Positions 1 to 64,000 of a stretch of 64,000 nt of DNA are shown in pieces (position 1 is the stretch's first letter; every line of letters begins with the position of its first letter). The translations under genes were made by a program, and so were the position numbers. Origin of the DNA: Ulva prolifera (taxonomy: Eukaryota > Chlorophyta > Ulvophyceae > Ulvales > Ulvaceae); the NCBI GenBank assembly GCA_023078555.1, contig JALAAN010000014.1:2501-66500 (forward strand), written 5' to 3'. A model generated the notes under the pieces. That model had not been told where the DNA came from and ran no database searches. It saw only the letters and a list, made by a program, of their open reading frames with translations.

Positions 1-874
1 TAACTGACATGCAACTCTGTGTACACGACGTCCGTCTGCTCACGTATTATCCCGCGTGCACAGCTGCTGAGAGACGAATGCACGACTTTCAGAGTTGCAT
101 CAGTCAACCGATTCATCTTCGTCGCCTGTCTCCACATGCAGGTGTCCAGGCAGTGCAGCCCTCTCGCCACGAAGCCTGCAACTGTATGCATGGCACCCGC
201 CGCTGACCAACCCCACATCTACGCGCCTCGCCCTGAAACTTTCGGCAAAATGGAACCTCCGATGACACACAAAGACATGCTACTTGTTGGTCCTGTTGAC
301 AGGTTCTGTGTCGATTTTGGCGTTGCCTTGTTTCACCATGTGTTTTGGATGTGACGTGGTGAGGCGTTCATGCCACCTGATCATGAGTGCTTCATCGCAG
401 CAACCTTCGTCCAGCCACTACCAACTTCTGGGCTGTCAGTAGGGTGATACGGTGGCACTTGCTGCTGCCATGGTGAGGCTTGACACCAGCAGTGCAGCGC
501 CCGTGAGTGATGCGCAATGATGCTGCTCATCTATAGCAGTGCCCGGAGGTGCTGCAATCATGTCTCAAGTGCGAAACAGCACAGGTCAGGTCACTGCAAA
601 CCGGAGCAGACTCCCACAGCGCAGAATTGTCACGATTCCTAAGAAGCCGTCCGACTGTGGTACGTCCAACGAGGGCGGGTGCCGAACAGCAGGTGGTTCG
701 CTGGGCTGAGTTATTGTTACAAAATTGAGCTGCAAGGAAAGCTGCCAATATTGATGTACCGCCGGGGGGGGGGGCTACCCCACCGCAAAAAACAATCTTC
801 AACAACCTTCCACAATCCCGTCACATGCAGGTACCACCGGCAGAGACAATAGACACAGCATGGCATGCATACAG

Positions 875-1537
875 TCACTGCGGCTGACCCCCGTCATGCA
901 CTGGTGGTGAAGTTGGCGTAAGGAACCCCATCCGCAGATATTCGGTGGTGTAGACACGCACATCGGGCGACCACCTCACAGAGAGGCGTATTCCCAAATC
1001 AATCCTTCCGATGTACGGCTGGCGACTCATATGCTGGAAGCATGTGCCAGCTCGGGCGCGCGCAGCGAGGTGGGTTCCTGGCCGTCTCCCGGCCGCACCA
1101 ATCAGGCGCGGCACCCACACACACACATCCACAGGCGCCCGCTGCTGCCACCCCACCCCAACATCCACCCTCCACACCGCGGCAGCCGCCATGGACGACC
1201 AAAACTGTCCCACGCGAGCACCCGTCAGCACGCGTACGCGCTGCCCAAACACAAAGTAAACCTCGGCACCCGCCTTGGATATCCCCACCCGCACCCACAC
1301 ATCCGGGAGGGCCCACATGCCAGCAGATCTCAGCAGCGCGGGAAACATGGCCCCCACCCGCACCGCCGCCACAACCTGCTGCTGCATCGCGAAGACGTCG
1401 CTGACCCGCTCCGGGTGCCGCAGCCCGCCGCCAGCCACACGGGCATCGCGACTGCGGACACCAGCGGCCATGCGTGCTACTCCATCCACATCTGCCATGG
1501 GCTCCACCCCTGCCACGGAACCACCGTCCAGCCCCTC
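875..1537 (-). pseudogene. gene Q, last exon, copy R1 (decayed upstream exon)
   Basis: The open frame runs from a TGCAG acceptor at 1538-1542 to a stop at 875 and gives about 220 residues matching the last exon of Q in R3 and R4. The upstream exon, intact in R3 and R4, has in R1 and R2 a 1-bp loss near its acceptor and a net 13-bp loss, which breaks the frame. This copy is therefore called a pseudogene although its last exon is open. The family is unknown; the conserved core is described under the R3 copy. Confidence 0.55.
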
Positions 1538-2498
1538 CTGCATGATCAGCACGCGAGGTGAGAGCCTGTGAATCGCAGATCGCATCACTGTACACATGGA
1601 GAACGACGGTGTGTGTCGAGTGCTACAGTGCAAGCCAGAGCAAGATTCTCTCGCACGCACCGCTTCCACCCCCTACCACCATGTGCCTGCACGCACATCC
1701 GCCGAGCAACTTCGCACACACCTGTGCCGGCTTCAAACGCTGTCCCGCCACCATCGCCGCTCCCACACAGCCGAAGGCTGATTGAAAAGAAGGGCTGCCT
1801 GCTCGGCCAGCAGCGCGTCAGGTCGCTAGTCGTGCTCCTTGTCACACCTACTGCACGGTCGAACATGTACACAGGCACGAGCGCTGAACAACTGATTCAT
1901 CACAACAGCGTGAATCACGTACGCAGTGGCCATCCCGGATTCCACCACCCAAGAAGATGCTGTCAGTTGTTGTATGTGATGCCATGTCCCAGCGACAAGG
2001 CAGCCTCTTCAGCCCATCCCGGTCGACAGCAATTATACATGCACATGCATGTGCGTCTCTCCAGACGGCCCCCAGCCACGCGCTTCGCAGCTGCATGCGC
2101 CCACCGCTGACAGCACATATACAGTTGCGGAGCTCATGTTCGTCGAAATGCTGAGATAGCACCCTGCATGGTGTACTGCGTGAAAATATCCTCCTCCATG
2201 GACTTGCTGGCCAACGGCGCCTCCTGTCGCGGTTACGACCACTCTCGTGGTCTGCCGTCATGCGCGTGCCATGTCATCCATCCATGAGCGCCCGCGTTCC
2301 CATGTCGCCTAATTTGACGCCGTGGCCGTCCTCCGTGGCCTGCATGCACGCGCGCATGCATGCATAGGAGCAGCACAGCTAGTATTTACAAAAGAGTGAA
2401 CGCGAGAAAACAAACACTGAAACCGAATCTCATCCGAATCAACAGCAACATACAGCAGCAGCACAGATAGTCAATGCACGACAACACTGTGCCGCGAC

Positions 2499-2941
2499 AC
2501 TGGAGACGACCGAGCCTTGTGTTTGCAGCCACCATCCTCCAAGTATCAAAAGTATGATATTCAGCATCCTGCATTCATGTATCTATCGGCCTCGCCTCCG
2601 CGTCGGAGCTGCGGCGTCGGCTTCGAATCCAAGCATCTGCATCCAAAAACTCCGAGATGCCGATCGCATCGCGTCGGCGTCGTCCCTCTGCAGCGGTGCC
2701 GGGCGTTAAAGTCGCGCTGCACCTCTGGCCACGCGGCTTCCAGCTGCGCCGCGCCACGGATGGCTCGGCCGAGGCATCACCATCGCGATTCAGATCATAT
2801 GCGTCATGTCCGATGCGACGGGAATCAATTGCCGTGGCCGGCCCTCAGCCGCGTGCCATGTCATCCATCCACGAGCGGCCGCGCCCCCTTGTCCAATGCG
2901 CATGCATACGCGACGCATGCGGTACGGAACACTGCACCCGA
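2499..2941. repeat. module alpha (R1)
   Basis: A 440-bp GC-rich module starting at TGGAGACGACCGAGCC. It recurs at 4389-4830 and 9569-10008, and its first part recurs in module gamma. Open frames exist on both strands, but none keeps a reading frame between alpha, beta and gamma, so I treat it as non-coding. It starts with the same 20 or so bases as beta, so alpha and beta look like diverged members of one tandem family. Confidence 0.6.
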
Positions 2942-3269
2942 CTGGAGACGACCAAGCCTCGTGTTTGCAGCCACCATCCGCCAAATATCATAGGTTTACT
3001 GTTCAGCAACCTGTATGCGGTTGCAAAAGACAGAGGCCGGGCCGCGAGCCGCCCTCCTGCATGTATGTACGTACGGGCGTGTGTCCGGCGGCTGCACCAC
3101 GCCGGCGTCGGCTTCGCTGCATCCGCACACCAGGCAACTACGCGACGTTCCTCTGCAGCGGTGCCTTCGTCGGCGCTCCGCCACGGAGACACCTGTGGCC
3201 ACGCCGGCCGCATGTCGCGGCCAAAAGGAAACAGGGCCCGACGGTGGCGCGGAGGTCGCCTCCGGCCGG
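2942..3269. repeat. module beta (R1), ending in the junction motif
   Basis: A 328-bp module starting TGGAGACGACCAAGCC. It ends with CTGTGGCCACGCCGGCC, then ACAGGGCCCGACGGT (3231-3245), then a perfect 6-bp stem, CGGAGG-TCG-CCTCCG, at 3250-3264. The same order of elements ends beta at 5158 and 10337 and gamma at 10664. It abuts the interior of a Q exon directly, so its right edge is a genuine sequence boundary. Confidence 0.65.
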
Positions 3270-3812
3270 AGGTCGCGAACGCCCGCAGATCTCAGCAGCG
3301 CGGGAAACATGGCCCCCACCCACACCGCCGCCACAACCTGCTGTTGCATCGCGAAGACGTCGCTGACCCGCTCCGGATGCCGCAGCCCGCCGCCAGCCAC
3401 ACGGGCATCGCGACTGCGGACGCCAGCGGCCATGCGTGCTGCCCCATCCACATCTGCCATGGGCTCCACCCCTGCCACGGAACCACCGTCCAGCCCCTCC
3501 TGCATGATCAGCACGCGATGTGACTCCCTGTGAATTTCAGGTCGCATCACTGTACACATGGAGAACGACGGTGTGTGTCGAGTGCTACAGTGCAGGCCAG
3601 AGCAAGATTCTCTCGCACGCTCCGCTTCCACCCCCTACCACCATGTGCCTGCACGCACATCCGCTGCGCAGCTTCGCACCCACCTGTCCTGCCTTCAGAC
3701 GCTGCCCCGCCGTCATTGCCGCTGCCACCTCTGCCATCCACACAGCCGAACTATTACTGAAAAGATGGCTGCCTGTTCTACCAACGGTGCGTCAGGTCGC
3801 CGGACGTTCCTC
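3270..3812 (-). pseudogene. gene Q fragment in R1b (two exons, 3' truncated)
   Basis: The upstream exon is 3684-3812, with acceptor GACAG before 3812 and donor CAG/GTGGGT at 3684. The last exon starts at 3499 and is cut at about 3270 by the edge of module beta, losing its C-terminal two thirds. The upstream exon is 1 bp shorter than in R3 and R4, which shifts the frame after the VEQAA segment. It is a truncated, non-functional relic. Confidence 0.5.
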
Positions 3813-5119
3813 CTGTCACGCTGCACCTAGTGCACGGTCGAACACAGGCGCGAGCGCTGAACAACTGATTCATGAATCACAACAGCGTGAATCACGTACG
3901 CAGTGGCATCCCGGATTCCACCACCCAGGAAGATGCTGTCAATTGTTGAATGTGCTGTGTCCCATGTCCCAGCGACAAGGCGGCCTCTTCAGCCCATCCC
4001 GGTCGACTGCAATCATACATGCACATGCATGTGCGTCTCTCCAGACGGCCCCCAGCCACACGCTGCGCAGCTGCATGCGCCCACCGCTGACAACACATAT
4101 ACAGTTGCGGAGCTCAGGTCCGTGGAAATGCTGAAATAGCATCCTGCATGGTGTACCGCGTGGAAATATCATCCTTCATGGACTTGCAAGCCAACGGCGC
4201 CTCCCGTCACGGTGACGACCACTCCCGTGGTCAGCCCTCGTCCGCGTGCCATGTCATCCATCCATGAGCGCCCGCGTTCCCATGTCGCCTGATCTGCCGC
4301 CGTGGCCGTCCTCCGTGGCTTGCATGCACGCGCGCATGCATGCATAGGAGCAGCAGATAGTCAATGCACGACAACACTGTACTGCGATACTGGAGACGAC
4401 CGAGCCTTGTGTTTGCAGCCACCATCCTCCAAGTATCAAAAGTATGATATTCAGCATCCTGCATTCATGTATCTATCGGCCTCGCCTCCGCGTCGGAGCT
4501 GCGGCGTCGGCTTCGAATCCAAGCATCTGCATCCAAAAACTCCGAGATGCCGATCGCATCGCGTCGGCGTCGTCCCTCTGCAGCGGTGCCGGGCGTTAAA
4601 GTCGCGCTGCACCTCTGGCCACGCGGCTTCCAGCTGCGCCGCGCCACGGATGGCTCGGCCGAGGCATCACCATCGCGATTCAGATCATATGCGTCATGTC
4701 CGATGCGACGGGAATCAATTGCCGTGGCCGGCCCTCAGCCGCGTGCCATGTCATCCATCCACGAGCGGCCGCGCCCCCTTGTCCAATGCGCATGCATACG
4801 CGACGCATGCGGTACGGAACACTGCACCCGACTGGAGACGACCAAGCCTCGTGTTTGCAGCCACCATCCGCCAAATATCATAGGTTTACTGTTCAGCAAC
4901 CTGTATGTGGTTGCAAAAGACAGAGGCCGGGCCGCGAGCCGCCCTCCTGCATGTATGTACGTACGGGCGTGTGTCCGGCGGCTGCACCACGCCGGCGTCG
5001 GCTTCGCTGCATCCGCACACCAGGTAACTACGCGACGTTCCTCTGCAGCGGTGCCTTCGTCGGCGCTCCGCCACGGAGACACCTGTGGCCACGCCGGCCG
5101 CATGCCGCGGCCAAAAGGA

Positions 5120-5158
5120 ACAGGGCCCGACGGTGGCGCGGAGGTCGCCTCCGGCCGG
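5120..5158. repeat. junction motif at the right end of R1b
   Basis: CAGGGCCCGACGGTGGCGC at 5121-5139 is followed by the CGGAGG-TCG-CCTCCG hairpin at 5139-5153, then single-copy DNA from 5159. This boundary shows that the motif is a terminus and not an internal part of a longer repeat. Confidence 0.55.
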
Positions 5159-6825
5159 AATGGACGATATATGCACTATTGTTAGACTGTTGTGAGACTA
5201 CGACCTCTCCATCGTCTCAGGTGACAACATTTCCTGACTCAAGAATGCTTCAAGAGATTAATTTCTGCTGAACATTTGTCACCGCCAGGTATTGAAGCTG
5301 CTCTGCCTGCGCTGCCTGCAACGGGGTAATGTTTTACCATGCAATGTGAAGCTAAATCCGGACTACATTTGTGACCTGCGATCGACCGACGGTGCTCCTC
5401 ATACTGACTTCAGCTGAGTGCAGGATATTGGTGCAAATCAGGACCGCTCAAAGCCAGGTATGTGCTTTTAGTATTGTATCTCCGCCATCTGATTTGGTGT
5501 GACTATGCCATGCACCTCTATCTGCCAAGAACTCTGGCATGACCAGGCTGCAGAAAACAGTACACATACATAGCCTTCACAGCTGAGCTAGGTTTGTATG
5601 TGTGCTCGGATATCCGTGATGTGTGTCTTGCGGCCATGCGTGGCATGCGAACGCAGTGCAATCTTCGCTTTGTCATGACTTGAGCTTGCTACGCAATGTT
5701 ATTGACACATGATGAATGCATGCACAGCCAGCCAGCCTTTTGTCATCTTCAACGGCTGACGTTCTTACCAAAGTGTGCACCTCAATGTGCACCATTGCCT
5801 TGCACTGGAACCGGGTATGATTGCATCCTCACAGCCTCCGACGCGGTGCAGTGAGCAGCGGCACGCAGGAAGGTGAGCCGGCCATGCGCCATTAGCATTA
5901 CCACGAGTGGCCATGCTAATGGGCATGGCGGGAACACAACAGCCCTGGGTGCCCTGCTGGCCACCAGCATGGGGTGAACCACAACTGGCACCATGATGCA
6001 TCGCCGGCATGCGCACCCACAGTACAGTGATTGTGAATGAACGCCACCATGATCATGCACCATCCACTGTGGAATCCCAATTTTGCACACACTCCATGTC
6101 GCACATCCAGTATGCATCGCTGTATACTGTAGAATGGAAATGATTCTGGCTTTCGTGTGATGTCAAGAATCCCGCACGGCTGCCGTTATTTCATAGTGGA
6201 CACCACTCAGTAATTAGTTATGGGCGAACATTCTCATGGTGGGGGGGTGGACATTCCATGATGGACCAAAACTGATGCAAACCCACAACATTTTCCTAAA
6301 AGGTGTGTGCAAGTCTGGTATACCCATGCCCCAGCATGGGGAATGTTGGTGATTGTTTGTATGAAGGGGTGCAGATAGTCCACAGTGGACCAGAGGTGAT
6401 GCACACCCAATGTGGGTTGTAGAGAGGTGTATGCAAATATGGTCAACCCTTGCCCCAGCATGGAGCCAAACCAATTCACTCTGCCATGGGCTGAGATGGT
6501 CTCTGACCCATCATGGTCAGGCTGCTGACCCTTGTGGACCGCAATTTTAACATGCTGGCCGAACATCTCATGCATGCCAGCGTGGTACTGTATGAGGCTC
6601 ATGCCACGATGCATTATGTAATTTCCAGGGCGATCCCGATGGAAAGTGTGCTATCCACACCGGAATGCCCTGGTCCACACTGCCAAAGCCATGCATCCAT
6701 TGTGTGATCGGCTTGTCACAACATGGGAGACACACAAAGCCAAGGTGCCGATTCATGAGATCCGTAATGGATTTGATCATGACACAGTGGAAAGGCATGT
6801 TGCCTAACTGCCCTTTTGTCCTAGT
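5159..6825. other. single-copy DNA between R1b and R2
   Basis: This DNA matches nothing else in the window and is visibly more AT-rich than the repeats. Open frames of up to about 110 codons exist, but they have no splice-site support and no copy to compare, and their composition is not protein-like. It may be host DNA that received the repeats. I see no tRNA or other RNA gene in it. Confidence 0.5.
6230..6480. repeat. degenerate tandem repeat, about 125-bp period
   Basis: Two diverged units share the order TGGACCA, GTGATGCA-like, AGGTGTGTGCAA-like and finally GCCCCAGCATGG (6330-6341 and 6451-6462). Identity is partial and only two units are clear. Confidence 0.35.
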
Positions 6826-9800
6826 GCGGCCCGTGGGTCACTGAGCCTCTGTGCGAGTTTGCAGGCGTACGCCCACAGCCACGCCGGCTGACAGTCACAC
6901 CTGTCTCCGACTCAAGCAATAGGCTGCCACGCTCCAGCAATGACAAATACCAACTCTAAATCAAAGCCTAGACGTGCGTATCTAGACGCTCATCTCAATT
7001 CTACCATGTAAATGTCACAATGCGTGCCAGAGCTCGCCTAACAAGAGGTCGAACAAATAGTAACTGACATGCAACTCTGTGTACACGACGTCCGTCTGCT
7101 TACGTATTAACCCGCGTGCACAGCTGCTGAGAGACGAATGCACGACTTTCCAGAGTTGCATCAGTCAACCGATTCATCTTCGTCGCCTGTCTCCACATGC
7201 AGGTGTCCAGGCAGTGCAGCCCTCTCGCCACGAAGCCTGCAACTGTATGCATGGCACCCGCCGCTGACCAACCCCACATCTGCGCGCCTCGCCCTGAAAC
7301 TTTCGGCAAAATGGAACCTCCGATGACACACAAAGACATGCTACTTGTTGGTCCTGTTGACAGGTTCTGTGTCGATTTTGGCGTTGCCTTGTTTCACATG
7401 TGTTTTGGATCATCACATGATGTGACGTGGTGAGGCGTTCATGCCACCTGATCATGAGTGCTTCATCGCAGCAACCTTCGTCCAGCCACTACCAACTTCT
7501 GGGCTGTCAGTAGGGTGATACGGTGGCACTTGCTGCTGCCATGGTGAGGCTTGACACCAGCAGTGCAGCGCCCGTGAGTGATGCGCAATGATGCTGCTCA
7601 TCTATAGCAGTGCCCGGAGGTGCTGCAATCATGTCTCAAGTGCGAAACAGCACAGGTCAGGTCACTGCAACCGGAGCAGACTCCCACAGCGCAGAATTGT
7701 CACGATTCCTAAGAAGCCGTCCGACTGTGGTACGTCCAACGAGGGCGGGTGCCGAAACAGCAGGTGGTTCGCTGGGCTGAGTTATTGTTACAAAATTGAG
7801 CTGCAAGGAAAGCTGCCAATATTGATGTACCGCCGGGGGGGGGGCTACCCCACCGCAAAAACAATCTTCAACAACCTTCACAATCCCGTCACATGCAGGT
7901 ACCACCGGCAGAGACAATAGACACAGCATGGCATGCATACAGTCACTGCGGCTGACCCCCGTCATGCACTGGTGGTGAAGTTGGCGTAAGGAACCCCATC
8001 CGCAGATATTCGGTGGTGTAGACACGCACATCGGGCGACCACCTCACAGAGAGGCGTATTCCCAAATCAATCCTTCCGATGTACGGCTGGCGACTCATAT
8101 GCTGGAAGCATGTGCCAGCTCGGGCGCGCGCAGCGAGGTGGGTTCCTGGCCGTCTCCCGGCCGCACCAATCAGGCGCGGCACCCACACACACACATCCAC
8201 AGGCGCCCGCTGCTGCCACCCCACCCCAACATCCACCCTCCACACCGCGGCAGCCGCCATGGACGACCAAAACTGTCCCACGCGAGCACCCGTCAGCACG
8301 CGTACGCGCTGCCCAAACACAAAGTAAACCTCGGCACCCGCCTTGGATATCCCCACCCGCACCCACACATCCGGGAGGGCCCACATGCCCGCAGATCTCA
8401 GCAGCGCGGGAAACATGGCCCCCACCCGCACCGCCGCCACAACCTGCTGCTGCATCGCGAAGACGTCGCTGACCCGCTCCGGGTGCCGCAGCCCGCCGCC
8501 AGCCACACGGGCATCGCGACTGCGGACACCAGCGGCCATGCGTGCTGCTCCATCCACATCTGCCATGGGCTCCACCCCTGCCACGGAACCACCGTCCAGC
8601 CCCTCCTGCATGATCAGCACGCGAGGTGAGAGCCTGTGAATCGCAGATCGCATCACTGTACACATGGAGAACGACGGTGTGTGTCGAGTGCTACAGTGCA
8701 AGCCAGAGCAAGATTCTCTCGCACGCACCGCTTCCACCCCCTACCACCATGTGCCTGCACGCACATCCGCCGAGCAACTTCGCACACACCTGTGCCGGCT
8801 TCAAACGCTGTCCCGCCACCATCGCCGCTCCCACACAGCCGAAGGCTGATTGAAAAGAAGGGCTGCCTGCTCGGCCAGCAGCGCGTCAGGTCGCTAGTCG
8901 TGCTCCTTGTCACACCTACTGCACGGTCGAACATGTACACAGGCACGAGCGCTGAACAACTGATTCATCACAACAGCGTGAATCACGTACGCAGTGGCCA
9001 TCCCGGATTCCACCACCCAAGAAGATGCTGTCAGTTGTTGTATGTGATGCCATGTCCCAGCGACAAGGCAGCCTCTTCAGCCCATCCCGGTCGACAGCAA
9101 TTATACATGCACATGCATGTGCGTCTCTCCAGACGGCCCCCAGCCACGCGCTTCGCAGCTGCATGCGCCCACCGCTGACAGCACATATACAGTTGCGGAG
9201 CTCATGTTCGTCGAAATGCTGAGATAGCACCCTGCATGGTGTACTGCGTGAAAATATCCTCCTCCATGGACTTGCTGGCCAACGGCGCCTCCTGTCGCGG
9301 TTACGACCACTCTCGTGGTCTGCCGTCATGCGCGTGCCATGTCATCCATCCATGAGCGCCCGCGTTCCCATGTCGCCTAATTTGACGCCGTGGCCGTCCT
9401 CCGTGGCCTGCATGCACGCGCGCATGCATGCATAGGAGCAGCACAGCTAGTATTTACAAAAGAGTGAACGCGAGAAAACAAACACTGAAACCGAATCTCA
9501 TCCGAATCAACAGCAACATACAGCAGCAGCACAGATAGTCAATGCACGACAACACTGTGCCGCGACACTGGAGACGACCGAGCCTTGTGTTTGCAGCCAC
9601 CATCCTCCAAGTATCAAAAGTATGATATTCAGCATCCTGCATTCATGTATCTATCGGCCTCGCCTCCGCGTCGGAGCTGCGGCGTCGGCTTCGAATCCAA
9701 GCATCTGCATCCAAAAACTCCGAGATGCCGATCGCATCGCGTCGGCGTCGTCCCTCTGCAGCGGTGCCGGGCGTTAAAGTCGCGCTGCACCTCTGGCCAC

Positions 9801-10337
9801 GCGGCTTCCAGCTGCGCCGCGCCACGGATGGCTCGGCCGAGGCATCACCATCGCGATTCAGATCATATGCGTCATGTCCGATGCGACGGGAATCAATTGC
9901 CGTGGCCGGCCCTCAGCCGCGTGCCATGTCATCCATCCACGAGCGGCCGCGCCCCCTTGTCCAATGCGCATGCATACGCGACGCATGCGGTACGGAACAC
10001 TGCACCCGACTGGAGACGACCAAGCCTCGTGTTTGCAGCCACCATCCGCCAAATATCATAGGTTTACTGTTCAGCAACCTGTATGCGGTTGCAAACGACA
10101 GAGGCCGGGCCGCGAGCCGCCCTCCTGCATGTATGTACGTACGGGCGTGTGTCCGGCGGCTGCACCACGCCGGCGTCGGCTTCGCTGCATCCGCACACCA
10201 GGCAACTACGCGACGTTCCTCTGCAGCGGTGCCTTCGTCGGCGCTCCGCCACGGAGACACCTGTGGCCACGCCGGCCGCATGTCGCGGCCAAAAGGAAAC
10301 AGGGCCCGACGGTGGCGCGGAGGTCGCCTCCGGCCGG
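6826..10337 (-). repeat. Q-containing repeat segment R2
   Basis: The left edge is at GCGGCCCGTGGGTCACTGAG, where it leaves single-copy DNA. The same block stands at 27253 and about 42467, where it continues into the 5' flank of the helicase gene. R2 is thus a unit that has lost its helicase gene. It is almost identical to R1 base for base and carries the decayed Q copy plus alpha (9569-10008) and beta (10009-10337). Module gamma follows directly. Confidence 0.7.
7943..8605 (-). pseudogene. gene Q, last exon, copy R2 (decayed upstream exon)
   Basis: Essentially a duplicate of the R1 copy: acceptor TGCAG before 8605, an open frame of about 220 residues, stop at 7943. It shares the frame-breaking deletions of R1 in the upstream exon, so those mutations came before the R1/R2 duplication. 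Confidence 0.55.
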
Positions 10338-10664
10338 AATGGACCGAGCCTTGTGTCTGCAGCCACCATCCTCCAAGTATCAAAAGAATGATATTCAGCA
10401 TCCTGCATTCATGTATCTATCGGCCTCGCCTCCGCGTCGGAGCTGCGGCGTCGGCTTCGAATCCAAGCATCTGCATCCAAAAACTCCGCGATGCCGATCG
10501 CATCGCGTCGGCGTGTTCCGTCCAACAGTCCAAAAGGAAACAGCATGCATCGAGCAGCGGGGCGCCGCAGCAGCGACGCACCTCTGGCCACGCCGGCCGC
10601 GGCGGCCCGCCGGCATCCCGCAAAAGAAAACAGGGACCGAGGGTGGCGCGGAGGTCGCCTCCGG
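10338..10664. repeat. module gamma, replaces the helicase 3' end of copy A
   Basis: The first part is nearly identical to the start of alpha; the second part is its own and contains CCAAAAGGAAACAGCATGC. It ends in the standard terminal block CACCTCTGGCCACGCCGG, then CAGGGACCGAGGGTGGCGC and the CGGAGG-TCG-CCTCCG hairpin at 10649-10663. Its right edge lies inside the last helicase exon: copy D continues with about 75 more codons where copy A switches to gamma. Confidence 0.65.
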
Positions 10665-13600
10665 CGCGCTGGCGTCTAGCGTCGTGTCCGCTGCAGACTT
10701 GCTGTGCACGACCACGCGCTGCCCGGACAGCTCCACGGTCGCACTCAGCATGGACGACGCCGTGCGCACCGCCGCCGGCACAATGGGCAGCTGAACTCGC
10801 AGTGCAGCCACCTTCCGCGTCCTGACCACGAACTCCAGCTCAGGCTCGGGGTGCAGCGCCTCTAGGATCATGGTGTTGGCTGGCGAGCGGATCGCGACAT
10901 AGGGCAGGAGCATCTTGCCTTTGGCTTCATTTGCCGAGATGAAGTCTTCCAGCAGCTTGTAGGCAATCTTCTCGACCGAGTCTATGTCATGTGTGTCCGT
11001 GCGCATCCGCACGGGGGTCCATGCGACCTTCAGGCTGTCCGCTTGCTTGCACATGAAGTCGAGTCGCTTTTCGAACTCCACGCGCACCGTCGATGTGTCC
11101 ACAAACTTCCAGGCCACGGCCGAGCACGAGGCCCCATTGGGCCGGCTCGGCCCGAGGCACGCCGTCAGAAGCATCGGCTCGCCCAGATACATCTTGATGG
11201 AATCCCAGCTCGCGAACGACATGTCCTCCAGCTGTCGCACCATCTTCTGTCCACCCTTCGTCATCGTGCTGCATGCACTGACGCTTGTCAGAATAACTGT
11301 GAAGCAGCAGCGCGCAACTCATGCACCACCACACTTCAACCTATTCACACACCCACACCTAGACACCGCAGTTGTGTGGGGCACAATACAACGATGTGGT
11401 TCAGCAGTCCAGCACATTTTGCATGAACATGGGAATCAACACACTAGCCCTCAGGGTTACCCACGTGCACGCAGCACACACAGGGAGATGCTGCGAAGCG
11501 CACTCGAATGCATACGCGTCCCTTGCGGCAAACACAGCGTCTGGTATCTCGCAGGTTGTACCCTCACCGAGCCCGAGCCGCATACCATCCGTGCGCTTGT
11601 ATGAATACATGAGAGCCCGGTAGTCAGCGCGCGTCAGCAGAATGTCGCGCAGCTCTTTGCAGTCTGCCTTGTACGGCGCGATGACGACAGTGGCTGTCGG
11701 AAGGCTGCGATCCTCCCCTGACAGGTCAATCGCGTAGTTCGGGTTCCGGTAGGTCTCCGGGTCCGCACCAGCCTCCTGCCAGCCAAAGTTGACCCCTTTG
11801 ATGCCCGTGTTCTGCTCCGCAGCCTCTCGCGGGGTCTTCTTCAGATCAGAGGTGCAAAAGGTGACGAAGTTGAAGCTGGTCGCGAGGTTGACCTTGCGAC
11901 CCTTCATCATGCGGATGTCCTCGTTCGACCTGAAAGCAAACCATGTCCCTCACGGACAAACCCTAGCACTTGCAGTGATTGATGGTACATTCTCCACGCA
12001 GCTGCCGCGGTTCAGTAAATGTGCTGATGCACAGCACGCGGTGCCCTCAACCACATGTACCACGTGCCAGCCCGATCATAGCAGCCATGACAAAGCAAAC
12101 ACACAGGCAAGGAGCGCACGGATTGTGTAGTAGCCGGAAGCCCAGGCCACGCAGGCGCCTCTGACCATGCACCGCAAAGATGTGCCAATGCATGGTTGAG
12201 CAGGGCTGGCCGAGGGCGTTGAACACAGCCGTCCATGGCATAACAACCTCCGCCTTCTCTTGTTGCACCCTGCCTTGGTGATCGATGTTCGTGATTCCGT
12301 ATGTTTTGCACGGGCTCTGGTGCGGGTCACACGACAGAATGTACTGGCACTGGCGGAGCAAATTGGCAGACCCGCTTGCCATATTCGCCTGCTGAAGACC
12401 TCTTTGATGCTGGGTGAAGAGCTGCGGCACTTGTTGCACCCACGCTTGCACCTCCTCCAGCACATGCAGCTTCCGGCCGGCCACACGCTCAAAGGTCGGG
12501 CGATTATATCCGGCTGGTCGCGGTGGCAAGGCCGGCTCCCAGAAGTAGGTGCCCATGGCCTTGTAGCACGTCTCGGCGGGGAACCCGATGTTGTGCGTGA
12601 CACCAGACTTGTGCACCATTAGCTTTGCCTGATCGAGCGTCAACCCCGGCAGCTGAGCAGTGTTGCCCTGAGCTGCAGTTCGCAGAGGCGAGCCGATAAC
12701 GGACAGGGCGAGGGCGTCCAGCATTAACCCGGTCTTGCCCGACCCTGGCATGCCCACAACAATGACTCCGTTGGCATGGTCGGCTGATGGCTGTCCTGCC
12801 AGCAACAGATCCTGCACGGAAGACTAGCCTTGTACATTGCGTGGTAGGGGTCACATAACAAAGGGCAAAACACCAGTGACAGCGGTGTTTTCTTTTAAAG
12901 ATGCTGCACGAGACAATATCATTTCATGCACATTGCCCATCACAAGCACACACATATCACGCACCCTACAGTCGGACATGACGTGAGGGTCAGTGCGCAT
13001 GTGGCAAAGGTCAAAGAAGGAGCACACCGCGCCGGTGATGGCTCTGACACTCTTTCCAGGTCCCATGTGCTGGTCTCTGACCCTCAGCTTGTAGCTGAAA
13101 GGCTGTGCCGTGGTGTCCTTGCATGACTGCAGCAATGCGGCCACCTGCGTTGGATTGCGCACTGTGACGGGCACACGGTGATCAATAGGGGCCCAGCGTG
13201 CGCCACGTCTGGGTCCGCCGCTGCCTCTCCCACCAGCACCCCCAGGGTCACCGCCGCCGCCGTCGCCGCCGCCGCCGCCGCCCCTAGCAGCGCCGCCGAT
13301 ATCGCCTCGGGCTCCATCATGACTGTTGCGTCCCATGCTGCCTTCACCAACGCCGGTGCCACTGCTGCTGCCTGCACCTCCATGCGAGCTCGGGGTATCA
13401 CTTGCCCGCGCGCCGCTGTGCCCATGCACGGGGCTCCTAGCACGCTTCTGGCCTCCAGTCCCCGCGCAATCGCCCACGATAGCAATCGCTTCTGCGCAGA
13501 CCTCTCCCGTGTTGCGCTCGCCTGAACTAGGATCTTGCCGTGACTTCGTTTGCCGGGCTGGTGCAAGAACGCCCCTCTGGCCACTCCTGCTGGTATCCCT

Positions 13601-16600
13601 TTTCCGACGCATCGCTGGCGGCTGCGCAGAGGCGCCTCCGTCACCAGTCAGATCGATCGCGCCCGCGTTGTCTGCTGCACGGGCTGCTGATGCCCGTCGC
13701 TTTGATCCGATACCCTGCCCTCGCGTGACATCACCAACCGGACGTACGCGGGCATCAGCGGTGAACGCAAACTGCTGACGTGTCGCGTCCGTCTTGGCGG
13801 CAGCCTTCAGACTTGTCAGGTCAGTAGGTGTAAAACCCGATGTCACAATGACTTCAGGGTCACATCCATCAGGCCATGGAATCTGCATGTTGCGTAGGTA
13901 TAGTTCATGGCAGACACTACTGACATTTTCCGGGCTTGCTTAAGCCGGCCGAGATGTCTCTCAGGCTCAATGCACGAACACAGAACCACACACAGCAGCA
14001 CTTCATGCTCAAGGATGGTGAATTTTAACAGCGCGCACCTCATCAAGTGGTGCTCTGTGCCCTTGTCGCGTCCGTGACCGCTCGAGGATGGTCGCCCAGG
14101 AGGTCTTGTCAAACTGCTCTGAACCGATGAGCGCTGCACGGGGAATGCAGGCCAGTACCGACAGGGCCGTGCCGACATCATCGTCGCTGTTGACCCAAGT
14201 CGTGGCCGCAGCAACCTGGACGAGCTTCCATGAGAGCGACAGGCCCTCCGCATAGGAATGGTGCCACATCAGCTTGGACAGGTCAGCAATTTTTGAGTCT
14301 GTCGAGCTCTCGTGGACAGCTTTGATGCAGTGCGCGATGCCCCACACAAACAGGGCCAGCAGCGCCGGCAGCGTCGGACGCGGGAGCTGCTGCAACTGCT
14401 TCAGCAGCTGCATGGTAGTCACGTGCACTGTCACGCGCAAACAGCCATGGGCATCAGGGTCAAAGGCTCGAGCAATGAGCAGCTCGCCTGTGTCCCTCAC
14501 CAACTGGAGGTACCGAATGTCCACCTTGCCGATCTGGGGTTGTGGCGCTGTCATTTCGCGTGACATGGAGAGGTGCTGCACGCGCATTGAGTACGTGAGG
14601 CACTGTACCTTGTCGCCGCTGCGTTCCTTTTCCGCCTTGCAGTGAGACAGCCCGATGTGGAGTCTCGCCGAGTTCTCACTCCGCTGAGCCTGGGATGCCT
14701 GCACATCGCCCGCACGTGCTCGCGCCGGTGCTTGTTTCTTCATCGGCCGCGTCTTGGACGGCCGCGGTGCCTTGAAGTCAAAGCCGACAGGAACAAACTC
14801 CTGGACCACCAGCGTCTGTTTGCTGCGTTGCCTCACCCACATCGGCACCTCGACTGAGATGTCAGGGAGCACATCTTCCACCGCTGCCAGCTTCGTCCAG
14901 TCCGCGAGGCTTAAACTGTGCAGCCCATCCATCACTTGCATTGCTGATGACGCTGCATGCATGTGGTCGGTCAGCGAGGTGCTATCAATGCAAGGACTGG
15001 CATAGTCGGCATCATCACAAACCGACCCCACCCTTGTAGACACATCGGCTGGCAACGCAACTGCGACAGGCGTGCTACAGCATCGGAACACCTCCGTATT
15101 GGCATGGTATACAAGCATTCACAGTGATCGCTGACACACAAAGATTTTATTTTTTTCGTGTTCATACGTGCGCACGCACCCTACGCAAGCAACCCTTGTG
15201 GACACATCCTGTTGTGCCGCAGCCAAATACAAATCACACTTCTGCACCGTGACACAGATCCAGGCGGAGGGGGTCATTCGGTGGCCACGTCACTCTAATA
15301 CATAGCAGTGCGGAGGGACACCACGTGCGGGCGATTCCAGTCACACAACAGAACGACCCCGAGTTCATACCATGCTCACATCGCCGACTCGATGATGTTC
15401 GACCACGCATCGCTTTCGCGACTGGGCCCGCCTCAAGGTTTTTGAGGCCCTTGCTGGACTTACGGCGTGCGGCCCGCATGCTCACAGAGTACGCCTTCCG
15501 CAATTTCTCCTTCTCAGATAGTGGCTTCGCTTCGTAGCGCTGCCGCTTTCGGTGGTTGTACCTAGCAGCCTTATCCGTCATCAGAGCGTTGGTCGGGACA
15601 ATCACGCCATCAGCCGCGTCGTCCATGAGATCGGCTTTCACGAGGTCAAGCGTGCCTTCACAGCACACTGGTGTAAGACATTGGCCAATTAAATGCACAA
15701 ATGACGTTAGCTGAGTTGCAACACGGATGCACGCAGTGCACTCATCTACTGACTCACGCGTAAACGTGTCCTCATGAGCAGTCACCAGGAGTCGTGCACA
15801 CAAAGTCATCCTATAAATGTCAACCAAATTAACAGTTCAGTGCATGTGCTCAATATCGCACCTGCGCTGCGATGTAGTGTGCCCGGCACAGTCACCAACA
15901 CGATCGCGTCCAGAGCTGTGCCACTGTCCTTCGAACTCGACAAGCACGTGATGCATAGTCCGTCGACAAGCCGATCTGGCGGCAGTGTCTTCTTGCACGC
16001 GGGCGCGTTGCGGCAACGCGCGCGACCGGGCGGCGGAGCCGGCAGGCATTCAAATACTGCAGCGTCAGCAGGTGTCTGCGCGAGAGCAGCCCGGCTTGAG
16101 CTTGCACCACCGTGTGCGGGGGCTGGCACCGACTGTCCCTGCACTGCCGCGACGGGCATGCATTCTCCGATGAGGGCGACCCCATCACCATCACAGTCCG
16201 ATTCGGTGTAGGCGCCGTAATCGTCACCCATGAGTGCATCGTCGCTGTCACCTGTGTCGACATCACAAGGAGGCTGATCAGCATCGACGGCTTCAGCCTC
16301 CGCGCCAGTGTCTGAGGAAACACAGCATGCATTGCCGAAATCTTCCTCATCACTGTACAACTGAACACTCCCTGCGGGCGAGGACTCGTCCTTTCGCTCG
16401 GCGATGCGAGCCTTCTCGGCTGCCTGCTGGTGCTTCGCATGTACAGCACAACAGCGGGCGCATACATAGCTGCCTCGCACTAGGCCCACCCCCTCGATGG
16501 AGCAGACCCGCTTGCACTTGGGGCAATACCACGTTGTGGCGTCGCTTGTTGTATCGCACACCCTCAGCACCACTGCATGGCAGTGCTGCTTGGCGCTGCA

Positions 16601-19600
16601 CATGCAGCTGTCATGCGTCAACGAGATTTTATTCTTGCAACGGCCCTTCACACTATCGATGTAATGGCATCGTGTGACCTCAGATTTGTCCCGCATGTCG
16701 CACGTGGGCAGCCCAAGGGCGCGTGCGAAATCTCGAGCCGGCAGGAGTGCGAGGGCCGGGTCAGACCGGAGACGCTCGAGGACGAGTCTCAGGTCCTTGT
16801 CTCCCGCAATCTGAGCCTTCGACCCTCGATCCCCACGTAACACGCATCTCAACCCGCACGTGCCGTCTGCCTCCAACAGCTTCACGTCCGTCCAGCGCTG
16901 ACACCCACGACAATAGTACACGACTGTCGCATCCCACCCGTCTTGACTTTGTCGGAACAACACATCATCAATGTGAGGATAACACACCCTTGACTTCGTG
17001 GGCCCGACACTGTTGGTGCAACCGGCAACATGGCACTCGTCCGCCCGAGTCGGCCACATGTTGAATGCAGTGTCCTTACTGGCACGCGACTTGGGGGCAT
17101 AGAAAAGCAGCCACTCCATGCCGTCAGACATGTCGGGCAAGATCTGGTGCACAGTGGTCAAGCCGTCGGGCGTTTGTGTGCCATGCTGCACTTGCCGCAC
17201 GGGAGCTCGCTTTGGACCGCCGCCTTCAGCGCAACCATTGCAAATGCTTCGCGCAGTCGTGCCGTCGGCCCGTGTTACCCACGCGTCCGGGCTCTTCCAC
17301 AGCGCGCAACGATTGCAGAACATTCTCTCAAATGTAACATGCGCATTTGTGTGGTGGATGACACAGCTCCGGTGATAGGGGCACACTCGGGAGGGGTGCC
17401 GGTGGTTGCTAGGTGTCATCGAACCCCCCGGGCAAGCCTCGTATGCCTCCGTCTTCTTGTCCCACACATACACAGCGCATTGCGCGCCGGTCAGCTTCCC
17501 CGGCCAGGGCGCGCCAGCTGGCATCCGTGCGGTGATCATCACCGGTGCACGTGCGGGTGGACGCGGCAATGCTGCCTGCACTCGCTCGTCCTGCTCCTGC
17601 CGCGGGGCGTCCATCTCCAGGCACACGCAGCATTGGCGCTTCCAGTTGCGCGAGTCCTGTGCGAAAAGGCCCTCTTCCTTCAGGTAGAAGCAGCGGCTGC
17701 AGCTGACAGCAGCAACCCCATTAGCATCGATCAGGCGTGGGATCTGCAAAAAAAACATCCCTTGTCAATTAACAAGCAAATCTTAGGAAGAAACACTCAC
17801 GTGCCAATTTGAAACTCACAACACATGCAAGGCAATCTATTTATGCATGTACTGCAATACTGAATCGACAACACTACCCCGTGTGGAATGGAATAGCAAG
17901 GCATGTGGACTTAGGGCAGACACGCATGGAAATAGCACCTTCACATGCTTTGGGCAGAGGCCGGTCTTCTGGTTTTCTAGCAGCACACTGCAAGAGGTGA
18001 CATCACAATGCGTCAAATCGCGTTTGTGCAAATTGGCAGAGCCAGCGACTAGAGTCTCGAGCCGTGGCTCAGTCACCGCCACCCCGTAAAATGCCTCATC
18101 CACCGGCGGCAACACTGCCTTCCGGCCAAGCATCGTTGCGCCTGTCCTGTGAATGTTGCAAACAGTGGCAAATCCGGTGAAATTCCCGATGTCCAGAACC
18201 TTCTTGCACGCTGTATTCTTGCAGTACCGCCCAAAGCCAGCGGTCCGCGTACCACGGAAATCTTCAATTAGAAGAAGCGGCTTCCGAAGGTGGCGAGGGC
18301 ACAGATGCATCTGATTGCTGACCCCCCCCACGGTATCCGCAAGGCACAGCTCGTCTGCACCCGTCGCCCCCGCTGCCGATTTCTTGGAGTCAACAGCGAG
18401 GCACTTGCCCTGAAGCGGTATGTCCGGATTTGCCACCTCGAGCGACTTGTAGCTTCGCACCACCACCGGCACCGGTGCTCTTTCTACAACAACATGCGGG
18501 CTGTGAGAAACAAAATTTTCGGTGGAGCATCAACATAATCTTGTGCCATGTAGACAGCCGACTCACCAACAGACCTAGCCCTCAAGGGAAAACACAAATG
18601 TTGTTGCGGTCGCACCCAAGCGCAGATACTGCAGCATTTGCTCCAAACTGTCGTTGCCCTGCCGTATTTGGCGAATGACACCCATGAACCCCGCACCGCC
18701 CGCGGTCCAGATCCAGTCCCGCATGTTCAGCGTCGGCGGCCTCTGTACCGGGATGCTGAAGTGCTGCAAAGTCGCCTTGCGGTGGACAAGGATCGCATTG
18801 AGGCCCTCCGTGGTCACCTGCATGCCAACATCTTGAATGTGTGAACACTACCATTCAATCACGTGTGGCCATGATGCGGCTCTCCATTTTCTATGCATCT
18901 GTGACGAGGGCGACTCGGGTGCAGCTCAAACCCACCATGCATGTGTAAAAAGGTCGCGAAACGGATACACCAACCCAACAAGCAAGGTTGGCTGTCTCAA
19001 CATCGACACATGCATTGCCACAATGCAACATTGCCAACCGCTGGGTGCACATATGCATATGCGGCATGCACCAATATAGGAGCTACCGAACATGAGTAGG
19101 CGGTAACACGAACCTCCACCTCAACAGTGCCGACACGAAGTTTTGTCAGCCGCTTCCGCCGCATTGCATCCGAATTGTATAAGCACTCGCGTTTCCGCAT
19201 GCGCTCCAACAGGAAATCTCCCTCTTGTCCGAAGAGCTCAGCATTGGACATCTCTTGACCAAATCGGCAGAGATCGACGTCTTCGGCAATGTCCTCAACA
19301 GTGCAACCCTCTGTCTGAGCATCGCGATCTTCAAGGTGGTCACACACGTCGGCCACGACCCTCTCGCCAACCGATCGCATGGCCTCCAGCGGAGATGAGA
19401 TCTTGCTGCCGCTAGCCGTGCTAAGCATGCTTCGCAAGTCCACACCATGATCCCCACCTGCAGCCTCCAACTCGTGCAACCATGCCGTCTGCACCTCGTC
19501 GCCAATCTGTAGCATGGTGCAAAAGGCCTTCACCTCCGCTGCACAGTTATCAATCGCGATTAGCATCACGTGTGGCCATGTGGAAACGATTGGAGCAGCA

Positions 19601-22600
19601 TGCAGACAACACAGTGGGTGCAAATATGCATGCATGTCGGCCGAGTTCCCAAACGTACAACTGTCAAACATGCGCATATAAGGTTTGATTGATTGACAAC
19701 GTTATTCGGGGGGCAATTGGCTTATGTTTCGCACAATGCCCCACCGAGCAGCGGGTACTAGACACAGTCATACGTGCGCTGTAAACAATGCGCATGTGAA
19801 CAATAAGTTTTAGCGGTGAATAACTTCCACATTAACGCTGATCACATGATGGTGCTGTGAGCAGTGCCAGGACGGGACGGTAGGGTGCACGATGCGGCAT
19901 CAACAGGGCCAAAAGTGGAACTGTTGATGGGCATCGTGGGCTAGTGTCTCGTGCGTGATTCTGCAAGCCACCTACGCATTTACACAGACCAAAACCGAAT
20001 CTCCTTCAAATCAACATCATACATACACACGATTACACCACGATAGCGGCGACACCTCTACCCGCGAACGCACAGTCAACGAACGGGCAGCAGCCCGATT
20101 CATTTATGGGTCAAAAGCAGCGGTGGCATAACAGAAACATAATTAGGCGGAAAATGGGGGAGTGACCAATAGCGGATTTACACGCGGCGATACAAGCGGG
20201 CCACTGATATGCACATGCGTTTTACGCGCGACGACCAATGTAGGCGCAATTGGCCAACCCTTCACACAAAATTTGCAGCGCCCAATCCCAAAATCACGAG
20301 ACAACACCACCAATGTCCCCCTGCCTAGAGTGGTGCGACCGTCACGGAAATCTTAGCTACAAATGGTTCACACATCCGATGGTCCACACAGAGACCTTCG
20401 CATCGCAATCACGTAAGTGCCCGTCGTGACACAGCCACAACAAATTTCATTGAGCCGCGTCGACCGCCGACGGTGTTTGCAAACTTGCCACAACACGCTT
20501 GCATGGGCAGAAAGTGGACGGTGAACAACGATTCAAAGGAAATGCATAACAACGATGATCATAAGGCCGAGTGAACAGTTGACGTCTAGTGGCTCGTGCA
20601 AACTGTGATATCGGAACATGCACTTTGCAAAATAGGCACATGACAGATATTTTGTAAGACGTGCTAGTGTTCTTACCTGCACTGTCCTCGCTGGGCTTGT
20701 ATTTGTCCTCACCCCACAGATGGAGTGGCCCGGGCCCGCGCGGGTGCATCTTGCGGATCAATGTCCACCCGTATGCGGCAACAGCACTCTCGCCAGCGGT
20801 CTGATGAACACTCATGCTGGCGTCTAGGAGAGCTCGACCATGCATGTCAGCAGCTCGCAACTGCCGCGTGCCCTCTACACTCTGTAGGAACAAGTTCCCA
20901 ACGGCCGCATGTAGATACACCGCCAACGCATACGGGTTTTCATCCCGCTGCACGCGTAAGGCCTTGAATGCAGCGGTTTTGACAAGGTTCTTCATCGCCG
21001 ATGGCACACCAAGGTCAGACAGGGCCTGCATCATGTGTGATGTCATGTATTTGCCATTATACATCAACAGCATGGCCAGCACATGGTATCATGTCAACAT
21101 AAATCACAATCACACAGGGCAGTCGCCTTTCCGACAAGTGCAGATCACATGAGACGCACCAAATCTCCAAACAATGCGTTGAGGAACGCAGGGTGGAGGT
21201 AATCTGTTTGATATGTGTTGCAATTGGTCGACCATTGGCCACCGACAGCAATCGCCGTTCTGTTCTCGTGGCCATTGTGGTGAAGGTGCCCTTGTATAAC
21301 GCGCCCAAACACCATCCCCGTCCGCATCTCACGTGACAATGCATGAATGTCAGTCGAGGCAAGGAATCGCGCCAAGAGGGCAGACATGGCGTATGGCGCC
21401 ATGGGGATGAATCGTAGTGGCACCATGCCGTGGTAGCGACAGAAGCAGAACCTGCATACAACAAGCTCATGCATCAACCTTGCGGGTGAACAAACAGACC
21501 CATGACAAAAATTCTATACCCCATCATGGGAAGCACAGCAACCGGAATGGTGGACATGTGAATTGATACATGGATTTCAAGTATGGAGAAGCCACGCACA
21601 TATCGTCGACAGCCGCTGGAGTGGGGTCCCCGAACTTGGTGAGCGTACGCCTTCTGATCAGATGACTCAATTTGAATGGCTCTCCAATCGGCAGGCCCGC
21701 AAGATCTGCCACATCGACAACCCTCTGGTGAATTGCGATTGACAACAAATGCTCCCCAGCCGAACCAAGGCTGCTGTTCCAATCGGCTCCTTCAATGTTG
21801 AGAGCTGCGGTACTGTCCACCACAATGTTCTTGACGCCGAACACATTAGGGGCCTTGTCCCATGCGATCGCAAACTCACATGTAAATGTTACCTGTTCAC
21901 GAAACCCTGAGTCAGCTCTCGATGACGCACCACGCCATTCAGATACTGTGGCGGAGAGGTGCATGCATGGTGCGCGAGCATGCGAATGTTGCAGGCATAA
22001 CGCGCATGCATGCGGATGATGCTGCAACCATCGACCACAAGACACATGCATGCAAGGTTGGAGACACGTCAATGAGGCAAACCCACCTGTGTGGTTCGAG
22101 TCGCCTCGTCCACGTAGTAGGTTGGGACGAAATGGATATGGCCCCACCGCAACGCCACAAAGACCGGGTTCCGAGCTCCAGAAAGCATCTTCAAGAATGC
22201 CGTCACCCCGCCCGTACATGATGGTCATCGCGCCACAGTTAGTGGCTTCAGCACAGCTCCGGATCTCGGCGGCTTGCATCGGCTTTGGCTTTAGAGTGTT
22301 CATCGCACCATTCGCCTTGAGAGCCATCACATACAGCCGCACTTTGATTTGGAATACACGGAACAAATAAGACGCCTCCCGATGAGCCTGCAGGCAAGCA
22401 CGCTTCTAAATGCATGTGAGGGGTCAACAACGCCGCACTCGCGTCACGTAAATGGCCGGGTCCTTGAAGTGTGTACACGACACTTTATGCTGACGTTTGT
22501 AATTGCATGCTGCCGCACACTACCATATCGATGCACATGGGAAGCATGAACGCACCTTGGCTACAGAAGCTTCGCTGCGAAACAGCTCCCATTGCCCCTC

Positions 22601-25600
22601 CCAATACGCATCCACAAGGACCGTGAGAATGTACTTGTACAAGGCGAGTGTATTGAAACTACCTATGTGACCGGCCCATGTCAGCAGCGTCAAGGTGTGG
22701 CCAAACACACGCCCGGGACACTTTCTGAATGACTCCACGACGGCCCCCATTGGCACCTCCCCTGCACTGTTGCATGATTTCTTCATGTCATTTAAGATCT
22801 CAGCCGGGGGGGCGCGGTTGGGATCTCCTCGAGGGTCAAATGCTGGATCGTCCACAGCTGACACCAGCGCTGCCAGATAGCCACGCGCGAATGTCAACGC
22901 TACACTCGCAGATTTCTTCTGGCCTTCCACACCACGGCATGGTATGCATTTGTACCAGTTGGCATCTGTGTCATCCCAGACGGCTAACGGGTGTGACGCC
23001 AAGTTCCGCACTTGCATCTCATGGCGCGGCATGACAACATCATGGTGAGCCATTGCAGATGCGTCCATGATGCTGCACTTGACTCTGCACACCGTGTCGA
23101 CACATGTTTGCGGTTTTGCCCTGTGGCCATAACTGATACTAAGCATGTGAGGAATGGAATGCTAACGGATGCGTTCGGCCACAACAGACATACGCTAGTC
23201 ACCGCACAGTATCAGCATTGTTACTCACATGTACATGCAGTATGGCAGCTTTGCCGCAGTTCAAGTATGTGGCGTTGTTGGTGACAAATAACACTTTATG
23301 ATGCGTGCATGCATGTGTCGGGATCCCGCGCAAAGTGACACAACACAAGACCGCTGTGGGGTCCGCGGAACAGGCCATAGACGCACATGGGATTCAGCGG
23401 GGGCAACATGGAATACACACCTCGCGTATCGCTCTGGATTGTCGAGCAAATCTCCAAGGCGGTGCAGCTCCGCAACCTCATCACCATGCGAGTGCTCGCG
23501 TACAGTCACAACGCCGCAGTCGCCGTCGGCAGGCTCCGCCGCCCGGGTGGGCGATGCGCACACAATAACTGAATCAGACTCCGACGGTGTGTACGACGGG
23601 TCTTCTACACCCTCGATGTCCTCATCACTGGAGTTGAAGAATGAAAAACTCTCACACTCTGCCTTGCCATCATCACTGCCTGGCACACCGTCACCACGTG
23701 CCGGTGAGGCTCGCATCAGTTGCGGTGTAGGGGCAGCACCACCACTGCCTCTGTGTGCAGCACTCGCCCGCTCACACACACCTGTCACGGGTGGCACCTG
23801 CTCGGGTCTAATGACAGAATCACGACGGCAAAGCGCGGCCGCAAAGTCCGGCTCCAGGGCAGCAACATCACCCTGCCCACAGGTAGCGCTGCTGTCAGCC
23901 GGTGCCGCTTCGCCGCCACAAACCCCAACCTCAGGTCGCTGCGCAGCGACCCCGCTGAGCCACTGCGTGAAAGACTTTTGAGGCTCGCGTGCGCCTCCCT
24001 CAGCAAAATCCACCAACCGCGCAGGTGTACCCCGGTTGGAGGCATCTGGCAAGGGCGCATCGTCGTCAGAATCATCAAGAACGGCCCTGGACAGAGACAC
24101 AGCACCCCTTCTGTGTTTAGGGCGGTGCGAGGCACTGCGCCCCACATGCCACGTCTTCCTAGCAGCGGGGCGCACACCGGCGCTGATCCATGATACATCA
24201 AGCCCACGGATGCAGTTGGCTGCACCAGGACCCCCCAGTGAAGGGCGAACCTCAGCGGCGGAGTCTGCAACGGTGGTATTACCCACATTGGGAGCTGCCA
24301 TAGGACAGCCACCTTCAGGGGCCACTGCAGCTGCAGCATCCACAGCCGCGCCCCCACCCGCCGCCTTCCCTACGACTGCGCACACGCTGTCAGCTGCCTC
24401 CTCACGCACACGCTTCTTCACTACAGACCTGGCACCAGACATCATACGAAACTGCCGCGATGTCCGAAGACGCAATGCAGCTGCTGCAATCTGCTTCGAC
24501 TTGGCTGATGGGCTGGCCACCGCGGCCGGCCGGTTTGAAACCGCCTCAGCTGAGCCCAACCCCGCCGCGCCGCCGCTGCCCCGTTCACTACCAGCCTCCA
24601 CACCTCCACCGGGATCAGGCAGCATGGTTCCAGAACCACCTCCCCGCAGCCTCAGCCCCACGCTGGTGTGTGCCAGGGTCAACTCTGCAACCAGCTGTGG
24701 GTCTGCGGCATGTGCAGCACCCGCAGCACCTGTGGCCACTACTGCTGCGCCCGCTACAGCCAAACCGGTAAAACTCACACCATGCGCAGCCGCAGCAACA
24801 CCTGCAGCCGCGGCTACATCTACAGCGGGCACATCATTTGGATGCGCAATAGAGTCAAACCCCACGCATCCCACGGCACTGGACACCACTGCCCCGAACT
24901 CAGGACACATGGCTCCTGTGGGCTCGGCTCTTTGCTCTATCAGCACATTCACATCACGGGCACCCTCAACCGTAGCAGCAGCAAATGTGGACACAGACAT
25001 TGGAGCCGCTGCGTGCACAACCCGCACCACGCTTTGGGTTACGCCCTGAACCTCTGCCGCGCCCACTGACAGCACCGCAACTGAAGCGGACGGTTTTGCA
25101 GCCACAGTCGCTGCCCTTGGAGCATGTGATGCCGCGACTGCGCTGCCATGTGATGCCGGCGCAACAAAGCACGTGGCCGCTGCATCCAAACCAACTGCAG
25201 CCAGGCGTGCTGCAAGCAACAGAACGCGGCCAACCCGTGCGCTCTCCAGCCTGGATGCTGAGCTCGAGGCTGGCTCAACCATGGCACGTTGCAGCAGCGA
25301 TTGGACACAGCGCATGATGCAGGCACCGAGGTGCATGCCCGCGGTGATGCGCCCCGGCTTCACTTGCCCCACAGGTTCATGAGCGGGCACCACGAGGGCA
25401 GTGCTTGCCACCGCATGCATGCCCGCCGGTGCCGGCGCAAGACCCTCGCACCATGCAAGGCCATACTCTGACTGCCGCACAACGACACTCCCCAACGGAC
25501 TCGAACCCGTCACACACACACGCGTTGGTGTGGGTCTGGTGGACGCACGTGTGGCTGCTTCGCGCCTCCGCTCTGGATTCAATAGCCATGCGCGAGCGGC

Positions 25601-25813
25601 AGTGACACGATCCTCCAGCGCTGCTGACTCTAAAGCGGCAGCTCCAGCCCCTGTGTTCGCCGGCAGGCTCATCATGGTGACGCGCTGTTCGCGCCACCAG
25701 TTGCGCTGCCCTGCGCTGAGGTGGCCCCGAGCAACGTTGGCACACTCCTCCTGCCGCCACAGCCGCCGTGTCCGAGGATGGTGCATCCGCCTGCCTTGGA
25801 CAAAATGTGCCAT
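10395..25813 (-). CDS. giant multidomain protein with C-terminal SF1 helicase, copy A (16 exons)
   Basis: Proposed exons, 5' to 3' on the minus strand: 25813-23421, 23072-22556, 22387-22087, 21892-21600, 21451-21160, 21025-20677, 19538-19114, 18817-18616, 18483-17939, 17743-15862, 15667-15380, 14952-14039, 13882-12965, 12811-12173, 11919-11471, 11268-10395. Every intron has GT donor and AG acceptor, and phases close through all 15 joins once one extra C in exon 3 is discounted. With the exon 16 end of copy D, the total is 11,079 nt, 3,692 residues. The start ATG (25813) has a good context; just upstream, copies A and B differ by a 5-bp indel, which fits a non-coding leader. Two defects: the +1 C at about 22204-22209, and exon 16 running into module gamma, which replaces helicase motif VI with a foreign tail ending at 10395. 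Introns 8 and 14 are the least certain. The role is unknown; the domains suggest DNA handling in the nucleus. Confidence 0.7.
10665..11268 (-). CDS. exon 16, helicase domain 2A, truncated in copy A
   Basis: Starts after GCATGCAG and reads TMTKGGQKMVRQLEDMSF, then GEPMLLTACLGPSRPNG, which matches the 'G-x-PVMLxxNLxxxxGLxNG' region of PIF1-like helicases. Then QLPIVPAAVRTASSMLSATV occupies the place of motif V, although the usual KSQG is not conserved. The genuine sequence stops at about 10665; the frame continues through module gamma to a stop at 10395, adding about 90 unrelated residues. Motif VI is therefore missing and this copy should lack helicase activity. Confidence 0.65.
11471..11919 (-). 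CDS. exon 15, helicase middle region (residues 3320-3469)
   Basis: Contains TVVIAPYKADCKELRDILL, which fits the strand-helix of SF1 motif IV (APT/PYxxQ type), followed by a YSYKRTDG segment. The acceptor is taken as CGAG before 11919, which keeps phase with exon 14 and is unaffected by the extra base copy D has just upstream; a stronger-looking TTTCAG lies 10 bp further 5' but gives the wrong phase. Donor GC/GTGCAC. Copy D carries two single-base insertions here (about 59157 and 59262). Confidence 0.6.
12173..12811 (-). CDS. exon 14, helicase domain 1A with Walker A, B and motif III (residues 3107-3319)
   Basis: Walker A is GMPGSGKT at 12731-12754, preceded by the hydrophobic strand GVIVV. 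Motif Ia-like RTAAQGNTA follows. Walker B-like LHVLEEVQAW has Glu-Glu where PIF1/RecD helicases usually have Asp-Glu. YILSCDPHQSPC matches the GDxxQLPP motif III of that family with two changes. Order and spacing fit SF1B helicases of the PIF1/RecD type. The exon end GCG/GTGCAT is inferred. Copy D has a 1-bp insertion at about 59946 that breaks this exon; copy C ends inside Walker A. Confidence 0.7.
12965..13882 (-). CDS. exon 13, Gly/Ser-rich linker and helicase lead-in (residues 2801-3106)
   Basis: A 918-nt exon. It begins IPWPDGCDPEVIVTSGF; the middle is low complexity with a KKRARSP-like basic patch and a Gly-Gly-Asp run coded by a GCC/GTC repeat at about 13250-13290. That run carries the indels that break copies C and D. 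The last 90 residues are ordered (VTVRNPTQVAALLQSC, FFDLCHMRTDPHV) and lead into the ATPase core. The donor AGG/GTGCGT at 12965 varies to GTGTGT in copy C and GTGCTG in copy D. Confidence 0.6.
14039..14952 (-). CDS. exon 12, globular region upstream of the helicase (residues 2495-2800)
   Basis: A 914-nt exon. Copy D has 917 nt because of one extra in-frame lysine codon in the PPKKKQ stretch; both are open throughout. Copy C has -2 and -1 bp errors at about 48300 and 48400. The sequence is folded-looking, with a hydrophobic helix, LALFVWGIAHCIKAV, and a conserved ATTWVNSDDDVGTALSV block. Acceptor ACATGCATGCAG and donor GAG/GTGCGC. I do not recognise the family. Confidence 0.6.
15380..15667 (-). 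CDS. exon 11, basic linker (residues 2400-2495)
   Basis: A 288-nt exon between acceptor TTACACCAG and donor T/GTGAGC. It has identical length in copies C (49140-48853) and D (63250-62963). It starts CCEGTLDLVKADLMDDA, then a strongly basic helical part (NHRKRQRYEAK, SEKEKLRKAY, RAARRKSSKG). Such a segment could bind nucleic acid or act as a nuclear localisation signal; that is inference from charge only. Confidence 0.65.
15862..17743 (-). CDS. exon 10, Cys-rich zinc-module array and acidic tail (residues 1773-2399)
   Basis: One uninterrupted 1,882-nt exon with about eight further zinc modules. They alternate CxxC...CxxC types (SCSRC...QCCVC; FCNRC...ICNGC; YYCRGC...LRCVL; WYCPKC...VCARC) with CxxH types (RVCPYHRS; ECHVAGC...VCYPH; RCHYID...CMCSAKQH). 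An acidic, disordered stretch follows (YSDEEDFGN, DTGDSDDALMGDDYG), then a last C4 module, RCRNAPACKK...LCITC. The modules recall Stc1-like or HNH-adjacent treble clefs, but no single family is certain. The open frame continues 18 codons through the start of intron 10 to a TGA, so unspliced transcripts would end a helicase-less protein of about 2,400 residues. Confidence 0.7.
17939..18483 (-). CDS. exon 9, start of Cys/His zinc-binding array (residues 1591-1772)
   Basis: An exon of 545 nt, the same length in copy C (51956-51412). Three modules of C-x(n)-C-x(9-16)-C-x2-H type are visible; their ends read HLCPRHLRK, ATVCNIHRTG and TGLCPKHVK, and the second and third begin YCKNTACKK and HCDVTSCS. 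The spacing resembles small treble-clef or knuckle zinc sites. Donor AAG/GTGCTA keeps phase 0 with the TTTTTGCAG acceptor of exon 10. Copy B has a 1-bp deletion at about 33123 (CTCAGC for CTCGAGC). Confidence 0.65.
18616..19538 (-). CDS. exons 7-8, acidic helical region (residues 1382-1590)
   Basis: Exon 7 (19538-19114) and exon 8 (18817-18616) are joined by donor GAG/GTTCGT and acceptor GCATGCAG. Exon 7 is the best proof of coding in the gene: copy C (52899-52475) differs at about 30 of 141 residues yet has the same length of 425 nt, no indel, the same phases and unrelated introns. It contains DEVQTAWLHELEAAGGDHGVD and a conserved DLCRFGQEMS block. Exon 8 contains the MRDWIWTAGGAGFMG segment. 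In the same frame a TAG stop follows 43 bp past the chosen donor (TTGG/GTGCGA), so a shorter protein ending here is an alternative. Confidence 0.65.
19539..20676 (-). other. intron 6, longest intron (1,138 bp)
   Basis: Bounded by CAG/GTAAGA at 20677 and CTGTGCAG at 19539-19546. It is nearly identical in copy B (34219-35352). In copy C the equivalent intron is only about 340 bp, unalignable, and contains two poly-C runs. Short open frames inside it have no support, and no RNA gene is evident. Confidence 0.55.
20677..23072 (-). CDS. exons 2-6, globular region of unknown family (residues 798-1381)
   Basis: The five exons are 23072-22556, 22387-22087, 21892-21600, 21451-21160 and 21025-20677. 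Donors are AAG/GTGCGT, CAG/GTGGGT, AT/GTGCGT, TTG/GTGCGT and CAG/GTAAGA. Copy B has the same five exons, and exons 3-6 have the expected lengths of 300, 293, 292 and 349 nt. The sequence is mixed, folded-looking and rich in aromatic residues; examples are WAGHIGSFNTLALYKY, RWGHIHFVPTYYVDEA and FCFCRYHGMVPLRF. Exon 5 ends with a His/Asn-rich stretch (GHLHHNGHENR) and then GGQWSTN. I compared this by eye with tyrosine recombinase boxes, Helitron Rep and KDZ transposases and could not assign it. If the element is a transposon, its recombinase most likely sits here. Confidence 0.6.
23421..25813 (-). CDS. exon 1, low-complexity N-terminal region (residues 1-797)
   Basis: Starts MAHFVQGRRM with a basic, Trp-containing first 50 residues. 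About 600 residues of Ala/Gly/Val/Ser-rich, probably disordered sequence follow, with basic patches (KKRVREE, RPKHRRG). Near the 3' end is an acidic stretch, NSSDEDIEGVEDPSY, then a short helical segment, LHRLGDLLDNPERYA. The donor GAG/GTGTGT at 23421 leaves phase 2, matching the next acceptor. The region has no recognisable catalytic domain; tethering or nuclear targeting is only a guess. Copy B has at least three indels here and is not open. Confidence 0.6.
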
Positions 25814-26179
25814 CGTCCTGCGCACCAACAACGTCAGCGCTGCGCCGCAAAACAGCACATCATGCATGAAGCAGGGGCATGAGACACAATGCGTACCGCC
25901 TCACTCTGGGCGTCCCGTGCCAGCGTACACTCCACTGGACATCATCGATGCTAGGCGCCGAGACCTCCACAGTCAGCTTTGCCGCCCTAGCTGGCATGGC
26001 CTCATCAGGAAACCTGTGCACCACAGGCAGACTTACAAAACAGTGAGTGCACCACTGGCATGTTTAGCATGGCGACGGGAAGAGTGCTGCAACAGACCAA
26101 CGGAGATATCTCAAAACCCATCGTACCTCAACAGCCACACGCACACATGGCCACACTACAGCAGAGTATCAAACTACAG

Positions 26180-26326
<147 letters not shown>

Positions 26327-26337
26327 GGGGCGTCGCG

Positions 26338-26683
26338 CGCGATGCGTGCGCACGCGCGCGTGTGCGTTTGCGTGCGCATGGCTGTGGCCGGAGCGGGTGC
26401 GGCCGCATCCGCGATCCCACGCCGTTGCGTGGTGGGACATGCGATGACGGGATGCCATGCATGATGCTCCTGCTTATGGCAGAGCATGTGAGAGGCAGCG
26501 AAGGTTTCCCGCGATGCGTGCGCACGCGCGCGTGTGCGTTTGCGTGCGCATGGCTGTGGCCAGAGCGGGTGCGGCCGCACCCGCAATCACACGCCGCTGC
26601 GGTGGTGGGACATGCGTTGACGGGATGCTATGCATGATGCTCCTGCTTATGGCAGAGCATGCAAGAGGCAGCCCAGGTTTCCT
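26338..26683. repeat. 172-bp tandem duplication next to the TG tract
   Basis: Two units, starting GCGATGCGTGCGCACGCGCG at about 26339 and 26511 and each ending AGGTTTCC. They differ at a few bases. Copy B has the same pair after its own TG tract (about 41547-41895). Confidence 0.8.
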
Positions 26684-27250
26684 GTGCGGGTGTCCACATC
26701 GACTGCACAATGGATGCGACAATTTGTGAGCTGGAACACACCTCGGGGGCATCTGTGGGCATCCTCGTCGTTCACGCTTGCGCCTACGTCGGCAGCCCTG
26801 AACGAGCGCCTGGCACGATGCTCCATACCCCCGCACCGGATCAGGCAACGACTCATGCGCATGCATGACACCTACCGTCCTCCTCTCCTGAATGCATAAC
26901 ACGGGTACAGCTCAGCAGAGGGGGTGTACTGACGATGTCGCGATGCACAGGCCCGTGTATGCCACCAGTCCAGCCGGGGGTGGTGTTGTGTGGCTTGCAG
27001 CATGCATGCACAGTTTCTGCACAGGCACCTCCAGCCACACAGAACTGGATCCACTCGCACTTCCAGATCCCACCCTGTTCGATCATGCGTATGCACGCAC
27101 TTGCACCATATCAGCGCGATCGTCCGACATACCGCCACAACTTCGATGCGCTGCTCTACCATCGCAGCAGCCGTCGTCAGGCTGTCTGGTGCCGCCATCG
27201 CTGCCTGCCCACGTCGTCGCTGATCTGTGTTCGGGGTTCGGTGCGCCCGA
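26684..27250. other. 5' flank of gene A, no confident gene
   Basis: Nearly identical to 41896-42462 upstream of copy B. Open frames of 110-165 codons occur on both strands without indels between copies, but A and B are too similar for that to be informative. Untranslated leader exons of the minus-strand gene could lie here; I cannot place them. I see no TATA-like element that I would defend. Confidence 0.4.
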
Positions 27251-28203
27251 CCCGGCCCGTGGGTCACTGAGCCTCTGTGCGAGTTTGCAAGCGTACGCCC
27301 ACAGCCACGCCAGCTGACAGTCGCACCTATCTCCGACTCAAGCAATAGGCTGCCACGCTCCAGCGATGACAAATACCGACTCTAAATCAAAGCCTAGACG
27401 TGCGTATCTAGACGCTCATCTCAATTCTACCATGTAAATGTCACAATGCGTGCCAGAGCTCGCCTAACAAGAGGTCGAACAAATCGTAACTGACATGCAA
27501 CTCTGTGTACACGACGTCCGTCTGCTCACGTATTAACCCGCGTGCACAGCTGCTGAGAGACGAATGCACGACTTTCCAGAGTTGCATCAGTCAACCGATT
27601 CATCCTTCGTCGCCTGTCTCCACATGCAGGTGTCCAGGCAGTGCAGCCCTCTCGCCACGAAGCCTGCAACTGTATGCATGGCACCCGCCGCTGACCAACC
27701 CCACATCTGCGCGCCTCGCCCTGAAACTTTCGGCAAAATGGAACCTCCGATGACACACAAAGACATGCTACTTGTTCGTCCTGTTGACAGGTTCTGTGTC
27801 GATTTTGGCGTTGCCTTGTTTCACATGTGTTTTGGATGTGACGTGGTGAGGCGTTCATGCCACCTGATCATGAGTGCTTCATCGCAGCAACCTTCGTCCA
27901 GCCACTACCAACTTCTGGGCTGTCAGTAGGGTGATACGGTGGCACTTGCTGCTGCCATGGTGAGGCTTGACACCAGCAGTGCAGCGCCCGTGAGTGATGC
28001 GCAATGATGCTGCTCATATATAGCAGTGCCCGGAGGTGCTGCAATCATGTCTCAAGTGCGAAACAGCACAGGTCAGGTCACTGCAACCGGAGCAGACTCC
28101 CACAGCGCAGAATTGTCACGATTCCTAAGAAGCCGTCCGACTGTGGTACATCCAACGTGGGCGGGTGCCGAAACAGCAGGTGGTTCGCTGGGCTGAGTTA
28201 TTG

Positions 28204-28208
28204 TTACA
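28204..28208 (-). terminator. candidate TGTAA poly(A) signal of gene Q
   Basis: TGTAA on the minus strand about 150 bp past the Q stop. The same element lies past the stop in R1 (717-721), R2 (7788-7792) and the more diverged R4 (43460-43464). TGTAA is the usual chlorophycean polyadenylation signal. The conservation in R4 is suggestive only. Confidence 0.35.
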
Positions 28209-28357
28209 AAATTGAGCTGCAAGGAAAGCTGCCAATATTGATGTACCGCCGGGGGGGGGGCTACCCCACCGCAAAAACAATCTTCAACAACTTCACAATC
28301 CCGTCGCATGCAGGTACCACCGGCAGAGACAATAGACACAGCATGGCATGCATACAG

Positions 28358-29345
28358 TCACTGCGGCTGACCCCCGTCATGCACTGGTGGTGAAGTTGGC
28401 GTAAGGAACCCCATCCGCAGATATTCGGTGGTGTAGACACGCACATCGGGCGACCACCTCACAGAGAGGCGTATTCCCAAATCAATCCTTCCTACGTACG
28501 GCTGGCGACTCATATGCTGGAAGCATGTGCCAGCTCGGGCGCGCGCAGCGAGGTGGGTTCCTGGCCGTCTCCCGGCCGCACCAATCAGGCGCGGCACCCA
28601 CACACACACATCCACAGGCGCTGGCTGCTGCCACCCCACTCCAACATCCACCCTCCACACCGCGGCAGCAGCCATGGACGTCCAAAACTGTCCCACGCGA
28701 GCACCCGTCAGCACGCGTACACGTACGCGCTGCCCAAACACAAAGTAAACCTCGGCACCCGCCTTGGATATCCCCACCCGCACCCACACATCCGGCAGGG
28801 CCCACATGCCCGCAGATCTCAGCAGCGCGGGAAACATGGCCCCCACCCGCACCGCCGCCACAACCTGCTGCTGCATCGCGAAGACGTCGCTGACCCGCTC
28901 CGGGTGCCGCAGCCCGCCGCCAGCCACACGGGCATCGCGACTGCGGACGCCAGCGGCCATGCGTGCTGCCCCATCCACATCTGCCATGGGCTCCACGTGC
29001 ACCCCAGCCACAGAACCACCGACCGGGCCTTCCTGCATGACCAGCACGCGGTGTGACTTCCTGTGAATTTCAGGTCACATCACTGTACCGTGGGGAATGA
29101 CGGTGTGGGTCGAGTGCTGCAGTGCAGGCCAGTGCAAGATTCTCTCGCACGCCCTGCTTCCACCCCCTACCACCATGTGCCTGCACGCACATCCGCTGCG
29201 CAACTTCGCACCCACCTGTCCTGCCTTCAGACGCTGCCCCGCCGTCATTGCCGCAGCCACCTCTGCTATCCACACAGCCGAACTATTATTGAAAAGAGCT
29301 GCTGCCTGTTCTACTAACGGTGCGTCAGGTCGCCGGACGTTCCTC
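28358..29345 (-). CDS. gene Q, last two exons, best copy (R3)
   Basis: Exon 29345-29216 (130 nt) joins exon 29032-28358 by donor CAG/GTGGGT and acceptor CATGCAG, phase 0. The first encodes a helix (PLVEQAAALFNNSSAVW, then VAAAMTAGQRLKAGQ). The second encodes about 224 residues with HPERVSDVFAMQQQVVAAV and a beta-rich core (ISKAGAEVYFVFGQRVRV; APVDVCVWVPRLIG; RLSVRWSPD), ending near TEYLRMGF. Compared with R1 and R4, all indels inside the second exon are 6 or 12 bp, while introns shift freely. That is strong evidence of past protein-level constraint in this frame. Upstream exons are not identified. Function unknown; it always sits about 2.5 kb upstream of the helicase gene on the same strand. 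Confidence 0.65.
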
Positions 29346-29951
29346 CTGTCACGCTGCACCTAGTGCACGGTCGAACACTGGCACGGGTGCTGAACAACTG
29401 ATTCACAAGTGTTGCAACAGCGTCATCACATACGCAGTGGCCTATCCCGGATTCCACCCCCAAGAAGATGCTGTCAGATGTTGTATGTGCTGCCATGACC
29501 AAGGGAGACGGCAGGCTCTAGTGCCCATCCCGATCGGCTGCACATGCATGTGCGTCTCTCCAGACGGCCCCCAGCCACACGCTGCGCAGCTGCATGCGGC
29601 CCACCGCTGACAACATATACAGTTGCCGAACACATGTTCGTCGAAATGCCGATAGTCAGTACGCCTGGTATCTGTGCGCCTGATGTACGTGCGCCTTGAA
29701 GGCCAACGTGGCTGTCACGGTGACGACCACTGCCGTGGCCACCCCTCAGGCCGCATGCCATTGTCAAACATCCAGCAACCCCAAGCGCCGCGCCTCCCTT
29801 GTGGGCCAGTTGCCATGGGGCATTTCGTACTGCCACATGACCGCTGAATGCCGCGAGGACGTTGAGGTGCACGCGATCACTGAGCATACGTTCCCGGTGG
29901 CTTGCATGCATGCAAAATTCATGCATGCTTGGAGGATGCCCAGAGAACACC

Positions 29952-30104
29952 ATGCGGGACCTGTACACAACGCTGTGCCGCACGGTGGCTCAACAGGTGC
30001 ACGCCGCTGCCCCGCTGATGGCGCGTCATGCGGGGAAGGCAGTTTTGACAGGGCTCGCGGTCCCGCCCGATGACCCTACGCCGCTCACAGGCCATCTGGC
30101 CTGA
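29952..30104 (+). CDS. short plus-strand ORF (50 codons), uncertain
   Basis: Reads MRDLYTTLCRTVAQQV and on to a TGA, with AACACC before the ATG. It is the only plus-strand frame that looks protein-like, and R4 has an identical reading (45189-45341). R5 has indels that change the C-terminus (54426-54608). A conserved CCAG/GTAGGTT plus-strand donor follows at about 30260. It could be a first exon, or chance. Confidence 0.25.
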   Translation: MRDLYTTLCRTVAQQVHAAAPLMARHAGKAVLTGLAVPPDDPTPLTGHLA

Positions 30105-30326
30105 GCGGTGCAGCCCGCCCGCCTGGCCTGCCTGATGGGGATCGTCGCCGCGTGCGCTCGTGGCCCGTCCGCCTTGTGGTGGTTGCGGATCTGGCGGGCC
30201 GTGCGTTGCCGCTGTCTTCCCCGTGTGTCTGCATGTGGCCGCCATTGGGGCGCGACCAGGTAGGTTGCAATTGCGGCGGGCTGGGCTGGTCTTTGGGGTT
30301 GTGGGTCTGTTCGCAGGTGGGCGGGG

Positions 30327-30327
30327 N
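30327..30327. other. single N at the junction of units A and B
   Basis: One ambiguous base exactly where segment R3 stops and the 3' edge of copy B begins. It probably marks a closed gap or an ambiguous join, so the adjacency of units A and B is not secure. Confidence 0.7.
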
Positions 30328-30340
30328 ATCGCTTCACAGG

Positions 30341-33300
30341 TCAACTGCTTCACAAGCACACTGGTGTATACCTTGGCCAATTAAATGCACAAATGACGAT
30401 AGCTGAGTCGCCACGGATGCACGCAATGCACTCATCTACTGACTCACGCGTAAACCTGTCCTCATGTGCAGTCACCAGGAGTCGTGCACACAAGGTCATC
30501 CTTCAAATGTCAACCAAATTAACAGTTCAGTGCATGTGCTCAATATCGCACCTGCGCTGCGGTGCAGTGTGCCCGGCACAGTCACCAACACGATCGCGTC
30601 CAGAGCTGTGCCACTGTCCTTTGAACTCGACAAGCACGTGATGCATAGTCCGTCGACAAGCCGATCTGGCGGCGGTGTCTTCTTGCACGCGGGCGCGTTG
30701 CGGCAACGCGCGCGACCGGGCGGCGGAGCCGTCAGGCATTCAAATACTGCAGCATCAGCAGGTCTGCGCGAGAGCAGCCCGGCTTGAGCTTGCACCACCG
30801 TGTGCGGGGGCTGGCACCGACTGTCCCTGCACTGCCGCGACGGGCATGCATTCTCCGATGAGGGCGACCCCATCACCATCACAGTCCGATTCGGTGTAGG
30901 CGCCGTAATCGTCACCCATGAGTGCATCGTCGCTGTCACCCGTGTCGACAGCGCAAGGAGGCTGATCAGCATCGACGGCTTCAGACTCCGCGCCAGTGTC
31001 TGAGGAACACAGCATGCATTGCCGAAATCTTCCTCATCACTGTACAACTGAACGCTCCCTGCGGGCGAGGACTCATCCTTCCGCTCGGCAATGCGAGCCT
31101 TCTCGGCTGCCTGCTGGTGGTTCGCATGTACAGCACAACAGCGGGCGCATACATAGCTGCCTCGCACTAGGCCCACCCCCTCGATGGAGCAGACCCGCTT
31201 GCACTTGGGGCAATACCACGTTGTGGCGTCGCTTGTTGTATCGCACACCCTCAGCACCACTGCATGGCAGTGCTGCTTGGCGCTGCACATGCAGCTGTCA
31301 TGCGTCAACGAGATTTTATTCTTGCAACGGCCCTTCACACTATCGATGTAATGGCATCGTGTGACCTCAGATTTGTCCCGCATGTCGCACGTGGGCAGCC
31401 CAAGGGCGCGTGCGAAATCTCGAGCCGGCAGGAGTGCGAGGGCCGGGTCAGACCGGAGACGCTCGAGGACGAGTCTCAGGTCCTTGTCTCCCGCAATCTG
31501 AGCCTTCGACCCCGATCCCCACGTAACACGCATCTCAACCCGCACGTGCCGTCTGCCTCCAACAGCTTCACGTCCGTCCAGCGCTGACACCCACGACAAT
31601 AGTACACGACTGTCGCATCCCACCCGTCTTGACTTTGTCGGAACAACACATCATCAATGTGAGGATAACACACCCTTGACTTCGTGGGCCCGACACTGTT
31701 GGTGCAACCGGCAACATGGCACTCGTCCGCCCGAGTCGGCCACATGTTGAATGCAGTGTCCTTACTGGCACGCGACTTGGGGGCATAGAAAAGCAGCCAC
31801 TCCATGCCGTCAGACATGTCAGGCAAGATCTGGTGCACAGTGGTCAAGCCGTCGGGCGTTTGTGTGCCATGCTGCACTTGCCGCACGGGAGCTCGCTTAG
31901 GACCGCCGCCTTCAGCGCAACCATTGCAAATGCTTCGCGCAGTCGTGCCGTCGGCCCGTGTTACCCACGCGTCCGGGCTCTTCCACAGCGCGCAACGATT
32001 GCAGAACATTCTCTCAAATGTAACATGCGCATTTGTATGGTGGATGACACAGCTCCGGTGATAGGGGCACACTCGGGAGGGGTGCCGGTGGTTGCTAGGT
32101 GTCATCGAACCCCCCGGGCAAGCCTCGTATGCCTCCGTCTTCTTGTCCCACACATACACAGCGCATTGCGCGCCGGTCAGCTTCCCCGGCCAGGCGCGCC
32201 AGCTGGCATCCGTGCGGTGATCATCACCGGTGCACGTGCGGGTGGACGAGGCAATGCTGCCTGCACTCGCTCGTCCTGCACCTGCCGCGGGGCGTCCATC
32301 TCCAGGCACACGCAGCATTGGCGCTTCCAGTTGCGCGAGTCCTGCGCGAAAAGGCCCTCTACCTTCAGGTAGAAGCAGCGGCTGCAGCTGACAGCAGCAA
32401 CCCCATTAGCATCGATCAGGCGTGGGATCTGCAAAAAAAACATCCCTTGTCAATTAACAAGCAAATCTTAGGAAGAAACACTCACGTGCCAATTTGAAAC
32501 TCACAACACATGCAAGGCAATCTATTTATGCATGTACTGCAACTGAATCGACAACACTACCCCGTGTGGAATGGAATAGCAAGGCATGTGGACTTAGGGC
32601 AGACACGCATGGAAATAGCACCTTCACATGCTTTGGGCAGAGGCCGGTCTTCTGGTTTTCTAGCAGCACACTGCAAGAGGTGACATCACAATGCGTCAAA
32701 TCGCGTTTGTGCAAATTGGCAGAGCCAGCGACTAGAGTCTCGAGCCGTGGCTCAGTCACCGCCACCCCGTAAAATGCCTCATCCACCGGCGGCAACACTG
32801 CCTTCCGGCCAAGCATCGTTGCGCCTGTCCTGTGAATGTTGCAAACAGTGGCAAATCCGGTGAAATTCCCGATGTCCAGAACCTTCTTGCACGCTGTATT
32901 CTTGCAGTACCGCCCAAAGCCAGCGGTCCGCGTACCACGGAAATCTTCAATTAGAAGAAGCGGCTTCCGAAGGTGGCGAGGGCACAGATGCATCTGATTG
33001 CTGACCCCCCCCACGGTATCCGCAAGGCACAGCTCGTCTGCACCCGTCGCCCCCGCTGCCGATTTCTTGGAGTCAACAGCGAGGCACTTGCCCTGAAGCG
33101 GTATGTCCGGATTTGCCACCTCAGCGACTTGTAGCTTCGCACCACCACCGGCACCGGTGCTCTTTCTACAACAACATGCGGGCTGTGAGAAACAAATTTT
33201 CGGTGGAGCATCAACATAATCTTGTGCCATGTAGACAGCCGACTCACCAACAGACCTAGCCCTCAAGGGAAAACACAAGTGTTGTTGCGGTCGCACCCAA

Positions 33301-36300
33301 GCGCAGATACTGCAGCATTTGCTCCAAACTGTCGTTGCCCTGCCGTATTTGGCGAATGACACCCATGAACCCCGCACCGCCCGCGGTCCAGATCCAGTCC
33401 CGCATGTTCAGCGTCGGCGGCCTCTGTACCGGGATGCTGAAGTGCTGCAAAGTCGCCTTGCGGTGGACAAGGATCGCATTGAGGCCCTCCGTGGTCACCT
33501 GCATGCCAACATCTTGAATGTGTGAACACTACCATTCAATCACGTGTGGCCATGATGCGGCTCTCCATTTTCTATGCATCTGTGACGAGGGCGACTCGGG
33601 TGCAGCTCAAACCCACCATGCATGTGTAAAAAGGTCGCGAAACGGATACACCAACCCAACAAGCAAGGTTGGCTGTCTCAAATCGACACATGCATTGCCA
33701 CAATGCAACATTGCCAACCGCTGGATGCACATATGCATATGCGGCATGCACCAATATAGGAGCTACCGAACATGAGTAGGCGGTAACACGAACCTCCACC
33801 TCAACAGTGCCGACACGAAGTTTTGTCAGCCGCTTCCGCCGCATTGCATCCGAATTGTATAAGCACTCGCGTTTCCGCATGCGCTCCAACAGGAAATCTC
33901 CCTCTTGTCCGAAGAGCTCAGCATTGGACATCTCTTGACCAAATCGGCAGAGATCGACGTCTTCGGCAATGTCCTCAACAGTGCAACCCTCTGTCTGAGC
34001 ATCGCGATCTTCAAGGTGGTCACACACGTCGGCCACGACCCTCTCGCCAACCGATCGCATGGCCTCCAGCGGAGATGAGATCTTGCTGCCGCTAGCCGTG
34101 CTAAGCATGCTTCGCAAGTCCACACCATGATCCCCACCTGCAGCCTCCAACTCGTGCAACCATGCCGTCTGCACCTCGTCGCCAATCTGTAGCATGGTGC
34201 AAAAGGCCTTCACCTCCGCTGCACAGTTATCAATCGCGATTAGCATCACGTGTGGCCATGTGGAAACGATTGGAGCAGCATGCAGACAACACAGTGGGTG
34301 CAAATATGCGCATGTCGGCCGAGTTCCCAAACGTACAACTGTCAAACATGCGCATATAAGGTTTGATTGATTGACAACGTTATTCGGGGGGCAATTGGCT
34401 TATGTTTCGCACAATGCCCCACCGAGCAGCGGGTACCGACACAGTCATACGTGCGCTGTAAACAATGCGCATGTGAACAATAAGTTTTAGCGGTGAATAA
34501 CTTCCACATTAACGCTGATCACATGATGGTGCTATGAGCAGTGCCTGGACGGGACGGTAGGGTGCACGATGCGGCATCAACAGGGCCAAAAGTGGAACTG
34601 TTGATGGGCATCGTGGGCTAGTGTCTCGTGCGTGATTCTGCAAGCCACCTACGCATTTACACAGACCAAAACCGAATCTCCTTCAAATCAACATCATACA
34701 TACACACGATCACACCACGATAGCGGCGACACCTCTACCCGCGAACGCACAGTCAACGAACGGGCAGCAGCCCGATTCATTTATGGGTCAAAAGCAGCGG
34801 TGGCATAACAGAAACATAATTAGGCGGAAAATGGGGGAATGACCAATAGCGGATTTACACGCGGCGATACAAGCGGGCCACTGATATGCACATGCGTTTT
34901 ACGCGCGACGACCAATGTAGGCGCAATTGGCCAACCCTTCACACAAAATTTGCAGCGCCCAATCCCAAAATCACGAGACAACACCACCAATGTCCCCCTG
35001 CCTAGAGTGGTGCGACCGTCACGGAAATCTTAGCTACAAATGGTTCACACATCCGATGGTCCACACAGAGACCTTCGCATCGCAATCACGTAAGTGCCCG
35101 TCGTGACACAGCCACAACAAATTTCATTGAGCCGCGTCGACCGCCGACGGTGTTTGCAAACTTGCCACAACACGCTTGCATGGGCAGAAAGTGGACGGTG
35201 AACAACGATTCAAAGGAAATGCATAACAACGATGATCATAAGGCCGAGTGAACAGTTGACGTCTGTGGCTCGTGCAAACTGTGATATCGGAACATGCACT
35301 TTGCAAAATAGGCACATGACAGATATTTTGTAAGACGTGCTAGTGTTCTTACCTGCACTGTCCTCGCTGGGCTTGTATTTGTCCTCACCCCACAGATGGA
35401 GTGGCCCGGGCCCGCGCGGGTGCATCTTGCGGATCAATGTCCACCCGTATGCGGCAACAGCACTCTCGCCAGCGGTCTGATGAACACTCATGCTGGCGTC
35501 TAGGAGAGCTCGACCATGCATGTCAGCAGCTCGCAACTGCCGCGTGCCCTCTACACTCTGTAGGAACAAGTTCCCAACGGCCGCATGTAGATACACCGCC
35601 AACGCATACGGGTTTTCATCCCGCTGCACGCGTAAGGCCTTGAATGCAGCGGTTTTGACAAGGTTCTTCATCGCCGATGGCACACCAAGGTCAGACAGGG
35701 CCTGCATCATGTGTGATGTCATGTATTTGCCATTATACATCAACAGCATGGCCAGCACATGGTATCATGTCAACATAAATCACAATCACACAGGGCAGTC
35801 GCCTTTCCGACAAGTGCAGATCACATGAGACGCACCAAATCTCCAAACAATGCGTTGAGGAACGCAGGGTGGAGGTAATCTGTTTGATATGTGTTGCAAT
35901 TGGTCGACCATTGGCCACCGACAGCAATCGCCGTTCTGTTCTCGTGGCCATTGTGGTGAAGGTGCCCTTGTATAACGCGCCCAAACACCATCCCCGTCCG
36001 CATCTCACGTGACAATGCATGAATGTCAGTCGAGGCAAGGAATCGCGCCAAGAGGGCAGACATGGCGTATGGCGCCATGGGGATGAATCGTAGTGGCACC
36101 ATGCCGTGGTAGCGACAGAAGCAGAACCTGCATACAACAAGCTCATGCATCAACCTTGCGGGTGAACAAACAGACCCATGACAAAAATTCTATACCCCAT
36201 CATGGGAAGCACAGCAACCGGAATGGTGGACATGTGAATTGATACATGGATTTCAAGTATGGAGAAGCCACGCACATATCGTCGACAGCCGCTGGAGTGG

Positions 36301-39300
36301 GGTCCCCGAACTTGGTGAGCGTACGCCTTCTGATCAGATGACTCAATTTGAATGGCTCTCCAATCGGCAGGCCCGCAAGATCTGCCACATCGACAACCCT
36401 CTGGTGAATTGCGATTGACAACAAATGCTCCCCAGCCGAACCAAGGCTGCTGTTCCAATCGGCTCCTTCAATGTTGAGAGCTGCGGTACTGTCCACCACA
36501 ATGTTCTTGACGCCGAACACATTAGGGGCCTTGTCCCATGCGATCGCAAACTCACATGTAAATGTTACCTGTTCACGAAACCCTGAGTCAGCTCTCGATG
36601 ACGCACCACGCCATTCCGATACTGTGGCGGAGAGGTGCATGCATGGTGCGCGAGCATGCGAATGTTGCAGGCATAACGCGCATGCATGCGGATGATGCTG
36701 CAACCATCGACCACAAGACACATGCATGCAAGGTTGGAGACACGTCAATGAGGCAAACCCACCTGTGTGGTTCGAGTCGCCTCGTCCACGTAGTAGGTTG
36801 GGACGAAATGGATATGGCCCCACCGCAACGCCACAAAGACCGGGTTCCGAGCTCCAGAAAGCATCTTCAAGAATGCCGTCACCCGCCCGTACATGATGGT
36901 CATCGCGCCACAGTTAGTGGCTTCAGCACAGCTCCGGATCTCGGCGGCTTGCATCGGCTTTGGCTTTAGAGTGTTCATCGCACCATTCGCCTTGAGAGCC
37001 ATCACATACAGCCGCACTTTGATTTGGAATACACGGAACAAATAAGACGCCTCCCGATGAGCCTGCAGGCAAGCACGCTTCTAAATGCATGTGAGGGGTC
37101 AACAACGCCGCACTCGCGTCACGTAAATGGCCGGGTCCTTGAAGTGTGTACACGACACTTTATGCTGACGTTTGTAATTGCATGCTGCCGCACACTACCA
37201 TATCGATGCATATGGGAAGCATGAACGCACCTTGGCTACAGAAGCTTCGCTGCGAAACAGCTCCCATTGCCCCTCCCAATACGCATCCACAAGGACCGTG
37301 AGAATGTACTTGTACAAGGCGAGTGTATTGAAACTACCTATGTGACCGGCCCATGTCAGCAGCGTCAAGGTGTGGCCAAACACACGCCCGGGACACTTTC
37401 TGAATGACTCCACGACGGCCCCCATTGGCACCTCCCCTGCACTGTTGCATGATTTCTTCATGTCATTTAAGATCTCAGCCGGGGGGCGCGGTTGGGATCT
37501 CCTCGAGGGTCAAATGCTGGATCGTCCACAGCTGACACCAGCGCTGCCAGATAGCCACGCGCGAATGTCAACGCTACACTCGCAGATTTCTTCTGGCCTT
37601 CCACACCACGGCATGGTATGCATTTGTACCAGTTGGCATCTGTGTCATCCCAGACGGCTAACGGGTGTGACGCCAAGTTCCGCACTTGCATCTCATGGCG
37701 CGGCATGACAACATCATGGTGAGCCATTGCAGATGCGTCCATGATGCTGCACTTGACTCTGCACACCGTGTCGACACATGTTTGCGGTTTTGCCCTGTGG
37801 CCATAACTGATACTAAGCATGTGAGGAATGGAATGCTAACGGATGCGTTCGGCCACAACAGACATACGCTAGTCACCGCACAGTATCAGCATTGTTACTC
37901 ACATGTACATGCAGTATGCAGCTTTGCCGCAGTTCAAGTATGTGGCGTTGTTGGTGACAAATAACACTTTATGATGCGTGCATGCATGTGTCGGGATCCC
38001 GCACAAGTGACACAACACAAGACCGCTGTGGGGTCCGCGGAACAGGCCATAGACGCACATGGGATTCAGCGGGGGCAACATGGAATACACACCTCGCGTA
38101 TCGCTCTGGATTGTCGAGCAAATCTCCAAGGCGGTGCAGCTCCGCAACCTCATCACCATGCGAGTGCTCGCGTACAGTCACAACGCCGCAGTCGCCGTCG
38201 GCAGGCTCCGCCGCCCGGGTGGGCGATGCGCACACAATAACTGAATCAGACTCCGACGGTGTGTACGACGGGTCTTCTACACCCTCGATGTCCTCATCAC
38301 TGGAGTTGAAGAATGAAAAACTCTCACACTCTGCCTTGCCATCATCACTGCCTGGCACACCGTCACCACGTGCCGGTGAGGCTCGCATCAGTTGCGGTGT
38401 AGGGGCAGCACCACCACTGCCTCTGTGTGCAGCACTCGCCCGCTCACACACACCTGTCACGGGTGGCACCTGCTCGGGTCTAATGACAGAATCACGACGG
38501 CAAAGCGCGGCCGCAAAGTCCGGCTCCGGGGCAGCAACATCACCCTGCCCACAGGTAGCGCTGCTGTCAGCCGGTGCCGCTTCGCCGCCACAAACCCCAA
38601 CCTCAGGTCGCTGCGCAGCGACCCCGCTGAGCCACTGCGTGAAAGACTTTTGAGGCTCGCGTGCGCCTCCCTCAGCAAAATCCACCAACCGCGCAGGTGT
38701 ACCCCGGTTGGAGGCATCTGGCAAGGGCGCATCGTCGTCAGAATCATCAAGAACGGCCCTGGACAGAGACACAGCACCTCTGCTGTGTTTAGGGCGGTGC
38801 GAGGCACTGCGCCCCACATGCCACGTCTTCCTAGCAGCGGGGCGCACACCAGCGCTGATCCATGATACATCAAGCCCACGGATGCAGTTGGCTGCACCAG
38901 GACCCCCCGTGAAGGGCGAACCTCAGCGGCGGAGTCTGCAACGGTGGTATTACCCACATTGGGAGCTGCCATAGGACAGCCACCTTCAGGGGCCACTGCA
39001 GCTGCAGCATCGACAGCCGCGCCCCCACCCGCCGCCTTCCCTACGACTGCGCACACGCTGTCAGCTGCCTCCTCACGCACACGCTTCTTCACTACAGACC
39101 TGGCACCAGACATCATACGAAACTGCCGCGATGTCCGAAGACGCAATGCAGCTGCTGCAATCTGCTTCGACTTGGCTGATGGGCTGGCCACCGCGGCCGG
39201 CCGGTTTGAAACCGCCTCAGCTGAGCCCAACCCCGCCGCGCCGCCGCTGCCCCGTTCACTACCAGCCTCCACACCTCCACCGGGATCAGGCAGCATGGTT

Positions 39301-40481
39301 CCAGAACCACCTCCCCGCAGCCTCAGCCCCACGCTGGTGTGTGCCAAGGTCAACTCTGCAACCAGTTGTGGGTCTGCGGCATGTGCAGCACCCGCAGCAC
39401 CTGTGGCCACTACTGCTGCGCCCGCTGCAGCCAAACCGGTAAAACTCACACCATGCGCAGCCGCAGCAACACCTGCAGCCGCGGCTACATCTACAGCGGG
39501 CACATCATTTGGATGCGCAATAGAGTCAAACCCCACGCATCCCACGGCACTGGACACCACTGCCCCGAACTCAGGACACATGGCTCCTGTGGGCTCGGCT
39601 CTTTGCTCTATCAGCACATTCACATCACGGGCACCCTCAACCGTAGCAGCAGCAAATGTGGACACAGACATTGGAGCCGCTGCGTGCACAACCCGCACCA
39701 CGCTTTGGGTTACGCCCTGAACCTCTGCCGCGCCCACTGACAGCACCGCAACTGAAGCGGACGGTTTTGCAGCCACAGTCGCTGCCCTTGGAGCATGTGA
39801 TGCCGCGACTGCGCTGCCATGTGATGCCGGCGCAACAAAGCACGTGGCCGCTGCATCCAAACCAACTGCAGCCGTGCTGCAAGCAACAGAACGCGGCCAA
39901 CCCGTGCGCTCTCCAGCCTGGATGCTGAGCTCGAGGCTGGCTCAACCATGGCACGTTGCAGCAGCGATTGGACACAGCGCATGATGCAGGCACCGAGGTG
40001 CATGCCCGCGGTGATGCGCCCCGGCTTCACTTGCCCCACAGGTTCATGAGCGGGCACCACGAGGGCTGTGCTTGCCACCGCATGCATGCCCGCCGTTGCC
40101 GGCGCAAGACCCTCGCACCATGCAAGGCCATACTCTGACTGCCGCACAACGACACTCCCCAACGGACTCGAACCCGTCACACACACACGCGTTGGTGTGG
40201 GTCTGGTGGACGCACGTGTGGCTGCTTCGCGATTCCGCTCTGGATTCAATAGCCATGCGCGAGGCGGCAGTGACACGATCCTCCAGCGCTGCTGACTCTA
40301 AAGCGGCAGCTCCAGCCCCTGTGTTCGCCGGCAGGCTCATCATGGTGACGCGCTGTTCGCGCCACCAGTTGCGCTGCCCTGCGCTGAGGTGGCCCCGAGC
40401 AACGTTGGCGCACTCCTCCTGCCGCCACAGCTGCCGTGTCCGAGGATGGTGCATCCGCCTGCCTTGGACAAAATGTGCCAT
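30341..40481 (-). pseudogene. helicase-element gene copy B, 3' truncated and frameshifted
   Basis: Contains exons 1-10 in the same order: 40481-38093, 37746-37231, 37062-36763, 36568-36276, 36127-35836, 35701-35353, 34218-33794, 33498-33297, 33165-32622, 32428-30552. It ends in intron 10, next to the exon 11 acceptor, so the basic linker and the whole helicase are absent. Exons 3-8 have exactly the expected lengths, and exon 3 lacks the extra C of copy A. Exon 1 has several indels (for example +1 at about 40262 and -4 at about 39875); exon 2 has -1, exon 9 has -1 (about 33123), and exon 10 totals -5 (about 30764, 31006, 31512, 32192). It cannot encode the full protein as assembled. Confidence 0.7.
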
Positions 40482-40846
40482 CGCCCTGCGCACCAACTGT
40501 CCAACGTCAGCGCTGCGCCGCAAAACAGCACATCATGCATGAAGCATGCATGAGAACAATGCGTACCGCCTCACTCTGGGCGTCCCGTGCCAGCGTACAC
40601 TCCACTGGACATCATCGATGCTAGGCGCCGAGACCTCCACAGTCAGCTTTGCCGCCCTAGCTGGCATGGCCTCATCAGGAAACCTGTGCACCACAGGCAG
40701 ACTTACAAAACAGTGAGTGCACCACTGGCATGTTTAGCATGGCGACGGGAAGAGTGCTGCAACAGACCAACGGAGATATCTCAAAACCCATCGTACCTCA
40801 ACACCACGCACACATGGCCACACTACAGCAGAGTATCAAACTACAG

Positions 40847-41529
<683 letters not shown>

Positions 41530-41546
41530 CGCGTGCGTGGGGGCGT

Positions 41547-41895
41547 CGCGCGCGATGCGTGCGCACCGCGCGTGTGCGTTTGCGTGCGCATGGCTGTGGC
41601 CGGAGCGGGTGCGGCCGCACCCGCGATCACACGCCGTTGCGTGGTGGGACATGCGATGACGGGATGCCATGCATGATGCTCCTGCTTATGGCAGAGCATG
41701 TGAGAGGCAGCGAAGGTTTCCCGCGATGCGTGCGCACGCGCGCGTGTGCGTTTGCGTGCGCATGGCTGTGGCCAGAGCGGGTGCGGCCGCACCCGCAATC
41801 ACACGCCGCTGCGGTGGTGGGACATGCGTTGACGGGATGCTATGCATGATGCTCCTGCTTATGGCAGAGCATGCAAGAGGCAGCGCAGGTTTCCT
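41547..41895. repeat. 172-bp tandem duplication, copy B
   Basis: The counterpart of 26338-26683, two units after the TG tract. One C is missing in the GCGCACCGCGCG of its first unit. Confidence 0.75.
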
Positions 41896-42462
41896 GTGCG
41901 GGTGTCCACATCGACTGCACAATGGATGCGACAATTTGTGAGCTGGAACACACCTCGGGGGCATCTGTGGGCATCCTCGTCGTTCACGCTTGCGCCTACG
42001 TCGGCAGCCCTGAACGAGCGCCTGGCACGATGCTCCATACCCCCGCACCGGATCAGGAAACGACTCATGCGCATGCATGACACCTACCGTCCTCCTCTCC
42101 TGAATGCATAACACGGGTACAGCTCAGCAGAGGGGGTGTACTGACGATGTCGCGATGCACAGGCCCGTGTATGCCACCAGTCCAGCCGGGGGTGGTGTTG
42201 TGTGGCTTGCAGCATGCATGCACAGTTTCTGCACAGGCACCTCCAGCCACACAGAACTGGATCCACTCGCACTTCCAGATCCCACCCTGTTCGATCATGC
42301 GTATGCACGCACTTGCACCATATCAGCGCGATCGTCCGACATACCGCCACAACTTCGATGCGCTGCTCTACCATCGCAGCAGCCGTCGTCAGGCTGTCTG
42401 GTGCCGCCATCGCTGCCTGCCCACGTCGTCGCTGATCTGTGTTCGGGTTTCGGTGCGCCCGA

Positions 42463-45400
42463 CCCGGCCCGTGGGTCACTGAGCCTCTGTGCGAGTTTGC
42501 AGGCGTACGCCCACAGCCACGCCAGCTGACAGTCGCACCTATCTCCGACTCAAGCAATAGGCTGCCACGCTCCAGCGATGACAAATATCGACTCTAAATC
42601 AAAGCCTAGACGTGCGTATCTAGAAGCTCATCTCAATTCTACCATGTAAATGTCACAATGCGTGCCAGAGCTCGCCTAACAAGAGGTCGAACAAATCGTA
42701 ACTGACATGCAACTCTGTGTACACGACGTCCGTCTGCTCACGTATTAACCCGCGTGCACAGCTGCTGAGAGACGAATGCACGACTTTCCAGAGTTGCATC
42801 AGTCAACCGATTCATCCTTCGTCGCCTGTCTCCACATGCAGGTACCGGTGTCCAGGCAGTGCAGCCCTCTCGCCACGAAGCCTGCAACTGTATGCATGGC
42901 ACCCGCCGCTGACCAACCCCACATCTGCGCGCCTCGCCCTGAAACTTTCGGCCCAATGGAACCTGCGATATCACAAAAAATCCAGGCTGCTTGTTGGTCC
43001 CGTTGACAGGTTCCGTGTCGATTTTAGCGTTGCCTTATTGCACATGTGATTTGGGATGTGACGTGGTGCATGAGGCGTTCATGCCACATGAGTGCTGCAT
43101 TGCAGCAACCTTGGTGCAGCCACTACCACTTCTACTTATTCTGGGCTGTCAGGAGGGTGATACAGTGGTAGTTACTGCTGCCATGGTGAGGCTTGACACC
43201 AACACTGCAGCGGACGTGAGTGATGCGAAACGATGCTGCTCATAAGTACTGTATACTGCTAGTAGCAGTGCCCGCAGGTGCTGCAATTATGTCTCAAGTG
43301 CGGAACAGCACAGGTCAGATCAGTGCAACCTGAGCAGACTCCCACCGCGCACGACCGCGCAGAAACGACACAGTTCCCAAGAATTCGAAGCTGTTCGGCT
43401 GTGGTGCGACCAATGTGGACAGGTGCCGAAACAGCGCTCGGCTCGTTGGGGTCAACTTGTTACAACATTTGGCTGCAAGGAAAGTTGCCAACATCGATGT
43501 ATCAGCCGGGGTGCTACCCCACCACAGAAACGATCTGCAGAGGCCCGTGACATGCTGGTACCACCGACAGATCTGTCTCTAGAGACAATAGACAAAGTAT
43601 GGCATGCATATAGTCACTGCAACTAAGCCCTGTTATGCACTGGTGGTGAAGTCTGCGTGGGGAATCCCATACGCAGATACTCGGTAGGGCAGACTCGCAG
43701 GTCTGGCGACCACCTCACAGAGAGGCGTAGTTCCAAATCAATCCTTCCTACGTACGGCTGGCGACACATATGCTGGAAGCATATGCCAGCTCGGGCGCGC
43801 GCAGCGAGGTGGGTTCCTTGCCTCCTCCCGGCCGCACCAATCAGGCGCGGCACCCACACACACACATCCACAGGTGCCGGCTGCTGCCACCCCACCCCAA
43901 CATCCACCCTCCACACCGCGGCAGCAGCCATGGACGTCCAAAACTGTCCCACGCGAGCACCCGTCAGCGCGCGTACACGCTGCCCAAACACAAAGTAAAC
44001 CTCGGCACCCGCCTTGGATATCCCCACCCGCACCCACACATCCGGGAGGGCGGATCTCAGCAGCGCGGGAAACATGGCCCCCACCCGCACCGCCGCCACA
44101 ACCTGCTGTTGCATCGCGAAGACGTCGCTGACCCGCTCCGGATGCCGCAGCCCACCGCCAGCCACACGGGCACCGCGGCTGCGGACGCCAGCGTCCATGC
44201 GTGCTGCCCCATCCACATCTGCCATGGGCTCCACGTGCACCCCAGCCACAGAACCACCGACCAGGCCTTCCTGCATGACCAGCACGCGGTGTGACTTCCT
44301 GTGAATTTCAGGTCGCATCACTGTACCGTGGGGAATGACGGTGTGGGTCGAGTGCTGCAGTGCAGGCCAGTGCAAGATTCTCTCGCACGCCCTGCTTCCA
44401 CCCCCTACCACCATGTGCCTGCACGCACATCCGCTGCGCAACTTCGCACCCACCTGTCCTGCCTTCAGACGCTGCCCCGCCGTCATTGCCGCAGCCACCT
44501 CTGCTATCCACACAGCCGAACTATTATTGAAAAGAGCTGCTGCCTGTTCTACCAACGGTGCGTCAGGTCGCCGGACGGTCCTCCTGTCACGATGCACCTA
44601 GTGCACGGTCGAACACAGCTGGCACGGGTGCTGAACAACTGATACACAAGTGTTGCAACAGCGTCATCACACACGCAGTGGCCTATCCCGGATTCCACCC
44701 CCCAAGAAGATGCTGTCAGATGTTGTATGTGCTGCCATGACCAAGGGAGACGGCAGGCTCTAGTGCCCATCCCGATCGGCTGCACATGCATGTGCGTCTC
44801 TCCAGACGGCCCCCAGCCACACGCTGCGCAGCTGCATGCGCCCACCGCTGACAACATATACAGTTGCCGAACACATGTTCGTCGAAATGCCGATAGTCAG
44901 TACGCCTGGTATGTGTGCGCCTGATGTACGTGCGCCTTGAAGGCCAACGTGGCTGTCACGGTGACGACCACTGCCGTGGCCACCCCTCAGCCGCATGCCA
45001 TGTCAAACATCCAGCAACCCCAAGCGCCCGCATCCCTTGTGGTCCAGTTTGCCATGGGCATTCGTACTGCCACATGCCGCTGAATGCCGCTGAGGACGTT
45101 GAGGTGCACGCGATCACTGAGCATACGTTCCCGGTGGCTTGCATGCATGCAAAATTCATGCATGCTTGGAGGATGCCCAGAGAACACCATGCGGGACCTG
45201 TACACAACGCTGTGCCGCACGGTGGCTCAACAGGTGCACGCCGCTGCCCCGCTGATGGCGCGTCATGCGGGGAAGGCAGTTTTGACAGGGCTCGCGGTCC
45301 CGCCCGATGACCCTACGCCGCTCACAGGCCATCTGGCCTGAGCGGCGCAGCCCGCCCGCCTGGCCTGCCTGATGGGGATCGTCGCCGCGTGCGCTCGTGG

Positions 45401-46095
45401 CCCGTCCGCCTTGTGGTGGTTGCGGATCTGGCGGGCCGTGCCTTGCCGCTGTCTTCCCCGTGTGTCTGCATGTGGCCCGCCATTGCGGCGCGACCAGGTA
45501 GGTTGCAATTGCGGCGGGCTGGGCTGGTCTTTGGGGTTGTGGGTCTGTTTCCGCAGGTGGGCGGGGTGGTGCGCTGGAGCTGGGCGCAGAGGGGTTGTGC
45601 TGGAGGAGGCTGGGGCCTCCCCGGGGTGGGGATTGTTGTTGGGGTTTCGCTGTTTCTGTGCTCGGCGGCCTTGGCTGCATGTGCTTTCTGGGCTTTTGTG
45701 CCGGACCGGTGTGGGTGGGGGTGGGCTTGTGGGTGTGCTTGTGGGTGTTGGGTGGGAGGCTTGAGTGTGTTGCTGGGTGGGTGTGGTCGTGTGTGTGGCT
45801 GTGTGGCTGTGGCCAGCGCAAGTGCTGACATTGGGTGGGTGCGAGGAGATTGCTCGGTGTGCAGTTCCCATGATTGCTGCTCGCGGTGCCCTGGGCTGAG
45901 CTGCACATGTGCACCTTCCCAGACACGCACCCCGAAACACCCCGAATTGCATTCCCACTGATGTTGTGTTGCCAGAATTAGCTTCCTCAAGGCCAAATGT
46001 CCAGCATGCTGTATCTCCCAATTCCGCCCAACCAGAGTTCCATACTTACCTCAAGAGATGGCCTCCTGCAAGCAGAGCCTCTCACTTTGCAAACA
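42463..46095 (-). repeat. Q-containing segment R4 of unit B
   Basis: Continuous with the 5' flank of copy B. It is the most diverged of the long Q segments between about 42940 and 43720, then matches R3 closely. The right part (about 45540-45830) is G/T-rich on the plus strand and matches R5 (54770-55040). It is followed by a conserved 150-bp block (about 45945-46095) ending at the poly-C module. That block has a GTAAGTATGG sequence on the minus strand at about 46044-46053 that would be a very good donor. Confidence 0.65.
43623..44583 (-). CDS. gene Q, last two exons, copy R4
   Basis: Exon 44583-44454 (130 nt) and exon 44270-43623 with the same splice sites and phases as R3. Relative to R1 the last exon has lost 12 bp (the AGMW codons after LLRS) and gained 6 bp (HV after AG), both in frame. 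Many changes near the C-terminus are third-position (TATCTGCGT for TATCTGCGG), and the frame ends at about the same place (SPPVHN then stop). As the most diverged copy, it gives the best test of coding. No frameshift is seen. Confidence 0.6.
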
Positions 46096-46106
46096 GCCCC
46101 ACAGCA

Positions 46107-46137
<31 letters not shown>

Positions 46138-46222
46138 AGCCGCCGCCGTGGCCACCCCCCCCCCCCCCAGCCCGAAAAACAGGGCCCGACAGTCCCGCCG
46201 AGGTGGCAAAAAAGGTTGTGGC
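46096..46222. repeat. poly-C module between units B and C
   Basis: CCCCACAGCA, then a run of C to about 46134, then AAAGCCGCCGCCGTGGCC, a second C run to about 46169, then GAAAAACAGGGCCCGACAGT, CCCGCCGAGGTGGC and AAAA. The next bases belong to the Walker A exon of copy C. A second copy lies at 55568-55685. It shares AACAGGGCCCGAC with the ends of beta and gamma. Confidence 0.65.
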
Positions 46223-49200
46223 ATGCCCACAACAATGACTCCGTTGGCATGGTCGGCTGATGGCTGTCCTGCCAGCAACAGATCCTGCACGGAAGACTAG
46301 CCTTGTACATTGCGTGGTAGGGGTCACATAACAAAGGGCAAAACACCAGCGACAGCGGTGTTTTCTTTTAAAGATGCTGCACGAGACAATATCATTTCAT
46401 GCACATTGCCCATCACAGACACTCACAGATCACACACCCTACAGTCGGACAAGACGTGAGGGTCAGTGCGCATGTGGCAAAGGTCAAAGAAGGAGCACAC
46501 CGCGCCGGTGATGGCTCTGACACTCTTTCCAGGTCCCATGTGCTGGTCTCTGACCCTCAGCTTGTAGCTGAAAGGCTGTGCCGTGGTGTCCTTGCATGAC
46601 TGCAGCAATGCGGCCACCTGCGTTGGATTGCGCACTGTGACGGGCACACGGTGATCAATAGGGGCCCAGCGTGCGCCACGTCTGGGTCCGCCGCTGCCTC
46701 TCCCACCAGCACCCCCAGGGTCACCGCCGCCGCCGTCGCCGCCGCCGCCGCCGCCCCAGCAGCGCCGCCGATATCGCCTCGGGCTCCATCATGACTGTTG
46801 CGTCCCAGGCTGCCTTCACCAACGCCGGTGCCACTGCTGCTGCCTGCACCTCCATGCGAGCTCGGGGTATCACTTGCCCGCGCGCCGCTGTGCCCATGCA
46901 CGGGGCTCCTAGCACGCTTCTGGCCTCCAGTCCCCGCGCAATCGCCCACGATAGCAATCGCTTCTGCGCAGACCTCTCCCGTGTTGCGCTCGCCTGAACT
47001 AGGATCTTGCCGTGACTTCGTTTGCCGGGCTGGTGCTAGAGCGCCCCTCTGGCCACTCCTGCTGCTATCCCTTCGCCGACGCATCGCTGGCGGCTGCGCA
47101 GAGGCGCCTCCGTCACCAGTCAGATCGATCGCGCCCGCGTTGTCTGCTGCACGGGCTGCTGATGCCCGTCGCTTTGATCCGATACCCTGCCCTCGCGTGA
47201 CATCACCAACCGGACGTACGCGGGCATCAGCGGTGAACGCAAACTGCTGACGTGTCGCGTCCGTCTTGGCGGCAGCCTTCAGACTTGTCAGGTCAGCAGG
47301 TGTAAAACCCGATGTCACAATGACTTCAGGGTCACATCCATCAGGCCATGGAATCTGCATGTTGCGTAGGTATAGTTCATGACAGACACTACTGACAACA
47401 TTTTCCGGGCTTGCTTAAGCGGGCCGAGTTGTCTCTCAGGCTCATTGCACAAACACAGACCCACAGAGAGCAGCAATTTATGCTCAAGGATGGTGAATTT
47501 TAACAGCGCGCACCTCATCAAGTGGTGCTCTGTGCCCTTGTCGCGTCCGTGACCGCTCGAGGATGGTCGCCCAGGAGGTCTTGTCAAACTGCTCTGAACC
47601 GATGAGCGCTGCACGGGGAATGCAGGCCAGTACCGACAGGGCCGTGCCGACATCATCGTCGCTGTTGACCCAGGTCGTGGCCGCAGCAACCTGGACGAGC
47701 TTCCATGAGAGCGACAGGCCCTCCGCATAGGAATGGTGCCACATCAGCTTGGACAGGTCAGCAATTTTTGAGTCTGTCGAGCTCTCGTGGACAGCTTTGA
47801 TGCAGTGCGCGATTCCCCACACAAACAGGGTCAGCAGCGCCGGCAGCGTCGGGCGCGGGAGCTGCTGCAACTGCTTCAGCAGCTGCATGGTAGTCACGTG
47901 CACTGTCACGCGCAAACAGCCATGGGCATCAGGGTCAAAGGCTCGAGCAATGAGCAGCTCGCCTGTGTCCCTCACCAACTGGAGGTACCGAATGTCCACC
48001 TTGCCGATCTGGGGTTGTGGCGCTGTCATTTCGCGTGACATGGAGAGGTGCTGCACGCGCATTGAGTACGTGAGGCACTGCACCTTGTCGCCGCTGCGTT
48101 CCTTTTCCGCCTTGCAGTGAGACAGCCCGATGTGGAGTCTCGCCGAGTTCTCACTCCGCTGAGCCTGGGATGCCTGCACATCGCCCGCACGTGCTCGCGC
48201 CGGTGCTTGTTTCTTCGGCGGCCGCGTCTTGGACGGCCGCGGTGCCTTGAAGTCAAAGCCGACAGGAACAAACTCCTGGACCACCAGCGTCTGTTTGCTG
48301 TTGCCTCACCCACATCGGCACCTCGACTGAGATGTCAGGGAGCACATCTTCCACCGCTGCCAGCTTCGTCCAGTCCGCGAGGCTTAAACTGTGCAGCCCA
48401 CCATCACTTGCATTGCTGATGACGCTGCATGCATGTGGTCGGTCAGCGAGGTGCTATCAATGCAAGGACTGGCATAGTCGGCATCATCACAAACCGACCC
48501 CACCCTTGTAGACACATCGGCTGGCAACGCAACTGCGACAGGCGTGCTACAGCATCGGAACTCCTCTGTATTGGCATGGTATACAAGCATTCACAGTGAT
48601 CGCTGACACACAAAGATTTTATTTTTTCCGTGTTCATACGTGCGCACGCACCCTACGCAAGCAACCCTTGTGGACACATCCTGTTGTGCCGCAGCCAAAT
48701 AAAAATCACACTTCTGCACCGTGACACAGATCCAGGCGGAGGGGATCATTCGGTGGCCACGTCACTCTAATACATAGCAGTGCGGAGGGACACCACGTGC
48801 GGGCGATTCCAGTCACACAACACGAACGACCCAGAGTTCATACCATGCTCACATCGCCGACTCGATGATGTTCGACCACGCATCGCTTTCGCGACTGGGC
48901 CCGCCTCAAGGTTTTTGAGGCCCTTGCTGGACTTGCGGCGTGCGGCCCGCATGCTCACATCGTACGCCTTCCGCAATTTCTCCTTCTCAGATAGTGGCTT
49001 CGCTTCGTAGCGCTGCCGCTTTCGGTGGTTGTACCTAGCAGCCTTATCCGTCATCAGAGCGTTGGTCGGGACAATCACACCATCAGCCGCGTCGTCCATG
49101 AGATCGGCTTTCACGAGGTCAAGCGTGCCTTCACAGCACACTGGTGTAATACATTGGCCAATTAAATGCACAAATGACGATAGCTGAGTCGCAACACGGA

Positions 49201-52200
49201 TGCACGCAATGCACTCATCTACTGACTCACGCGTAAACCTGTCCTCATGTGCAGTCACCAGGAGTCGTGCACACAAGGTCATCCTTCAAATGTTGATCAA
49301 ATTAACAGTTCAGTGCATGTGCTCAATATCGCACCTGCGCTGCGGTGCAGTGTGCCCGGCACAGTCACCAACACGATCGCGTCCAGAGCTGTGCCACTGT
49401 CCTTTGAACTCGACAAGCACGTGATGCATAGTCCGTCGACAAGCCGATCTGGCGGCGGTGTCTTCTTGCACGCGGGCGCGTTGCGGCAACGCGCGCGACC
49501 GGGCGGCGGAGCCGTCAGGCATTCAAATACTGCAGCATCAGCAGGCGTCTGCGCGAGAGCAGCCCGGCTTGAGCTTGCACCACCGTGTGCGGGGGCTGGC
49601 ACCGACTGTCCCTGCACTGCCGCGACGGGCATGCATTCTCCGATGAGGGCGACCCCATCACCATCACAGTCCGATTCGGTGTAGGCGCCGTAATCGTCAC
49701 CCATGAGTGCATCGTCGCTGTCACCCGTGTCGACAGCGCAAGGAGGCTGATCAGCATCGACGGCTTCAGACTCCGCGCCAGTGTCTGAGGAGACACAGCA
49801 TGCATTGCCGAAATCTTCCTCATCACTGTACAACTGAACGCTCCCTGCGGGCGAGGACTCATCCTTCCGCTCGGCAATGCGAGCCTTCTCGGCTGCCTGC
49901 TGGTGGTTCGCATGTACAGCACAACAGCGGGCGCATACATAGCTGCCTCGCACTAGGCCCACCCCCTCGATGGAGCAGACCCGCTTGCACTTGGGGCAAT
50001 ACCACGTTGTGGCGTCGCCTGTTGTATCGCACACCCTCAGCACCACTGCATGGCAGTGCTGCTTGGCGCTGCACATGCAGCTGTCATGCGTCAACGAGAT
50101 TTTATTCTTGCAACGGCCCTTCACACTATCGATGTAATGGCATCGTGTGACCTCAGATTTGTCCCGCATGTCGCACGTGGGCAGCCCAAGGGCGCGTGCG
50201 AAATCTCGAGCCGGCAGGAGTGCGAGGGCCGGGTCAGACTGGAGACGCTCGAGGACGAGTCTCAGGTCCTTGTCTCCCGCAATCTGAGCCTTCGACCCTC
50301 GATCCCCACGTAACACGCATCTCAACCCGCACGTGCCGTCTGCCTCCAACAGCTTCACGTCCGTCCAGCGCTGACACCCACGACAATAGTACACGACTGT
50401 CGCATCCCACCCGTCTTGACTTTGTCGGAACAACACATCATCAATGTGAGGATAACACACCCTTGACTTCGTGGGCCCGACACTGTTGGTGCAACCGGCA
50501 ACATGGCACTCGTCCGCCCGAGTCGGCCACATGTTGAATGCAGTGTCCTTACTGGCACGCGACTTGGGGGCATAGAAAAGCAGCCACTCCATGCCGTCAG
50601 ACATGTCGGGCAAGATCTGGTGCACAGTGGTCAAGCCGTCGGGCGTTTGTGTGCCATGCTGCACTTGCTGCACGGGAGCTCGCTTAGGACCGCCGCCTTC
50701 AGCGCAACCATTGCAAATGCTTCGCGCAGTCGTGCCGTCGGCCCGTGTTACCCACCGTCCGGGCTCTTCCACAGCGCGCAACGATTGCAGAACATTCTCT
50801 CAAATGTAACATGCGCATTTGTGTGGTGGATGACACAGCTCCGGTGATAGGGGCACACTCGGGAGGGGTGCCGGTGGTTGCTAGGTGTCATCGAACCCCC
50901 CGGGCAAGCCTCGTATGCCTCCGTCTTCTTGTCCCACACATACACAGCGCATTGCGCGCCGGTCAGCTTCCCCGGCCAGGGCGCGCCAGCTGGCATCCGT
51001 GCGGTGATCATCACCGGTGCACGTGCGGGTGGACGCGGCAATGCTGCCTGCACTCGCTCGTCCTGCTCCTGCCGCGGGGCGTCCATCTCCAGGCACACGC
51101 AGCATTGGCGCTTCCAGTTGCGCGAGTCCTGTGCGAAAAGGCCCTCTTCCTTCAGGTAGAAGCAGCGGCTGCAGCTGACGGCGCCGACCCCATTAGCATC
51201 GATCAGGCGCGGGATCTGCAAAAATAGCATCCCTTGTCACTTGACAAGCAAATCTTAGGAAGAAACACTCTCGAGCCAATCTGAAACTCAAAACACATGC
51301 AAGGCAACCTATTTATGCATGTACTGCAACACTGAATCAGCAACACGTCCCCGGCATGGCATGGAGTAGCACAGCATGTGGACTTAGGGCAGACACGCAT
51401 GGAAATATCACCTTCACATGCTTCGGGCAGAGGCCAGTCTTCTGGGTTTCTAGCAGCACAGTACAAGTGATGACATCACAACGCGTCAAATCGCGTTTGT
51501 GCAAGTTGGCAGAGCCAGCGACCAGAGATTCGAGCCGGGGCTCAGTCACCGCAACCCCGTAAAATGCCTCATCGACCGGCGGCAGCACTGCCTTCCGGCC
51601 AAGCATCGTTGCGCCTGTCCTGTGAATGTTGCAAACGGTGGCAAATCCCGTGAAATTCCCGATGTCCAGAACCTTCTTGCACGCTGTATTCTTGCAGTAC
51701 CGCCCAAAGCCAGCGGTGCGCGTACCACGGAAATCTTCAATTAGAAGAAGCGGCTTCCGAAGGTGTCGGGGGCACAGATGCATCTGATTGCTGACCCCCC
51801 CCACGGTATCCGCAAGGCACAGCTCGTCTGCACCCGTCGCCCCCGCTGCCGATTTCTTGGAGTCAACAGCGAGGCACTTGCCCTGAAGCGGTATGTCCGG
51901 ATTTGCCACCTCGAGCGACTTGTAGCTCCGCACCACCACCGGCACCGGTGCTCTTTCTACAGCAACATGCGGGCTGTGAGAAACAAAAATTTCGGTGGAG
52001 CATCAACATAATCTTGCGCCATGTAGACAGCCGACTCACCAACAGACCTAGCCCTCAAGGGAAAACACAAATGTTGTTGAGGTCGCACCCAAGCGCAGAT
52101 ACTGCAGCATTTGCTCCAAACTGTCGTTGCCCTGCCGTATTTGGCGAATGACACCCATGAACCCCGCACCGCCCGCGGTCCAGATCCAGTCCCGCATGTT

Positions 52201-52474
52201 CAGCGTCGGCGGCCTCTGTACCGGGATGCTGAAGTGCTGCAAAGTCGCCTTGCGATGGACAAGGATCGCATTGAGGCCCTCCGTGGTCACCTGCATGCCA
52301 ACACCATGCCTTGTGATGCGTGGTCTTGCGAGTACTTGTGGCCACGATGCAACATCGCAATTCTGTGGCCCACATGTAAAGGACGACACGCATTCATCTC
52401 CACCAACCATGGCTCATTGTACATGGCATGCACTAAGCAGGAGCTGCACAACATGAGATGACTGCCGCACGTAC

Positions 52475-52899
52475 CTCCACTTCAACGGCACCGACATTGA
52501 GCTTTGTAAGGCGCTTCTGCCTCATTGCGTCCGCGTTGTATACACACTCGTGTTTCCGCATGCGCTCCACTAAGAAGTCGCCCTCTTCCCCAAAGAGCTG
52601 AGCAGTGGACATCTCTTGCCCAAATCGGCAAAGGTCAATGTCTTGGGCAATGTCTTCAACGGTGGCGCCGTCAAGCTGGGCATCACGATCTTCGAGGTGC
52701 TCGCGCACGTCCGCTGCGACTGTCTCTCCAACCGAATGCATGGCTTCCAGTGGCGATAACATCTTGCCGCCACTGGCAGTGCTCAGCATGGATCGCAAAT
52801 CCACCCCATGATCACCACCAGCATCCTCCAGTGCATGTAACCATGCCGTCTGCACCTCGTCAGCATTTCTTAGCATAACGCAGAAAGCCTTCAACTCAC
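52475..52899 (-). CDS. exon 7 of copy C, diverged but intact
   Basis: Reads GELKAFCVMLRNADEVQTAW and on to VGAVEVE; 141 codons after the split first codon, no indel against copy A. Flanked by acceptor GCTGTGCAG and donor GAG/GTACGT, both better matches to consensus than in copy A. Introns on both sides do not align with copy A. Confidence 0.65.
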
Positions 52900-53172
52900 C
52901 TGCACAGCGAAGACACACTGTGTGTGACACGCAAAGTACCAACAGGTTTGAGTATCACGCGAGTGCACTCCTGCGGACAATGGCCGTCCTTCATGACCCG
53001 CACCCGAACCCTACGCAGGTACACCGCCTCCCGAAACACATCTATTGAGCTCAATACTACACCTGCAATTGCCCCCCCCCCCCCCCCCCCCCCCCCCTTT
53101 CAACTACAAGAACAGTAACCGACATGGATGCACAAAAGGCCGTACAGCACCTGCAACTCGGTTAGCCTACGC

Positions 53173-53203
<31 letters not shown>

Positions 53204-53237
53204 GCGAAACCCTACCCCACGAACTTAAAAAACGCAC
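52900..53237 (-). other. intron 6 of copy C with two poly-C runs
   Basis: About 340 bp between the exon 7 acceptor and a CAG/GTGCGT donor at 53238. C runs at about 53073-53097 and 53175-53203 look like collapsed low-quality sequence. Unlike intron 6 of A and B in length and sequence. Confidence 0.5.
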
Positions 53238-53378
53238 CTGAACGGTTCTCAGCGGGCATAAACTTGTCTTTGCCCCACAGGTGGAGTTGCGCAGGGCCAT
53301 CGGGATGCATCTTGCGAATGAGTGTCCAGCCGTACGCAGCTAGTGCTCCCGAGCGGTCACGTCGATGAGTGCGCAAGN
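53238..53378 (-). pseudogene. exon 6 fragment of copy C
   Basis: Encodes AAYGWTLIRKMHP, then LHLWGKDKF, matching the end of exon 6 of copies A and B, with the donor in the same phase. The 5' part is cut by the N at 53379, and a net loss of about 4 bp disrupts the frame at about 53325-53345. Confidence 0.55.
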
Positions 53379-53379
53379 T
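53379..53379. other. single N at the junction of copy C and R5
   Basis: One ambiguous base where exon 6 of copy C changes directly into the last exon of Q. As at 30327, the join is probably a closed gap. Confidence 0.7.
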
Positions 53380-53823
53380 CCGCTCCGGGTGCCGCAGCCC
53401 GCCGCCAGCCACACGGGCATCGCGACTGCGGACGCCAGCGGCCATGCGTGCTGCCCCATCCACATCTGCCATGGGCTCCACCCCTGCCACAGAACCACCG
53501 ACCGGGCCTTCCTGCATGACCAGCACGCGGTGTGACTTCCTGTGAATTTCAGGTCGCATCACTGTACCGTGGGGAATGACGGTGTGGGTCGAGTGCTGCA
53601 GTGCAGGCCAGTGCAAGATTCTCTCGCACGCCCTGCTTCCACCCCCTACCACCATGTGCCTGCACGCACATCCGCTGCGCAACTTCGCACCCACCTGTCC
53701 TGCCTTCAGACGCTGCCCGCCGTCATTGCCGCAGCCACCTCTGCTATCCACACAGCCGAACTGTTATTGAAAAGAGCTGCTGCCTGTTCTACCAACGGTG
53801 CGTCAGGTCGCCGGACGTTCCTC
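53380..53823 (-). pseudogene. gene Q fragment in R5
   Basis: Exon 53823-53695 (129 nt, 1 bp short because of GCTGCCCGCC for GCTGCCCCGCC) and the first 132 bp of the last exon (53511-53380). The rest is missing at the N. Confidence 0.5.
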
Positions 53824-55320
53824 CTGTCACGCTGCACCTAGTGCACGGTCGAACACTGGCACGGGTGCTGAACAACTGATTCACAAGTGTTGCAACAGCG
53901 TCATCACATACGCAGTGGCCTATCCCGGATTCCACCCCCCAAGAAGATGCTGTCAGATGTTGTATGTGCTGCCATGACCAAGCGAGACGGCAGGCTGTAG
54001 TGCCCATCTCGATCGGCTGCACATGCATGTGCGTCTCTCCAGACGGCCCCCAGCCACACGCTGCGCAGCTGCATGCGCCCACCGCTGACAACATATACAG
54101 TTGCCGAACACATGTTCGTCGAAATGCCGATAGTCAGTACGCCTGGTATGTGTGCGCCTGATGTGCGTGCGCCTTGAAGGCCAACGTGGCTGTCACGGTG
54201 ACGACCACTGCCGTGGCCACCCCTCAGCCGCATGCCATGTCACACATCCAGCAACCCCAAGCGCCCGCATCCCTTGTGGTCCAGTTTGCCATGGGCATTC
54301 GTACTGCCACATGCCGCTGAATGCCGATGAGGACGTTGAGGTGCACGCGATCACTGAGCATACGTTCCCGGTGGCTTGCATGCATGCAAAATTCATGCAT
54401 GCTTAGAGGATGCCCAGAGAACACCATGCGGGACCTGTACACAACGCTGTGCCGCACGGTGGCTCAACAGGTGCACGCCGCTGCCCCGCTGATGGCGCGT
54501 CATGCGGGGAAGGCAGTTTTGACAGGGCTCGCGGTCACGCCGTTGACCCTACGCCGCTCACAGGCCATCTGGCCTGAGCGGCGCAGCCCGCCCGCCTGGC
54601 CTGCCTGATGGGGATCGTCGCCGCCTGCGCTCGTGGCCACGTCCGCCTCGTGGGGGTTGCGGATCTGGCGGGCCTTGCCTTGCCGCTGTCTTCCCCGTGT
54701 GTCTGCGTGTGGCCCGCCATTGGGGCGCGGCCAGGTAGGTTCAGCAGGCTGGGCTGGTCTTTGGGGTTGTGGGTCTGTTTTCGCAGGTGGGGGGGTGGTG
54801 CGCTGGGGCTGGGCGGAGAGGGGTTGTGCTGGGGGAGGCGGGGGCCTCTCCGGGGTGGGGATTGTTGTTGGGGTTTCGCTGTTTCTGTGCTCGGCGGCCT
54901 TGGCTGCATGTGCTTTCTGGGCTGTTGTGCCGGACCGATGCGGGTGGGGGTGGGCTTGTGGGTGTGCTTGTGGGTGTTGGGTGGGGGCTTGAGTGTGTTG
55001 CTGGGTGGGTGTGGTCGGGTGTGTGGCTGTGGCCAGCGCAAGTGCTGACATTGCGTGGGTGCGTGTGGCTTGTTGCTCGGTGTGCACTTCCCCTGATTGC
55101 TGCTCGCGGTGCCCTGGGCTGGGTATGTGCACGCAACCTTTTCCAGACATGCAAAAGCAACACCCCGAATTGCATTCCCACTGATGTTGTGTTGCCAGAA
55201 TTAGCTTCCTCAAGGCCAAATGTCCAGCATGCTGTATCTCCCAATTCCGCCCAACCAGAGTTCCATACTTACTTCAAGAGATGGCCCCCTGCAAGCAGAG
55301 CCTCTCACTTTGCAAACTAC
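53380..55320 (-). repeat. Q-containing segment R5 (left-truncated)
   Basis: Starts inside the last exon of Q and then follows R3 and R4 through the plus-strand ORF region, the GT-rich stretch (about 54770-55040) and the conserved 150-bp block ending at about 55316. No helicase gene is attached. Confidence 0.65.
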
Positions 55321-55567
55321 CTCTAAATAACATTCTGCATGTGGTATCACCCCCGAACATGTGTTTGCTTGACGTCTGACCGTTACTCGTGCGGAAGTAG
55401 CTATGCGTTCACTCAATCTCAAATGGCATTCACAGGGCTGCCGCGGTGCGCCTGCTCAGAACCTGCGATCCAAGTGTCACCAACGCTGTTGTGTAGTGCA
55501 TCGCGTGGCAGTGTCCATGACGCATGCTGCATGCGAGACAGCGAGGTTGGCTGAACCGGTGCCCACA
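55321..55567. other. unassigned DNA between R5 and the poly-C module
   Basis: About 250 bp not found elsewhere in the window. No gene, RNA or repeat is evident. Confidence 0.4.
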
Positions 55568-55689
55568 GCCCCACAGCCCCCCCCCCCCCGGCCCGAAAGC
55601 CGCCGCCGTGGCCGCCAACCCCCCCAGCCCGAAAAACAGGGCCCGACAGTCCCGCCGAGGTGGCCAAAAGGTTGTTGGAGATATCCCGC
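55568..55689. repeat. poly-C module, second copy
   Basis: Same order as 46096-46222: CCCACAGCCCC, C run, GAAAGCCGCCGCCGTGGCC, a shorter C run, GAAAAACAGGGCCCGACAGT, CCGCCGAGGTGGCC, AAAAGGTTGTTG. The C runs are much shorter than in the first copy. It abuts a Q fragment. Confidence 0.65.
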
Positions 55690-56390
55690 CTTGGATATCC
55701 CCACCCGCACCCACACATCCGGGAGGGCGCCAACGCCCGCAGATCTGAGCAGCGCGGGAATCATGGCCCCCACCCGCACGGCCGCCACAACCTGACGCTG
55801 CATCGCGAAGACGTCGCTGACCCGCTCCGGATGCCGCAGCCCACCGCCAGCCACACGGGCACCGCGGCTGCGGACGCCAGCGTCCATGCGTGCTGCCCCA
55901 TCCACATCTGCCATGGGCTCCACCCCTGCCACCGAACCACCGTCCAGCACCTCCTGCATGATCAGCACGCGGGGTGAGAGCCTGTGAATCGCAGGTCGCA
56001 TCACTGTACACATGGAGAACGACGGTGTGTGCCGAGTGCTACAGTCCAGGCCAGAGCAAGATTCTCGAGCACGCTCCGCTTCCACCCCCTACCACCTTGT
56101 GCCTGCACGCACATCCGCCGAGCAACTTCGCACACACCTATGCTGGCTTCAAACGCTGCCCCGCCGTCATTGTTGCTGCTACCTCTGCTATCCACACAGC
56201 CGAACTATTATTGCAAAGATGGCTGATTGTTCTACCAACGGTGCGTCAGGTCGCCGGACGTTCTCCTGTCACGCTGTACTAGTGCACGGTCGAACACAGG
56301 CACGAGCGCTGAACAACTGATTCATGAATCACAACAGCGTGAATCACGTACGCAGGGCCCATCCCGGATTCCACCACCCAAGAAGATGCT
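55690..56390 (-). repeat. Q-containing segment R6 (both ends truncated)
   Basis: Covers part of the last exon of Q (55690-55953), the intron, the preceding exon (56265-56138) and about 125 bp upstream. It ends at AAGAAGATGCTG, where a module begins. The exon retains RSAGVGALPD in the variable four-residue spot, same length as R1, but the small exon is 2 bp short, so this is a relic. Confidence 0.6.
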
Positions 56391-56526
56391 GAGGTCGCCG
56401 AGCCATCCATCCGGGCCGCAGCCGCGATTGCACCTCTGGCCACGCCGGCCGCAGCGCCCCTCCAGCATCCGCGGCCCAAAGACAACAGGGCCCGACGGTT
56501 GGGCGCGGAGGTCGCCGGTCGCCGGT
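56391..56526. repeat. module with junction motif at the R6 right end
   Basis: GC-rich, containing CACCTCTGGCCACGCCGGCC, then GACAACAGGGCCCGACGGTT and GGGCGCGGAGGTCGCCGG. It is the fifth member of the beta/gamma family by its terminal block, with a changed hairpin (GAGGTCGCCGGTCGCCGG). Single-copy DNA follows. Confidence 0.55.
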
Positions 56527-57895
56527 AGGGGATGGATCCACGACCTGAAGTGAACCTGCATCGTTGCACTGTCTGCAACCATCTCGCGAGGTAGGTCTGC
56601 TATGCCGTGCCATAAGCGCACAAACGCGCGGGCCCGAGCCCCACGGTAACCCATCAACCGGCGGCTACGCTGACTAGCATGACAGTAACAGTATCTGCAT
56701 ACTGCGACAACTCTGCCGATGATAGTACACCACCGCTTGGTGCAGTCGTTGCCATGTGCATCAGCAGCCGGAACCTCGTGCTGGTCACTGGTGCTACTGC
56801 GATCACCTGGGCACATCAAAGTCCTCGTAGTTGTCACATATCTATTGTTAGACATCACGTTCGATCTGCTGGTATGTCTCGTTGGAAACCGTGACAACGT
56901 CGTGGAGCTGCGAGTCGCCGTAACCTGCCCCGCTGTCTCGTGTCGCTCACGCAACCCCCGTCGCCAGTAGTGAAGAATAAGCAATGGGATAGCAGTGGAG
57001 ATGAAAGCAGATTGCAGCACGTGCCACCAGGGCAAGCCTGGTGTTGCAGCAGCTGGCAGCACCGGCCGTGTTTCGACGATCCGTTACTGATGGTGTGCGT
57101 GCTGATCTCTCAAATTCACACCACCACCACAAGTCAAATTAGCATATAATTTTCTTGTTGGCTCATGCACTCTGTGCAAAGCCTCAATCCGTGCGGTTCC
57201 TGTGGCGGGTGTGTCAAGCACGCCGGCCTGATTTGCTGGCGCAACCAGCATGGCGCTGATCGTAATCACACAATGAAATACTATATATTTTCATTCATTG
57301 GTATATCAACTCAGACTCGTCACAGGCGCCGTGTGGTCTGTCCGTGCCCGCGTCAGTGTGGTGTCCGCAGCCAGCGGCTTTATCCCGGATTGACATACCA
57401 AGTGGCAAACACGCGGGTTGCCTCCAAGATCGATGACCCAAATGACATGCTGCGATGCGGTGCACCTTGCGCCGGCCGAGCCACCCACGACGAAATGCCG
57501 CACACAACACACCAGCCTCAGTACAAATAAATACAACATATCTCAACTTAAAGACTACCTTAGACAATTGCTACACAGATTACAGGGACGGGCAGATGCC
57601 AATTGCAGGTGGCTGTGGAGCAAACAGAGCTGCCCACATCACGGCAAACCAAACTCATTAGCGTGACGTGAGAGCATTCCCGGACATTCTTCCGAACAGG
57701 ATCTCATCATAGCCGTTTCTCAGCACATTCATACGCCACAACACATCCACCCACACACTGCCCACATAAGCACCGTGAGATACACAGATCAGGAGCCCCA
57801 CATCCATGCCTAACCCACCAATCCTGCCCTCCCCCCCACAAACAACAACACCGCCAGCTGCCATGGCAGTTGTGGATGATGCGGAGCTGCACAGA
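56527..57895. other. single-copy DNA 3' of copy D
   Basis: Found once in the window. Minus-strand and plus-strand frames of 90-245 codons overlap, and none is convincing. One plus-strand frame at about 57165-57530 has a fairly protein-like 60-residue end (YQVANTRVASKIDDPND) but no start or splice evidence. Part may be the 3' untranslated region of the helicase gene; TGTAA occurs on the minus strand at about 57575. Confidence 0.35.
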
Positions 57896-58163
57896 CTACG
57901 GGGCTGCTCGAGCCTGCAAAAAGGCCTGCACCATATCCTGCTCGGCCTCCTCCGACCAGTCGAAAAACCCGTGCGCAGCCTGGCTGCGGAGCCGCTCATC
58001 GTACAAACTCGACCCCCGGTCCGGCGGCGGCCGCCCGTCATGGCCCTCTGCATATGTATGGTACAAATTGCAGTACCCCCGACCCTGACTGAGATGCTGC
58101 ACCTCCTGTGCGAGGGACGCTAGCTGCTGCCGTGGCTCAAACATGTTCTCATGGATGATGGAG
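57896..58163 (-). other. possible C-terminal extension of the helicase, other frame
   Basis: Directly after, and slightly overlapping, the copy D stop, a +1-shifted frame reads TDSIIHENMFEPRQQ, then GYCNLYHTYAEGHDG and FFDWSEEAEQDMVQAFLQ, ending in TAG at 57896. Its composition is strongly protein-like, with helices and aromatics. If copy D has one more single-base error near 58165, the helicase would extend about 88 residues past motif VI. Otherwise this is a relic. Confidence 0.4.
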
Positions 58164-58836
58164 TCAGTGCGTGATGGCGACATCCGCGGCGTCCGATACG
58201 CGGGTCAAGCCGATATACATCGGCGCATTGTGCGCGCTGGCGTCTAGCGTCGTGTCCGCTGCAGACTTGCTGTGCACGACCACGCGCTGCCCGGACAGCT
58301 CCACGGTCGCACTCAGCATGGACGACGCCGTGCGCACCGCCGCCGGCACAATGGGCAGCTGAACTCGCAGTGCAGCCACCTTCCGCGTCCTGACCACGAA
58401 CTCCAGCTCAGGCTCGGGGTGCAGCGGCTCTAGGATCATGGTGTTGGCTGGCGAGCGGATCGCGACATAGGGCAGGAGCATCTTGCCTTTGGCTTCATTT
58501 GCCGAGATGAAGTCTTCCAGCAGCTTGTAGGCAATCTTCTCGACCGAGTCTATGTCATGTGTGCCCGTGCGCATCCGCACGGGGGTCCACGCGACCTTCA
58601 GGCTGTCCGCTTGCTTGCACATGAAGTCGAGTCGCTTTTCGAACTCCACGCGCACCGTCGATGTGTCCACAAACTTCCAGGCCACAGCCGAGCACGAGGC
58701 CCCATTGGGCCGGCTCGGCCCGAGGCACGCCGTCAGAAGCATCGGCTCGCCCAGATACATCTTGATGGAATCCCAGCTCGCGAACGACATGTCCTCCAGC
58801 TGTCGCACCATCTTCTGTCCACCCTTCGTCATCGTG
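58164..58836 (-). CDS. exon 16 of copy D with helicase motif VI
   Basis: 224 codons including the stop. Beyond the point where copy A is cut it reads DASAHNAP, then MYIGLTRVSDAADVAITH and TGA. YIGLTRV (58197-58217) matches SF1 motif VI (YVALTRxR/SR), including the arginine expected to contact ATP. This places the family firmly among SF1 helicases and shows what module gamma removed from copy A. Confidence 0.7.
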
Positions 58837-61800
58837 CTGCATGCACCGATGCTTGTCAGAATAACTGTGAAGCAGCAGCGCGCAACTCATGCACCACCAC
58901 ACTCACCATCACACACCCACACCTAGACACCGCAGTTGTGTGGGGCACAATACAACGATGTGGTGCAGCAGTCCAGCACATTTTGCATGAACATGGGAAT
59001 CAACACACTAGCCCTCAGGGTTACCCACATGCACGCAGCACACACAGGGAGATGCTGCGAAGCGCACTCGAATGCATACGCGTCCCTTGCGGCAAACACA
59101 GCGTCTGGTATCTCGCAGGTTGTACCCTCACCGAGCCCGAGCCGCATACCAGTCCGTGCGCTTGTATGAATACATGAGAGCCCGGTAGTCAGCGCGCGTC
59201 AGCAGAATGTCGCGCAGCTCTTTGCAGTCTGCCTTGTACGGCGCGATGACGACAGTGGCCTGTCGGAAGGCTGCGATCCTCCCCTGACAGGTCAATCGCG
59301 TAGTTCGGGTTCCGGTAGGTCTCCGGGTCCGCACCAGCCTCCTGCCAGCCAAAGTTGACCCCTTTGATGCCCGTGTTCTGCTCTGCAGCCTCTCGCGGGG
59401 TCTTCTTCAGATCAGAGGTGCAAAAGGTGACGAAGTTGAAGCTGGTCGCGAGGTTGACCTTGCGACCCTTCATCATGCGGATGTCCTCGCTTCGACCTGA
59501 AAGCAAACCAGTGTCCCTCACGGACAAACCCTAGCACCTTGCAGTGGATTGATGGTACATTCTCCACGCAGCTGCCGCGGTTCAGTAAATGTGCTGATGC
59601 ACAGCACGCGGTGCCCTCAACCACATGTACCACGTGCCAGCCCGATCATAGCAGCCATGACAAAGCAAACACACAGGCAAGGAGCGCACGGATTGTGTAA
59701 GTAGCCGGAAGCCCAGGCCACGCAGGCGCCTCTGACCATGCACCGCAAAGATGTGCCAATGCATGGTTGAGCAGGGCTGGCCGAGGGCGTTGAACACAGC
59801 CGTCCATGGCATAACAACCTCCGCCTTCTCTTGTTGCACCCTGCCTTGGTGATCGATGTTCGTGATTCCGTATGTTTTGCACGGGCTCTGGTGCGGGTCA
59901 CATGACAGAATGTACTGGCACTGGCGGAGCAAATTGGCAGACCCGCATTGCCATATTCGCCTGCTGAAGACCTCTTTGATGCTGGGTGAAGAGCTGCGGC
60001 ACTTGTTGCACCCACGCTTGCACCTCCTCCAGCACATGCAGCTTCCGGCCGGCCACACGCTCAAAGGTCGGGCGATTATATCCGGCTGGTCGCGGTGGCA
60101 AGGCAGGCTCCCAGAAGTAGGTGCCCATGGCCTTGTAGCACGTCTCGGCGGGGAACCCGATGTTGTGCGTGACACCAGACTTGTGCACCATGAGCTTTGC
60201 CTGATCGAGCGTCAACCCCGGCAGCTGAGCAGTGTTGCCCTGAGCTGCAGTTCGCAGAGGCGAGCCGATAACGGACAGGGCGAGGGCGTCCAGCATTAAC
60301 CCGGTCTTGCCCGACCCTGGCATGCCCACAACAATGACTCCGTTGGCATGGTCGGCTGATGGCTGTCCTGCCAGCAACAGATCCTGCACGGAAGACTAGC
60401 CTTGTACATTGCGTGGTAGGGGTCACATAACAAAGGGCAAAACACCAGTGACAGCGGTGTTTTCTTTTAAAGATGCTGCACGAGTACAATATCATTTCAT
60501 GCACATTGCCCATCACAGCACACACATATCACAGCACCCTACAGTCGGACATGACGTGAGGGTCAGTGCGCATGTGGCAAAGGTCAAAGAAGGAGCACAC
60601 CGCGCCGGTGATGGCTCTGACACTCTTTCCAGGTCCCATGTGCTGGTCTCTGACCCTCAGCTTGTAGCTGAAAGGCTGTGCCGTGGTGTCCTTGCATGAC
60701 TGCAGCAATGCGGCCACCTGCGTTGGATTGCGCACTGTGACGGGCACACGGTGATCAATAGGGGCCCAGCGTGCGCCACGTCTGGGTCCGCCGCTGCCTC
60801 TCCCACCAGCATCCCCCAGGGTCACCGCCGCCGCCGTCGCCGCCGCCGCCGCCGCCCCCTAGCAGCGCCGCCGATATCGCCTCGGGCTCCATCATGACTG
60901 TTGCGTCCCATGCTGCCTTCACCAACGCCGGTGCCACTGCTGCTGCCTGCACCTCCATGCGAGCTCGGGGTATCACTTGCCCGCGCGCCGCTGTGCCCAT
61001 GCACGGGGCTCCTAGCACGCTTCTGGCCTCCAGTCCCCGCGCAATCGCCCACGATAGCAATCGCTTCTGCGCAGACCTCTCCCGTGTTGCGCTCGCCTGA
61101 ACTAGGATCTTGCCGTGACTTCGTTTGCCGGGCTGGTGCAAGAACGCCCCTCTGGCCACTCCTGCTGGTATCCCTTTCGCCGACGCATCGCTGGCGGCTG
61201 CGCAGAGGCGCCTCCGTCACCAGTCAGATCGATCGCGCCCGCGTTGTCTGCTGCACGGGCTGCTGATGCCCGTCGCTTTGATCCGATACCCTGCCCTCGC
61301 GTGACATCACCAACCGGACGTACGCGGGCATCAGCGGTGAACGCAAACTGCTGACGTGTCGCGTCCGTCTTGGCGGCAGCCTTCAGACTTGTCAGGTCAG
61401 TAGGTGTAAAACCCGATGTCACAATGACTTCAGGGTCACATCCATCAGGCCATGGAATCTGCATGTTGCGTAGGTATAGTTCATGGCAGACACTACTGAC
61501 ACATTTTCCGGGCTTGCTTAAGCCGGCCGAGATGTCTCTCAGGCTCAATGCACGAACACAGAACCACACAGAGAGCAGCACTTCATGCTCAAGGATGGTG
61601 AATTTTAACAGCGCGCACCTCATCAAGTGGTGCTCTGTGCCCTTGTCGCGTCCGTGACCGCTCGAGGATGGTCGCCCAGGAGGTCTTGTCAAACTGCTCT
61701 GAACCGATGAGCGCTGCACGGGGAATGCAGGCCAGTACCGACAGGGCCGTGCCGACATCATCGTCGCTGTTGACCCAGGTCGTGGCCGCAGCAACCTGGA

Positions 61801-64000
61801 CGAGCTTCCATGAGAGCGACAGGCCCTCCGCATAGGAATGGTGCCACATCAGCTTGGACAGGTCAGCAATTTTTGAGTCTGTCGAGCTCTCGTGGACAGC
61901 TTTGATGCAGTGCGCGATTCCCCACACAAACAGGGTCAGCAGCGCCGGCAGCGTCGGGCGCGGGAGCTGCTGCAACTGCTTCAGCAGCTGCATGGTAGTC
62001 ACGTGCACTGTCACGCGCAAACAGCCATGGGCATCAGGGTCAAAGGCTCGAGCAATGAGCAGCTCGCCTGTGTCCCTCACCAACTGGAGGTACCGAATGT
62101 CCACCTTGCCGATCTGGGGTTGTGGCGCTGTCATTTCGCGTGACATGGAGAGGTGCTGCACGCGCATTGAGTACGTGAGGCACTGCACCTTGTCGCCGCT
62201 GCGTTCCTTTTCCGCCTTGCAGTGAGACAGCCCGATGTGGAGTCTCGCCGAGTTCTCACTCCGCTGAGCCTGGGATGCCTGCACATCGCCCGCACGTGCT
62301 CGCGCCGGTGCTTGTTTCTTCTTCGGCGGCCGCGTCTTGGACGGCCGCGGTGCCTTGAAGTCAAAGCCGACAGGAACAAACTCCTGGACCACCAGCGTCT
62401 GTTTGCTGCGTTGCCTCACCCACATCGGCACCTCGACTGAGATGTCAGGGAGCACATCTTCCACCGCTGCCAGCTTCGTCCAGTCCGCGAGGCTTAAACT
62501 GTGCAGCCCATCCATCACTTGCATTGCTGATGACGCTGCATGCATGTGGTCGGTCAGCGAGGTGCTATCAATGCAAGGACTGGCATAGTCGGCATCATCA
62601 CAAACCGACCCCACCCTTGTAGACACATCGGCTGGCAACGCAACTGCGACAGGCGTGCTACAGCATCGGAACTCCTCTGTATTGGCATGGTATACAAGCA
62701 TTCACAGTGATCGCTGACACACAAAGATTTTATTTTTTCCGTGTTCATACGTGCGCACGCACCCTACGCAAGCAACCCTTGTGGACACATCCTGTTGTGC
62801 CGCAGCCAAATAAAAATCACACTTCTGCACCGTGACACAGATCCAGGCGGAGGGGATCATTCGGTGGCCACGTCACTCTAATACATAGCAGTGCGGAGGG
62901 ACACCACGTGCGGGCGATTCCAGTCACACAACAGAACGACCCCGAGTTCATACCATGCTCACATCGCCGACTCGATGATGTCCGACCACGCATCGCTTTC
63001 GCGACTGGGCCCGCCTCAAGGTTTTTGAGGCCCTTGCTGGACTTGCGGCGTGCGGCCCGCATGCTCACATCGTACGCCTTCCGCAATTTCTCCTTCTCAG
63101 ATAGTGGCTTCGCTTCGTAGCGCTGCCGCTTTCGGTGGTTGTACCTAGCAGCCTTATCCGTCATCAGAGCGTTGGTCGGGACAATCACACCATCAGCCGC
63201 GTCGTCCATGAGATCGGCTTTCACGAGGTCAAGCGTGCCTTCACAGCACACTGGTGTAATACATTGGCCAATTAAATGCACAAATGACGATAGCTGAGTC
63301 GCAACACGGATGCACGCAATGCACTCATCTACTGACTCACGCGTAAACCTGTCCTCATGTGCAGTCACCAGGAGTCGTGCACACAAGGTCATCCTTCAAA
63401 TGTTGATCAAATTAACAGTTCAGTGCATGTGCTCAATATCGCACCTGCGCTGCGGTGCAGTGTGCCCGGCACAGTCACCAACACGATCGCGTCCAGAGCT
63501 GTGCCACTGTCCTTTGAACTCGACAAGCACGTGATGCATAGTCCGTCGACAAGCCGATCTGGCGGCGGTGTCTTCTTGCACGCGGGCGCGTTGCGGCAAC
63601 GCGCGCGACCGGGCGGCGGAGCCGTCAGGCATTCAAATACTGCAGCATCAGCAGGCGTCTGCGCGAGAGCAGCCCGGCTTGAGCTTGCACCACCGTGTGC
63701 GGGGGCTGGCACCGACTGTCCCTGCACTGCCGCGACGGGCATGCATTCTCCGATGAGGGCGACCCCATCACCATCACAGTCCGATTCGGTGTAGGCGCCG
63801 TAATCGTCACCCATGAGTGCATCGTCGCTGTCACCCGTGTCGACAGCGCAAGGAGGCTGATCAGCATCGACGGCTTCAGACTCCGCGCCAGTGTCTGAGG
63901 AGACACAGCATGCATTGCCGAAATCTTCCTCATCACTGTACAACTGAACGCTCCCTGCGGGCGAGGACTCATCCTTCCGCTCGGCAATGCGAGCCTTCTC
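58164..64000 (-). pseudogene. helicase-element gene copy D (3' half, runs off the window)
   Basis: Exons: 10 (from beyond 64000 to 63445), 11 (63250-62963), 12 (62535-61619), 13 (61458-60538), 14 (60383-59744), 15 (59485-59035), 16 (58836-58164). Exons 11, 12 and 16 are open and of expected length. Exon 13 has three +1 changes (about 60811, 60858, 61178), exon 14 has +1 at about 59946, and exon 15 has +1 at about 59157 and 59262. All six are single-base insertions relative to A, a pattern that suggests sequence error as much as decay. It is the only copy here with an uninterrupted last exon. Confidence 0.65.

Follow-up and report, generated by a model that had tools for sequence, protein, structure and literature searches.

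A giant multi-exon gene family of Ulva prolifera combining a tyrosine-recombinase-like region, a zinc array, and an SF1 helicase

Introduction

Does a long series of exons on one strand of an Ulva prolifera contig form a single giant gene, and if so, what kind of protein does it encode and to what kind of family does it belong? The window analysed here is the whole stretch of 64,000 nucleotides from contig JALAAN010000014.1 (positions 2,501–66,500). A preliminary description of its sequence had proposed one minus-strand gene, here called copy A, with 16 exons between 25813 and 10395, GT-AG introns whose phases all close, about 11 zinc modules, and an SF1 helicase, and had suggested a mobile element or a telomere-linked-helicase-like family.

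Gene structure of copy A and its intact paralogue

Copy A is a single gene of many exons on the minus strand, with GT-AG introns and approximately the coordinates proposed. The tblastx comparison with a diverged paralogue of the same genome, located on C6 (7.62–7.64 Mb), recovered conserved blocks for all 17 exons in the same order (Table 1), and the 17 joined exons of C6 give a single stop-free frame of 3,935 amino acids, which bears out the proposal of one giant protein with a low-complexity N-terminus. Eight exons (3, 5, 6, 7, 8, 9, 12, and 15) have identical lengths in copy A and C6, an equality that is not fully independent because the junctions were picked using the A/C6 alignment, some of them being set by hand. 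In the region of exons 3–9, a purpose-written spliced aligner placed seven, six, and six introns in C5, C1, and C4, respectively, the positions of which were not compared one by one. Amino acid conservation between copy A and C6 is mostly 45–80% in the chosen frames (tblastx), and the dN/dS ratio is below 0.3 in all seven pairs; together, these values exclude a chance origin. Over the recombinase-like region, dN/dS is 0.06–0.15 in the five nearer pairs tested, with dS near or at saturation. The giant multi-exon gene is real.

The exon order of the 16-exon model is conserved with C6, but 17 exons were read, the model having missed the one at 25990–25897. The conservation of this upstream exon indicates that 25813 is probably not the true start of the gene, and it is likely that another exon precedes it. 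Copy A itself is a damaged family member. Its exon 4 is frame-shifted relative to C6, so that not all phases close in this copy; exon 4 of copy B is open in a single frame. The last exon of copy A is cut at 10664 and fused to unrelated repeats, so that the copy lacks helicase motif VI and its stop at 10395 belongs to the repeats rather than to the gene. Beyond 10664, where the match of copy A ends, the sequence extends further in copies D and C14 (L034), and C6 continues for about 110 residues past the cut, motif VI included.

From its N-terminus, the protein has a low-complexity stretch, a conserved domain of 450 residues encoded by exons 4–8, a zinc array, a second conserved domain, and finally the SF1 helicase. 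Intact members appear to be single proteins approaching 4,000 residues in which the recombinase-like domain, about ten zinc modules, and the helicase are united.

Table 1. Exons of copy A and other features of the family in the window
Feature	Position	Strand	Basis or remark
Exon 1 as read here (MPARAAKLTVEV...)	25897..25990	-	Conserved with C6; donors GTACGC/GTACGT; absent from the preliminary description
Exon 2, long low-complexity N-terminal region, ends conserved	23421..25817	-	tblastx to C6, junctions
Exon 3, 529 nt in A and C6	22556..23084	-	Acceptor uncertain (third-ranked choice)
Exon 4, recombinase-like box I, G-A-R-N-P at 22179-22165; frame shift in copy A	22087..22387	-	A/C6 comparison, family alignment
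Exon 5, invariant D-K-A-P lysine (21865-21849)	21600..21892	-	Junctions, family alignment
Exon 6, box II-like: R of S-R-E-M-R (21336-21319), G-Q-W (21243-21226), Y of D-Y-L-H-P (21207-21190)	21160..21451	-	
Exon 7	20677..21025	-	A/C6 junctions
Exon 8	19114..19538	-	Donor set by hand
Exon 9	18616..18817	-	A/C6 junctions
Exon 10, zinc array begins	17939..18483	-	Junctions, Cys/His columns
Exon 11, main zinc array; outside relative P0001 39% identical	15862..17743	-	Junctions, homologue search
Exon 12	15371..15655	-	5' side is the second-ranked choice
Exon 13, second conserved domain, fold without assignment	14039..14952	-	Junctions, alignment
Exon 14, Gly-rich linker included	13028..13882	-	Junctions, C6 joined frame
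Exon 15, SF1 motifs I (12754-12731), II (12466-12443), III (12334-12314)	12120..12811	-	Junctions, helicase alignment
Exon 16, helicase	11480..11929	-	Junctions, helicase alignment
Exon 17, cut short in copy A	10664..11268	-	Intact paralogue runs ~110 residues further with motif VI
Non-gene repeat fused to cut exon 17, source of stop at 10395	10342..10663	-	10342-10522 is 97% identical to 2508-2688
Copy B, exons 1 to about 12	30333..40987	-	3' edge at N (30327)
Copy C, about exons 8 to 15	46219..52907	-	Edges near poly-C tracts and N (53378)
Copy D, 3' half with natural C-terminal region; frame change near end (by eye); runs beyond window	56823..64000	-	
Companion (S) open frame	28358..29074	-	Other copies 875-1672, 7943-8740, 43623-44597

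Zinc array and helicase

The two domains named in the preliminary description are both recovered in the family alignments. In the zinc array, 42 Cys/His columns are conserved in at least five of six sequences, corresponding to about 10–11 sites, and the helicase carries the SF1 motifs I (Walker A), II (DE-box), and III, plus VI in intact copies (alignment A2). The best Pfam model for the helicase is AAA_19 (E 3.2e-4, two of four members); searched against Pfam by itself, the C6 helicase matched no helicase model, and the helicase profile found no helicase among PDB sequences (13 matches up to E 10, the best at 0.19). A PIF1 search of the genome identified six places, one of them about 5 kb from the C7 copy, and none lies in the helicases of A, C6, C5, C1, C3, or C4. 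Structure predictions for two single-exon models of domains other than the recombinase-like one were useless (pLDDT 34 and 30).

A tyrosine-recombinase-like region

From sequence comparison, the previously unassigned 450-residue domain looks like a divergent tyrosine recombinase. It keeps R..K..R..W..Y in the order seen in tyrosine recombinases, and G-x-R-N-P, D-K-x-P, [LM]-R, G-Q-W, and Y are invariant in all four aligned members. All five residues are present in nine of ten members; the exception, L218, is a degraded copy that contains a stop. In the numbering of the C6 protein they are R1202, K1243, R1371, W1401, and Y1412. The box I arginine occurs in a G-x-R context in all ten and aligns to box I of XerD, while the D-K-x-P lysine is found in nine of the ten, in the expected order and outside the profile alignment. 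The second arginine, at the HxxR position, is present in every member and in register by profile, the histidine of HxxR being replaced by R in six, K in three, and S in one. W and Y are also kept in 10/10, though the profile alignment stops short of both. The H-E-N-R of C6 was considered as HxxR and rejected, the motif not being kept in C5, C1, and C4. The R-to-W spacing seems longer than is usual for tyrosine recombinases.

The recombinase profile comprised 80 tyrosine recombinases, namely 75 XerD-like loci of viral contigs together with XerD, Cre, lambda Int, FimB, and FimE. In profile-profile alignment over the whole region, the box I arginine of the family falls on that of XerD (P 0.0092, one of 300 column shuffles as good), and the box I segment alone gives P 0.0014 (0 of 200 shuffles as good). 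The second arginine falls on the R of HxLR (P 0.011, two of 200 shuffles as good), in a segment chosen after the motif was known. These two segments score 25.6 and 21.2, and none of 12 decoy segments taken from the protein exceeds 14.5. The hhalign probabilities are 2–18% for the family versus 98–99.9% for held-out true recombinases, and widening the family alignment from four to ten members brought no gain (P 0.012). The signal comes from the 80-sequence profile only, a first profile of five recombinases having no match to the domain. The recombinase-like alignment has no match in Pfam, PHROGs, or PDB sequences, and PF00589 matches nowhere in the genome.

Copies and genomic clusters

Copies B, C, and D lie on the same strand as copy A, in agreement with the multicopy, same-strand arrangement noted before, and show 97–99% DNA identity except for one 484-base piece of C (78%). 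Single Ns coincide with the 3' edge of copy B (30333; N at 30327) and with copy C on its 5' side (N at 53378), so that both boundaries may be assembly joins. A general 3' truncation of all copies, considered as a family feature, proved partly wrong: D is uncut at the 10664 site, two junctions carry Ns, and one C6 copy is an internal deletion.

In the genome, family sites occupy internal positions on seven of ten large scaffolds, with the C1 cluster at 3.54–3.78 of 12.7 Mb and the C5 cluster at 3.36–3.47 of 9.8 Mb. The clusters on C1, C2, C5, and C6 measure about 115–250 kb, and their subfamilies are largely cluster-specific. Both damaged and near-identical copies are present. The small companion frame occurs near the giant gene on C1, C2, C6, and C7, and the C6 unit of about 22 kb contains the companion gene, the giant gene, a satellite, and GC-rich repeats. 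The multiple, clustered copies fit the mobile element proposed earlier; mobility itself is plausible, though unproven.

The telomere-linked-helicase-like family suggested at the same time shares with the present one a helicase and multiple copies in same-strand arrays in the window. It is already disfavoured and very improbable: no RecQ family appears among the Pfam matches, the sites are internal to scaffolds, and no telomere-like repeat occurs at the C13 end read or in the first 1.5 kb of 17 scaffolds (those readable among 20), although the large scaffolds may themselves be incomplete at their ends. A centromere-linked element family, with one cluster and its own subfamily per chromosome, would accommodate the size and specificity of the four clusters as well as the satellite and GC-rich arrays beside one C6 gene, and has a parallel in the clusters of Zepp-like elements, which are L1 LINE retrotransposons, at putative centromeres of Chlamydomonas (passages in PMC8226300). 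Against it stand the two sites each on C4 and C6, the scattered fragments on C3, the failure of six protein queries to detect the family on C8, C9, and C10, and the C3 and C7 copies, the nearest relatives of which are the C1 copies. We regard this reading as unlikely, and as compatible with the explanation preferred below.

Relatives outside the genome

Exon 11 of the window has a single outside match, P0001, and neither C6 exons 3–9 nor the helicase alignment gave a hit among 5.8 billion sequences. In these searches about 8,000 candidates were scored each and protein length was limited to 0.55–1.75 times the query, and giant or fragmentary relatives could therefore be missed. As the preliminary description had supposed, no described family with this architecture was found in the literature and sequence databases searched. 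Recombinase and helicase genes occur in large DNA viruses, and the gene content would fit a relic of a large DNA virus, or of a virus-like element, that had integrated into the genome. Such an origin is extremely improbable given the 17 conserved exons, the lack of any viral family above cut-off among the 20 window ORFs scanned, and the lack of a relative among viral contigs at the sensitivity used.

Proposed role of the protein

The tyrosine-recombinase-like region, the recurring companion frame, and the damaged state of copy A are new beyond the preliminary description. In the explanation that we prefer, and to which we give about an even chance, the gene encodes a giant DNA-processing protein with a divergent tyrosine-recombinase-like middle followed by about ten zinc modules and, at the C-terminus, an SF1 helicase, and is the main gene of a large family of cluster-forming DNA elements. 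The protein would act in the nucleus, where the zinc array and the second conserved domain may hold the repeats of the element, the recombinase-like domain, if it has the fold and activity of a recombinase, may cut and rejoin single strands in turn via its tyrosine, and the helicase may open the duplex, so that new copies would be made and placed beside old ones. More tentatively, and with a good deal of doubt, the family may represent a new class of eukaryotic DNA element that has a small companion gene and one spliced protein of about 3,900 residues, in which a catalytic domain of the tyrosine-recombinase type is accompanied by a ten-fold zinc array and the protein's own SF1 helicase. Such an element would maintain clusters specific to each chromosome, and these would act as centromeric regions or colonise them.

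Alternatively, a tyrosine recombinase and a helicase may have been captured long ago by the host and now form a tandemly expanded chromatin, replication, or centromere protein, which, like the Crypton-derived DUF3504 genes, may bind DNA without cutting it. The strong purifying selection on old lineages, the 17 exons, the concentration in a few internal clusters instead of dispersed insertions, and the replaced catalytic histidine are consistent with such a host family, and domesticated Crypton recombinases that have lost most catalytic residues are described (passages in PMC3212892). However, R, K, the second R, W, and Y are all kept, unlike in DUF3504, damaged and near-identical copies exist, and several sites have the companion frame close to the gene; domestication is possible but rather doubtful. 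Even if the family is domesticated, its protein is conserved and approaches 4,000 residues, and the 5.8 billion sequences yielded one relative of it. If the recombinase reading is true, strand-exchange chemistry and helicase unwinding would be joined in one eukaryotic protein, a combination that we found in no described element, and the family would point to a large element class missed by standard profiles. The cluster-specific subfamilies offer a testable link to centromere or recombination-hotspot biology.

Comparison with known systems

Eukaryotic tyrosine-recombinase elements include the Starship captains and the Crypton transposons. The present family resembles these elements in its recombinase-like domain with an ordered R..R..W/H..Y, in being multicopy, and in having no reverse transcriptase in the exons scanned, but differs in its protein of about 3,900 amino acids with an attached zinc array and SF1 helicase, its 17 exons, and its clustering. 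The R-H-R-Y tetrad of Cryptons (PMC3212892, in part) is altered here, the histidine being replaced in all ten members, and the main text of the Crypton paper never uses the word "helicase" (PMC3212892). With the Zepp-like elements of Chlamydomonas, the family shares confinement to a few clusters inside chromosomes; in contrast to these LINEs, it gave no reverse transcriptase match in a scan of 20 window ORFs. A likeness to the KDZ transposases that bear CxC clusters lies in Cys clusters beside a transposase, and a weak CxC6 match was obtained (E 0.06). Membership in KDZ was rejected, as this match does not reach the cut-off and has no counterpart in the C6 protein, and no KDZ domain matched.

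The single large protein of Helitrons, which processes single strands, has zinc motifs and ends in an SF1 helicase. Membership in Helitrons was rejected, no Helitron_like_N/HUH Rep or PIF1 Pfam match being found in the C6 joined exons (three stretches) or the A2 members. The family is like Helitrons in the size of its protein, in the zinc motifs, and in the helicase at the C-terminus, but a tyrosine-recombinase-like domain occupies the place of the HUH/Rep domain.

Gene structure and copy number

The giant gene is real, and copy A in the window is a damaged version of it. In tblastx, a diverged paralogue on scaffold C6 (7.619-7.637 Mb; scaffold names also denote the family member there) showed blocks for all 17 copy A exons in conserved order, with amino-acid identity mostly of 45-80% in the chosen frames. 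Exon junctions were assigned by scoring GT-AG options jointly in A and C6, some being hand-set or second or third choices. The 17 joined C6 exons form a single frame of 3,935 residues with 0 stops, and eight exons are equal in length between the two, the junctions having been chosen using both copies together. The preliminary description of one multi-exon gene with GT-AG introns thus holds, except that its count of 16 exons overlooked an additional exon at 25990-25897. Its closed phases and its gene end at 10395 do not hold for copy A: exon 4 is frame-shifted in A and open in B, and the stop at 10395 is accidental, because matching with the other copies ends at 10664 and repeat sequence follows. 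Copy A therefore lacks ~110 C-terminal residues, helicase motif VI among them.

The window covers bases 2501-66500 of scaffold C13 (77,818 bases; genome 88.9 Mb, 44 pieces). In its self-comparison, copies A-D share 97-99% DNA identity, except for a 484-base piece of C (78%), and a second repeat is interspersed between them. Single Ns at 30327 and 53378, at two copy junctions, suggest that these junctions are assembly joins. Poly-C tracts of 26-29 bases lie close to copy junctions (46107-46135, 53072-53097, 53175-53203), and extended TG dinucleotide arrays lie upstream of the A and B genes (26181-26326, 40848-41529). Left of copy A (1-10338), 1-3270 and 7061-10338 are duplicates (99%), with further repeats besides.

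Giant-gene copies, companion frames and family sites
Feature	Location	Strand	Basis
Copy A	window 10664-26321	same as B, C, D	window self-comparison
Copy B	window 30333-40987	same as A, C, D	window self-comparison
Copy C	window 46219-52907	same as A, B, D	window self-comparison
Copy D	window, at least 56823-64000	same as A, B, C	window self-comparison
Companion open frame	window 28358-29074, 43623-44597, 875-1672, 7943-8740	-	
Family site	C1 3.54-3.78 Mb; lone piece 12.1 Mb		protein queries
Family site	C2 1.85-2.09 Mb		protein queries
Family site	C3 2.71 Mb; fragments 2.62 and 4.40 Mb		protein queries
Family sites	C4 1.06-1.12 Mb and 6.86 Mb		protein queries
Family site	C5 3.36-3.47 Mb		protein queries
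Family sites	C6 7.61-7.79 Mb and 1.80-1.84 Mb; lone piece 5.87 Mb		protein queries
Family site	C7 0.40 Mb		protein queries

Genomic distribution and companion frame

The family consists of real, conserved, clustered giant genes. Six protein queries, which yield lower bounds, also placed it on numerous small scaffolds, with none on C8, C9 or C10 among the matches listed. Exon 11 spans at least 635 of 652 residues in at least 18 places, the window's included, eight of the 18 being stop-free. On C6, a ~22-kb unit is repeated, in which the intact gene is followed by a 166-base satellite (L043/L224, 7636215-7637271, 6.4 copies) and then by GC-rich 50- and 112-base repeats; the neighbouring upstream copy carries an internal deletion from exon 14 through the GC-rich array.

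A small companion frame lies between giant-gene copies (43623-44597 and relatives) and recurs at the C1, C2, C6 and C7 sites and on gene-bearing small scaffolds. Among the 103 matches listed, one, weak, falls away from family sites (C4 0.66 Mb, E 0.004), and none lies near the C3 and C5 copies. In C6 and C1, the frame and the giant gene occupy opposite strands, with the frame some kb upstream, while in the C2 type both are on one strand. The frame has a conserved core, with a Cys-rich tail at its end in C1 versions.

Zinc array and helicase

The proposed ~11 zinc modules and SF1 helicase are both supported. In the array, 42 Cys/His columns are kept in at least five of six sequences (C6, A, C5, C1, C4 and P0001, an exon 11 relative from outside the searched genome) and would form about 10-11 zinc sites. 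The C6, C5, C1 and C3 helicases share invariant G-x-P-G-x-G-K, E-V-Q-A, D-P-x-Q-S-x-C and T-R-V motifs, and AAA_19 was the top Pfam model (E 3.2e-4, in two of four members). The C6 helicase by itself matched no Pfam helicase model, and none of the 13 PDB sequences that the helicase profile matched at E up to 10 (best 0.19) was a helicase. We call it an SF1 helicase, without assignment to Pif1 or RecD. In the C3 copy (L044, 2.697-2.707 Mb), a second, partial zinc array seemingly lies upstream, and the recombinase-like part was not detected within this stretch. A separate PIF1-model match (G000:C7:397018-397500) lies ~5 kb from the C7 copy.

Homologue searches up to E 10 returned none for exons 3-9 or the helicase alignment, and a single one for exon 11, P0001 (39% identical over 97%), whose ends, by eye, seemingly cross the corresponding exon borders into introns. 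Pattern matches in viral (149 and 555) and prokaryote (76) contigs included no relatives.

Recombinase-like domain and possible role

The new point of this analysis is that the exon 4-8 region is probably a recombinase-like domain. C6, C5, C1 and C4 (the latter three 36-40% identical to C6) all keep G-x-R-N-P, D-K-x-P, R after [LM], G-Q-W and Y; all five residues are retained in nine of ten members, the tenth being a degraded copy. This R-K-R-W-Y order is that of tyrosine-recombinase catalysis. Standard searches (Pfam, PHROGs, PDB sequences; PF00589 across the genome) did not recognise a recombinase, and a profile from five recombinases did not match the region. With hhalign against 80 mostly XerD-like recombinases, residues 39-108 aligned to box I with arginines paired (P 0.0092; 1/300 column shuffles equal; controls 0.42 for the helicase alignment and 0.37 for the reversed one), and the later part aligned to box II, R over R of HxLR. 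With separate segments, equally good shuffles numbered 0/200 for box I and 2/200 for box II, the latter segment picked once the motif was already known, and all 12 decoy segments scored below both. The alignment ends short of W and Y, and a ten-member version was not superior to the four-member one (P 0.012). Probabilities were 2-18%, against 97.8-99.9% for held-out Cre, lambda Int and FimB; the region, if a recombinase, would be a distant one.

In this region, dN/dS was below 0.3 in all seven pairs (0.06, 0.07, 0.07, 0.15 and 0.15 for nearer copies; 0.15 and 0.29 for distant ones), values that are rough at dS of 1.05-4.1, at or near saturation. C6 and L220, a locus of the same cluster, share 77% amino-acid identity with saturated synonymous change; old lineages are therefore present within one cluster. 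A mobile recombinase-helicase element is the role we consider most likely, at about even confidence; the chief rival, a domesticated gene family, is possible but clearly less probable.

No published account of such a gene was found in the literature searched, outside most subscription journals and all bioRxiv preprints, and the comparison drew on PMC3212892 and PMC8226300. In PMC3212892, the tyrosine-recombinase tetrad is R-H-R-Y, whereas here the H of HxxR is replaced by R in six of the ten members, K in three and S in one.
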